From: Polytrichum commune
Lineage: Eukaryota > Streptophyta > Polytrichopsida > Polytrichales > Polytrichaceae
Reading direction: 5' to 3'
NCBI GenBank assembly: GCA_950295325.1
Contig: OX485806.1
Coordinates: 2,478,001 to 2,542,000 of the forward strand
Length of the DNA: 64,000 nucleotides
The notes beneath the pieces are model-generated. The model was given only the letters and a program-made list of their open reading frames with translations, was not told where the DNA came from and did not search any database. Position numbers and translations under genes: made by a program. Positions 1 through 64,000 of this stretch are shown in pieces; position 1 is the stretch's first letter, and every line of letters begins with the position of its first letter.

Positions 1-113
1 ATCAATTAAAAGTCTTTACTAGACCTTGGCTTGGCTTGGCTTCGCAGAGACCCTCTCTTAATTCTCGGCTCTCAAAATTCAGCAAGGGTGCAACATAGGG
101 TTGCTTAATAATC

Positions 114-117
<4 letters not shown>

Positions 118-155
<38 letters not shown>
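118..155. repeat. (GA)n microsatellite
   Basis: An uninterrupted run of about 19 GA dinucleotides in AT-rich intergenic sequence. No gene is recognisable next to it. Confidence 0.95.
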
Positions 156-159
<4 letters not shown>

Positions 160-160
<1 letters not shown>

Positions 161-3090
161 ATGGGATCAGCATGATTGAAATGCCCGTTCGACCCACCCT
201 TGATATTATGTCCACTGGACATAATATCAGTGGTGCCGCTTAATAATCATATGTAGTCGTTATACACTTCTACATAACATTATTCATATCCATAACAATG
301 TTATGTGGGACTAACACTATTCCATTCCCATATTCAATATGAATGTGGGGAATATTCATGGAATATTGTTATGGATCTGAATAATGTTAAGCTAATGTGA
401 TTGATAATAATTTGTCATAAGTTATGAAATAATAATGGTTAATCATCAATTGGGATTGGTTTCCTAACACCAACCCAAAAGGTATTAATAAAAACATGCC
501 CCCCTTAGATTGGTTGGTTGTTGTTTCATTACAAATCAAGCTCACTAAATTTAGTTGGGATTTATGACCCCAATTTCAAGGTTATATTTTATTGAAATAA
601 CAATACCCGGACTCTATAATAGTAATCAACGTTTTCATCTCATCCCCTCCCCGGGTTCGCCCTTAGACCCCCTCAGTAGAGGTGTTGTGAACATTCATTC
701 ACCCTTGGTGATAAAGGTTGATAGTGAACCAGGAAAGAAGGCACATGATAATGCTTTCCAAGTCAGCATGGAAGGGGAAAGGGTAGGTCCAATGAGAAAG
801 CTCCACCTGTTCTACTCTGCGTTAGATGTGCTTGCCTAGTGCATGCCTAAGGAGCACTTCACATTATGGCCGAATGTCGAGAGGCTGTCGATTTCCACCA
901 ATCATATTGCAAGAAACCCAGAGTTCGGTCTCTCGACCCTTCACACTAAGTCCAGAGGCCGTCGCAATTTAAAATGCTTACTAATTGAAGAAGGCAATGG
1001 ACTCTTGAAGGAAGTTTGGGTCGGATGGGAATGGAAACTCAAACTATGGTCGAGAGGCCGTTGGTTTTTTTTCATTAAAAGATTAATCATTGACAAGATC
1101 TTGGCCGTTAGATGAGAGGGGTTGTTTTGGGCAAGGAATGAAGTGGGATGCTCCTTTGCATTTGGACTTTGGGCTTGGCCTTTGGAGGCTTCTCACTATG
1201 CCTGGCCGAAGGCTTCAATTCTTATATTTTGTTGGCTATTTTCAGCCCATTTCTTTGGACTCTCAACAAAGTTTGGCCACTCAATCCCACGGCCTCTTGA
1301 CTTCGACGGCCATAGTGTGAAGCAGCCTTAAGTACTTGGGTTTGGCTATAATGCATGAAGATGTAGCACCAAGTGTTGTATTACACCCTCTCCAATTGTG
1401 ACCCGTGGTTGTGAGGCAAAAAATGTGGGTTGATGTTGAATAGTGTGGAGAACATTAAACACAATGTTAGGGTATTGGATGTGTGTGTTGCATCTCAACA
1501 TTCACCGAGGTTTTCGCGAACCATAGCTAGGACATTATGTAAGAAAGGTGATCAAACATTGAGTTTCATTTCAAAGAATCAAATCAATCTAATGAAACCT
1601 ACATTGATATCTCCAATTATGTTTCTCCATGCTATTTTATCAACATTCCACACCGTTTTTAGTTCTTATGATCATAGTAACAAAATACATGAGGACCAAA
1701 GTATGGTAAATTGAACGAGAAAAATGGTATGTCCTTCAACTGTGATTCTCTCTTCATATATAGTAAGGGAAGTAGGCTCAATATTATACAAAATGTCATT
1801 ATGAGACCGTCAAGGCCTCCAATGGGTTTGAACCAAATATAGCACAATTTTTGTGCCTTGTCAGTGTAATGGAGAGTACGTATGAAGTAGATCCTAAACC
1901 GAGTGATGGATTTGAGCTAAAACCTACTTATTTCAAAAGTTGTTATGAACTTGTGTATTAATTGAAGTATTTGACAAGATCACATTGTATGTTAGCTTGC
2001 CACAAATTTTGAACTAAAATACATTTTTCTTGAGGTCTACTTCACTTTCTCTTTTTTTAAACTAAAAATTATGGAAGTAGACTCTACACACTTTTGAAAC
2101 TACTTTATGGATGTGAATCATGCGGTTTGCAAAAATATTTTTGAAAACATCATGATTCACCTATTAGCAACCTTAATATGAATCATTGTTGTTTTTTTGA
2201 GTTATATAACTAGGAAATGTGGCTACATGCCCTTCTAAATTGACAGGTTTATTTTTGTTCACTTTACTGTGCTTTGACCCATGAATTCGCTCTTTTATTT
2301 TTATTCAAATTAATATTAATATTAATTTGACATTTAAGTAAATCTGGACAAACCACTTGTCTAAAATTTAATAAGGGATGTGCACTTTATGGGGACAAGA
2401 ACTTCAAACGAAAACAACAAAAGCAATAACACAACAACCACAACTTCAAATAATTGTATTCCATGTTTGCCAACTGCCACATTTGTGTAGTTTTGTGATC
2501 TAGTGTACATCATATTGGCAGTTGAAATTGTCCAAAATTTATGCATAAATTTAAATATACTTAAATCCTAGTTTAAAGTCGAGATGACAATACATGTAAA
2601 CTACTTCATAAGAGGTGTCAATAGACAAATCACCACAAGTGACATAAAACACCATATGACACTAACTACAACATTTAGAGCAATGAACCCACCTTGCAAA
2701 ACATTAGCAAGATGGGTGGCATGCTTGGGTGGGCCAGGGAATCAACAAGCCCAGATGCCCGCATCTGTGCGATTTACCCCGCGTAGTGTGATTCTGTCAA
2801 CATGACACGCTGACGCACAACTCGGGCGAGCCAACCCGTACACTGGGTCCTTGGAGGCAAGGGTTTAGGCATCCAACAAGGAACGAGTGTATGGGTTGGT
2901 TCGCCCTAATCCTGACACACATGGGTAAAGTTGACTGGAGATGACTGTGAGGTTCATGTCTAGGTGATTGTTGGCATAGGGTTTGCCCACGAGTTAAATG
3001 GTCAAATTCTACCAACTTGCACCTGGTCTCATGACCTTATATGTCCCCTATGCATGGTTTGAGGGTTGCCCATAAGTTAAATGGTCAAGC
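160..3090. other. AT-rich stretch with no recognisable gene
   Basis: Short open frames occur on both strands (for example 555-839 and 1430-1714), but none gives a protein I recognise and none shows convincing splice structure. The base composition and stop density look like decayed intergenic or repeat DNA. I see no terminal repeats that would delimit an element here. Confidence 0.5.
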
Positions 3091-3093
3091 ACT

Positions 3094-3412
3094 ACACTAA
3101 ATAGGATATTTAGTGTTTGATACACTAAATATGAACGCATACACTAAATGTCAATAACCTTATGAAAGTAAGTAACACTAAATGCAAACTCAAACACTAA
3201 ACATCGACTATGGTAATACGTGGAAGTTACATATTTGAATTTAGTGTTAGTAAGGATATTAAAAAAGGATATAATAAAGGAGGTGGCAGTAGGGAAGGTA
3301 GCGGCACATTTATGTCTAACACTAATTGTCAAGGAATTGAAAATTAGTGTTGAGCAAGGTAGGGTGATAACAACACTAAACATAATCAAACACTAAATAT
3401 CCTATTTAGTGT
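3094..3412. mobile_element. CACTA-like MITE, copy M1a
   Basis: A 319-bp non-coding element with near-perfect terminal inverted repeats of about 27 bp that read ACACTAAATAGGATATTTAG at the left end. The trinucleotide ACT directly flanks both sides (3091-3093 and 3413-3415), as a 3-bp target duplication would. A homologous copy lies at 10290-10610, which confirms mobility. The CACTA core of the ends and the 3-bp duplication suggest the CACTA (En/Spm) superfamily, but with no coding capacity the assignment is inference. Confidence 0.8.
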
Positions 3413-3415
3413 ACT

Positions 3416-4420
3416 GGCTATGGCTGGACTTAGGATCTTATATTACTCCCATGCAGGTTTTGAGTGAATTTCCCAATGCAAGTTACTCCAACACTCCAAG
3501 TGAGACTTACAATGGGTTATGTTAGGGCATGGAAGCCCAAATGTAATGTTGACTAATGTTATATGCTTTTTTAATTTTATTATTGCCCTGCTGACTAATG
3601 TTATGTGCTTTGCTAACTAATGTTATGACTAATGCCAAGCCCTGCTGACTAAGGGCCACTTCACACACGAGACTGAGAGTCCGTGACCATTGCACTTCAA
3701 GCACTCTCATTGGTGGAAAAGGCGGAGCCGGTCCAAGTTCACTTCACACTACGCTTGAGGGACCAACGGAGTATGTGAATGCAAGATGGATGTAAAGTCT
3801 ACATGGATTCCTACATGGTATCAAATGGACCATGTTTCATGGTCACTTGGATTATTTTCAAAAACCACCTCTTGGAGGTAGGCCTAACACAAAATTGGGA
3901 GACCAAGGCACTCTGAACGTACACAACCGTTGGTTTACTCTATTTTATCATGTGTGAGGACATGCATGAATAGAAATTCATTGAAATAGCATTTGGTTGA
4001 GGGCCCGGTCACGTATGACTTCACACTACACTTGAGGATCTGTGACCACACTACATGATTGTGAGGTGTGTTGGGACGGTCTTGGGACACTTTCTTTTGG
4101 GCTCTCACAATTTCATGGTCACGGCTCTTGGCTCGTGGGTGAAGTGGCCCTAATGTTATGTGCTTTTTATTCCCTATTATTTAGGGTATGCTGACTAATG
4201 TTATGTGCTTTTTGGTTGCCTATTTGTCTTACCTTTGCACCGTCATTCTCTGGCTCTGCTGACATGGATGGGTCAACTATCTACCTACTACCTACTACCG
4301 CCTTCTTTATCCACTAGGTACCTAGTCGTGGATAAGAGCGCCAGGGTTTCCTACCGCCTCATCGAACCTTTACCTACCTACTAGACTACCTAACTAGAGT
4401 TACTTCTACACTTTACCATG
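3416..4420. other. Intergenic stretch with a dispersed short repeat
   Basis: No gene is recognised. The motif GACTAATGTTATGTGCTTT, or close variants, recurs near 3547, 3594, 3617, 4150 and 4195, a loose local repeat. A low-complexity run built on CTACCTACTAC lies near 4275-4310. Confidence 0.5.
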
Positions 4421-5119
4421 GTTAACGCCATAGCCATCCCAAGGTTTCGGAGTCCTCTTCTTTTCTCCATCCCTTCCTTGCGGTGAAGAACTTAACAATG
4501 CGCGACGCCACTCTTTCGTGTCTGTAATCGTTTGATCTGATATCTCTCCTGTTATCCTGACGCCGAGCGCCTCGATTGAAGACAAGCTTCGAGGGAAACT
4601 GTGGTCTGTGGAGTCTTGAAGGAGTTTTTAGAGCATTTTGCCTCGAATATTGCAGGTTTGGAGCTAGTGGTGGCCACGGGACTGCTGCTTGTGCAATCCG
4701 TAGGATTTCTTGAGCTTCGATTTGAGATAATTCTTGTGAGTTCAGTAGCGGGCGAGAGAAGTGCCTTCTTGATATGCTGGTTTGGTAATTTGTTGTTTGA
4801 GGAAACGAGGGCACCGGTCATTTTGGACGCGAGGGAATGTTCTTGACATTTTCTAGCGAACGAAAGAGCGGGCGCAGTAGGTATTGCGTTGGCTGGTAAT
4901 CTTGTAAGCTTTTGAAGAGGCCTCTGAGGGTGTAATTAGTTTTGGATCTTCTTTCCCGGTAGACAGGGCGGTTGATGCTTCGGAGATGGAAGTAGGAAAA
5001 TGATTCAATATCGTTTTCCCCGAATCTTTGCAATTATACGTGCTGATTTTTATTTCTTTGTCACAGATTGCTATCTTCGAAGGATATTTGAATTTTATCG
5101 TAGAAAGAAGTGAGGAAGT
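4421..5119 (+). promoter_or_regulatory. Upstream region and probable 5' UTR of the rhodanese gene
   Basis: This stretch is richer in GC and CpG than its surroundings and runs directly into the start codon at 5120. Frames on both strands are open by chance (4422-4814 on the minus strand) but resemble no known protein. A promoter and leader role is inferred from position. I could not identify a convincing TATA box or fix the transcription start. Confidence 0.45.
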
Positions 5120-8100
5120 ATGGCTGTTTTGAGCGCCAGTGCTGTCGTCTCGACAGCCCCCGGATGCTTCCAGAACGAGGTGTCTTCTCAGGGTGCCGAC
5201 GGTCTGTCTTGCAGAGCTGGACCGTGCTCAGCCTCTTTGCGGAGGAACACAAACGATACCTCGAAGAAGTCGTCCGTACATGCGACATGTCAAAGACTCA
5301 ACAGACTCTCAAGGTGAGGCTCGTTCATCTGGTTACAGTGGAATGTACTATGTGTGTTCCTCCAGCCGGTTCTACTCAATTGCATGTTCAGAGGAATCTT
5401 CATTGAAGGATTCCGTGGTTCTCTTTTGGAGCAATTTTTGGGTGCTATGAATCGAGCATAGGCGATTACAGTATGCATCTTGCATAAAGAGGATACGGAT
5501 AGTTTAGTCTGGAGTATTGCGCAGGATGGATCGCCGTATGTCTTTTTAGAATTATTGTAGCCGCTGCTTGCAAACAGGGGGCACGATATTCTGTAAAATG
5601 AACTATCCTGTCCAACATGAATGCCTGTCTGTCACGTCTTATATGTTCCTAAGGACACTGACACTGACATGTCATTTGGAATACGTTTACTTATAATTTT
5701 GTAGAGTATTTCATCACCCGAACTTCCTTCTAGAATTCCTGGTCTTATGTTGAGGACCCGGCTGGGGATCTGGTTTTACGTGGAGTTCTGGTAGAGCTGT
5801 GAATGATGAGCAAAGCAATGAGGGGAACTTTTGATAGAGTTGTGCATCACCTGATTAGTAACAATTGGCAGCAGTAGTTCTGCTCTTCGGAAGGCAATGT
5901 ACCATAGAAATCTATTATATTGCAAGGAGTTACTGTCGTAAAGGCTGAAATTGTCTCTCTTGAAGACGACAAGACGTGGAGGCTTATTTTTTCCTGTAAG
6001 AGTGAGTTTGTAAGTTTCTGCAAGGAATGTTTAATGTGGATCTTGTCACAGGGGAAAGCTGACCTCTCGGGGATGGTGGTTGGGATGTCAATATGCATTC
6101 GTTGCTGGAGTATTTTTGATTGTATTGGCGGTTTTGGCCAGGCAAATTTTTGTTTCGCTATCTACTTGATAATGTTTCTACGAGTTGTTCAAACTTGAAT
6201 CCTTATAATGTGTCTCTGACCGCTACTCTCACGTTCTAGGGTTGACTATGTTCATCACAATCGGTCTTATGTATTGTATGGTGTCTATAGATGAATTTGT
6301 AGCAACTCAATTGTTAAACCTATATATGTGCAATTTCTGTTTTTCATTTAAGAACTTGATAGTCATGTCCAAGCATTTATTGAGGTTTTGTGACCTTCAT
6401 TTCTTTGAGTGGTTTTGGCCACTGCACTGGCCATCCCCCTCTCTACAATTGCAGACACCTTGTGTTCAAGATCATTCTATGCAACAATTCAAAGTCTGGA
6501 CAGAAATTTGATGCATGTGTTTTTGTCTGATGTTTCTAAGTTTTTGTTGCGAAAATATACAGCAGGGTATCATGATATACTAAGAGATAATGGTTGTTTG
6601 GTTCCAGATTGGTAGTCCGAGCACGCCAGGCAGAACCCCCCACATTACGGAGTGTGCCGGTGCAGGTTGCTCATGAACTTGTCAATGCCGGTCACCACTT
6701 CTTGGATGTCAGGTTTATGTTCCTTTCTCAAGTGGAATTTTGAAATGGAGTAGTGCATAGATATGAATGTATAATTTTCTGGTAACCTCAGAAAGTATGT
6801 ACGCTAAGATCTGTGCAGAACTTGTGGTTTTTATAACATATGTGACATGCATTGTCAGTGGAGTCTTCTATAGTTACTATAGCTGGTATCTTATCATGGT
6901 CAAAATCTTGCTGCATTCTCTTGACCCTTGAGAATGTCCTGATTTGCAGACCTAAATGCAGTATTCTGCATAATGGACTACACCTAACACCATTTGTGAT
7001 TGAGCAGGACTCAAGAAGAATATTCTGCAGGCCATGTTGAAGGATCTGTGAACATTCCTTACCTTGTGAAAGCCGGACCTGGTATGTATTCAAATTTCTC
7101 AAACAACCCTACAGAGGTTCTAAAGAATGACAATTTGTTCTTGTTGGCAGTAAATGTTCTTGTTCACAACTGAATGGTGCTGGTTCATAAATGTTCTTGT
7201 TTGCTCACAATCGGTAGAGCACTCTCAAGATACACAAAATCTGTGTTTCCAAGACTTCATCAGGAAGGGAAAGAAGATTCCTTTGATCTGGTTAAGTGCT
7301 TTTAGGTGCAATTATAGGGGTTCAGAGTTAGGTTGAATCATTGGGTGAATGAAAAGGACTGAAGTTGGGGACTAGATTGACTTGATGAATTAGATAAGAG
7401 TGGGCAACTGTATAACTTCTTGAGAATGCAAATGTCTATATTTACTGATGAGAAGAGCTTTAATTTTTCTTGTTGTTGTAGGCATGAGCAAGAATCTCAA
7501 ATTTCTGGAGCAGGTAGAGGCAATGTTCAGCAAGGATGATGAGATTGTTGTGGTAGGTCTTATTTAAATTTTGGTACCCACTCTCTCTGATTATAAAATC
7601 TAAGTTCTTACACTGATTCTCAGGATGTCTAGTTGCCAGGACACATTGTTCTGTTAATACTGCTCTTGAGGTGGAGTTTCTTTGTATCCTTCTTTATCAT
7701 TATCATGATGCCAATGAACATGGCTGCTGAATAATCTTAGGAGATTCTTAAGGTGCTGAAACATTAGATGGACCTGGATATGTGTGCCATTATTAGAAAG
7801 TTCCATGGTGTCTTAAAGCTCTGGCTATGAGGTGAATATTGACATGCAAAGGTTGCATTGAATCTACAGGGATGCCAGAGTGGGCGTCGTTCTATGATGG
7901 CTGCAGCTGAACTTCGTGCTGCAGTATGTCACTCTACACTATTCATCTACTATATGCTTCTTTGAGAGGTCTTTATATTAGTGTTGCAATTCTGTTTCAC
8001 AACAATGCACATATATGCCTTCCAGTGGTTTGTGTTGTTTTATCTTCCCTAAGCATATTTGTCAGTCACTTGACTTGATCCTTTCTGAACCTGTTTTCTG

Positions 8101-8299
8101 TATTATGCTCCCAGTGCTTTGGTTCAGGTTAGGAATTGCTATTCCAGTGTCAAATTGCTTGCTGAGGATGCACTCTTTTGATTGTGGCTCAAGTGTGAAG
8201 GTGTTTGTTGTGCAGAGTTTCACAGGTGTGACAGACATGGGAGGAGGCTACCTCGCCTGGAAGGAGAGTGGACTTCCTGTCAAATTCCCCCAAGCTTAA
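5120..8299 (+). CDS. Single-domain rhodanese (thiosulfate sulfurtransferase, STR15/STR16 type), probably plastidial
   Basis: Six exons fit GT-AG rules and one frame: 5120-5313, 6608-6712, 7008-7081, 7482-7552, 7870-7923 and 8216-8299 (stop TAA), giving about 193 residues. The first 65 residues are rich in Ser, Ala and Arg and poor in acidic residues, as in a chloroplast transit peptide. The rest is one rhodanese domain: FLDVR at the exon 2/3 junction, AGHVEGSVNIPYL in exon 3, MSKNLKFLEQV in exon 4, and the active-site loop CQSGRR (CxxGxR) in exon 5, whose Cys carries the persulfide. GGYLAW in exon 6 closes the fold. The closest known group is the plant STR14/15/16 set, which includes the dark- and senescence-induced SEN1 protein. 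Such enzymes transfer sulfane sulfur to thiol acceptors or cyanide in vitro; the physiological substrate is unclear. No lesion is visible. Intron 1 is about 1.3 kb and the others 290-400 bp. The start is chosen because it gives the transit peptide in frame. Confidence 0.92.
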
Positions 8300-10254
8300 G
8301 AAACGCTATCCTGATATCAGATACCGAATTTGTCCATACCATGATGTGTAGTTGGTTTTTGATACCCTCGAGTGCAGCATTCCTTGTACAGGTTTATTTG
8401 GAAGTGGGATAATTTCTCCCACTTGATTAGCAATAGTTTCAAAATCCCAAAGTGAAATGTATCTGATATAGGTACCCATTGTACAAGCTGAAGTGGGCAT
8501 TTTTTACCTGGTCTGTACATTCACATATTAAAGAATTTTTATCGTCTGATAAATCTAAGAAGAAGAAAGATGCTCTTTTCAAGCCACGTTATTTGAGTCA
8601 CCCATGGTTATGATTTTACACTGCAAGAATCTGTTACCAACAACCATATCTGGTGTTACATGCATGTCGATATCTTGGTCGAAGTTGAGCTTTCCCAAAT
8701 CCCTTGTGTTCTCTGACTGTCTTAGACTTAAAGAGCTGGGATATGATCACTTTTCACAACTTCAGACTGAATCTGAGCACACCTCTTGCAGTATCACACA
8801 GGTCTACCGGATAATTAGAAAGAGAACATATCTGAATGGCTGAGTGATGATATGTCATGCATGTGTTTAGGAAAACGATTTGTCTGTCACTTCAAGTGTC
8901 TGCTTTTAGTGTTACTAACCCAAGAACATAAATATTCTGATGGCATAAGGTACGTGTCCTCAATGCTCTCTTACAACAACAATTAGACTTCGCTGACGAA
9001 GCCTTGGATGGGATCTTCTCATATTTTGTTATTTGAGCATTTTCATGTTGAGTGGGTGAGGTGAACATAGGGAGAGTAAGTTTGCCCAAGTGAGGTGGGA
9101 AGCATATAAGGTAGAAAGTGCTAAAACCAACACCCCACCCAAAACCAACGCCTGTAAATGCCTCTCAATCATCTTGAAGCGTTCCCCATGGAGTAGGAGT
9201 GTATGGGCCCACAAAGTGATGCTTTTAGGTGCCATGAGTGGCACCACCTCATAGCGACCTCCACTACCTCAATGTAGGGTAGGTACCGGGCTCCACTCTA
9301 TCTCGGGTTGGTTCAAGGTGGGTTTAGGGTGGCTTGTCAATGCCTACTCTAGCCATTCTATACACTGCAGGGGGGAGGGGTTATTGCCATTCTATTCACA
9401 AAGTCACGGAGGTAGGCCCACAAAGCACAAAGGGGGTTGGTACCCATGATGCAAGGTGATGGTTTTGCAAGCGAACTAGGTGGGATCATGGAGGTGGCCA
9501 TGTGGCTTCGCGTACCGTTATTAGTTGGTCTTTCATCTAGCTTGGGCCTAGTACCCAACTATGTTGTGTTGGTTCTAGACAACAAAGGTGGGGGTCCTCA
9601 TCATATCCAAAGTCGTCATACACGGGGCCTATATATTGGTTTAAGGAAGCTAGTGGTTTTGACTTTGAATATTCATCAAATATCTAATTGAGGCTAAAAA
9701 CATTTTCTCTCTCTTTATACCTATGTTTAGAACAAAGGCTTACATATATATATATATATATATATATACAATATCAACCATCTAGCCATATGTATGTGCA
9801 ATAACTTAAAGTGTTGGTTTAAGCACTCTCTACCTTACATCACAATGTGGTGGTCATCCCATTCACTCATTTTTGAATGTTGCAGAAGTGGATCTGAGGG
9901 CAGAAAATCTCACAAGAATTAAACAATGACCCCCATGTTGACTGTATACATTGAGAATTTCCTTTGCCAAAAAAAAGTCTTTCAGAGATCGCATCCTAGA
10001 CAGCAAGACTCAACAATATCGACCCTATGCATGGAGAGAGGAAAATATGCACAAAGAAAAACTTCAAAGATGTCATCATTTGCATTAAGTTTAAGTGCAT
10101 GGAATAAGGGAGGGCATCATGGAGAGTGCACAATAGAAACTTGGAGGTGGGAAACACTATGAAGTTCCAAGATTCAAGCATTTTGTCGCTGCATCTCGGA
10201 GTTGAGATTCTTTGAGCTGGTATCATTTTCAATTCAATACGGTTGCTCATCTTC
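8300..10254. other. 3' flank of the rhodanese gene and intergenic DNA
   Basis: About the first 250 bases are likely 3' UTR. Beyond that I see no gene. A (TA)n tract lies at 9743-9769. Open frames such as 9437-9691 have no recognisable homology. Confidence 0.5.
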
Positions 10255-10289
10255 GACGTATGAAATACCTGAAACCTAAGGTACACAGT

Positions 10290-10610
10290 ACACAAAATAT
10301 GATGTTTAGTGTTTGATACACTAAATACGAATGCATACACTAAATATCAATAACCCCGTGAAAGTAAGTGACATTAAATGTAAGCTCAAACACGAAATAC
10401 CAACTATGGTAATATGTGGAAGTTACATGTTTGAATTTAGTGTTAGTAAGGATATGAAAAAAAGGGATATAATAAGGGAGGTGGCAGTAGGGAAGGTCAC
10501 GGCACGTTTATGTCTAACACTAATTGTCAAGGAATTGAGAATTAGTGTTGAGCAGGGTAGGGTGGTTACAACACTAAATGTAATCGAACACTAAATATCA
10601 TATTTAGTGT
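10290..10610. mobile_element. CACTA-like MITE, copy M1b
   Basis: Homologous along its whole 321 bp to the element at 3094-3412, with the same inverted ends (TTTAGTGT at the right). The flanking trinucleotides are AGT and AGC, a target duplication with one mismatch. It sits inside exon 2 of ISG12-like pseudogene C, so it postdates that paralog. Confidence 0.8.
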
Positions 10611-10814
10611 AGCTGGAATGGCTTCAATGCCGATTAAAGCTGGCAACCCAAACAACGCAGTTTCAATCCCCCTCTGGTCTGCTGTGTTCCATGATCCTGC
10701 TGCAAACCCTCCGCCCCCCATGGTGCAACACAATGCAACAATTCTGATTGAAAATGTAGAAATATAACTAGGCTTTAGTAAACAAATGCAACTCCTACAT
10801 TTAGGCCCTGTATA

Positions 10815-11236
10815 AGGTAGAAATACCATAACCCGTGAAAATAAGGTGATTCGCATTGAAGATCTGGTGTGACAAACATGAGACAATTTTCCCAAGATAG
10901 ACGAGAAGGATTCATGAAGAATGCAAGTTGTTTCATATTTTTCTGCCCTATACAAAAAATGCTACAAATTTTCAAAGTGGAAAGTTGTCCAACCCTCTAC
11001 TCGTTCACTAGATTCTCCCTACACCGAACACGGTAATCCGCATTTCCATACATAACATCACCTAAACTGGTTACCTCATGAGTACATTAACACTTGGCTC
11101 CCATTGGCTACACTAAGTGTACACGCATTGAAGTTGCCGCCGAGCCATGATCGGTTTTAGAAATGGCACCTCACCATTATGATAGCGGTCTAGTGCACGG
11201 CTAGAGGGTGGTTAATGGGTTATGGTAATTCTACCT
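10815..11236. mobile_element. MITE family M2, copy a (TA target site)
   Basis: A 422-bp element with inverted ends AGGTAGAAATACCATAACCC at the left and the matching sequence GGGTTATGGTAATTCTACCT at the right. It is flanked by TA on both sides, as for Tc1/mariner-type MITEs. Copies lie at 23256-23676 and, in opposite orientation, at 42714-43134. It sits in the intron of ISG12-like pseudogene C. Confidence 0.82.
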
Positions 11237-11677
11237 TACATTGGAGCTCAAGTGGAGAGCTTCAACTTGCAGTTTTTGGGAGTCTCATGCTTCCAATTTG
11301 ACAAGCTATCATCCAAAGCTCAAACTGTTGAGAGTTTGAGTTGTTTGAGCAAGTGTACAATGGCCATACTCAAAGTGAGATATCAAAGGGGCGCATGTTA
11401 ATACCGTAGCTCTCTAGCATCTTGGGCAGAAAATAATTAATTTTGAAGGTGCTTAAATTTTTGGGAAATTAATTTCGTTGAGTGTCCAAAAAAGAAAGAA
11501 ATAACATTCAAAGAGTGCCTAAAATCACAATAATGCAAGTGACATAGTCTCTCACAAAGACCACTCAGTATAACTCTCACACAAAGCAAAACCTTGACAT
11601 ACAAGTAAAAGACAAGCTTTAGGGTAAGGAATGTTGGTTAAGGGAAGTGTTTAGGTTAGTCATAGTTGTCATAGATG

Positions 11678-11948
11678 CTCGGGGGGTTCACTCCCTCTTA
11701 TATTTTGCATACACGTGCGTTCGGGACCTATTTATTGGGGGGCTATTTACCTTGCAGAATATATTATAAGGTATGGTATTTTTCAAAATAAAGGTGTGAT
11801 GGTATTTTACATGTAATCCTTTTTCACTATTTTAAAACCCCCTATATTATATGTAAGTTTTTTACAAAACTGATCTACAATGAATATATTAGACCTTATT
11901 TTTTGTATCGCACGTTGTTCTACGATTTTCGCCAGTGAACCCCCCGAG
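11678..11948. mobile_element. hAT-type MITE with CTCGGGGGG ends (subfamily 2)
   Basis: A 271-bp element with perfect 15-bp inverted ends, CTCGGGGGGTTCACT and its complement, flanked by a perfect 8-bp direct repeat CATAGATG (11670-11677 and 11949-11956). The 8-bp duplication is the hAT signature. Its interior differs from the three longer members at 19619, 55059 and 63007, so it is a separate subfamily. Confidence 0.87.
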
Positions 11949-13029
11949 CATAGATGAAATTAGGAAAACCATTCATAGATCATAAAAATGACTTGGATGA
12001 GTGTCTAACTTATTTTAAAGTACTTTTTGAATCTGCCCAATTTTAGAATATCATTTCTGGACTGCTTAACTTACTTTTGTACTTTAACTAATTACTAGGC
12101 ATAAAGGTGCCCAAGCTGCAGGAGAGCTACGGTATACAAAGGAACAAACCAAAGAGTGCTTGAGAACTTAAGAAGCACAAAATGAGAGCTTGAACTCCCC
12201 ACATTCCTATGCACCTAACCTCTAGACTTTGACCAAGAGCTTGTCAAAAAAACACTAGAACCTTGTTAGAGAGTTCATCCTAATAACCCACTCGCACATA
12301 GCGAAAGTATGACGTTTCGGGATGTCAAGAACCCCCCGCAAGTTGGGGAGCCATCTTTTCGTGCACTCTAGTGTTGGATGATTGAGAATGTTCGATGACC
12401 GATCACGGAGTCCTATATGGTTGTCAAATAGTTCCATGACTCTCAAACAAAATAAGAGGAAAGACCAAGTTATCTTTCTCATCACAAATCCCCGGTAGTG
12501 ATTGGTGACATCTTTAGTGGTTTCTAATCTTTGTATGTAAGTCATGACTTTCTACTTAAATACTTTACCCAAATGTCGGACGTCTCAATAACTTCTTGCA
12601 TTCATAAAGCATTGTAAGCCTGGTAAAAAGTTGGAAGCTCAAGCAAAATGTGGAGTAGAGTGACCAATGATGTGTAAGAGGCTCTCGGCCAATGAGAAGG
12701 CTCCTCTCTTCAACCTCTAAAGGGGACCTAAGGCTTCAAGTATACGAGGCTCATGCATTAGCACATGTGCAAACACGTACTTCTTTCGCCTTTGTTTAGA
12801 GTTGATATATTTATGATACATGAACTAGATCAGAAAATATACACTGACCAACCACGTCTTGATAGTCATGTTGAAGGAGTAAGGTGGACTTGGAGTTGCG
12901 TCTCCATGGAATGTTCTCGATTATTGAGAAATGAGAGAAGAAGGCAAAGAGACCAGCGTAGGAAGGTGGAACACAATGCACAAGGATTGCATATAATGGA
13001 GAGAGTGATTAACTCCTCACCTTATGCCT

Positions 13030-13058
13030 TTATATATATATATATATATATATATATG
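13030..13058. repeat. (TA)n microsatellite
   Basis: About 14 TA units in a row, upstream of the Copia remnant. Confidence 0.9.
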
Positions 13059-13110
13059 TAGGTTATGACCAACATTGACAACCTATATGGGACAATGTCA
13101 CCAATATAAC

Positions 13111-13480
13111 CTAACACTATCTTCCAATACTCCCACTTTGCGAGGTGGCATTGTACTTCAACCCCATTATTTCACTTAACAACTCATGCCTATCTCTCGC
13201 TAAAGCCTTTGTTAGAATATCCGCTACCTACCTCCACCTCCACTATATGAGCTTCTATGCTTCATCTCGCAATCCATGTGTTTTTCTAAGGCATCACGAT
13301 TCTTTATAAATAATATGTAGACATCTTTATCTACATAAAAAACTATTGAAACAATGCATATAACACTTTTCAAGCCAATAAAGTAGCATTCGGCTCCTTC
13401 ATAACCTCCATATGTGTACTCCAATCCTACAATTTACACGATGTACTTCCACAATATACTATTTTCCTCACTAGAAAATG
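13111..13480 (-). mobile_element. Decayed Copia 3' end (RNase H tail, polypurine tract, LTR start)
   Basis: On the minus strand, about 13230-13126 reads ADILTKALARDRHELLSEI, the conserved end of the Copia RNase H region. It is followed by a purine-rich AAAGTGGGAG tract and then, from 13116 downwards, TGTTAGGTTATATTGG, a plausible LTR start. Upstream frames to about 13480 vaguely resemble RNase H but are full of stops. The far end of the LTR could not be placed. This family differs from the Copia copies at 24-36 kb and 60-64 kb. Confidence 0.55.
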
Positions 13481-15700
13481 AAACACTTCGGGCATAATTC
13501 ATTTGGATGCCTCTTTCTCCAACAACCTTCACTATTTTTTGCACCCTCTTAATATGTCATACCAATTTTTCCTTAACCTTATCAAACAAGTGTTCTACAT
13601 TATCAAATAATTTCATATGTATTTGATCATCATCGTGCACATAAGTATATATGTGTGCTCTAATATCTCATACGCCTCAACATGTCCAATGGTAACTTCT
13701 CAAAGAAATTTATATTCAGTTCATAAATTAAGCTTATTTTATACATTCGACCTTTACATGGTACTTCAATTGTAGAGGAATATTTTAAGATACTCTTTGA
13801 ACTCGCACTCAAAATTGTACCGTATACATTATCACTTTGCTCAATATGTAACAAAATTGATTGCAAAACTACTATAGCTTCTTTAAGAGGTCCATCACCA
13901 ACAACATGATTGTTAGTTTTTTCGTATAATTTTCATGTGTACTATGAGTTAATGATTCAAAACTAAAGAAGGGGGAGCAAGGATTAATTCATTTCCATGA
14001 TGTTTGGAGTATTTTTTTAATGAAAAATCTTTTATCATTTTACGACATGACAACACTCTTACGTTAGACTTTCTTAAGATTTTCATTAGTCACCAAGGCA
14101 TAATCACACAAATTAACATTTGCTACTTATGCATTTAATAACCATCATATATTCCTTCTTCTTCAGGATATAATAATAATATTCCATCATAAAAATATTT
14201 AATCTATTTAGTTCTACCAATGTGAGAACATCTTTCTACAACTTTTCTAACAAAAAATATATGTTTGTGATTCATGTGTTGTCCAGGGAGGGGGAAAAAT
14301 CCTCACAACTATCTGAATCAATATTATTTAACGGGTATGGCAAATCGGGGTAGTTATTTTCCAAGATTCTAACATAACAAACAACATCATAATAAGCTAT
14401 GTGACAATCGGTATCAAAATCTCTCTACTCATCCAATTGCTCCCAATGTTATAACTATATATTTTTTTATGGAGAATGTACTCCGTCCTATAATAAAATA
14501 TATGCGTCATAAATAATGCAAGCACGACCCTCTCATACATTGTTCCATGTCCATACAAAAAATTTCTAAGATTGCCCATAATACTTTTAAGTGAATAATC
14601 GTAATCAACACACATTCATTCTTGAAGACCCCATTTACAACTACTCCAACATGTAATAATTTCTCCAGACATGCTCTAACTTGAGGAAATGAATATGTTA
14701 TATAACATGGTAATTTTGTTTGTCCTTTATATTCATATCTTCATCCAACAAACCATGCTCATCTCTAATAAACAACTCAATGACCAATTGTTAATTAATG
14801 AATTATAAAGTGACAAATGCATGTAATAGACACAAGTTCAAGCCTTCCTTAAGAATCTATACCTTGGGTTTTGTTTTATTGAGAGATAGCAAAAACCTAA
14901 CTACATGTAGCTAATAGGGCAATTACCTCGCTCATTAAGGTAGATTGACACATTTCCAATAACTTAAGCAAATTCGCATAAGCATGGTACAAGTATGATA
15001 ATGGAATCACACTATATTCGGTAATTGGGGACTTTTTCATGATTTTGAGACTACTTAAGGACATGGTTTTCAAATGAAGAACAAAGAAAACACAAATATA
15101 TATTCAACGTGACTCAATAAAGCGATTCGCGTTGGCAACATTAACCAACTTGACACAAATACATGTCATCACAGTAAGAAATTGGACTAGATATTAAATC
15201 ATTTGCATTTAATTTGAGACATTCGAAAGTCTCGGATTAACAAATATAGTGATTGGAGTGATTTTTCACATGCTTGGAAATTAAAATCACAACGTTTAAC
15301 AAAAAATCGCAAGTTATTTTGAAGTATTGATATTACAATAAATTTCCAAAGGCAAGATTCTCTCCCAACCCATATTCACATGATATGCGACTTATTTATG
15401 ATAATTGATACGAAAACTTGAATGCAGTTAGTGCCCTTTTCAAGGAACCCAAACCTATGCCCTTTTAACTTCCTTTTTCCATTACACTGTCGAACCCCTC
15501 AACAACTAAGCTTATGCCAACCCTCTCTTACACGATCCCTACCTATTTCTATGATTCCAAATTACAGAATGATGGCTAGCGTGGAGCTTCACGGTTTTAG
15601 GGGACTCTATGCATTATGATAGGGGCGGTCATCGGAAATGGGTCTGTCTACTTAGGCTCATTAAAGCTCAGACAATGAGGGCTACTTATGCTCAGACGTC
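13481..15700. other. AT-rich decayed sequence
   Basis: No gene is recognised on either strand. It may be the eroded interior of the Copia element read from the minus strand at 13111-13480, but I could not identify reverse transcriptase or integrase motifs. Confidence 0.4.
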
Positions 15701-15739
15701 TGGGGATTCTCCGTTCACCGCAACTTTGCTCCCATTGAA

Positions 15740-17310
15740 TTACCGACAGGACTGAATTGAGAGGCTTCAGGGCGGAAGTGGCGACAGTGCCGCTTCGTGT
15801 AACAATTCAACTCTGGTTGCGCGCAGTGGCGCTTTTCGTTCCTGAGAAAGTCGCTCTATCGGTATGATTTACACTCTAGTTTTGAAGTTGATCACCTTTC
15901 GACAGCTGCTGTTCGTTGCTTTCTGGCGCTAGAGATAGCAGAGTTGCTGCACTCTGTGTCTGGCTGCAGGTATGGCAAGAAATGGAGAAAGACGCCCTAA
16001 TTCGAGGCCCTTTAATCCATTCCTATTGTGTCTGTTGAAGTCGATCCCCTTCGAGAGTTCCTTCACAGGATTTGCTGTTTGTTGCTCTGGGCGCTAGAGA
16101 TAGCAGAGTCGCTACACTGTGTGTCTGGCTCAAGGTGAAGCCGAAGTGGAGAAAGTCGCCTTAAATCGAGGACCTTCAATCCATTTCTGGCGTTCCTTGT
16201 AATATTTTCTCCAATCACGTTGCACGTGCTGAAAGACATATGTGCTTAAAAGCTAGATTCCCAACACAGTGTCGCGGATTTTTTGAGTAAGAGGCTTCTT
16301 ATTGCAAAAAGGGGGCAGAAGTGGCACGAAGATCGGCGCCTGCTTTCGGTTAGAATTGATTGCAGCGCACTTGGCTCCAGAGTGAATTGTTCTGTTGGGA
16401 TGATTCGCCTATAGTGCTGAATTGATCACCTTTGAGAGTTTCTGTCCGTTGGTTTAGGCGGTAGAGATAGCAGAGTCGCTATACTGCTTGTCTGGCTGCA
16501 GGTTCAGAAGCAAGAAGTGGAGAAAGACGCCTAAATTTAAGGCTCTTAACTTCTTTTCTGTATGTCGTGCAATACTCTTTAATCGCGTTGCATAAGTGGA
16601 AAGGCATATGTCCTGAAGCCTGAAAGGCTTGTTTTTCCTCTACAGTGTTACGAGTTTGTAAATTGAGAGGCTTCTCATTGCAAAAGGGACGCGGAAGCGG
16701 AACTTCATCTCGTTCCGGAGAGATTTATTTCGTCGGTATGATCACACTCTAGTTCTGAGATTCACCAGCTTCGTGAGGTCGTTACAAGACTTGCTGTTGG
16801 TTGCTTTTCGCGGTAGAGATCGATAGCAGAGCTACACTGTGTGTCTGACTGGTAAAGCACTAAATGGAGAAAGAAGCCTTCGACGCTCTCGAATCCATTC
16901 TTCCGTGTTTCGTAATTCTCTCCCGTCACGTTGGATGTGATGAAAGGCGTATTTAGCCGGCCCAGCCCGGTGGCTCTCCATGGCTGTAACGATTTTACTG
17001 GCCTTGGAGAAAATCTCGATCGTTGCGTCTAAGCTTGCAGAAATCCCTAGTATTGTTTGCATCAGGCACAAATAAGTGGAGTGTTCAGCATGCAGAAAAC
17101 GTTCAGGCTGATTCTAGTGAACCTTTTCGGCTAAATCTTCTTTGATCACAAGTTATGAGCAGAAGTGTCTGTCGGTCCATACAGACGAGCGGCCTAGTAC
17201 ATGCGTCTACTAAATTGATTCAGTCTTTGTCTGGCTGGTGAAACAAAGCAGTGGAGAAAGAAGCCTTACACGCTCTTGAATCCATTCTTCTGTGTCTTGT
17301 AATCTTCTCC
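15740..17310 (+). repeat. Irregular tandem array upstream of ISG12-like copy A
   Basis: A block of about five imperfect units. Each carries GAGATAGCAGAG (near 15930, 16090, 16460 and 16813), GGAGAAAG about 50 bp later (near 15983, 16149, 16518, 16866 and 17253) and, in several units, AGAGGCTTCTNATTGCAAAA. Spacing varies from about 160 to 370 bp. The same array occurs inverted at 40890-42200 upstream of copy B with very high identity. Position immediately 5' of both genes suggests promoter or leader sequence, but this is inference. A 79-codon frame on the minus strand (16832-17071) is open in both arms and probably fortuitous. Confidence 0.75.
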
Positions 17311-17530
17311 AGCTACGTGATTTAAATGAATCTTTACTACTAAGGCTTCCTATAGTCACAAATGATCAACATACACAGATGTAGCAGTAAATTGTTGATC
17401 TACTTGACCTCTAGTGCAGCATAACTCATAAGTCGGGACATCGAGTACGGTTGACGCTCGAGTGTCCTGCGCGGGTCAGCTTTGAGGTCCATGCTTGTTT
17501 CTATCTGAGATGTAGTTTGTGATGCTAACC
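17180..17530 (+). promoter_or_regulatory. Proximal upstream segment of copy A with dispersed relatives
   Basis: This stretch has the segments CTAGTACATG, GATTCAGTCTTTGTCTG, CTTGAATCCA and GTGTCCTGCG. Related copies, in the same order, occur at about 25262-25545 and 61195-61520, far from any ISG12-like exon. A function is inferred only from its place within 300-600 bp of the start codon at 17804. Confidence 0.45.
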
Positions 17531-17803
17531 CGTGGTACTGTTGCTAACCAGGATTCGAAATTCGGGTGAGCTTTGAGTTCTCCTAAAACATGCCTTCTTC
17601 TATTTCCTCGTTTCTGCTGTGTGGTTGCATTCATGTTAGAGAGAGAGAGAATCACATAAGTACTTGATCTTGCTCTCACCACGAGGTTACTTGAAGCCTT
17701 TTGGTGATTGAGCTAACATTAACTCTTTGAATTCCAACAATTTATCTTTAAGTCTAGATATTAACTTGTCCACTGGACATTTTGTGATTGTTTGGCGACA
17801 CAG

Positions 17804-19222
17804 ATGGCTACAACTGTCGCCGCGATACTAACAGCCATAGGTTTGGCAGTCAAAGCTGTCACCCCACTGGTACTAAATTATTTCGGATTCACTTCAGTAG
17901 GCCCCGCGGCCGGCTCTTTCGCAGCGGCTTGGATGGCAAGGTAATTGACATCAAACCACAGTAGACTATCAAGTATCGTTTAAATATTTTGTCATGTAGA
18001 CTGTTCTAGATTCATACTTGATTGTAAGCGTATATCATTTTCTGGTCTATTTTCGTGATTATGTCAACTCTAAACAAGAACACAAGAAGTGCATGTCATG
18101 CACCCGCGACAATGAATGAGCATCATATACGAAGCCCTTTACACTGGAGGGGTTGAAGAGAGGACCTCCTCATTGGCTGAGAGCCTCTTACACATACTTG
18201 TTCACTCAACTTCACTTTACACAGCTTACAACTTAGATGAACACCCAATCATTATCGACAAGCTTTGGGTCCAAAACCTAAGCTTCCTCAACGGAGGTTA
18301 TTTAGGAATGTGGAGAGTTCGAGCCCTTGTATTGTGGCCCCAAGCCCTCAGGCATTCTTTGGCTTGTTCCTTGTTTATTAACATTCCCCTCTTGACATAT
18401 TTCACTTTGAGCATGGCCACTTGGCACTGGCTCAAACTAGTCCAGCTCTCAATTGTTTGAACTTTGAATGAGCAAATCCAAGTACGAGATCCCAACACCG
18501 TGACACTCCCAAAAACTGCTACACTGTTTTGTCTGATTAGTGTGCGTATACTATTCGGAGTTATGTGTGGCTATAACTTTTTACTGACATTATCGGCTTT
18601 TACCAGCTAAGTTATATCATGTTCTTTGGTGTGCATTCTAATTACACTAAATGTGTTATTTAGTGTGATGGTGTTTAATGTCACTATGGTAATTGATTGG
18701 CTGACGCTTCTTATGAATAAGTGAACAGATATACTGTCATGGATGATAGATGAGTTCTTCCATTGGCCAAAACCACCACGGTTTACAATTAGTAATGAGG
18801 AAGCCAATTAGAATTGGCGACACTAAATATCATACCTAGTGCACTTGTGTTATTTGGGTAGAAAATGATACTCGGTAAAGATTTATAGCAACACGTAACT
18901 CTGAATGGTAACCCACACTAATCAGACGAGATAGTGTAGTTGGAGATATCAATTTGAGCTCTGGTGTATAGGGACCTTATTGTTGTAGCTGCAATTTGTA
19001 CTAAGTTCTTGATAATCTTCTACAATTGCAAGACACGGGTTCAAAATTGTTGCATTGTGTTGCAGTTTGGGCAGCGCAGGGGTTGCTGCGGGGTCCTTTT
19101 ATGCCGCTTGCCAGAGTGCGGCTATGGGAGGAGGTGCCCTGTTTGGGCTTCCAGTTCTTGTTGGAATTGGAGCTATCCCAGCTGCAGGATATGCATGTCT
19201 CAAGTATTTCAGGGGAGCATGA
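17804..19222 (+). CDS. ISG12 (IFI6/IFI27)-like small hydrophobic protein, copy A
   Basis: Two exons, 17804-17940 and 19066-19222, joined by a GT-AG intron (AAG/gtaatt ... ttgcag/TTTGG), give about 97 residues ending at TGA. Exon 1 has a hydrophobic segment (AAILTAIGLAVKAV) and the family motif GFTSVGPAAGSFAAAWMA. Exon 2 continues SLGSAGVAAGSFYAACQSAA, then GGGALFGLPVLVGIGAIPAA. The two Gly/Ala-rich motifs and the small size match the Ifi-6-16 (PF06140) family, whose animal members are interferon-induced membrane proteins of mitochondria or ER that influence apoptosis. Family membership is read from motifs; function in a plant is unknown. No lesion is seen. Exon 1 starts at the first in-frame ATG, and the same ATG position is conserved in copy B. 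The gene lies downstream of the tandem array and forms one arm of an inverted duplication with copy B. Confidence 0.82.
18645..18841. mobile_element. CACTA-like MITE in the copy A intron (internally deleted)
   Basis: Ends CACTAAATGTGTTATTTAGTG and CACTAAATATCATACCTAGTG enclose 197 bp. The same element, 373 bp long, sits at the equivalent intron position of copy B (39068-39440). The insertion thus predates the duplication, and copy A has lost its middle. Confidence 0.72.
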
Positions 19223-19618
19223 TACAATAATATATATCAACCCAGATCTGTGATTTAAAAGGTTTAGATCTGTGAACAATGGAATCTTTTGAGGTCTTTG
19301 TATGTGCATAGGAAAATTATCCTTGCATAAGTCATGTTGAGATTTTCTGCCCTTAAATTCAATGTGGGACGCAAACGATCCAATATTTGAGGGTTTTTTT
19401 GTGCAAAGAAATTTCTCCATGAATAGAGTCAATGTGGGACCCATGTTGAGGCTTGTTAAGATTTCTGATCTCGGATTCAAGAATGCTCTCTGTACATGAG
19501 AGCCTTCGTGTTGGGAATCGGTTCTTAGGGCACACTTCTGTGTGCCAGCCAAATTGGAAAACCACAAAACATTGAAATTTTGAACCTGGAGAATAAGAAT
19601 CGGCAGCTAACGTAAATG

Positions 19619-19968
19619 CTCGGGGGGGGGGGGGGGGGGGCAGTGTCTTAAAAAGTTAAGGATATAGGTGTGAACAACCATTATTTTATAGGGGGGTATT
19701 ACTTTCAATTCTTTTTTCTTTTTCACATGCTATCATTATGTAAATTTCTACTTTGGGTTGATAGAAAAATGGCTTGCATTACTTATAATTCCAAACTACC
19801 TATTTTTCCATACCCTATAATACTTTAAAGATGTCCAGTGCCATTTTTGATACCCTATATTACTCTTAAGTCCATTTATAATTTTTTGCCCCCATGTTTT
19901 TAAAATACCCTATCATTTGTTCGCACGTATATTGCTACTCCAACCAATGACTACCCCCCACCCCCCTG
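19619..19968. mobile_element. hAT-type MITE with poly-G terminus, copy 1
   Basis: A 350-bp element beginning CTCGG followed by a run of about 20 G and ending in C-rich sequence. It is flanked by a perfect 8-bp duplication CGTAAATG (19611-19618 and 19969-19976). The interior is homologous to 55059-55412 (inverted) and 63007-63347. It is non-coding. Confidence 0.9.
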
Positions 19969-20612
19969 CGTAAATGTGGGGGGAGTTAGTCTCGAAATGA
20001 AATGACACGCATTTGAGGATAAGTAATACATTTGCATAATCTTATGATAGTTTTGTTGACACAACTATCACATAGAAGTTTTCCATTCCAACACGTAGAT
20101 GAAGAGAACATTGAACCCATAACTTTTTCTCAAAAGAGCAATAATTACATAATTTATGTTGTTGAAAAGTAGCACTTAAAGCATGTGATTGATTTAGGAG
20201 ATGAATAATAATTATATAAACACATGCATATTCATAACATCACTCGGCCATTAAACATGTTTTTTGTAATACTAGATAGGCATGTGTGATATTACCTGTG
20301 ACGTTTAATATGACATGTACTTGTGTTTATGTCTAATCTAGATTTATGAATAATAATCAAATAGCCAACTCTATCATTCTAGGACAATGCTATCTTGATT
20401 ATTGAGAAAGAGAATATCTTGATGGGAATGCCTAAGCTTTTTGGAAAACTCAACTTTCACCAAAGATGGCAACATGAATGTAACACCAAACAGAGTGATT
20501 ATTAACTAACTCCTCTATTTTTGGAAGACAATTGAAACGCTTTCTCTCATTGGCCAAAACAACAAGGCCACTAGGACTTGAACGGAGAGAGGGGTAGCTC
20601 CTTAGGGTTAAC
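19969..20612. other. Intergenic, nothing recognised
   Basis: AT-rich sequence between a hAT MITE and a solo LTR. The minus-strand open frame at 20450-20635 shows no known motif. Confidence 0.4.
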
Positions 20613-22283
20613 TGTGAGCCCAATATTGTGCCCACATGTGCCTTCTGTTATTAAAATCATCAAAAAAACCTCAAGTTGTGATTGCATTGAACAATCAAAA
20701 GCAATAAGAAGAGTGATGCTTTGAGTTAGGTTCAGATTAAGTTAAACGGATAGAATGGTGGTCAATTAGAGCGTGAGGATTAGGAGAAGGGTTGGGAATT
20801 AGTTAGGCTAGGCTTTACTCAAGGCCAAGTTTTATTGTTAGGAATAGGCTCTTCTTATGTTCGTTTTAGGGGGGGTTGGTAGTTAGTGGATAACTCTGGG
20901 AAACAGGGGGTTAGGAGAGCTCGAGAGGAGCTCAGCTCTTGGGGGTAGAACCAGAAGCTTGGTCGCAGGGCGGAAGAGGATGCTGCCCGACGCAGCAGAG
21001 ACGGGGAGTAGGCCACGACGAGGGTAGCAGGTGATGTGCGTGAGAAATCAGGGATCCAGGGACCAAGAGGAGGGAGGAGCGCCGATCTCTCGGTTGCAAC
21101 CCTCCTCCAACAATCACCCACCTTAGAGTACCAAGCCACATTTACGACATCTGTAACAGAAGACCAGTTGAACCTTTGAATCGCAGTGCTAACAAGCACC
21201 GTACCCATCTAGCTGCATTGCATTGTTTGTTTTTCTTCTGGCCTTTAATGTGGGCATTTCGGCGAGCAAGGAGGTTGCAGCAGTCGCAAGTCAACATCAT
21301 CCTGGCATGTCATTTCGGATTTTAAAGTTAGTCTCTCCAGCGGAGGCCTCCCTCCACATTTCGGGAAATGAGCGATGTTGGCCGGTCAAGGAAGATTCTG
21401 ACTCCGAGGTTAGGCCAGGAGGAGAATTGGGAGTGGGCGGCCATATGACACCAGCTGGTCAGGTGAGATTCAAGGGGTTGCATTCTCGAACTGGTTGCGG
21501 CATGTGATTTTTGAGCTAAGTTGTTAGCCAGGGTGGGAAGGATCGGAGAGCAACTGGGATTCTGGTGGGAGGTCGGGGAGTCAGCACAAGCTAAGGTGCG
21601 CAACCCCTGGTGCGAATGGGCTGAATTTCAAGGTGGGGGATTTAAGGTGTTGGTCAAGGTTCGGCTGCAGGCTAAGTAGCCAGGTGGATCAAGGAGGTAG
21701 GCCATGAGTCGACTGGGTGATCAGACCGCCACCAGTGCGGGGAAGGGAAGGAGTTATTGGGTGGAAGCCACCCCTGACTTGACTTCGGGGGTTGACTACT
21801 GTTGCGGGGGGGGGGGGGGGGGGGGAGCTGCCGAGCAGGGAAGATTTCAGGGCGGAATGGGAGGTGGAATTTCAGGAAGGCCAGCTGATGTGGGCCTGGA
21901 ATTGTGAGGGAGAGTGTAGGTCTCAATTAGTAGATTTAGGAGTTGCTTGATTAGAAGATAGGTTGAGTAGGGCACTTGGCATTGTGTGACCATTACATGT
22001 GTAGCATTGCCTTAATACTATTTAGACAATACTAGATCAGTGAAGTAACCATTGATTTAAGTGAAAAGTGGGGTGTGGTGTGCAAGTGTGGATCATATGG
22101 GAGAGAGTATTTCTAAATACTTGTTACCTCTGGATCTTTGAATAAAGATTGGTGTGTTTTGAGTTTACATTGTCGAGGTATGGGAGATTACATCACAATG
22201 CTAAGGGAAATCAAGTGAATGCATGTGGGCCCTAGGCTCTCACCTGGACTACGACGCACAAGGGTGGGGGTTTAGGGTTTACA
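20613..22283 (+). mobile_element. Solo LTR, family E, copy 1
   Basis: A 1671-bp unit starting TGTGAGCCCAATATTGTGCC and ending in TTTACA, flanked by the perfect 5-bp duplication TTAAC (20608-20612 and 22284-22288). It shares both ends with 27204-29149 and 57698-58666, but no internal retrotransposon domain lies between them. A GAATAAA polyadenylation-like signal lies near 22140. The variable centre here holds a G homopolymer of about 20 bases near 21806-21825. The TG...CA ends, 5-bp duplication and lack of coding domains fit a solo LTR. Confidence 0.85.
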
Positions 22284-22401
22284 TTAACTAAGACTTGCAG
22301 TATATAACTACCGACATGGATGACTCCAATAGAAATTACCTCATTTTGAGACCTTCGGAAAGACACCGATGAAATCTTCTAATAATGGCACACATGGCCT
22401 A

Positions 22402-22921
22402 CAATGTTTATGTTACTTAGTGTCACATACACTATTTGCGAAGGCCCTAAACTAGATACCTAGAGGTCTCAAAGTGTGATGTTGGCTAATTGCCAATATA
22501 ATATTGTTGTTAACATAAGTAACTTTTTTATGTGAAAATCTATTTATCTTATGACATTTAGTGTAGCACATTGGATTACTTGAGACGATAATTTTTCATT
22601 GTAGTATGCAAGGGGGATCTATTATTGAGCATACTAATGGCAAGTGTCATGTGTTTATATTTTAGAAAGCAAGAGGAATATATTCTTGAGCATACTAATA
22701 TCAAGTAGCATACTAATGTGCAATTTAGTCAACTTGTAGACTGTTATGTAACATAGGCATACACCTCATGACACAGTTGAACACACTCATCCAAGATATA
22801 AGTAAGCGCAACTAAAGGCCAAGTCTCACGAGGTGACACTCATGATAACGGTGTTGATCATTAGTGTAACCTACCATAGGCCTCAAAATAGGGTAAGTGA
22901 AACTAAATACCATAAACGTTG
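22402..22921. mobile_element. CACTA-like non-autonomous element, copy D1
   Basis: About 520 bp, homologous to an inverted copy at 44400-44916. Ends are degenerate forms of CACTGTGTATGGTATTTAGTG. No coding capacity is seen. It contains internal repeats of the type GAGCATACTAAT with CAAGT. No clean target duplication was found, so the ends are approximate. Confidence 0.6.
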
Positions 22922-23255
22922 TAGTCGTCTTTATTCAAGCAATACTTCAACTACCTAACTCTGAACCCCTATATTGCCACCCAAAAGCACCGTAACCAGA
23001 TCGAAGGAAAACAATTTCTCATCATTATGAAGTCTTGATGGGAACACAGGATTTGTCGTTGTGTATCAAACACATTCACGAGCCAGCACCGCCGCTCAGT
23101 CATGCACCATGGATAGTTATCGCCAAAAGGAAGAAATGTCGTTCTTTAGAGCCTCTATAGTGTAGGGTTATTTCAGGTATTTGGAAACATACCAGGCCAA
23201 TGAACGGGGAGGACCGACCACTAGTTACAGATGAAGTGGTTGGGTGTGAGATATG

Positions 23256-23676
23256 AGGTAGAAATACCATAACCCATGAAAATAAGGTGATTCGCATTGA
23301 AGATATGGTCTTACAATCATGAGATAATTTTCCAAGATAGACAAGAAGGATTCATGAAGAATGCAAGTTGTTTCATATTTTTTTGTTTTGTACCAAAAAT
23401 TATGCCATTTCTTAAAGTGGGAAGTTGTCAAACCCCCTACTCGTTCACTGGATTCTCCCTACACCGAACACGGTAATCTACACTTCCATACAGAGGATCA
23501 CCTAAACCGGTTAACTCATGAGTACGTTGAACTTGACTCCCATTGGCTACACTAAGTGTACACGCATTGAAGTTGGCACCTCGCCATGAACGGTTTTAGA
23601 CATGGCACTTCACTATTATGACGGCGGCCTAGTACACGGGTAAAGGGTGATCAACCTGGTTTGGGTATTTCTACCT
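23256..23676. mobile_element. MITE family M2, copy b
   Basis: About 421 bp with AGGTAGAAATACCATAACCC at the left and TTTGGGTATTTCTACCT at the right. Flanks are TG (mutated) and TA. It is collinear with the copy at 10815-11236. Confidence 0.8.
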
Positions 23677-24437
23677 TAACTGGTTCAAATTCCCTCATTT
23701 TAGAGGAGTTAATTTAGAGAATATGCCTCAAAACAATACAGAAAAACCGAAAGATGTCAACATGTAACCGGTTGGACTTGGAAACACTAGGATCTCGACG
23801 GATTTTCCGCAAAAATCTTCCCGGATACCTATACCAGGCCCAGCTTTCATGAGGTAGGGAATGTTCACAGATCCACTTTGAAGTATGCCCCAGGCGAAGG
23901 ACTTTGGCAGTACTACTTTAGCACAATGTCATTCATGTTGTGTGATATTTAAGAACCGTGAAGAAATGTTTTGTGGCTTCATGTTTTTCCACATTATGAA
24001 TCTGTTTTCAGTTCCCTTTCTCTACATCAGCAGTTCCCTTTTGTCTACATGTTCAAATATGCAGTCTATATGCCCTTGGATCGATGCAAATATGAACTCA
24101 TATTTTGAGCATCAATGTTTAGTATGAGTATGTTTTATTTCTTGTCGTTGACATAATGTAATGTATATAGGAAGGTCTCAAACACATAAATATGTCAAAT
24201 AGGATTTGTGAACTTGGTGAAGCCCGTATATATTGCGTGTTTGGCTGTATATTAGAGTTATCCTTAAAGCTTGTCAAAAACTCATGGTTTGGTAGGGAGT
24301 TGTGACCCACTTTTGACATTTTTTTCTAATCAAGAAGTAATCAAGTGGTGTCAGAACCTCCAAATTCTATTTCTTTTTTGGGCAAAATCAAACGCCTCCC
24401 ATTCATTCCACTAAAATTCGGGGTTCCGACACCACTT
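23677..24437 (-). mobile_element. Repeat carrying a captured rhodanese exon piece, copy 1
   Basis: Read on the minus strand, this block is homologous to about 37925-38570 on the plus strand. It includes a fragment encoding GSVNIPYLMKAGPG (about 23885-23838), closely related to exon 3 of the rhodanese gene at 7008-7081, and part of repeat R. Its right edge, near CGACACCACTTG at 24437, abuts Copia sequence and so marks an insertion edge. The fragment has no open rhodanese frame around it. Confidence 0.62.
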
Positions 24438-25243
24438 GTACAACGAATACATAAAGGAATTTAAGAAATTGGAGATTTTATTTGAAATGCATGTACCTAT
24501 CTGTCTTCGCACATTCTTTTTAGGTTGTGTAAACTAGGGTGATCCATCCTTCAGTGCCATAACTTTACATTGGTAGAATTTAAGTCACTTACGACATGAG
24601 ACAAGCTATGATTGTGGGTATGGGAGGTCCCTAGTTCATATAGGTTACCTACCCTTCTTCCCGAGGCAATTAATGTTTTACCCTCTTAGTCCTTTAGAAG
24701 GCATGAGTCCGTTGTGGACTCTACTTGGTAGACTAAATCCGTAACTTTACTAACGGAAATTAAACTCTTTTTTAAAGACGGTATATGTAGGACATTCTCA
24801 ATTGTCCTAGCTTCTCCACTATCTAGTGTAATCATAACAGTCCCTCGTCCTTTAATATCATGACTTTGAGTTGTTGCCCAAGTAAACTCGATCCTTTGTT
24901 AAGTTATGGGTGTAGGACACAAACCACGCAAAGAGTGGCGTCATGTGTTGAGTTTCTCCGGAATCGAGGTACCACTTGTCACTCGATGTGTCTTCAACGC
25001 CAAGGCCACCGTAAATAATTTAGTGTTTAAAACACTAATTAGGCTTGGTGACCGGATTTCCCTTTTTCCTCTCGAAGGCGAATCCTACAATCTTCGATGT
25101 GGTGGTTGGCCTTGCCACAATGAAAACAATTTCCCTTCTTTTTTGAATGAAGGGTTTTGTTAGTAGTCACAAATTTTCTCTTCGGAAATTTCAAATTTCC
25201 CTTGAATGGTTTTTCGTTAGAGTATAAGGCTTGAGGTTTGTCC
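24438..25243 (-). mobile_element. Copia fragment in antisense (zinc knuckle and GAG-pre-integrase region)
   Basis: The minus strand matches the plus-strand Copia sequence at 29155-29660 and 63356-64000. It includes a CCHC-type zinc-knuckle stretch (about 25140-25080) and the protease-like and GAG-pre-integrase stretch below it. Stops interrupt the frame. The fragment lies head-to-head with the sense Copia copy that begins near 25.8 kb. Confidence 0.75.
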
Positions 25244-25261
25244 TCAATATCCCTCAGATGT

Positions 25262-25545
25262 GTAGCTTAGTACATGCTTCCACTATATCGATTCAGTCTT
25301 TGTCTACCTCTTTGGATGTTTGTTGCTTTTGCGCTAAATAAAGAAGACATGGAGACGCTTGAATCCACTCTTCTGTGTCATGTAATTTTCTCTAGTTATG
25401 ACCGGCTGAAATGTTGATCGATATTTTTGAGTGTAGCATATAGAGGGGAGCATAAATCGAAAGGACCTCAAGTAGGTTTCACGCTTGGGTGTCCTACGCT
25501 GGTCACCATAGAGCTTCATGCTTGTTTCTGTCTGCGATGAAGTTT
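25262..25545 (+). repeat. ISG12-upstream-like fragment, dispersed copy 1
   Basis: Related to 17180-17530 upstream of ISG12-like copy A: it shares CTTAGTACATGC, ATTCAGTCTTTGTCT, GCTTGAATCCA, GGGTGTCCTACG and CTTCATGCTTGTTTCTGTCTG in order. It ends in a short telomere-like run (TTTAGGG variants, 25553-25575). A further copy lies at 61195-61520. No exon accompanies either. Confidence 0.6.
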
Positions 25546-25845
25546 GTGAAGGGTTTAGGGTTTAGGATTTAGGATTAGAGATTGTTGTCCTTTAAGGGGC
25601 TGGTTTACATCAAGGATCATGAAGTCGTCCCATGCTCCTCTAGAAAATGTGATTGGTCGTTGAACTTGTGCCGGGTCCAGTCGGTTTAGAGTAAGGAAAC
25701 AAAATGTAAGAGTGACCATGGAATTTCTGGTTCCCAAAAGGTTTATATTTAGGCCTACATTATTCATTGTCATGGTCCAACGGGTTTAGTGCTGAGAGAG
25801 GCAAAAGAGGTTCTCGTTGCAAATGTCAAGGGACCATGACAGAGA

Positions 25846-26279
25846 AATGTCATTTAATTAATTATTATTAATTTTTTACGGTTTCCCAGCCAAATGCTAT
25901 TGTAGTTAAGAGGAACGAAGGGAAGAAGAAGGGGGAGTAAGTAAAAAAGTAAAAAAATAAATCTCAAAATTGCCCTTGTAGAAATGTAGTGTATAATATA
26001 AACTACAAATACGCATACACATACACATAAGTGCACATGTATGTGTCTATTGATACGGATGAACCCCTCAAGGGGCCAAAGGCTATGTACAAGGATTGTG
26101 ACCTTTTATGAACCAATAAAACTTGTAAAGACACATCCATCGATGTGCTATTTAAACGGATTGTTCCCTATGTAATAAAGCATTATTGATTGAAAGTTTA
26201 CCTCGTACAAGAATATCCAATTAGGTGATTAGGTTTCATTACATTATGTATTGGCAAGAGTAAAGTCTAGGATATAATA
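25846..26279 (+). mobile_element. Probable 5' LTR and leader of Copia copy 1
   Basis: The stretch ends immediately before a tRNA-Met primer binding site and contains CTATTTAAAC (TATA-like) and two AATAAA-type signals, as an LTR should. The left boundary is a guess based on a TGTCATTTAATT start. No matching 3' LTR was found downstream of 35.6 kb, so boundaries are weak. Confidence 0.4.
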
Positions 26280-26291
26280 TGGTATCAGAGC
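26280..26291 (+). other. Primer binding site, initiator tRNA-Met type (Copia copy 1)
   Basis: TGGTATCAGAGC is the standard plant Copia primer binding site, complementary to the 3' end of initiator tRNA-Met. The same site is at 62237-62248 in copy 2. Confidence 0.85.
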
Positions 26292-26371
26292 GTGATCATA
26301 AAAAAGAAAGCATGTTTATTGCAAGTTTGTGATGCTCTTGTAAAATCACTTATCCCATTTTACAAATGTAG

Positions 26372-27203
26372 AACATCATGGCATCCAAATCAATCAATTT
26401 GATGGCATGAATTTCATACATGGAAAATTGGAATGGAGATGGTGTTGTTGGACAAAGATTTGTTCAGACATGCGGATGGCTCGGAAGTACGACTAACGAC
26501 TCCAACAAATCAACCAACATGGGATAAGAAAGATAGCAAGGCGAGAGCAAACATATTGCTTGCTTTGAAAGATGTTCAACTTTCACATCTTAATAAATGC
26601 AAAACATCAAAAGAAGTTTGGGATATGCTAATGAATATATATGAAACTTCTCATGCTCAAACAAAAATGTACTACAATAAACAATTGTATACATTAAAAA
26701 TGTTGGAGGAAGATATGATAGCAAATCATGTAAACACATTCCGTACTCTGATTGATAATTTAGCAAGTACGGGAACCAATGTAAGTGATAATGATGTGCT
26801 ATTGTACTTTTGGGCTCTTTGCCCAAATCCTATGAAGGATTAGTAGTTTCCATAAGTGGTCAACCCAATTTAACACTAGAAGGTATTGTAAATCTCTTTT
26901 TATAAGAGGAAACAAAGAGAAAATCCAAAGGGCCTCAAAGCCTTATACTCTAACGAGAAATCATTCAATGGAAATTTGAAATTTCCGAAGAGGAGCTTTG
27001 TGACTATTAACAAAACCCTTCATTCAAAAAATAAGGGAAATTGTCTTCATTGTGGCAAGGCCAACCACCACATCGAGGATTGTAGGATTCGCCTTCAAGA
27101 GGAAAAAGGGAAACCCGGTCACCAAGCCTATTTAGTCTTTTAAACACTAAATTATTTACGGTGGCCTTGGCGTTGAAGACACACCGAGTGACAAGTGGTA
27201 CCT
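26372..27203 (+). pseudogene. Copia gag remnant, copy 1
   Basis: The open stretch 26433-26843 encodes a Copia Gag (UBN2-type) core with KEVWDMLMNIYETSHAQTKM, and a zinc-knuckle stretch follows near 27040-27080. The frame breaks near 26800, where the antisense copy at 60973-60767 still reads LLGPLPKSYEGL in the correct frame. Stops and a frameshift also precede 26433. The same late frameshift is present in copy 2, so both derive from one already broken ancestor. A solo LTR interrupts the element at 27204. Confidence 0.85.
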
Positions 27204-29149
27204 TGTGAGCCCAAAATGGTGCCCACATGTGTGGTTAACTTTAAACGTTATTAGGAGTTTGTCTTTTTTTATTGTGATTGCTATTTCAAAACTAAAAAGA
27301 GTGTAACCCTTGGGTTTAGTGTGTTTTTGTGTTAGCAAGTGATTTACGTCATTGGTGTGTTGAGAGGGGGTTAGCGTTAATTAGATTTAGTTAAAGTAAT
27401 GGTAGTTAGTGCTTTTGTTATTAGGAAAGAGAATGTGAGCTAGGGGGCTTAAGGCTGGGTTAGGTGCCCGAATTGGGCTTAGAGGCTGCCCACATTGGGA
27501 CCGGGGGCTGGTGGAATTGGGTTGTGGCTTGGTTAGAATCAGGGGGGGTAGGCCTTGTAATTCGGAGCAAGCTGGATTTTCGGATGGATCAGTTGCGAGG
27601 CAGCCAGGAGCGGCAACTCGCCACAGAGAGCTCTCTCTAAAAATTTTGTGCGATGGAGGAGGGGGCTGACGGCCGAAGCCCGGAGAGCTGGCTTTGTTGA
27701 AGGCCGAAGCCGAGCTGGGCTTTGAGGTCAGAGTCGCCGAACTATAGACTGAATGCTAAAAGCTCTGAGAGCTGGGTTGAAGGCCGAAGCCGAGCTGGGC
27801 TTTGAGGTCAGAGTCGCCGAACTATAGACTGAATGCTAAAAGCTCTGAGAGCTGGGTTGAAGGCCGAAGCCGAGCTGGGCTTTGAGGTCAGAGTCGCCGA
27901 ACTATAGACTGAATGCTAAAAGCTCTGAGAGCTGGGTTGAAGGCCGAAGCCGAGCTGGGCTTTGAGGTCAGAGTCGCCGAACTATAGACTGAATGCTAAA
28001 AGCTCTGAGAGCTGGGTTGAAGGCTGAAGCCGAGCTAGGCTTTGAGGTCAGAGTTGCCAAACTATAGACTGAATGCTAAAAGCTCTGAGAGCTGGCTTTG
28101 TTGAAGGCCGAAGCCGAGCTGGGCTTTGAGGTCAGAGTCGCCAAACTATAGACTGAATGCTAAAAGCTCTGAGAGCTGGCTTTGTTGAAGGCCGAAGCTG
28201 AGCTGGGCTTTGAGGTCAGAGTCGCCGAACTATAGACTGAATGCTAAAAGCTCTGAGAGCTGAGTTGAAGGCCGAAGCCGAGCTGGGCTTTGAGGTCAGA
28301 GTCGCCGAACTATAGACTGAATGCTACAAGCTCTGAGAGCTGGGTTGAAGGCTGAAGCCGAGCTAGGCTTTGAGGTCAGAGTTGCCAAACTATAGACTGA
28401 ATGCTAAAAGCTCTGAGAGCTGGCTTTGTTGAAGGCCGAAGCCGAGCTGGGCTTTGAGGTCAGAGTCGCCAAACTATAGACTGAATGCTAAAAGCTCTGA
28501 GAGCTGGCTTTGTTGAAGGCCGAAGCTGAGCTGGGCTTTGAGGTCAGAGTCGCCGAACTATAGACTGAATGCTAAAAGCTCTGAGAGCTGAGTTGAAGGC
28601 CGAAGCCAAGAGAGTTGGGTTGAAGGCCGAAGCCGAGCTGGTGACACAGAGATGGACTGGAGTCTGAGGTCCGTAGCAACTGGCCAACCGAGCAGGTGAC
28701 GGGCAATGAAGGGTCTGACTCTGAGCCCCAAACATCGTATAATGCCGGAGTCAATAGGTGCACTGAGATTAAATTAGGGGTAGGGACTAGTAGTTTTGAG
28801 ACTAAATTATGTTATAGTCTAATTAGGTAGGCTTAATATGAAGTATTTAGCTAGGGAATTAGGTTATTAAAGGGTGAAGGCCACAAGGTGTTAGAAGGTG
28901 GCATTGGGGGGTTGGACTTGTGGTTGAGTTGTGTGGGGTTGTAATAGAGTACGCTAATAGGGCCATTATAGAGAAGAGTGTTTTTCAACACTTGTAATCT
29001 TATCGTGGAATGAATTGGGGTGCCAAAAATTGATGTGAGATGCAATGGAGGTTAATGACATTGGGAAGATTTAGCTAGGTTAGCATGAATGTGATCCCCA
29101 TGCCCTCACCCGGACTACGACGCATAAAGGTGGGTGGTTTGGCCTCACA
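27204..29149 (+). mobile_element. Solo LTR, family E, copy 2, inserted in Copia
   Basis: A 1946-bp unit with ends TGTGAG and CTCACA, flanked by the perfect 5-bp duplication TACCT (27199-27203 and 29150-29154) inside Copia sequence. Removing it restores collinearity with the intact stretch at 63475-63500. It begins TGTGAGCCCAAAATGGTGCC and ends in CTCACCCGGACTACGACGCA followed by a short tail. The centre is an 80-bp tandem array that is absent from the other two copies. Confidence 0.9.
27665..28640 (+). repeat. 80-bp tandem array with higher-order structure
   Basis: About 12 units built on GAAGGCCGAAGCCGAGCTGG, TTTGAGGTCAGAGTCGCC and GACTGAATGCTAAAAGCTCT. Basic period is 80 bp; some units are 4 bp longer through GGCTTTGTTG in place of GGGTTG. 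Variant units carrying AGCTAGGC and GTTGCCAAAC recur about 330 bp apart (near 28035 and 28365), so blocks of four units were copied together. The array lies wholly inside the solo LTR. Confidence 0.92.
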
Positions 29150-29154
29150 TACCT

Positions 29155-29890
29155 TGATTCCGGAGAAGCTCAACACATGACGTCACACTTTGTGTGGTTT
29201 GTGTCCTACACCCATAACTTAACAAAGGATCGAGTTTACTTGGGCAACAACTCAAAGTCATGATATTAAAGGACGAGGGACTGTTATGATCACACTAGAT
29301 AGTGGAGAAGCTAGGACAATTGAGAATGTCCTACATATGTTGGCTTTAAAAAAAAGTTTAATTCCCGTTAGTATAGTTATGGATTTAGTCTACCAAGTAG
29401 AATCCACAACGGACTCATGCCTTGTAAAGGACTAAGAGGGTAAAACATTAATTACCTCGGGAAGAAGGGTAGGTAACCTATATTAACTAGGGACCTCCCA
29501 TACCCACAATCATAGCTTGTCTCATGTCGTAAGTGACTTAAAATTCTACCAACGTAAAGTTATGGCACTAAAGGATGGGTCACCCTAGTTTACACAACCT
29601 AAAATGAATGTACGAAGATAGATTAGTACACAAATTTCAAATAAAATCCCCAAATTTAGAAATTATTCCTTTATGTTATAGTTGTTTGAAGGGAAAACAA
29701 AGTCATAAGAAGTTTCCTAACTGGGGAAGGCGGTGAGCTATAAATGTATTAGAAATAGTTCATTCCGACATATGTGCTCACCTTCAAACATTTTCTCATG
29801 GGGGTACAAAATATTTTGTCACATTTATAGATGACTTCTCCCAAAAATGTGTGGTCACATTCTCAATGGGGGAACCTTAGAGGCCTTTAA
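29155..29890 (+). pseudogene. Copia GAG-pre-integrase and integrase start, copy 1
   Basis: Collinear with 63480-64000 and, inverted, with 24438-24990. It encodes a GAG-pre-integrase region and the first part of the integrase core, with frameshifts and stops. The integrase frame is interrupted at 29890 by the Harbinger element and resumes at 33584. Confidence 0.75.
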
Positions 29891-30411
29891 GGGCCGGTTT
29901 ACACTACGGTGGAGAAGGCCTCCGGTCGGTCAAGAATGCTTGGCCAAGACATGGTTATATGAGGCAAATGGTGAATGTGCCGGAGAAGAATTAAAAGCAA
30001 TAAAATATTTCTTAAGGAGTCTTGACCGGTTGAAGTCTAAACACCTAGAGAAGAAGTTTAGCGGAGAAGTCCACCGGAGAAGAGAAGTTCACCTAATGGT
30101 GAAGATTTTTTGTGATAAAAAACCATAATTCTCTACATTCACATTGTATCAAAAGATTTCAACAAGAATTGTGTTCATAAGAATTGTGTAATATAATGTT
30201 CAATTTTATTCAAAAGATAATGAAAATTGCCAAATTGCTAATTGTCAAGTTTGGCCTATGTAGGAAATAAATGTCTCCTTGGGTGTTTAAGAATGAAGAG
30301 GGGAAAACCCATACACATTGGACAAAGCACTACTCTTTGGTATTATTTAAGACATGATCTCCTCTTAATCATCCTCATCAATTTTTCTCTTCTTATCTTT
30401 GATCTTCAATC

Positions 30412-31815
30412 ATGGATAATCGAAGAAGAGAGATTTTGTGCTCTCTTATGATCTTTATGGTTTTGAAGTATTTTATCGTTTCAACTATGGCGATACAAAA
30501 AACCATCATGTATCACCATAATGCTTCAATTATGATGATGGCATATTTTTTGTAAGGGAGCAAGGAGAGGGTGGTGTGGAAATTTGACCGGCCAAGTGGA
30601 TATGTGTCACAATTTCTTCTTGGATCATATAATGCAAAAATGTTCAAAATCGTGTACGGGTGAGTAAGCCTACTTTTTTTTATTTATGTCATTTGCTTGG
30701 ACCCATGTTGAGCAAGAAATATACAAAATAAAGACTTTGTATTCAAATAGAATGTAGAATTTCTTTGACATTGCATCGATTGGCAACCGGTGATACTTTG
30801 CATACACTTGCCGATTTGTATGGTATTTCAAAGTCAAGTGCTTCAATCATAGTGAGAGAAATATGTGAGGGTATTAAAAGTGTTTTGAGGCCTTTGGTTT
30901 TTCCTAAACCAACATTGTCAAGAATGAAGCAAATAGCTTTAGAGTTTGAGAGTTTGCATGGAATTCAATATATTTTAGGGACAATAGATGAGAGTCACAT
31001 TCCAATCATAGCTCCTAGTATAGATCATGCTTCATATTATTGTAGGAAGGAATTTTATTCGGTTTTACTTCAAGGTGTAGTGAATTCTTAATGCAAATTT
31101 TGGAATTATGATTTTGGGTGGGCCGGTAGTATACATGATTGGGTCCTATTTCAAAAATCAGAAATTGGAAAGAGAACTATGAATGAAACATTTTTACCAT
31201 ATAAGCTTATTGGAGATGCTGTATATCCTATGCGCCCATGGTTCTATACACCATTCAAGGGAGAAATAACATTAGAATTTCATTCAATCAAGCACAAGAA
31301 TGGCGGTGGAGCGTGCATTTGGAATGTTAAAGGGGAGGTGGAGGATTCTACTTAAGAAGATTGACATGCCACTACGTAGCATTCCGGGTATGGTAACCGC
31401 TTGCCTTTGCCTTCACAATTTATGCCTAATTCATGCTGATGAGTTTGACATGAATTGGGCAAGAAGTGCTGAAGAAGAGTTGAAGAAAATATCTCTACAA
31501 AACTTTGGTGATTTTAGAAATGTGAATTTGTTCCATGTGTTAGAATCCGACATTAGTGAAATGAGGAACATACAAAGAGAAGTAGTACAAATAGAATTCA
31601 ATGACATTGATACAAGTGATATGGACATGACTTTTGAGCTTGAAAAAAATGTTGTTGAAACAAGAAGAGATAGAGATGAGAGGACAAAATTTTTGTTGAA
31701 TAAAACAACTGAATTTCACTTTATGCTAGTAGATATCTATTATAAAGTGCAGTTGAAGAGAAAAGCTAAGGTAGTATTTCCAGAAGATGTTAGCATGGAA
31801 AATGATGATATCTAG
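30412..31815 (+). pseudogene. Harbinger (HARBI1-like, DDE_Tnp_4) transposase, inactivated
   Basis: Exon 1 30412-30659 (GG/gtgagt) and exon 2 from 30758 fit one frame. N-terminal half: VVWKFDRPSGYVSQFLLGS, then a helix-turn-helix stretch TLADLYGISKSSASIIVREI. Catalytic motifs of the DDE nuclease: GTIDESHIP (first Asp), LIGDAVYP (second Asp) and RMAVERAFGMLKGRW (Glu). Lesions: in-frame TAA at 30553-30555, TAA at 31089-31091 where related proteins have a sense codon before CKFWNYDFG, and a one-base frameshift near 31275. The C-terminal tail after 31430 is acidic and less conserved. Each lesion alone would block a full protein. The start ATG is the first after the left end that is in frame with the domain. 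Confidence 0.9.
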
Positions 31816-33161
31816 AGCTTCTCAATAAGGCGATCCATTTGCTGATCCACCTTTTGAAGCAATTCATTAGTTCTAGCAAAGTGATCTAACATTGCTACAC
31901 TATTATCTACCATTTTACCAAAGTAATGCAAAGCTTGGTCCTGGAACTTGTTCTTCATTGAGGCAGATGATGGTTCGGATTGAAGAGTACCAACCGGTTG
32001 TAAAACATCGTCATTAGCATTTGCTGAATTTTCTTGTCCTCCTATACTAGTGTTATCCATTGTAGTAGCACTAACGTGTTTCATAACGGAACCGGCATGA
32101 TGTCACCAATGATCAATTGAATCATAAAACTTACACTCATGCCGGTCATTCCCTGAAATCGAGTTAGCAAGTTTGTCCTCTTTATATTGCTTGAAAACCG
32201 TCTCGAATTTCTTTCGACATACCTCGGCCGTGCGTGAAAATCCTAGAATTGCAACTATCATCCGTGCTTGAAGTCGAACCCATGTATCAATACCTAATCA
32301 ATATCAACAATGTCATTAGTAGCTTACATGCTCATGTACACGAAAACATGATAAAATGCCCAAAAAATAAGCTCTAAGCCTTCAAAATGGCTTTGAAAAA
32401 ATTACTTCAGCATGTAGAGCTAGAGTGAGAAGTATATAAATACAATTCCAAGAGGATTGGGATACAAGGAGAAGGTGGGGATGGATGGCTAGCCCGAGTG
32501 GCTTGGGTTAAGGGTGGGCATGAGGTCCCCGGGTCAATCCTTGGTGGAAGGATTTTGCCAAAATTCCTCCAAGGCCAATTTCAAACTCCAATGGGGGGGA
32601 AAGGGGAGGCCAATATTGTGGCCTTTACTCGACTACGAGCGAAGGCAAAGGCATCGAAAGGCATTAGTCTTTTGCTGAAATCCCTAACTTCTTATAAAAA
32701 AAATTTGCAAAATTTTTTAGCAACGTACCTTGTTTTCTTGCATTCTTTTCAAATTCTGTATGCATCTCCCCACGCATAGAAATCAATTGCTCAACTTCGC
32801 TATCCAACCAATTTTTCTTCTTCTCTCCTTCTCCTTCATCTTCTTCTTCACCTTCTTCACCTTCTACCTTCACCTTGGTGGCTCTCCTCTTGGCCGGAGC
32901 TTTCTTCTTTGCTATTGGACCTCTCTTCTTCCTTGTGGTCTCAATCGGCCGTTCCACAATTTCTACATCATTCTCTTCCTCTATCTCTCTTCCTCCTTCA
33001 AACTCTTCCCTCAAATTCCTTGCAAGTGGAGAAGGGTGTTGAACATAAGCCCTAAAAGCACATCCTGGAAATTGCCTTGAGGGCTCAAAATAATTCTCAC
33101 TACCAATGAGGTCATCCTCATCTTGGCTACTACCAAATTGAAATTGTGAATAACCAGCCAT
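31812..33161 (-). pseudogene. Harbinger accessory Myb/SANT (trihelix-like) protein, inactivated
   Basis: Exon 1 33161-32729 and exon 2 32293-31812 on the minus strand, with intron boundaries AACAAG/GTACGT and TTGATTAG/GTATTG. Order: acidic N-terminus, a Lys/Arg-rich basic segment (TTRKKRGPIAKKKAPAKRR), then the SANT-like helices starting NWLDSEVEQLISMRGEM and continuing in exon 2 with KKFETVFKQYKEDK. A C-terminal helix (LHYFGKMVDNSVAMLDHFAR) may mediate oligomerisation. In Harbinger elements this protein brings the transposase to the ends. A TGA at 32105-32103 replaces the second Trp of a WW pair, so it is truncated. The intron hosts a SINE-like insertion. Confidence 0.85.
32478..32705 (+). 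mobile_element. tRNA-derived SINE-like insertion in the Harbinger intron
   Basis: Begins with an A-box-like segment (GGCTAGCCCGAGTGGC) and, about 35 bp later, a B-box-like segment (CGGGTCAATCC), the internal pol III promoter pattern of tRNA-derived SINEs. It ends in an A-rich tail after CTTATAAAAAAAA. A clear target duplication was not found, so the boundaries are approximate. Confidence 0.6.
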
Positions 33162-33583
33162 TGCGAAAAAAAATTACACAAAAAAAAATCGCTAAGGAGC
33201 TACTACAGCAGAGAGAGAGAGAGAGAGAAGCTTGCCAACACCTTAGGTTTTTAAAAAAACCAGATCTGAAATCTACGGTCCACATCTATTTTTGAAAATT
33301 AATTTTTTATTGAGTTGGGCTTCTCCGGAGGAAGAGTTTCTTGTCCGGCCTCAAGAGGCCGGACAAAAAACTCCTCCTCCGGAGAAGCCCAACTCCAAAA
33401 AGTGCCGCCATGTAGGCGGCCATGTCATTTTATCATCCATGAGAAAAGTTCACCACCATTGTTTTCTTCACCTAGTGTAAACACCCACCGGTCAAGGGTT
33501 GCATTTTCGACCAATCACAATTGAGAAACGCCCTTTTTTTCATGACCGGTGGACTTCTCCACCGTAGTGTAAACCGGCCCTAA

Positions 33584-35640
33584 GGCTTACAAAGCAATGG
33601 TGAAGCTACAAGTGGGAAAAACAAAATCTAAAAATGCTAAGGATTGACAACAGTACATGTTTGGAGCATTTAATTTCTTTTGTTTAGACAATGGCATAAT
33701 TCACCAAACAATTAATCTTTATATCCTGAACAAAATGATGTAGCAGAGTGTAAAAATTGCACCATAATGGAATGTGTGCGTAGTATGTTAACAAGTGCTA
33801 AATTACCCAATATATTTTGGGTTGAAGTTGTGTCCATTGCCATATACCTACAAAATCAATTACTTACCTCCACCCTTGAGAATAAAACCCGTAAAGAAGT
33901 ATAGTTGGGTAGAAAACCAAGTGTAGCCCACCTACGTGTTTTTGGGAATAAAACATATCCTCTCATCCCAAAGGAAAAGAAGAAGAAATGAAACTCAAAA
34001 ATCCTTGCGTGCATCCTTATTGGATATAATGAGAATGTTAAGGGATATCGTTTGTACAACCTTGACACCAAATCCGTCATCATTTGTAATAATGTAGCAT
34101 TTAATAAAGACACCTGCAACCAAGAAGGAGCACAACCATTGGGAAATGATACGTTCATTGATTTACAACCTTTATTGTTGGATGAAGACCAAACTTAAAA
34201 GGAAGGTGTCCAAAACCCCCCACAGGGCCAACCACAACAAAATGCCCCTTAATCAATTACCTACTAGCCGTAAAACGGTTGGTTGTAATTGGGACTTTAA
34301 AATAAAATATAAAGCTAATGGAGAAATTGACCTCTATAAGGCTAGACTTGCAACAAAATCTCAAGTTAAAGGGTAGATTACCATGACACTTTTTCACCCG
34401 TAGTCAAAATTACTACCCTTCACGACATTTTTGCTATAGTGTCCATACTTAATTTAGAAATCCACCAAATAAATGTCATAACGGCCTTTTTTTTTAATGA
34501 ATTTGATAGAAATTATCTTTATGGACCAACCAGGAAGGGTATGTCGTTGAGGGTGATGTGTATCTTGTATGTTAATTAGCCAAAGGCTTATATGGTCTTA
34601 GATAATCTAAACGGGCATGACACAAAAAGATAAATTTCTCCCTTACCCAAGTTCAAAAATTTATCCAAAGTCATGCCGATAGCATCGTCTATAGAAAGAG
34701 GGAGGGAGAATCATATGTCATCTTGGCTTTATATGTGGACGATGCCATTCTATATACTAACAATTTAGATTTCTTGAAGCATACTAAAAAGGTCTTATCT
34801 CAACAGTTTGAAATGAAAGATTTTGGTGAAGTGCACTAATGTCTAGGTTTACAAGTCATACGTAACAGAGAAAATAGAACCATCCATTTGAGTCAACAAG
34901 AAAATATATAGAAAATATTCTTGAGAGGTTTAATATGAAAAAGTGTAAACCTTCATTTACACCCATGGAGGCCAATGTAAAACCATCAAGAGACATGTGT
35001 CCCCAATCACTCGAAGAAGAACAATTCATGGCCAAAATTCCATATTGAAGAGTGGTGGGATGTCTTGTATATGCCATGATTTGTACCCAACCAGATATTG
35101 CATTTGTGGTTGAAATTGTAAGCCAATATTTAGAGGGCCTAAGTGTCAAGTATTGCAGTGTCATCAAGTGAATTATGAGGAACCTACATGATACTGCTAC
35201 TCATGGAGTACACTATGGTCCAAGTACCAATGGAGAAGACACTGAAGTGGTTGGCTATTGTGGCACCGATTGGGCGGGTGATATGGGTGGTTGTAAATCA
35301 ACAACCGTGTATTGTTTTCTATTTGGTCAAGGGGCCTTTAGTTGGCATAGTAAAAAAACAACCAACGGTGACCCTCTCAAGTACGGAGGCGGAATACATG
35401 GCTTCAACAAATGCAACTAAAGAAGCTCTATGGCTTCAACCATTTTGTAAGGATATTGGATTTAACCAAGTTAAAGCAACTACCATATTTTTTGACAACC
35501 AAAGTTGTATCCCTTTAACCCAAAATCCTAAGTTCCATGCAAGAACGAAACATGTGGAAATTCATCGTCACTTTGTACAAGAAAAAATACTTAGTAGATA
35601 AGTGGAAATCAAAAACTACAGTACAGAAGTGCAATATGTG
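33584..35640 (+). pseudogene. Copia pol remainder (integrase, reverse transcriptase, RNase H), copy 1
   Basis: Continues the integrase interrupted at 29890. Recognisable in order: integrase C-terminal part (33600-34100), reverse transcriptase start (WDFKIKYKANGEIDLYKARL, 34287-34350), the catalytic LYVDDAI box near 34730-34750, and RNase H (SSTEAEYMA near 35380, FFDNQSCI near 35495, ARTKHVEIH near 35540). Many stops and frameshifts separate them. No 3' LTR follows. The sequence ends near a short telomere-like run (AAACCCT)3 at 35675-35699. Confidence 0.88.
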
Positions 35641-35825
35641 GATTTCTCAATTAATTTGGCCTCATCACCTAAACGTTAAACCCTAAACCCTAAACCCTTA
35701 AAGGATGTGGGGTCTGAAATAGAGTTATGCTTAAAGTCTCTAAAACATCCATGGTTTGGCAAGGAGTTTCAATGACTCACTTTTGACATATTATTCTGAT
35801 TAAGAAGTGTTCAAGTGGTGTCAGA

Positions 35826-36012
35826 ACCCCAAATTTTAGTGGAATGAATGGGAGGTGCTTGATTTCGCCCAAAAGATGGCTATTAAAATATTGAATTCCA
35901 TGGCAAAATGTTGAAGACACCTTAAATGGTGTACGCAAAGAGTTTGAGAAGGAGTTCAATTTTATATAGCCGTCTTTTGGCCAAAGTCAAATGCCTCCCC
36001 TTCATTCCACTA
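35826..36012. repeat. Palindromic segment with 55-bp arms
   Basis: The left arm AAATTTTAGTGGAATGAATG to about 35880 and its complement ending at 36012 (CATTCCACTAAAATTT) can fold into a hairpin with a loop of about 75 bp. A deleted version lies at 24355-24437. Confidence 0.75.
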
Positions 36013-37526
36013 AAATTTGGCCATGGGGACGTTAAGTATGCCCATTATGGTTTGGATTTTTACCCTGGGGATGCTAACCACACGGTGGGTTCATTTGCAA
36101 AACTCTTGCGCGATCTTGAGAAGCCACCTGCACATTCTTTCCGTGCACTTTTTGATGGTTGTGGAACCACATCCCTTTATGAGGCAGTGCTTGCGGGGAA
36201 GGAGGTTTGTATGTCGTCATTGCCAGAGCCACCCGGAGAACCCATTTGTGCAAAACCATTGCCTCCAACTCTCCACGTTCAACTTGATAATTGTGCAAAT
36301 GACAACAAATGTCGATACGCATTTTGTTTTTGGTCAATGCTCGTGGCGAAAGGAATCTTCAAAGAGGTGTTTGTGTTTTTCTTGATGGTGGGGCACACAC
36401 ACGACGACATTGATGCGTCATTCGGATGTTGGAGCATGAAGTTGCATGAGGAAGATTTTCCGACCATACCACTTCTTATGAAATCATATATGGATTTAGA
36501 CCATATGCTGGTGATCCCGCACATGATTGAGGAAGTACCAAATTTCAAGGCCTTCATCAAACCATACATGTTGAAATGAGGGGACCGATTGGTGGGACAT
36601 ACCAAAGCACAACAATTCCGATTCTATATGAAGGATGATGGTGTCCCAGCCATGCAGTTCAAGCTTTTGTGCACATCTCCTAATTGGGGCCCTGATGATG
36701 GCATACTCGTATGACGTCAAGACAAGGATGAGAAAAATGTTTGCTCCCGGATGGGGAACCAAAGCCTTGCAAACCCGACCCCATGAGAAATGGGCTGGAA
36801 ATCATCAAATGCATATCCGGATTCATTGAATATTGGAAACAATTGTGCGAGGAGGACATCACCAGACGTGTTAGAGATACCCATGAACCGTTGATCGCGT
36901 ATTGGGATCGCATTCGCTCGGCTTTGATGACACTTGGTGGCGACACCCGTACGACTTTGACACAAGGATTTTGGCCACAAAGTCGTTTGACGGTTGTCGA
37001 GTCCGACACCATGTTTTTCAGCAATGGAGACATCCGTGAAGAGTTCGCAATGGACGAGCATTACGTTGGCCCAGCGCGCAATCGGCCAGCACCATCGTTT
37101 CGTGTAGGTGTTGATTGCCACGAAGGTTATATGATCCTCGTATGAACAGGAGATGGGAAACACCCCAAGCCAATTTGGTTGGTGAAAACATTGTTTTCAC
37201 CCAATTTTGTTCGAACTAGCCCCAACTTTCGTCAAATTGAGGTGGAATATTGCCGTCCAAGCACCAAAGACCTGAACGTGTTTCGCACCTATTTAGGTTG
37301 GGACACCAAAAAGAATTTCAAGTGGACAGTGGACTCAGCTTACGGACCGGTTTGGATAAACACGGATACCATACTTTGTGCTTGGAAGCCGCGCATGGGT
37401 TCTAAATTAGAAACAATGAGCATCCCCCAAAAACATATAGATTTTGCCAAAGACAACTTGGCACGTATTGCAGCTGCGGAAAACGACGCCGAGAATGGAT
37501 ATGAAGCGGAAGATGGAGATGGGTAA
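36012..37526 (+). pseudogene. DUF7869-type (putative DDE nuclease) pseudogene
   Basis: The first frame (to 36579) encodes LHVQLDNCANDNKCRYAFCF, a LVAKGIFKEVFVFFLMVG stretch and GHTHDDIDASF. The spacing of the DN, N and GHTHxDID motifs matches DUF7869-like proteins, which I know from animals, fungi and plants and which look like an RNase H-fold nuclease; that identity is from memory of the motif. The reading stops at 36577, recovers in the same frame to about 36715, shifts by one frame before 36741, passes a TGA at 37143-37145 and continues to 37526. The gene is therefore dead. The N-terminus is missing, because the open frame upstream belongs to the palindromic segment. Confidence 0.62.
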
Positions 37527-37924
37527 ACAAAACGTAGGTGGGAGTTAATGGCGAAATACATGGACCCGTGCTTATTTTTTGTTTTTAATAGACATAGTAG
37601 ACTTGCCACATTCAATTGTGGCATACATTTGGGATGTGCCATCCAATTCCATAAGACCCTTAGATATGGGATGCGCACCCTAAACTCTATAATGACATAA
37701 ATTCATTTATTTTTGAGATTCGGTTGTTATTTTCCACATGAAGTTCATGTTTTCATTATAATTCAATGACAAGCTATTTTTACTACTGTGAATATTCTCC
37801 ACGTGCGAATTCGTAAATGGTCATGTTCCCAATGTTCCCAATGTTCCGTATGCTCACAATATTGGCATCCCAAACTATGGGCATATTTTATTTTGAGACT
37901 TTCCAAATTCTCCGATTAACAAAT

Positions 37925-38475
37925 ATAGTGTTGGATTCTGACACCACTTGAACACTTAATTTGAATAAAATCTTAAAACTAGTCAAAACTCCCTACGAAA
38001 CCATGAGTTTTTGACAAACTTTAAGGATAACTCTAATCTACTGCCATATACACTATTTATACAAGCTTCACCAATCCTATTTGACATATTTATGTGTTAG
38101 AGACCTTCCTATATACATTATATTATGTCGACAACAAGAAATAAAACATACTCATACTAAGCATTGATGATCAAAATATGACATTTGTATTTGCATCCAA
38201 GAGCATATAGACTGCATATTTGAACATGTAGACAAAGGGAACTGAAAACAGGTTCATAATATGGAAAAACATGAAGCCACAAAACATTTCTTCACGGTTC
38301 TCAAATATCACACAATATGACTTTCATCGTGCTTAAGTAGTACTCTGCCAAAGTTCTTTGCCAGGGGCATACTTCAATATGCTACAGGCCATGTTGCAGG
38401 ATCTGTGAACATTCCTTACCTCATGAAAGCTTGGCTTGGTACAGGTATCCAGGAAGATTTTTGCGCATAATCCGT
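37925..38475 (+). mobile_element. Repeat carrying a captured rhodanese exon piece, copy 2
   Basis: Homologous (inverted) to 23800-24350. At 38385-38446 it encodes GHVAGSVNIPYLMKA, nearly matching exon 3 of the rhodanese gene at 7008-7081 (about 44 of 48 bases over the best stretch). No splice acceptor with a matching frame precedes it, so it is a fragment and not an exon of a working gene. Confidence 0.65.
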
Positions 38476-38660
38476 CGAGATCCTAGTGTTTCCAAGTCCA
38501 ACCGGTTACATGTTGACATCTTTCAGTTCTTCTTTGTTGTTTTCAGGAATATTCTCTAAACTCCTCTAAAACGAAGGGAACTTTTCCTGCGATCTTAAAT
38601 TTCAATCCGTTATTTCTCAAACTCAACCAGTTCATCTGTAACTAGTGGTTGGTTCTCACT
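38476..38660. repeat. Repeat R, copy 1, overlapping the end of ISG12-like copy B
   Basis: Shares TCCAACCGGTTACATGTTGA, TTATTTCTCAAACTCAACCA and GGTTCTCNCCGTTCATTG with copies at 52139-52328 and 57069-57262, and partly with 23740-23800. The last 20 or so codons of ISG12-like copy B lie inside it. Confidence 0.75.
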
Positions 38661-40401
38661 GTTCATTGGCAGATCTAAACCTTCTAAATCTGCATCTGGC
38701 CCGGCATCTGGGTGATATTTTTTCTTGTATATCTTTACACCTATCTTTACACCAATGTATCCTACAGCTGGGATAGCTCCAATTCCAGCAAGAGCTGGAG
38801 CCCCAAGTAGGGCACCGCCCCCCATTGCCGCACTCTGGGCAGCCGCAAACCACGACCCTGCGGCAACCCCTGCGCTGCCAGTGCTGCAACACAATGCAAC
38901 AATTTTTGAACCCATGTCTTGCAAATGTAGAAGGTCCCTATACACCAGAGCTCAAATTGATATCTCCAACTACACTATTTTGTCTGATTAGTGTGGGTTA
39001 CCATCCAGAGTTACGTGTTCCTATAAATTTTTACTGAGTATCATTTTCTACCCAAATAACATAAGTGCACTAAGTATAATATTTAGTGTCACTAACTCTA
39101 ATTGTCTTGCTCACTACTACGTGTAAACCGTTGTATAGCATCACCAACACTAAATGTTAACCCAACATTATTTGCCATTCCTTGTAAAATTTTTGAGGGG
39201 ATATTAGAGTTAAAGTGTTGCAATTACTGTCACTGACCAAGTGATTTTTCATCCAAATTTCAATCATCCATGACAATATTTCATGACAAGTTGCTGGTAA
39301 GAGAAGGTAGAATTTTGGCCAATGGATGAACTCATCTATCATCCATGACAGTATATATGTTCACTTATTCATAAGAAGTGTCATCCGATCAGTTAAAATA
39401 GTGACATTAAATACCATGACACTAAATATCACATTTAGTGTAGTTAGTATGCACACCAAAGAATATGATATAACTTAGTTGGTAATAGCCGATATTAATG
39501 TCAGTAAAAAGTTATAGCCACACGTAACTCCGAATGGTATTCCCACACTAATTAGACAAAACAGTGTAGCAGTTTTTGGGAGTGTCACGGTGTTGGGATC
39601 TCGTACTTGGATTTGCTCATTCAAAGTTCAAACAATTGAGAGCGGGACTAGTTTGAGCCAGTGCCAAGTGGCCATGCTCAAAGTGAAATATGTCAAGAGG
39701 GGAATGTTAATGAACAAGGAACAAGCCAAAGAATGGCTGAGGGCTTGGGGCCACAATACAAGGGCTCGAACTCTCCACATTCCTAAATAACCTCCGTCGA
39801 GGAAGCTTAGGTTTTTGACCCAAAGCTTGTCGATAATGATTTGGTGTTCACCTTAGTTGTAAGCTGCGTAAAGTGAAGTTGAGTGAACAAGTATGTGTAA
39901 GAGGCTCTTAGCCAATGAGGAGGTTCCTCTCTTCAACCTCTCTAGCGTAAAGGGGATCTTGGGCTTCATATGTGACGCTCATTCATTGTCAAGGGTGCAT
40001 GACATGCACTTCTTGTGGTCTTGTTTAGAGTTGATATAATCATGAAATAGACCAGAAAATGATATTATACAAATATGAATCTAGAATAGTTTACGTGAAC
40101 AAAATATTTAAACGATACTAGATAGTCGACCGTGGTTTGAGGTCAATTACCTTGCCATCATGCCCGCCGCGATAGAACCAGCCGCGGGGCCTACTGCAGT
40201 AAATCCCATGGTATTCAATACGAATGGGATCGTAGCTTTCACTGCCAGCCCTGTGCCAGTTAAGATGGCAGCAGCAATTCCAGCGGTTTCAGCAGTTTCA
40301 GCAGTTCCAGCAGTTCCCGCGGTTTCAGCGGTTCCAGCAGTTCCAGCGGTTTCAGCAGTTCCAGCGGTTCCAGTGCCGGCGGTGCCGTCGGTTTCACCCA
40401 T
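38610..40401 (-). CDS. ISG12 (IFI6/IFI27)-like protein, copy B, extended N- and C-termini
   Basis: Exon 1 40401-40151 and exon 2 38883-38610 (stop TAA) with the same intron boundaries as copy A give about 174 residues. After the ATG, a Thr-Ala-Gly-Glu repeat region of about 45 residues (built on TAGTAE) precedes the conserved core: AAAILTGTGLAVKA, GFTAVGPAAGSIAAGMMA, then STGSAGVAAGSWFAAAQSAA and GGGALLGAPALAGIGAIPAV. The core matches copy A and the Ifi-6-16 family. The C-terminus has a basic stretch (KIYKKKYH), an acidic stretch and a tail, PMNSENQPLVTDELVEFEK, that lies in repeat R. The start is the ATG aligned with that of copy A (gcgacacagATG in both). The gene is the mirror arm of copy A and lies downstream of the array at 40890-42200. 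No lesion is visible; expression is unknown. Confidence 0.78.
39068..39440. mobile_element. CACTA-like MITE in the copy B intron
   Basis: A 373-bp element with ends CACTAAGTATAATATTTAGTG and CACTAAATATCACATTTAGTG. It sits at the same intron position as the shorter element at 18645-18841. Another fragment of the family lies near 43880-43995. Confidence 0.72.
40268..40390 (-). repeat. Coding minisatellite in exon 1 of copy B
   Basis: Imperfect 9- to 18-bp units of the form GCAGTTCCAGCGGTTTCA (plus strand), all multiples of three, so the minus-strand frame stays open and encodes Thr-Ala-Gly/Glu repeats. Copy A lacks this expansion entirely. Confidence 0.88.
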
Positions 40402-40889
40402 CTGTGTCGCCAAATAATCACAAAATGCCCAGTAGACAAGTTAGTATCTAGGCTTAAAGATAAATTGTTGGAATTCAAAGAGTTTATGTTAGCTCAATCA
40501 CCGGAAGTTTTCAAGTAACCTTGTGGTGAGAGTACTAATGTGACTTCTCTAAATCTAAAGTGGGTGACTTCTCTAAATCTAAAGTGGGTGACTTCTCTCT
40601 TCTTCTCTCGCTCTCTAACATGGATGCAATCACACAGCAGAAACGAGGAAATAGGAGAAGGCATCTTTTAGGAGAGCATTACATGGATTTATTTATCATC
40701 AAGAGGTAAGTTTTGGAAAGGGCACGGCAATGAACCGAATGAGCAGGGAATTGAACAATCTCACTGACAATGCTTATTTTATGGACCGACAGACACTTCT
40801 GCTCATAACTTGTGATCAAAGAAGATTTAGCCGAAAAGGTTCACTAGAATCAGCCTGAACGTTTTCTGCATGCTGAACACTCCACTTAT

Positions 40890-42200
40890 TTGTGCCTGAT
40901 GCAAACAATACTAGGGATTCCTGCAAGCTTAGACGCAACGATCGAGATTTTCTCCAAGGCCAGTAAAATCGTTACAGCCATGGAGAGCCACCGGGCTGGG
41001 CCGGCTAAATACGCCTTTCATCACATCCGACGTGACGGGAGAGAATTACGAAACACAGAAGAATGGATTCGAGAGCGTCGAAGGCTTCTTTCTCCATTTA
41101 GTGCTTTACCAGTCAGACACACAGAGTAGCTCTGCTATCGATCTCTAGCGCGAAAAGCAACCAACAGCAAGTCTTGTAACGAACTCACGAAGCTGGTGAA
41201 TCTCAGAACTAGAGTGTGATCATACCGACGAAATAAATCTCTCCGGAACGAGATGAAGTTCCGCTTCCGCGTCCCTTTTGCAATGAGAAGCCTCTCAATT
41301 TACAAACTCGTAACACTGTAGAGGAAAAACTAACCTTTCAGGCTTCAGCACATATGCCTTTCCACTTATGCAACGCGATTAAAGAGTATTGCACGACATA
41401 CAGAAAAGAAGTTAAGAGCCTTAAATTTAGGCGTCTTTCTCCACTTCTTGCTTCTGAACCTGCAGCCAGACAAGCAGTATAGCGACTCTGCTATCTCTAC
41501 CGCCTAAACCAACGGACAGAAACTCTCAAAGGTGATCAATTCAGCACTATAGGCGAATCATCCCAACAGAACAATTCACTCTGGAGCGAAGTGCGTTCCA
41601 ATCAATTCTAAACGAAAGCAGGCGCCAATCTTCGTGCCACTGCACCCTTTTTGCAATAAGAAGCCTCTTACTCAAAAAATCCGCGACACTGTGTTGGGAA
41701 TCTAGCCTTTCAGCACACATGTCTTTCAGCATGTGCAACGTGATTGGAGAAAATATTACAAGGACCGCCAGAAATGGATTGAAGGTCCTCGATTTAAGGC
41801 GACTTTCTCCACTTCGGCTTCACCTTGAGCCAGACACACAGTGTAGCGACTCTGCTATCTCTAGCGCCCAGAGCAACAAACAGCAAATCCTGTGAAGGAA
41901 CTCTCGAAGGTGATCGACTTCAACAGACACAATACGAATGGATTGAAGAGCCTCGAATTAGGGCGTCTTTCTCCATTTCTTGCCATACCTGCAGCCAGAC
42001 ACATAGTGCAGCAACTCTGCTATCTCTAGCGCCAGAAAGCAACGATCAGCAGCTCTCGAAAGGTGATCAACTTCTAAACTAAAGTGTAAATCATACCGAT
42101 AGAGCGACTTCCTCAGGAACGAAAAGCGCCACTGCGCGCAACCAGAGTTGAATTGTTACAGGAAGCGGCACTGTCGCCACTTCCGCCCTGAAGCCTCTCA
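40890..42200 (-). repeat. Irregular tandem array upstream of ISG12-like copy B
   Basis: Inverted counterpart of 15740-17310. TCTGCTATCTCTAGCGCC or variants recur near 41137, 41490, 41849 and 42019, and CTTTCTCCACTTC near 41435, 41808 and 41970. Identity to the other arm is very high over long stretches (for example 40890-41330), which indicates a young duplication or gene conversion. Confidence 0.78.
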
Positions 42201-42713
42201 ATTCACAACTCCGCAACACTGTGATGGAGGAAAAGTAGCGTGAGCGTGCAAAGTTGAAATATGTCGATTATGATCGTCACTGAAAGAGCTTGACATTAAT
42301 ATACAAGTGCGGTGGAAGGATGAACGCACCTCACAGACAACTGTGTAGATGTAGATTTCACTCATTCATGAGTTCAGGCCTGTCGGTAATTCAATGGGAG
42401 CAAAGTTGCGGTGAATAGAATGGAAAGAGTGGGAGTGGTGAATGCCACCTCTTTGAAGCACAACTTTGAGGTCCTTCCCTTGCTTGGCAGTGTAAAGGTT
42501 TGGGTATATAGGGAGCTCAAGTTTGTCCCCCGATGAAAGAAATGGCCCCGCATGGCAACCACCAACTCAGTGATAAGTGAGAGTTAAATTAATCAGGAAT
42601 TGCCCCAAACAGTATACATATTGCTAGTCATTTTAGGACTTGTGGATGCCGCATGTGCGGCTTCTTGTTGCCTTAATTTTGAGTTCAATGTAAATCCTCC
42701 TCTGGACCTGCTA

Positions 42714-43134
42714 AGGTAGAAATACCATAACCCGTTAACCACCCTCTAGCCGTGCACTAGACCGCCGTCATAATGGTGAAGTGCCATTTCTAAAATTGAT
42801 CATGGCTCGGCGGCAACTTCAATGCGTGTACACTTAGTGTAGTCAATGGTAGTCAAGTGTTAATGTACTCATGAGGTTATTGATTTAGGCGATGTTCTGT
42901 ATGGAAATACAGATTACCGTGTTCGGTGTAGGGAGAATCTAGTGAACGAGTAGGGAGTTGGACAACTTTTCACTTTGAAAAATTGTAACATTTTTTGTAT
43001 AGGGCAAAAAAATATGAAACAACTTGCATTCTTCATGAATCCTTCTCGTCTATCTTGGAAAATTATCTCATGATTGTCAGACCAGATCTTCAATGCGAAT
43101 CACCTTATTTTCACAGGTTATGGTATTTCTACCT
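42714..43134. mobile_element. MITE family M2, copy c
   Basis: Same ends as the copies at 10815 and 23256 (AGGTAGAAATACCATAACCC and its complement), flanked by TA on both sides. The interior is in the opposite orientation. Confidence 0.82.
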
Positions 43135-44399
43135 TACTCCGCCCAATTTGCCAAATCTTGGTTGACAAAGTAGATGACCTTGTCATGGTTGTGTTGTAAA
43201 TGCTTCATTTAATAGGAGGGTTCTTTTTGTCTACACTTCTCATGCCACTATCTTTTTAAATTCTCTCTCACAGTGGGACCCCCTAAGAAAACCATCCATT
43301 GCACTCAATTTCATGCACACAGGTGACAAAATTATTGAAGACTAAGGTGCGGCAAAAGATTTGTTAACACCCTTATCCAATGAAAATACGCCATGTGACA
43401 CTTAAGATAGTTACGCATTCACAATTTATATGAATCGTATACAAACCAACTGGCACATTGGGTAGAGGGCGAGATGGGGAAGAAGAGGTCAATTACCGCC
43501 AAGCAATAGAGCACACGGAGCTTATACATGTGGGGGAGGGGCTTTTGGCAGTACATGGGCCCTTCTGTCAAAAAATCTCTTATCATCTTGAGAATGATGT
43601 TTCTCCACACGGCAAGACTTTGGGAGGAGAAAACAACTGGGTGCAAGCGGAATTAGGAATGAGAATTGGTAAACAGACTTTGTATGAGTGGAATTGGTAC
43701 GTTAATGCTGTGGTTCTCATGAACTCAAGTGCAACGTGGGACCTTACACCAGGGACTCAAGCGTAAGTTCACGAATAAGTTCGCTGATAAGTACTAAAAG
43801 AGTCTGAGCCCTTTAACATACATTTCATAGGAGGGTTGGCCGACACTCCTCACTACATTTGTTTAGAAGGAATGACTAATAATGTTAGTTTTTACATGTG
43901 GTGTTGGTGGTGATACTGCACTACACAGGCAGTTCACAATTAGTAATAGCAAGACAAGTAGGATTGGTGACACTAGATACAGTTTTTGGTGTACTTATTG
44001 GAGCCTATCAATCTACTCTACTCTTCTCGGACTTGAAATCGAGTTGCGTGTTATTATGAGATTGTTGAGGTCCACATGCCCACTGCTGAGCATTCTTGAA
44101 AATTAGTAAAATCCCAGTTTCTCAATGTAATTATAAACTCAACTTAGCGCAGGGTGGCCCTGTTTCTTGATTTACCCTGAGAAGGTTATTCATAATTGCT
44201 TGTAAGAAAAATCCTAGCTGAATAAAAAAATTCAAAGTAAGTATCAGGATAACTGACAAGTTTAAAAATTCAACAAAAGTGTGTGCAAGAAGATTGATAT
44301 ATGGGAATCAATATATAACTTTCATGCTATTACACTTGTTTACCGGCACAAAAATCCCTTCATGGCTCTCAATTAAACAACGTGAATTACATCTTAGTA
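43135..44399. other. Intergenic stretch with a MITE fragment
   Basis: Contains a fragment related to the intron MITE at about 43880-43995. The plus-strand open frame 43458-43766 (102 codons) matches no family I know and has no supporting splice or repeat evidence, so I do not call it a gene. Confidence 0.4.
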
Positions 44400-44916
44400 C
44401 ACCATTTATGGTATTTAGTGTCAATTACCCTATTTTGAGGCATATGCTAGATTGCATTGATGATTAACAATTTCACTGTACTTGTCCACTCATGACACTT
44501 GGCATTCAAGTGTGCTTACTAATATCTTGGATGAGTATGTTCAATAATGTTATGAGGTGATGCCTATGTTTACACAATGGTCCACATATTGACTAAAGTG
44601 TACACAAATGACACTTGCCATTAATATGCTCAAGAATATCTTCCTCTTAGCATACTAAAATGTAAACACACAACACTCGCCATTAGTACGCACAAAAATA
44701 TATTAACTTGCATGTTAAAGCACAAGACTATCATCTAAAGTATCCCAATGTGCTACTCTAAATATCATAATGTAATGATTTTGCTCTCAAAGAAGTTACT
44801 TGTGTCGACGAATGGAATCATATTGACAATAAGAGGCTTCACATTTTGAGACCTCTAGGCATCTAGTTTAGGCCCTTCTCAAATAGTGTACGTGACACTA
44901 AATACCATACACAGTG
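44400..44916. mobile_element. CACTA-like non-autonomous element, copy D2
   Basis: Inverted homologue of 22402-22921, with ends CACCATTTATGGTATTTAGTG and CACTAAATACCATACACAGTG. About 517 bp, non-coding. No exact target duplication was found. Confidence 0.62.
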
Positions 44917-45238
44917 TTCTGCCAGAGCTCTTGCCCATTGCATACTTTAATACAACTGCGCTTCCAGCAGACTACAGTTGCTTGCTCTCCTGTGCTCGTT
45001 AAAGAGATTAGCCTCCTATTTATAACTTGTAAGGAGCTTGTGGTGCCATCCCTGCTACAAAGTCTAGGTCTGTGTCTCCAAGAACTTCCATTTGTCCCTG
45101 CCCTTCACTGCCTATAATCAACATTCTGCTTCAATGTTCACTGATATCAACCTACCAAAAGCAGAAAAAATAATATCACCCCAATCTTAGGGTCAAATCT
45201 CAATGTGCGGACTTTCTACCTACTGTTGTTGTCCCGAT

Positions 45239-48200
45239 TTACCATGTTGCTCGTACTCCTGACCCCTGGAGGAAGAGCTGAGTGTGCCAGCCGTGTGACC
45301 TGAGCCCAGATAGCAACCCTGGAAGTTGTGTCTCTGCTTTTTCATATGCTTTCTCTAAAACAGACCCATAGATGGCTGAACTGCTTAGGTCTTCTGTGGC
45401 CTTTGCGAGCCTAGAAACATGGGCAGCTACAAGCCAACCACGCACTGCATCCTCCCCTGTTGCTTTCTGATGCAACACCATGTGGGTCTTCTCCCCAAAG
45501 TTTAACAAGAACTTCTCAGCCTGAAATCTTTGCTTCAGCTTGGTTAGAAGTGAAGGCTTGCCCACAGCCTTCTGCAAAGGGGCGCCGACTTCCACATTTC
45601 CAGCGTCCTTTTCAAGGCCAACTGGCAAAATCAAGCGTTCCCTGTAACGTAGCTCTGCTGGACTAGAGACTCTCCCAGTCTGCAGGAAGGCAAACACTGC
45701 AGATGTGAGTGGTCGACTCATGGCATGTCATAAACCCCATCATACTGACAGGCAGGCTCATGGTGTTCAATCTTCTGCAATGAGTTCCATTCTAAATACT
45801 ATAGTGGATAACATCAATCTTCTATCAATCCGCTCTGGGACTTTCCAGAAGCAAAACGATAGAATGTGGACATGGTTAGCAAATACTGAATAGACATCCT
45901 TGGTGTCTCAGGTATAGAATGTCCACTTTAAAACTCGGAGGATGAGATTTGTCCCTATCATATCTTTGAGCTAAACAGTACAATGAATTCAGAATCAAAG
46001 GGACAGACCTTGACATAGTCTGCCACCAACATTGCAGTGCGCTGAGAATTGAGTGTATTGATGGGAGCGGCTCGCATCTCCTGTACTACACTGTAAAGAT
46101 GGATGGCTGAAAGAATTGGAGCTAACACCAGCTGCCACATAAAAGCCACACACAAAATTCTCATTAATGTGCTCAGACAAGAGATAGAGCTCAACAGCAG
46201 GGCTGATTTTTCACAAAGTTTTTGCCCGTTTCTTTTCCCACACTCTATCCTCAAGGTGTTTCCATCACCCGTCATCGCCCGTCCGTCACCACCCGCATTT
46301 CCTCCACAAGAGGGGTTTTTCTAGACAAAACCTAATCAGAAGTCATCTACGTGCTATTTTGGAGTTAGAGACTTTAGATGCTTTGATGCGCATTTCATGT
46401 GCAAATATTTCAGTTGAAAACATCAATTGGAATGTAGTGATGCTTGTTTGGAGAAACATGAAGGATAGGAGAATTCATCCACTTCTTTGACGGGTGAGTA
46501 GCTCTTTATTTTTAAAATTTTGAACATGTTTGTATATACTAATTCTTATTCAATTGCTAAATTTACCTTCAATTAAAATCTTTGACATTATGTTAAAAAG
46601 GTTCTAAATTTTGTGGTTGATGAATTAATGTATGCAAGTGAATCAAGCACTTCAAGATGGATATTTTGATTGGGTATTAGTGGTTTGATTGCATTATGCT
46701 TACATTCACATGTCATATATGACATAACGTAACTAATATTTGTACCATTTATTTTTTTGGAAAAAAATTATCAAAAAAATTGTTATTTTTAGAACCCGTC
46801 CAAAGTGAATTTGGCACATCCAAAAAGCGGTTCATTTTCTAAGAATCCGTCCACTGGAAAGGTTTTTTTTTATGAACATGTCCCTGGACATATTGGGGAC
46901 CTTGTGAAAAATCACCTCTGCTCAACAGTCACTTCAAGGAAGTCTTAGCAAAAAAATTTACTAATCAGCTGCGGAGGTTGATTATATCATGAGGAACATA
47001 TTGATAGGCACACCTTTCCCTGAATAGATGCACCAAAGTTTGATGCCAAGTGGATCCCAACACCGAGACCCAGCACATTGGAAAGTGTGGAACTTGCTTC
47101 CCCCTTTGCATAAAGATCACTCAGGTTGCCTTCTTTTGCAAAAGACGATTAGACTGGGAGCCGAGTTGCCTTCGCTGAAACTAGTGCCATGCCCTGCACA
47201 GTTGAAATGGGTACAGCAGACACACACACAATGAGTATATTTATCTGTATTTGATGATGAGAACAGCCACTATAGAACACTTCATCAGGACAACAACCAA
47301 CTTCAAGAGCATCATCACGGACTACCAAGTAAGAATACCTTTGCAAGATTTGCCATGCCTGCAACAGGAAGGAAATGCTGGGGGCACAACGGTGATGCGA
47401 CCTCTAGCCCTGCTCCAATATCATACATCACATCCGCTGTTTGCAAAATGAACCCAAACAACATATTAGTTTTACAACTTTGCAGATGTGAAGCCAATAC
47501 TTGCATCCTCTAGGAATCAGCCTGTGATTAAAGTACATTGACCATATCTTACCTAGTCTATAATTGTGTCACTCGTTACAATGTAATTAAACGAGTATCT
47601 GTTAAGAAGCCCAGAACGGCTTTTCACAAGGCATTTTCAAAACTGTATTAAAGACCCACCAAAAATGCGCCACCTCTTTGGCTCGGAGTCTATCCGTGCG
47701 CCCATGCTGCTACACACCAGTTTTCCAATGTGCTGCATCCCATCCTTTAAGACCTGCCCGTCCAGAGAAGAGCGTCAAAACTTGGACACATTTTAGCATA
47801 GAAAAATGAATTACTTTCAAGTCACCATGCTTAACAAAGTCCAGTTTAGAATGTAGACAGACAATGTGGAACATCCATGCCATACTCTTTCAGGAACATT
47901 ATGGTGTATGACGGAAGTGATTCTGGTCCTTTTGCAACTTTTGTTCCGGGACACTACAGACACAAGTTCCTTGTGAATCCCTGCCAAGCAGATGATGCGA
48001 ATGCATTACTCACCCAGCTCACAATTGTTGCCTGTGCAGGAGTGGGCCTAAAACCTGCAGCAAACAGTAAAGACTGTTTTCCAATCACACCCAAGTCCAC
48101 TTCAATCAGTGGAATGACAACAGAAAACTATTAGCTACTCACAGTAAAATGGCGGCCAGAAGGCACTAAAAATAATGGTCTCCTTTTGCCTAACTAGCAT

Positions 48201-49662
48201 GTTCTGCACGCTTTGTGAGCCTGACAAAACCTTACAAAATGACATAATTTCAAGAGCTGAGAGCCTGTACAGAGAAACATAAATGATATGGCATTACTCT
48301 TTTTAACACTCTTAACCATACTACTTCCATCCATCATTCTCGACAGTGAGTTCCAGATGCAGAAAGAAAGTGCCAAAGAGTGTAACCATCTCCAGGAGGT
48401 AATAAAGTGGAGGACGGTTCCAAGAATGTGAGATGCCTCAATGTGGATGAGATACTGAAATTGCACCTGAGTGGAAAGAACGTGAAGGGCAGACTTGCAA
48501 AGTGTTGGACAGCTCGATATTGGGAGTAGGTCAAATAACCCTCTGCCACACTGTTGCACAAAACAAAGGGGGGAAAATCTCAAGCCCTAGCTCCTTTTTC
48601 GCTCTTTTCCTAGATAAATGAGCAGGGAAATGCGTCCTTAACATGTAAACTTCGCATATAGCTTTCAGACATAGATTTGAAAGGAAGTAAAGATGGACCT
48701 GTGAGGATATCCGAGAGGAAAAAATCGGCTGAAGAAGCTGTCGACTGCCTTTTGGACTGGAGGCCTCGTATCCCGCAACCGTTGGACCTGGCCAATCCCA
48801 ATTGATCAGAGGTTAGTTACTGAAGCGAGAACCTTACACAAGTGGGTCGTTCAACACCACAGTTACAAATACTTATAAAATGCTACATTCATCGGCATCT
48901 AACATTCTACCCAAGTGTCACGGAGATGAATTTGCTGTTATTCTCACACCTTTATAATAGCAGTACTTTGCATTATAGAATTATGTAAAAGGGCCAACAT
49001 AGGAGCTAACAGAGAAAAACGAGCAAAAAAAAAAAACAATCTTGTTTGCCGATGTGAAGTACGATAGGAAAGTAAGTTAAGATTCGCGGAAACTCGAAAG
49101 ATGCAAACTTGAGAGATGAAATAGCAACCTTTTCCTACATTATTCAATGTATTGAGACTAGGGTTTAAGCTGGGTTTAAGATTTTAGCCCAGCTGATGTG
49201 TACGCTCCTCTTCGTGAGGAACTACAATTACCCCACTAATCGATGGCTGTTATTCTGGTCCTTAAGAACCGAAGAGTGGCAAACACCAATGCGTCAAGTT
49301 CTTCTCAGTATTTCTGGAAATTATGCCTTTTTTTCCTGTGATGTAAAGGCAATGAGACACACCTCTCTCTTATCCTTCTCAGAAATTCTGCCCAAAACAT
49401 TATTGAACATCAGGTAACGCTTGGTCCCTTAAAAATAGCATGATTATGCATATACGTGTTATTCTACCTGAAGAATGCTGTCCCGCTGCGAGACATTAAA
49501 CCTGTACTCCCGCTGCAACTTATCAGCAACCTCAACCCACTTCATTGGCACTTGCTCAGCGTCTTCGAAATTCCCACCCTTCTCGCTCACTTCTCCAAAC
49601 CGCTCATTCCCCTTAACCTCCTCTACTATGGAACGAGATGAGACTTCCAAACACAGCCGGCT
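45239..49662 (-). pseudogene. RUS4: RUS4-like (root UVB sensitive family, DUF647) gene with disabling lesions
   Basis: Exons on the minus strand in order: N-terminal exon ending 49468 (NVSQRDSILQ), 48787-48699, 48550-48467 (EGYLTYSQYRAVQHFAS), 48073-48014 (SLLFAAGFRPTPAQATIVSW), 47753-47660 (DGMQHIGKLVCSSMGARID), 47436-47339 (ADVMYDIGAGLEVASPLCPQ), 47193-47014 (KATRLPV ... AKEGNLSDLYAKG), 46131-46009 (APINTLNSQRTAML) and 45679-45239. All have GT-AG boundaries and consistent phases. The order and motifs match plant RUS4. RUS proteins are DUF647 proteins, of which RUS1 and RUS2 act in early seedling growth and UV-B sensing. Two lesions are clear: TAA at 47151-47149 where a Tyr is expected after RLPV, and a one-base deletion near 48500 that moves HFAS out of frame with ALHVLSTQ. 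The N-terminal exon also lacks an in-frame ATG above 49650. Either the gene is dead or the assembly has errors. Confidence 0.8.
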
Positions 49663-50346
49663 TCATGTGAACTCTCCTTTGGCTCATTCCAACGTTCGCA
49701 ACGCCATACTCTCGTGGCGATGCCATAGAATCGTGCTCAAAACCTCCGTTCGCCATATTCTTGATTTCTCCCAAGAGTTACAAAATCCACTAATAAATGT
49801 TATAATTTCACATACTCTCGAGCTCCACCGTAGCTGAAAAAACTTTGCTACGCTAATAGCAAATGCCACCGCAGGCAATCAGGCGTCGCCCAAACCCAAA
49901 ACCCCAAACAACTTAAACCCCATGCACCGAGAATTTTCGCCAATTACCACATAGCGAGCTATAACTGGGATCAATTCGTGCTCAGGAAGGTGAAATTACT
50001 ACAATGGAGCAAATTGTGTGGCCGAAAAATGCTCGCACCCATTACTTGCGGTTGCAACCCAAAACCCTGGAACCACAGCTTCAATTCTGCGTTGTTTTCC
50101 TTCGTTCAAGTTCGAGAATTCATCATTTTCGATGCCGTTTGTTCCCAGGGCCGCCCTAGCGTAATTTGCTACCAGCGAGATCGAAGTGACGGAGAGGCGA
50201 GGTGGATGAGGCGGCCACCAGCGCCAGCCCTAGAAATCCTTGCGACGGCGACATTCATGACCAGGGTCGCCCTCGAGGCTTTCTCGCCGCTAAAGAATAT
50301 GTGAACGAATAGTAGATCTTCGTGCGCCACGTAGATGCAATGAACG
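49663..50346. other. Upstream region of the RUS4-like locus
   Basis: Relatively CpG-rich, as expected for a promoter and leader. The plus-strand open frame 49978-50304 lies antisense to this region and shows no known motif. Part of the true N-terminus of the RUS4-like protein may lie in 49663-49880 in another frame. Confidence 0.4.
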
Positions 50347-51899
50347 GGGAGTACCGAACTTTAGTTACGAGCTAGCCGAATTTTTTTGAAGATTTCCGAA
50401 TGAGTTTGCAATGATTCGGACGAGGTACCGACTTAAAATTAGAAAGGTCAGAAATTGACCGGTTGAAATGAGAAAATATCGGCAATATAGCCGGTTGAGG
50501 CATCATATTTTAGGATATTTACCGAGCCAATTTTTAAATTTTAGGCAAGTAGCCGAAGGGATTAGGGATAGGGCGGTTTTTTTTACTAGGGTAATAGAGT
50601 TATCCTTTAATTCAAATGAGTTTGGTAGGGAGTTTCTTACAAAACCTTCCATGTTTGGCAAGCTTGAGGTGCATGCGTCCTAGTAAAAAAAAATTCCCTA
50701 TCCCTAATATTAGAGTCATAACTCATAAGGTTAAGATTCTAAGAACCATGAAGGCTAAGTAATTTAGGGAAGGTTCCGTTCACAAGGCCGATTAGGGTTT
50801 TGAGCCGCTCTAAGCATCCAAGGACCCTCTGTCACGAGTATAAGGAGCTGCAGTCCTTTCTGCAGAGTATCTCACTCCTCCATCGAGATTTCTCTTTGTG
50901 TTGAGTGCTCTCTGTACTGCTCTTCCGCTTCTGCTAGATTCATCTTCATTTGGGTGCGACACTGCGAAGAGGAGTTTGTGCTAGCCTTTGCGACCTTGAT
51001 TTTGTCTTGATTCAGAGCTTACCCATCGAAATGCTTATTTCTTTAGTCTATCTTGATTCAGAGCTCACCCATTGAAATGCTTATTTCTGCAGTCTGTTTT
51101 GATTCAGCCCTTACCTATCGAAATGCTTATTTCTGTACATCGAAATGCTTATTTCTGCAGGTTGTCTTGATTCAGAGCTTACCCATCGAAATGTTTATTT
51201 CTGCAGATTAAAATGCTTATTTCTGTAGATCGAAATGCTTATTACTGCAGGTTGTCTTGATTCAGAGCTTACCCATCGAAATGCTTATTTCTGCAGATCG
51301 AAATGTTTATTTCTGCAGTCTGTAAGGCTTATTTCTGCAGCTGTCTTGATTCAGAGCTTACCCATCGAAATGCTTATTTCTGCAGTCTGTAATGCTTATT
51401 TTTGCAGTTTGTTTTGATTCAGAGCTTACCCATCGAAATGCTTATTTCTGCAGTTGTTTTGATCAAAGCTTACCCATCGAAATGCTTATTTCTGCAGTTG
51501 TCTTGATTCAGAGCTTATCCATCGAAATGCTTATTTCTGCAGTTGTTTTGATCAAAGCTTACCCATCGAAATGCTTATTTCTGCAGTTGTCTTGATTCAG
51601 AGCTTACCCATCGAAATGCTTATTTCTGCAGTCTGTCTTTATTCAAATTCGCCCATTTAAAAGCATAATACCAATTTTTTATAATATTAAAAAAAACAAA
51701 TCCGACATACAATACAAATCTTCGGAAACATACCGAATTGAAATTCACAAAATCGGAAAATTACCGAATGAGAAAGTTAAATATCGGAATTTAACCGACA
51801 AAAAAAATTGGATTTAGGTAGCTTCCGATCAAAAAAATAAAAATCCGAATCTTTTCATAAAAGATCGGAAATCTACCGATTTTGGTAAAAAAACTCCCC
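50347..51899. repeat. Repeat block bounded by GGGGAGT / ACTCCCC with an internal minisatellite
   Basis: Both flanks of the block are rich in short ACCGA / TCGG motifs (50350-50510 and 51700-51890), and its extremes form a short inverted pair (50347-50353 and 51893-51899). Centre 50780-51000 resembles a promoter and leader (GAGTATAAGG). No target duplication or coding domain was seen, so its class is unknown. Confidence 0.4.
51005..51640 (+). repeat. Minisatellite, about 40-60 bp units
   Basis: More than ten units built from TTGATTCAGAGCTTACCCAT, CGAAATGCTTATTTCTGCAG and a variable GTTGTC/GTCTGT linker. Some units contain only the second half. Frames across it are open in places (51235-51595) only because the unit lacks stops in that frame. 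Confidence 0.9.
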
Positions 51900-52138
51900 G
51901 GACTCTGCGTAGATGTTGCGTCCCAGTAGATTTTAGCAGCTTTTGTGCGACGTGGAGAATGTGCTGGTTAGAATATAGTATCCTTCTGGATAAAGGCATT
52001 TATTAGTCCACGTAGGATTGAGTCCCGAGGCTTCGTAGCTAGGTATATACTATATATATGGTATCTACACTAAACCTCTCATTTGCTTTGTGACCCACAC
52101 CAATGCCCCGGACGTTTTTGGGCATATATAGTCGGTCA

Positions 52139-52328
52139 AGATCCTAGTGATTCTAAATCCAACCGGTTACATGTTGACATCTTCCGGTTTTGCTTTCATT
52201 CATTTGAGGTATATTCTTGTATAGATTCCTCTAAAATGATCGGTGATTCTCCTAAAGTCCCAAACTTCAACCGGTTATTTCTCAAACTCAACCAGTTCAT
52301 TTATAACTAACCGCCAGTTCTCCCCGAG
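52139..52328. repeat. Repeat R, copy 2
   Basis: About 190 bp homologous to 38476-38660 and 57069-57262, including TCCAACCGGTTACATGTTGA and TTATTTCTCAAACTCAACCA. No ISG12-like core is attached. Confidence 0.75.
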
Positions 52329-55050
52329 CAATGACCCACACTATTTGTTGTACAATGCTTGGTGGCAACTAGAGCAGTCCACTTTAATTAAGATGGCACA
52401 CGAATTTCAATGGCAGTTTGATTAAGATGTTAGATGTGGTTTGTTGGTCCCAATCGTCCAGCTATAGGGTAGCCAGGTGGTTATTGAGGCAATTGGCATC
52501 AACAATGACAACAATCTTTTGTAATGGTCATCGTTGTTGGTGGTGTTTGACAACAACCTTGGGGGGGGGGGAGGGATTGGAGGGGGGGGCAAGACTTTTA
52601 TGCCAATGGCGAAAAACAGGTTGCTAACAAACATTGGAAGTGAGGGTATGGCTTTCAGTTGTATGGCACGCTTTGATCTAAGCCACAACTCAACCAATGC
52701 ATCTACCAATCTAAATTGTCTTACTAAAATTTGTTCATATATATTTGTGTCAAGTACCTCCTTTTTTTAACCTATTTCATTTAAGAGGACATATTCGATT
52801 TTTGTGTTTATGTCAATGTTTTGATATAGGTGATTCTTTTTTGTTGTGGCTTGTAATTTTGGATATCATGAAATACATCCCTCAGTATATGTAATGCATG
52901 TTAATATGCAGTAAATTTAGTAGGTGGTTTTGTTGAGTGTAAAGAACACAAATTTAAATGTATTAATGGGAGGATAAACATGCACAATGAAAATGCACAT
53001 GTTCAACAAGCAACAAAAAAAACCTATTGAATAACAAACAATATGTGATTTCCTTACATCTAGTATAATTGTATTAGAAAACATTGTACATTGATTACAA
53101 AAGTTTAGCTATTTTATGCTAGTAAAAATGTGTATTGATGCTTGGGGCAATTGTGTAGTTTTGGTCACTTCAACTACACATATAATATGCCAAAAAACTA
53201 TGCTTGAGTTGCATCTTGACTAGAAGCTTCTTCAAAATTTACTCGTAGGTCTTAAATGTTATATCGGAGGAATCTTGGGACTGCTACACCTCCGGTTTCG
53301 AGTGACTAGTACATAACAAACCCCTAAGCATTGCAAGCTACATTCATCCCCAATAGCAACATACCATTAACCATTATCTCCTACATTTTGTATAAAATCA
53401 ATTAGCAATAGTCACAGTAATACCATGAAAGCTACTACTGAGTGACAATAGAGAAAATTTATATCGAATATGTCCTCTTGCATTGTTGCATCGTCGAAGT
53501 AGCAACATGGAGATACCACCTCGTAGTAGTAGCAACATCAAAGTTGCAACCACACTCTATGGCCAAGTAGAACGAGGAACTCAAAGTAGTAGCATTAAAT
53601 TAGCTACCACATTTTGCGCTTATAAGAGAGTAGGAACAAAATGATGTCTATAAGCATGTCTAAAGGATATTCTCCTTGACACAATGCCAAGTGGCATGAT
53701 TGTCACCATTAGACACAAAAACACACATCATTCATTCTTTAAAACATAGATTTGAATTTGACTTTTGCAACTCACCTCTCCTTTATGAAGAAGACAACCC
53801 CAAATTTTGGAAGTTTTCAAGCAATTCTCCACCAGTTCATGATGACGTTGCCATGATGAAATGTAGGTTTTTTTTTCTTTGTAAAGTGGTAGACAAGTTT
53901 GTATTGAACTTTATGAATGAACACATTCTTCATTATTTATGGGAGTTACAAGGCAAACGATGCAATATATTATATCCAAAGAGTACATAACATGAACATA
54001 TCGCTTATGAAAAGAACCATAGGCTCAAACATATTAGGGTACATTTTAAAATAATTTCTAATTAAATTTGAAAGGTAATCATACAGCTCAAAAAGTCTTG
54101 TAAACATTGAAGAAAACACCAAATGGTTGAGAATAAAATGTCCATGCCGAAACAAAGGTGAAGGAGCAATGCGTTATGTGGAGCGTAGTAGAAAATTGCA
54201 CAACGCAATTAAAGCACAAGAATCTTTGGATAAGGTTCGTGCATTGCCCTTTGCAATAAAAATATTCATACAACTTCTATCATTAACCAACGACTTACCC
54301 AATGACATTGGATGCAAGTGAAGAGGGGTATTCCGAAGTCTCAAATGTGCTTACTACATCATTCACCATAGGTCTACCATCTCGGGACACCTAGAAGTGA
54401 TTGGATGTCAATCAGGATATACAATACATAGAATGGACCTATGGGAATGTGAACCTCTTCAACATGAACTTAAATCTATGACACCCCGACTAAGAATTTC
54501 AAGGATAACATATCAATGTGACCCCTAGTGGATGTTCTCTACCGCACCAACATTTTAAGTTTGGTTCGTGATGGATTGGGCATGATTTCATAAGCCTCAT
54601 AGGGGGTAATGAAGTCCAAGAGAGAGAGGAAAGATGTTGAGCAAGCAATGTAGAGGTCCCCAAACCAATGTTAGAATTAACATATCATAGGGTTCAATAG
54701 GGTGGGGAATTAAGATAATATATAGTAGGGCCCCACATTATGGATGAACACTATTAAATGAAATCTCATGGATGTATCTTTGTAGTTGGATGTATATGTT
54801 GGATTAGATATGGGAAGGGGTCCCGATGGGTTTGGGCATTTTGTTTGGCTTTGTGAGTTCTCGGTTAGGATTTGCGAGACCTCTCCAAAGTTTTCATGTA
54901 TGTGTAAACTCCTACCTTCTTCCGAACTTGGCGAATGTTGATGGTTGATTGTTCAAGGTTTAGGAATAGGCACATTCAAATAATTACGCTCCTCATGTGA
55001 GCCCATCCCAAGCTTCATCATTCCTACTTTTAGTTCTTTGCTCTTTTGGT
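52329..55050. other. Intergenic stretch, nothing recognised
   Basis: AT-rich, with a short G-rich run near 52560-52590. Short frames (for example 53700-53990 and 54127-54321) show no known domains. I see no terminal repeats delimiting an element. Confidence 0.4.
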
Positions 55051-55058
55051 AGATGGGT

Positions 55059-55412
55059 CTCGGGGGGGGGGGGGGGGGTTGTCATTGGTTGGAGTAGCAA
55101 TACACGTGCGAACAAATGATAGGGTACTTAAAAAACATGAGGGCAAAAAATTATAATTGGACTTAAGAGTAATATAGGGTATCAAAAATGGCATTGGACA
55201 TCTTTAAAGTACTATAGGGTATGAAATAATAGGTAATTTGGAATTATAAGTAAGGCAAGCCATTTTTCTATTAACCCAAAGTAGAAGTTTACATAATGAT
55301 AGCATGTGAAAAAAAGAAGAGAATTGAAAGTAAATCCCCCCCTATAAAATAGTGGTTGTTCGCACCTATATCCTTAACTTTTTAACACACTGCCCCCCCC
55401 CCCCCCCCCGAG
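55059..55412. mobile_element. hAT-type MITE with poly-G terminus, copy 2
   Basis: A 354-bp element from CTCGG plus a G run to a C run plus CGAG, flanked by the perfect 8-bp duplication AGATGGGT (55051-55058 and 55413-55420). Its interior is the inverse of the elements at 19619 and 63007. This copy keeps homopolymer runs at both ends, showing that they belong to the inverted termini. Confidence 0.92.
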
Positions 55413-55420
55413 AGATGGGT

Positions 55421-57064
55421 AGGGTTTAGAGTTTTGATTTGTTGTTGTGATTTCTCACATTTTTTGGATCCAATTGTCAACACAAAGGAAGGGGCAACGT
55501 CAGAAGGAGGCAATCATGCGAGCGACTTGAGGTTTAGGATCTTTGTGAGGTTGTTGGTCACCAACCATGTTTGTAATGTTTCTAAAGTTGAAAATGTTCT
55601 CGCTTGATGATGCCAACGCTAAATCCACAACTTATTGGACCTTGTGAGTGTGTTGAGGGCGACACATATGCCAAACTCAAACCACTACTTGAAGGTATTC
55701 ATATTATGGATTGCCCTTTTCAATTCTTACTATGATGTGGGGGTGAACTACAAAATTGTTTTGTCTGAGGAAATGTAGGAGTACAAACTCCTAGCTGCTC
55801 ATTGAATTGTTTTGGGTAGGGTTTTAGGCAAAGGTTGTGGCAATGTTTTTGGTAGATTGTATAGCTAGCAATGTTTGGCTTAAATTTAGGGTTCGAGACT
55901 TTTTGTCTTGAGCCCAAAGTTATAAAGGTACTCAATCATAAGTTGCCACCACACAAACCTTAACTCCATGCATCTAAAGTATGTAGATCTCATCCATGTT
56001 GGTATTACATGACTCTAATGAGCGGTTGAATGGACATGTTTATATGGATGCCTCAACCTTATTATGGTGCATCGTATATAGCTCAATTAATTTTAATGGC
56101 CGCTAGAGAAATTTCTAGGCTCTGTTTGATCCAGGAGAAGGCTTTGGATGCGCTACAGAAATAACGCCACGTAGCATGACATGTCACCTCTCCTTTGTGA
56201 GCCGTCTGATGATGTACCCTTTTCTCTCTGGCCGTCAATTTTTTCTCCAAGGACCCCTGTTTGCTTTCCCATGCAGCTTCCTAAGTGTGTTGAGATGCTG
56301 TTCCACTTCATCCCACAATCTCGCACAAATTGCTCGCACTTTGTTTTATTAGATGCATTCACTCACACATTTAACTTATACTTACGGAATGTGTTCTACC
56401 ATATGAGAGTTGCGCACATGGGCGCCAATCCGCCCCACCAGCTACCTGGCGGAGGTCCACATGGCCCCCCGCGGTTGGCCGGCCAGGGGTGCGTGCAAAC
56501 CTCTGCAACAAGCTCACACATCAAGCAGGTAGAGAGTGCCTTGTTGCTCCAACCTTTGCCTCCGCCTGCTTCCCGCATTCATCTTTCCCGACCTTTTTTA
56601 CCTCAATATGTGTCCGTGAGTGTGAGAGAGAAAGGAGAGGGGGAATTTGAGATTGTTCCGTAGTAAGAAACTTGCAAGGAAATTATCGGGCGGAGGGTTG
56701 CGAACCCGTGGCCGTCCAGGTTGGGGTGGAGCTGGATGAGATTCATCGCCTCCGCTAGGCGGAGCGGCTAATGGTTGCTCATGTGCACAGCATGATGGTT
56801 GCTTCATATCTCTGCATGTCTACAAGTGATCGTATTGTCTGCAACAAGGTGATAAATCCTAGAGCTCAGAGTTTCAAATGCAAGGTGGGTGGATGGTAAC
56901 TTTAAAGAGAGCAACTAAAAGGAAGATGTAAGTTAGGAATATCTCCTTGGAAGAGAAGCACGGACGGACAAGTAGCTCAGATGCTTGGGGTCTGTGAGTT
57001 TACGGCATTTGAAGAAATTTGGGATTAGGAAACAATGTCCGGAAAGTTTTTTGGACAAAATTAG
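55421..57064. other. Intergenic stretch with a possible SINE
   Basis: The 160-codon frame at 56181-56663 is open but unlike any protein I know. On the minus strand, 56790-56660 contains GGGTTCGCAACCC, close to a pol III B box, but no convincing A box or tail, so a SINE is only possible. The segment 56876-57040 is partly repeated at 57287-57415. Confidence 0.4.
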
Positions 57065-57068
57065 TCAA

Positions 57069-57262
57069 AATCCTAGTGTTTCCAAATCCAACCGGTTACA
57101 TGTTGACATCTTTTGATTTTTGGTTATTAAATTGAGGTATATTCTATAAATTCCTCTGCAATGATCGGTGATTTTCCGAAGGTGTTGAATTTCAACCAGT
57201 TCTTTCTCAAACTCAACTGGTTCTCCTTGAACTAGCAGCTGGTTCTCCCCGTTCATTGTCAG
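57069..57262. repeat. Repeat R, copy 3
   Basis: Homologous to 38476-38660 and 52139-52328. On the minus strand it encodes NGENQLLVQGEPVEFEKE, resembling the tail of ISG12-like copy B, but no ISG12-like core is nearby. Confidence 0.75.
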
Positions 57263-57697
57263 GAAATGCTTGCTACGGCTCATCATTCAAATGCAGGCTG
57301 AATTTGAAGAGAGCATCTGAAATGGAGGTGTAGGAAGCTGCTTGTGAGAAGGGACGAGCAACTCAGATGCTCGGGGTTTTAGGTTAACGGCATTTGCAGA
57401 TATTTAGGGTTAACTTAGTTTATGCTAGGCCTCATCATTGGCTTCTTCTGCAGCAGGAGCAGCAGAAAAACATTGTCAGAAGTATAAAAGACTAAAATTA
57501 GAAAGTTTGGGAGGAGGAGAGGGAATTGTTTTGGAAATTTGGAGGAGTAGTCTTGCCGGAGGACGCAGTGCGTATCTTTTTATTTTTACGACAAAAAAAA
57601 CTTTATTTTCATAGTAAAGATGCCACGAGGACCAATGTAAGTATTGGCACTTGTTTTGAATATTTCGGTCATGTGTAGTAGAAAGTCTATGTGTGAG

Positions 57698-58666
57698 TAT
57701 GAGCCCAAAATGGTTGCTCATATTTGTTTTATGCTTAGGATCTACTTAGAATTGCATTTGGAGTGTTATTGAAACAATTAAAAGTATAAAAAGAGTGAGG
57801 CTTGGTGTGGATTTATGTTTAGGCCTTAAGCCTATTTTGTGTGGTTAATTAGAAGCTTAACGACATTAGGGAGTGTTTTGGTTGAGTGAGTAGTGTTTGA
57901 GGAAGCAAGGGGAAGGGCCTTTGATTTAAATGTTTGAATTAGAACATGCTCTTGTTGGTTTAGGGGGTGAGGGTTTAGTGGATAGGATAAGGTCCTACTA
58001 AGTAGGAGAAGGCTAAGGGGGTTGTGGTTTGGGTGCCCTCCCTCCTTCCTTCCTCCTCTCTCTCATTCTCTCTCTCTCTCATTCTCTTGTGTGTGGGTGT
58101 GTGTGTGTGTGTGTTGTGTAGTGTGGTAGAGAATATAGTTGATTAGAGGGAACTTAGAGAATTAGCTGATTAAAGGGTAACTGAGGCAGCAACTCTACTA
58201 AGGGTGACTGAGGCAGCAACTCTACTAAGGGTAACAGAGGCAGCAACTCTACTAAGGGTAACTGAGACGGCAGTTAGACTAAGGGTGCTGCGACAGCAGC
58301 CGGAACAAAGGCCGAGCTGCGACAACAGCTCTACTAAGGGTGACTGAGACGGCAGTTAGAATGAGGGGTTAGATAGGTCTAGTACCCTAAGTTAAAGATG
58401 GATGGGTTAGCTAGGTAGTTAGCTATCCGGGTAATCGGGGATGCAATTGTGTGGGAAGTTGATAGAGGGTGTGAAGATAGTAACAATAGAGAAAAACGTT
58501 TATCAACGCTTGTACTCATAATATGGAATAAATTGGTGTGACCCAAGGTATGTGTGATGTCATGGGGATGAATGACGGAGGAAGGGTAGACTAGGACGAA
58601 TATGAATGTGATCACCATACCCTCACCCGGACTAGGACGCTTAAGGGTGGGCGGTTTGGCCTCACA
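57698..58666 (+). mobile_element. Solo LTR, family E, copy 3
   Basis: A 969-bp unit starting TATGAGCCCAAAATGG (first G mutated) and ending GGTTTGGCCTCACA, flanked by the perfect 5-bp duplication GTGAG (57693-57697 and 58667-58671). It has a GGAATAAATTGG polyadenylation-like signal near 58527. Its centre contains a (TC)n/(TG)n tract at 58040-58115 and a short tandem array. Confidence 0.9.
58172..58370 (+). repeat. Short tandem array in solo LTR copy 3
   Basis: About six units of 27-31 bp built on GGTAACTGAGGCAGCAACTC followed by TACTAAG. It occupies the same relative part of the LTR as the 80-bp array of copy 2 but has an unrelated unit. Confidence 0.85.
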
Positions 58667-58671
58667 GTGAG

Positions 58672-60296
58672 GTCAAAGTTTTTTTTTTAAATGTGAAGTC
58701 TAAGATGTTTGCAGTTGTAGTACTGATAGACTAGGTGATTTTAATATTATCAGCCCAATTATCGTATATGTTTAATAATTGGTGTAAAAACCATTTCAAA
58801 CCAATCCAAATTTCACAGACATCGTCGACGTAACATTTGTAGTATAAAACCTGCTCAATGAAATTACAAACATTCCAAATTTATTCCTCTTATAGGCAAA
58901 ATAATAAATACGTGTAAACCATCACGAAAATTTGCACATTATTGCTTCTCGTATTTAACGCTAATAGATATTGTTAAACTTAAGATAATAATGGGACGGA
59001 TGGCATGATTAATTTATATTTTGATAAGGAAATTTTTGTACATTATACTTTTAAGGGCATAAAAACCTAGTGCGGTTGGAATGCTAGGATTTAAAGATTC
59101 TATGTCAAAAATAAAAATTGATTGAATCAAACTTCTAACTTGGAAATTTCTGGTTAAATACTTAAAAAATTTACAAGATGTATTTTTGTTTAAGGATGAT
59201 ATGATGGAGTTCATAGTGGAACCATATGAATATATGTTTAAACGTATAGTTTTTACAAAAACATATCGGTCTACTAAAAAAACACAGATTATGTACCTTA
59301 AGAATGAAATATAATATACATGACCAAAATTATTTTGGTTATTTAATATATTTGTATTTTTGAGGTGAAAATCTTGTTTTATATTTATGTTCGAGATATT
59401 CTAATCCATATGTGAATTCATCTCATGTAATAAATTCTATGGATTCATAGACTTCTTTATCTGCAAGCTGATGAAATCTCTTATATAAATATCATAATTT
59501 GTTCATAATTACCAAACATGAATTTTTGTCCGCTGGTGTTTTATGATTATACTAGTATCTTTCCGAAGTTTATTAAGGACCATCTTTAGGTGTCTCGGAA
59601 GAGGGGGGGTTAACTTGGTGTAACACCGCCACGGGTAAGTCACTTAGTGCATTTTAAAAACGACGTGCGGCATAATATAGAGAGGATTAAAATCATTTGA
59701 AATAAAAATTATAAAGGAATTCCAAATAATGAAGGGGCCATTAAATGTAGACAATCCCATTATAAGTAAGTTAGATGGACATAAAATGTGGGCCATTATT
59801 TTTTCGTAAAATTAATATAGGGGCTGAAGATAAGGATCCTAGAAGGTATGTTTAGTATGTTTGCTATGGTCTCCTATGTGATTTCTTCATAACTTTGTTT
59901 GCAATGATATTACTGTTTGCACCCTTCTTTGTTTCCATGGTTTCCCTTAACACTCGTCAATGCGTTAGGAAGTAGATTAGCTTTTATTACTTAAAAGGAA
60001 TATAGAGTACAAAAAATTGCAGTGACTTGGACAATATAAGTAATGGAAGGGTGCAAACAAATGGGCCATTTTTGAAATTTAAGTAATTATAGGGAGGCTT
60101 TAATTCAGCCCTTGAAGGTAAATAGCCCCAAAACAAAAAACCCCCAGCCGCACGTGGTGCACAAAAATGCCTTAGAGTGACCTACCCGTGAACACCGCAT
60201 GAATTTAACCGCCAATTCCTATCTAAATGATGTCCTCCAATGGTTTAAATTGTTTTTTCAATTCTAATGTAAGTTTGGATTATGTCAGGGGGAGAA
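58672..60296. other. AT-rich stretch, nothing recognised
   Basis: Very AT-rich, dense in stops on both strands. No terminal repeats or coding motifs were seen. Confidence 0.4.
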
Positions 60297-61140
60297 TTCT
60301 CCACTATCTAGTGTAATCATAACAGTCCCTCGTCCTTTAATATTATGACTTTGAGTTGTCCCCCAAGTAAACTCGATCCTTTTTTAGGTTCTTGGTGTAG
60401 GACACAAACCACTCAAAGCGTGGCGTCATGTGTTGAGTTGCTCCGGAATCGAGGTACCACTTGTCACTCGATATGTCTTCAACACCAAGGCCACCGTAAA
60501 TATTTAGTGTTTAAAACACTAAATAGGCTTGGTGACCAAATTTCCCTTTTTCCTCTGGAAGGCGAATCCTACAATCTTCAACGTGGTGGTTGGCCTTGCC
60601 ACAATGAAAACAATTTCCCTTCTTTTTTTGAATGAAGGGTTTTGTTAGTAGTCGCAAATTTCCTCTTCGGAAATTTCAAATTTCCCTTGAATGGTTTTTT
60701 GTTAGAGTATAAGGCTTGAGGTTTGTCCTCAATACCCCTCCCTTTGGATTTTCTCTTTCTTTCCTCTTATAAATAGAGACTTGTAATGCCTTCTAGTGTT
60801 AAATTGGGTTGACCACTTATGGAAATTACTAATCCTTCATAGGATTTGGGCAAAGGGCCCAAAAGTACAATAGCACTATCATTATCACTTATATTGGTTC
60901 CCGTATTTGCTAAATTATCAATTAGAGTACAGAATGTGTTTACATGATTTGCTATCGTATCTTCCTTCGACATTTTTTATGTATACAATTGTCTATTATA
61001 GTACATTTTTGTTTGAGCATGAGAAGTTTCATATATATATATATATATATATTCATTAGCATATCCCAAACTTCTTTTGATGTTTTGCATTTATGAACAT
61101 GTGAAAGTTGAGCATCTTTCAAAGCAAATAATATGCTTGA
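60297..61140 (-). mobile_element. Copia fragment in antisense (gag, zinc knuckle, pre-integrase start)
   Basis: Minus-strand homologue of the Copia family at 26-36 kb. The stretch 60973-60767 keeps the correct Gag frame (LLGPLPKSYEGL) that both sense copies have lost. A zinc-knuckle stretch follows near 60610-60560, and the GAG-pre-integrase start lies at 60450-60300. A (TA)n tract lies at 61027-61051. It mirrors the antisense fragment at 24438-25243. Confidence 0.78.
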
Positions 61141-61194
61141 ATGGTTTTTCGTTAGAGTATAAGGCTTGAGGTTTGTCCTCTATATCCCTCAGAT

Positions 61195-61520
61195 GTGTAG
61201 CTTAGTACATGCTTCCACTATATTGATTCAGTCTTTGTCTGTCTCTTTGGCTTTCGCGCTAGAGAGAGCAGAGCTACACTATGTGGCTAGCTGGTGAATC
61301 AAGAAGTAAATACAGAAGCCATGAGGCGCTTGAATCTACTCTTTTGTATCGTGTAATTTTCTCTAGTTACGACCGGCTGAAATGTTGATTGATATTTTTG
61401 AGTGTAGCATATATAGGGGAGCATAAATTGAACGGACCTCGAGGAGGTTTCACGCTTGGGTGTCCTACGCTGGTCACCATAGAGCTTCATGCTTGTTTAT
61501 GTCTGCGATGAAGTTTGTGT
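61195..61520 (+). repeat. ISG12-upstream-like fragment, dispersed copy 2
   Basis: Homologous to 17180-17530 and 25262-25545. It also retains CGCTAGAGAGAGCAGAGCTACACTATGTG, cut here into GCTAGAGAGAGCAGAGC and CTACACTATGTG, which matches units of the arrays at 15740-17310 and 40890-42200. Confidence 0.62.
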
Positions 61521-61829
61521 AGGGTTTAGGGTTTAGGATTCGAGATTGTTGTCCTTTAAGGGGTTGGTTTACATCAAGGACCATGAAGTCGTCCTATGCT
61601 CCTCTAGAAAATGTGATTGGTCGTTGAACTTGTCCTGGGACCAGTCGGTTTAGAGTAAGGAAACAAAATGTAAGAGTGACCATAGAACTTCATGTCCCCA
61701 AAAGGTTTATATTTAGGCCTACATTATCCATTGTCATGGTCCAACGGGTTTAGTGGTGAGAAAGGCAAAAGAGGTTCTCGTTACAAATGTCAAAGGACCA
61801 TAACAGAGAAATGTCATTTTATTAATTAT

Positions 61830-64000
61830 TATTAATTTCTTAAGGTCTCACGGCCAAATGCTATTGTAGTTAAGAGGAACGAAGGGAAGAAGAAGGGGGA
61901 GTAAGTAAAAAAATGAAAAACAAATCTCAAAATTGCCCTTGTAGAAATGTGGTGTATAATATAGACTACAAATACACATACACATAAGTGCACATGCATG
62001 TGTCTATTGATACAGATCAACCCTTCAAGGGCCAAAGGCTATGTACAAGGATTGTGACCTTTTATGAGCCAATAAGACTTGTAAAGACACATCCATCGAT
62101 GTGCTATTTAAACAAATTGTTCCCTATCTAATAAAGCATTATTGATTGAAAGTTTACCTTGTGCAAGAATATCCAATTAGGTGATTAGGTTTCAATACAT
62201 TATGTATTGGTAAGAGTAAAGTCTAGGATTTTAATATGGTATCAGAGCGTGATCATAAAAAAGAAAGCATGATTATCACTTATCCCATTTTACAAAGGTA
62301 GAACATCATGACATCCGCATCTATGGATGTACGCCAAATCAATCAATTTAATGGCATGAATTTTCATACATGGAAAATTTGAATGGAGATGGTGTTGTTG
62401 GACAAAGATTTGTTCAGACAGGTTGATGGCTCAGAAGTACGACTAACGACTAACGACTTCAACAAATCAACCAACATTGGATAAGAACGATAGCAAGGCG
62501 AGAGCAAACATATTGCTTGCTTTGAAAGATGCTCAACTTTCACATGTTAATAAATGCAATTCATCAAAAGAAGTTTGGGATATGCTAATGAATATATATG
62601 AAACTTCTCATGCTCAAACAAAAATGTACTACAATAAACAATTGCATACATTAAAAATGTTGGAGGAAGATATGATAGCAAATCATGTAAACACATTCCG
62701 TACTCTGATTGATAATTTAGCAAGTACGGGAACCAATATAAGTGATAATGATGTGCTATTGTACTTTTGGGCTCTTTGCCCAAATCCTATGAAGGATTAG
62801 TAGTTTCCATAAGTGGTCAACCCAATTTAACACTAGAAGGTATTGCAAATCTCTTTTTATAAGAGGAAACAAAGAGAAAATCCATATACTCTAACGAGAA
62901 ACCATTCAAGGAAAATTTGAAATTTCCAAAGAGGAAATTTGTGACTACTAACAAAACCCTGCATTCGAAAAAGAACGGAAATTGTTTCATTGTGGCAAGG
63001 CCAATCCTCGGGGGGGGGGGGGGGCAGTAAGTTAAAAAGTTAAGGATATAGGTGCGAACAACCACTATTTTATAGGGGGGTATTACTTTCAATTCTCTTC
63101 TTTTTTTCACATGCTATCATTATAAAATTTTCTACTTTGGGTTAATAGAAAAATGGCTTGCATTACTTATAATTCCAAATTATATATTCATCTATACCCT
63201 ATAGTAATTTAAAGATGTCCAATGCCATTTTTGATACCCTATATTACTCTTAAGTCCATTTATAATTTTTTGCCCCCATGTTTTTAAAATATCCTATCAT
63301 TTGTTCGCACGTATATTGCTACTCCAACCAATGACTACCCCCTTGAGGGCCAATCACCGCATTAAAGATTCTAGGATTCGCCTTCAAAGAGGAAAAAGGG
63401 AAATCCGGTTACTAAGCCAATAGTGTTTTGAACACTAAATTATTTACGGTGGCCTTGGCGTTGAAGACACATCGAGTGACAAGTGGTACCTCGATTCTGG
63501 AGAAACTCAACAAATGATGCCACACTTTGAGTGGTTTGTGTCCTACACCCATAACTTAACAAAGGATCGAGTTTACTTGGGTAACAACTCAAAGTCATGA
63601 TATTAAAGGACGAGGGACTGTTTTGATCACACTAGATAGTGGAGAAGCTAGGATAATTGAGAATATCCTACATATGCCGGCTTTAAAAAAAGTTTAATTT
63701 CCGTTAGTAGACTTATGGATTTAGTCTACCAAGCAACCAAGTAGAGTCCACAACGGACTCATGCCTTATAAAGGACTAAGAGGGTAAAACAATAATTACC
63801 TCGGGAAGAAGGGTAGGTAACCTATATGAACTAGGGACCTCCCATACCCACAATCATAGCTTGTCTCATGTCGTAAGTGACTTAAATTCTACCAATGTAA
63901 AGTTATGGCACTGAAGGATGGGTCATCCTAGTTTACACAACCTAAAAAGAATGTACGAAGATAGATTAGTACACAAATTTCAAATAAAATCCCCAAATTT
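61830..64000 (+). mobile_element. Copia copy 2, 5' part, running off the window
   Basis: Collinear with 25846-27200 and 29155-29680. It has a probable LTR and leader, a tRNA-Met primer binding site at 62237-62248, a gag remnant (open at 62477-62800) with a TGA near 62390, the same late frameshift as copy 1, and zinc-knuckle coding sequence interrupted by a hAT MITE at 63007. GAG-pre-integrase sequence continues to the window edge. It is a pseudogene throughout. Confidence 0.85.
63007..63347. mobile_element. hAT-type MITE with poly-G terminus, copy 3, nested in Copia
   Basis: A 341-bp element from CTCGG plus a G run to CCCCCTTGAG, flanked by the perfect 8-bp duplication GGCCAATC (62999-63006 and 63348-63355). 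Excision of the element and one repeat restores the Copia zinc-knuckle sequence. It is collinear with the copy at 19619-19968. Confidence 0.92.

Follow-up and report, generated by a model that had tools for sequence, protein, structure and literature searches.

Copy A and its host genome

The window, that is, the whole stretch of 64,000 nucleotides that was analysed, carries a two-exon gene, here called copy A, with the following features at and around it:

15753..17460 (+): upstream block common to copies A, B and C, about 98% identical
17804..17940 (+): exon 1 of copy A, from the start codon to an AG/GT donor; part of the PF06140 match of the spliced product
17941..19065 (+): intron of copy A, with GT...TTGCAG ends (GT-AG)
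18518..18945 (+): dispersed repeat in the intron, with inverted ends and many copies on contigs C1-C7; boundaries approximate
19066..19222 (+): exon 2 of copy A, with the stop TGA at 19220-19222

The original prediction had placed here an intact IFI6/IFI27-like gene of a plant genome, and its coordinates, frames and motifs for copy A were all recovered. The gene starts with ATG at 17804 (+), its exon 1 donor lies in the context GCAAG/GTAATT, and without splicing the exon 1 frame runs into a TAA at 17942-17944. Splicing of copy A is predicted from splice signals present in three copies and yields a product of 97 aa. The PF06140 profile, proposed as a check with a missing match named as refuting, matches this product with E 2.1e-11 and 44 bits at a cut-off of 29.1, and two paralogs, copies B (E 4.1e-11, 43.1 bits) and C (E 3.1e-11, 43.5 bits), pass the same cut-off. 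These matches are far past chance, and membership of copy A in the Ifi-6-16 family (PF06140) is well supported by its sequence.

The host genome is most likely that of a moss, since its PsaB is nearest to chains of Physcomitrium. Contig C8 carries plastid psaA and psaB, of which two short fragments also occur on C4 and C5; the closest PDB chains to PsaB are 8htu (1704.6 bits), 6l35 (1702.4 bits) and 7ksq (1700.6 bits), followed by 9lut (1667.2 bits) and 7wfd (1630.2 bits), where we take 6l35 and 7ksq to be Physcomitrium photosystem I and 7wfd to be from Arabidopsis. The furthest matches on C1 to C7 lie between 36.8 Mb (C5) and 70 Mb (C1), in keeping with seven chromosomes; n = 7 is typical of Polytrichales, an assignment to which would be a guess. 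Because a dispersed host repeat lies inside its intron, copy A is regarded as resident; with the gene on a contig of 59.1 Mb, contamination is ruled out. The introns of B and C carry one such repeat at the same place. The repeat, represented by 113 matching pieces from the 40 scored of 3,327 candidate places, is MITE-like, 'MITE' being our own label. A scan of the window with Rfam gave no matches.

Elsewhere in the window, transposon remains (Copia gag, PF14223; DDE_Tnp_4 transposase; DUF7869) occur at 26403-26840 (+), 31276-31812 (+) and 35926-36576 (+). An open frame at 45242-45727 (-) matches the Root UVB sensitive C-terminal domain (PF24160, E 5.1e-8). The stretches 24466-29542 and 60297-63999 are related and repeat-rich, with pieces 92-97% alike, and one of them contains 80-base tandem repeats at 27611-28558.

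Paralogs, distant relatives and origin

Judged by sequence, copy A is one of three intact paralogs, which form a small local set of two-exon genes on one moss chromosome. These and the other members of the family found in the genome are:

40401-38610 (-): copy B, whole gene, 174 aa, intact, inside the window
40151..40401 (-): copy B exon 1
38610..38883 (-): copy B exon 2 with stop; C-terminal tail longer than in A and C
C4:2561500-2559934 (-): copy C, 100 aa, intact, 18-20 kb outside the window
10608..12838 (-): relic D, a damaged exon 2 (10724-10608) with intron pieces
C4, 383.5 kb and 398.4 kb: L001 (L001:1354-2142) and L002, an inverted pair about 15 kb apart, single-exon Ifi-6-16

The exon boundary that had been reported as conserved in three paralogs is indeed shared by all three intact copies, of which only A and B lie inside the window. 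In exon 1 of copy B a 9/27-base tandem repeat at 40272-40373 codes for a GTAETA-rich N terminus; human IFI6 also contains a minisatellite. At the acceptor position relic D reads TTGCAC instead of TTGCAG, and a search for its exon 1 found none. Short stretches that resemble the C-terminal end of copy B, and may be left over from additional dead copies, occur in the window at 23197-23250 (E 0.001), 52278-52322 (E 0.03) and 57203-57262 (E 8e-4).

The genome (407.8 Mb in 64 contigs) was searched with PF06140, copy C and the L001 protein, which gave five matches, nine matches up to E 10 and four matches up to E 10, respectively; exons are scored singly in these searches, so that more diverged members may escape. 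The nine matches of copy C are both exons of the three intact genes, L001, L002 and one relic. The only other kind of member thus found is the diverged pair L001/L002, on the same contig as A-C and 33-38% identical to them. L001 passes the PF06140 cut-off with 57.3 bits, as A-C also do, but the pair holds the domain within one exon, whereas in A-C it extends over two, and it differs further by a longer linker (SSIAIANGVG) and a 34-aa C-terminal unit, present three times in L001 (IFARRDAMAAWFEAG...) and once in L002.

A profile built from A, B and C finds human IFI27L1 (PDB 2loq) with E 0.0041; copy C alone reaches it at E 0.47 only, in an alignment where 29 of 70 residues are identical. IFI27L1, with IFI27 and IFI6 (ISG12/FAM14; PF06140), resembles the moss copies in its length of about 100 aa and in the MGFT, SIAA.MM, GVAAGS and QS stretches. 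Compared with 2loq, the spacing from MM to GVAAGS is three residues shorter in A-C, a gap that falls at the splice junction; L001, unlike A-C, keeps the longer linker between these regions. To our knowledge, plants have no interferon system.

Outside vertebrates, the Ifi-6-16 domain is also described for shrimp LvIFI6-16, which is reported to have a transmembrane region, a predicted signal peptide and an antiviral, apoptosis-linked role, the last two with nothing comparable known for the moss copies (PMC9144789). A fungal protein is likewise annotated with PF06140 (PMC10051545); the domain is thus not confined to animals, and its presence in a plant alone implies no immune role. The PF06140 profile matched none of 14 control genomes, and no bacterial, phage or viral relatives were detected in genome contigs, viral contigs and phages with patterns that are moss-derived and may let distant relatives escape. 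By title, neither the papers in a partial literature library that name the family nor the best-ranked matches there for family names with plant or moss terms include one on a plant's own Ifi-6-16 gene; plant PF06140 entries may well exist in InterPro, and it is not claimed that plant members are unreported.

An old horizontal transfer into mosses, for example from fungi, is rather unlikely as the origin of these genes. Fungi do have the domain (PMC10051545), and mosses are reported to receive fungal genes (PMC7181705, PMC12454661), but the word 'interferon' is absent from the main text of the three moss or liverwort gene-transfer papers searched for it. Any transfer would not be recent, since the intron is filled with host repeats.

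Divergence of exons and noncoding DNA

What is new here is the contrast in divergence between the exons and the noncoding DNA of A, B and C, obtained by aligning the three loci globally (differences per site):

upstream (1.35 kb): A-B 0.022, A-C 0.015, B-C 0.022
exon 1: A-B 0.285, A-C 0.263, B-C 0.123
intron: A-B 0.070, A-C 0.068, B-C 0.046
exon 2: A-B 0.293, A-C 0.217, B-C 0.115
3' flank: A-C 0.101; copy B not alignable

Flanks near the exons are intermediate (5' leader A-B 0.088), and over aligned pieces the intron of A is 91% identical to those of B and C. The upstream block includes fragments of dispersed repeats. Of its 1661 searched bases, all are common to A and C, and the match in B covers 1382; other genome matches, among the 40 of 97 candidates that were scored, do not exceed about 230 bases.

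The contrast extends to silent positions. Fourfold sites, counted in codons with a conserved amino acid, differ at 16/48 (A-B), 17/50 (A-C) and 7/60 (B-C), as compared with 75/1076, 73/1073 and 58/1264 intron sites (Fisher P 2.5e-7, 6.0e-8 and 0.024). The repeat within the intron, which has copies on C1-C7 and should be neutral, differs at 41/428, 41/425 and 34/604 sites, so that exonic fourfold sites of A look about 3.5 times as diverged. Constraint on the intron is unlikely as the cause of its likeness, because the repeat, too, is just 9.6% diverged for A. CpG decay is ruled out as the cause of the exon differences: 7 of the 85 between A and B are CpG transitions and 42 are transversions.

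Estimates of dN/dS depend on the method:

NG86: A-B 0.43, A-C 0.44, B-C 0.60
LWL85: A-B 0.22, A-C 0.48, B-C 0.50
ML: A-B 0.68, A-C 0.76, B-C 0.99
YN00: A-B 1.22, A-C 1.39, B-C 1.75

YN00 thus stands against the other three, all below 1. Compared with simulated neutral change, in which stop-free outcomes were kept under several settings, synonymous differences between A and either other copy are more numerous than expected (P 0.0007-0.0093 across settings), but the surplus for B-C is not significant (P 0.10-0.15). Neutral substitution between A and B, part of what the original prediction had named as speaking against it, was not seen, as this pair is shifted to a synonymous excess (P 0.0007-0.0040). 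The open frame survives 73 random changes in 11-15% of mutants, by itself weak evidence of constraint. We read these data as weak to moderate purifying selection.

Positive selection, with the exons diversifying as in immune or venom genes and amino-acid change outpacing the intron as a neutral clock, is quite unlikely. It would account for a dN (A-B and A-C 0.23-0.41, B-C 0.12-0.18) above intron divergence (0.05-0.07) and for the YN00 values, but synonymous sites are equally old, with 33-34% of fourfold sites in conserved codons differing for A, and it is therefore not favoured as a straightforward account of rapid exon change; dN/dS below 1 by NG86, LWL85 and ML and the synonymous excess of copy A over neutrality also speak against it. 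That the copies are functionless duplicates in decay we consider improbable as well: relic D, the short pieces of the copy B tail at three other places and the lack of known expression of the copies would fit, but all three copies are open with intact splice signals, their profile scores lie past the PF06140 cut-off, and A shows the synonymous excess.

The history of the noncoding DNA is not uniform. Upstream, the odd copy out is A at 10 sites, B at 20 and C at 10, whereas in the intron the counts are 52, 18 and 17 (P 0.0005). As both regions are noncoding, a different odd copy means that they do not share one genealogy, and this favours recombination or conversion. Differences between B and C are clustered, with 17 in one 60-column block, a number that none of 2000 permutations attained. 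Against this reading, the odd copy is no different in the exons from that in the intron (P 0.12), and a higher exon rate would give the same. Relic D, used as a clock, does not discriminate: A-B differ at 25/123 and A-D at 46/123 sites of exon 2, against 12/192 and 43/192 in the intron (exon 2 vs intron P 0.12, not significant), where the intron pieces were chosen by local alignment, which favours conserved ones.

Old, constrained exons within noncoding DNA that was homogenised by conversion fit these observations best; as the cause of the contrast, conversion sparing the exons is the account that we prefer, although it is not proven. Alternatively, the exons of A might have come from an older, unsampled paralog by two replacements, with its own upstream DNA and intron kept, to which we assign only a small probability. 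Of 93 variable aligned exon sites, 59 (29+30) have A as the odd copy, and blocks with at least 12 differences per 60 columns begin mainly at exons, as expected from such replacement. It requires, however, two separate events, each bounded by coding sequence; the searches with PF06140, copy C and the L001 protein found no donor in the genome; and B-C, too, has more exon than intron change (7/60 fourfold vs 58/1264 intron sites, P 0.024). With their old exons and young introns, the three linked loci lend themselves to the study of conversion that leaves coding sequence untouched.

Protein features and possible role

The proteins of the two-exon genes are tiny and predicted to be hydrophobic. By hydropathy, apolar stretches of copy A cover residues 1-23 and 64-91, and K17, K92 and R95 are the only charged residues. 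Separate models of single exons (A exon 2, B exon 1) are helical except for the repeat tail of B, at low confidence (pLDDT 62.8 and 58.0).

Copy A is best explained as a real and probably functional nuclear Ifi-6-16 (PF06140, ISG12/FAM14) gene of a moss. Its product would be a very small helical protein, rich in Gly and Ala, which may insert into an intracellular membrane; the animal relatives suggest that of the mitochondrion or the ER. There it would most likely change the state of the membrane during stress or cell death, with no interferon involved. Insertion, organelle and role are proposed from reports on animal IFI6 and IFI27 and on shrimp IFI6-16. Animal IFI6 is reported to be located on ER membranes and to hinder flavivirus replication organelles there (PMC8228428), and for animal IFI27 both a nuclear-envelope and a cytoplasmic location are reported (PMC7575815). 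Copies A, B and C would have arisen by local duplication, with exons that are old and constrained and with ectopic conversion or recombination maintaining the likeness of upstream DNA and introns. Taken as a whole, this account of a functional moss Ifi-6-16 gene for a membrane protein, with local paralogs and exon-sparing conversion, is on balance the one we favour, with modest confidence.

With a PF06140 gene in a moss, the action of the family without interferon can be addressed in a haploid plant. It is conceivable, but distinctly improbable, that plant IFI27-like proteins are conflict-driven effectors at organelle membranes, with exons kept diverse and with upstream DNA and intron evened out by conversion; if true, an interferon-free defence role of the Ifi-6-16 family would be older than animals. 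Introns homogenised by conversion beside diverse exons are a pattern known from HLA class I genes.
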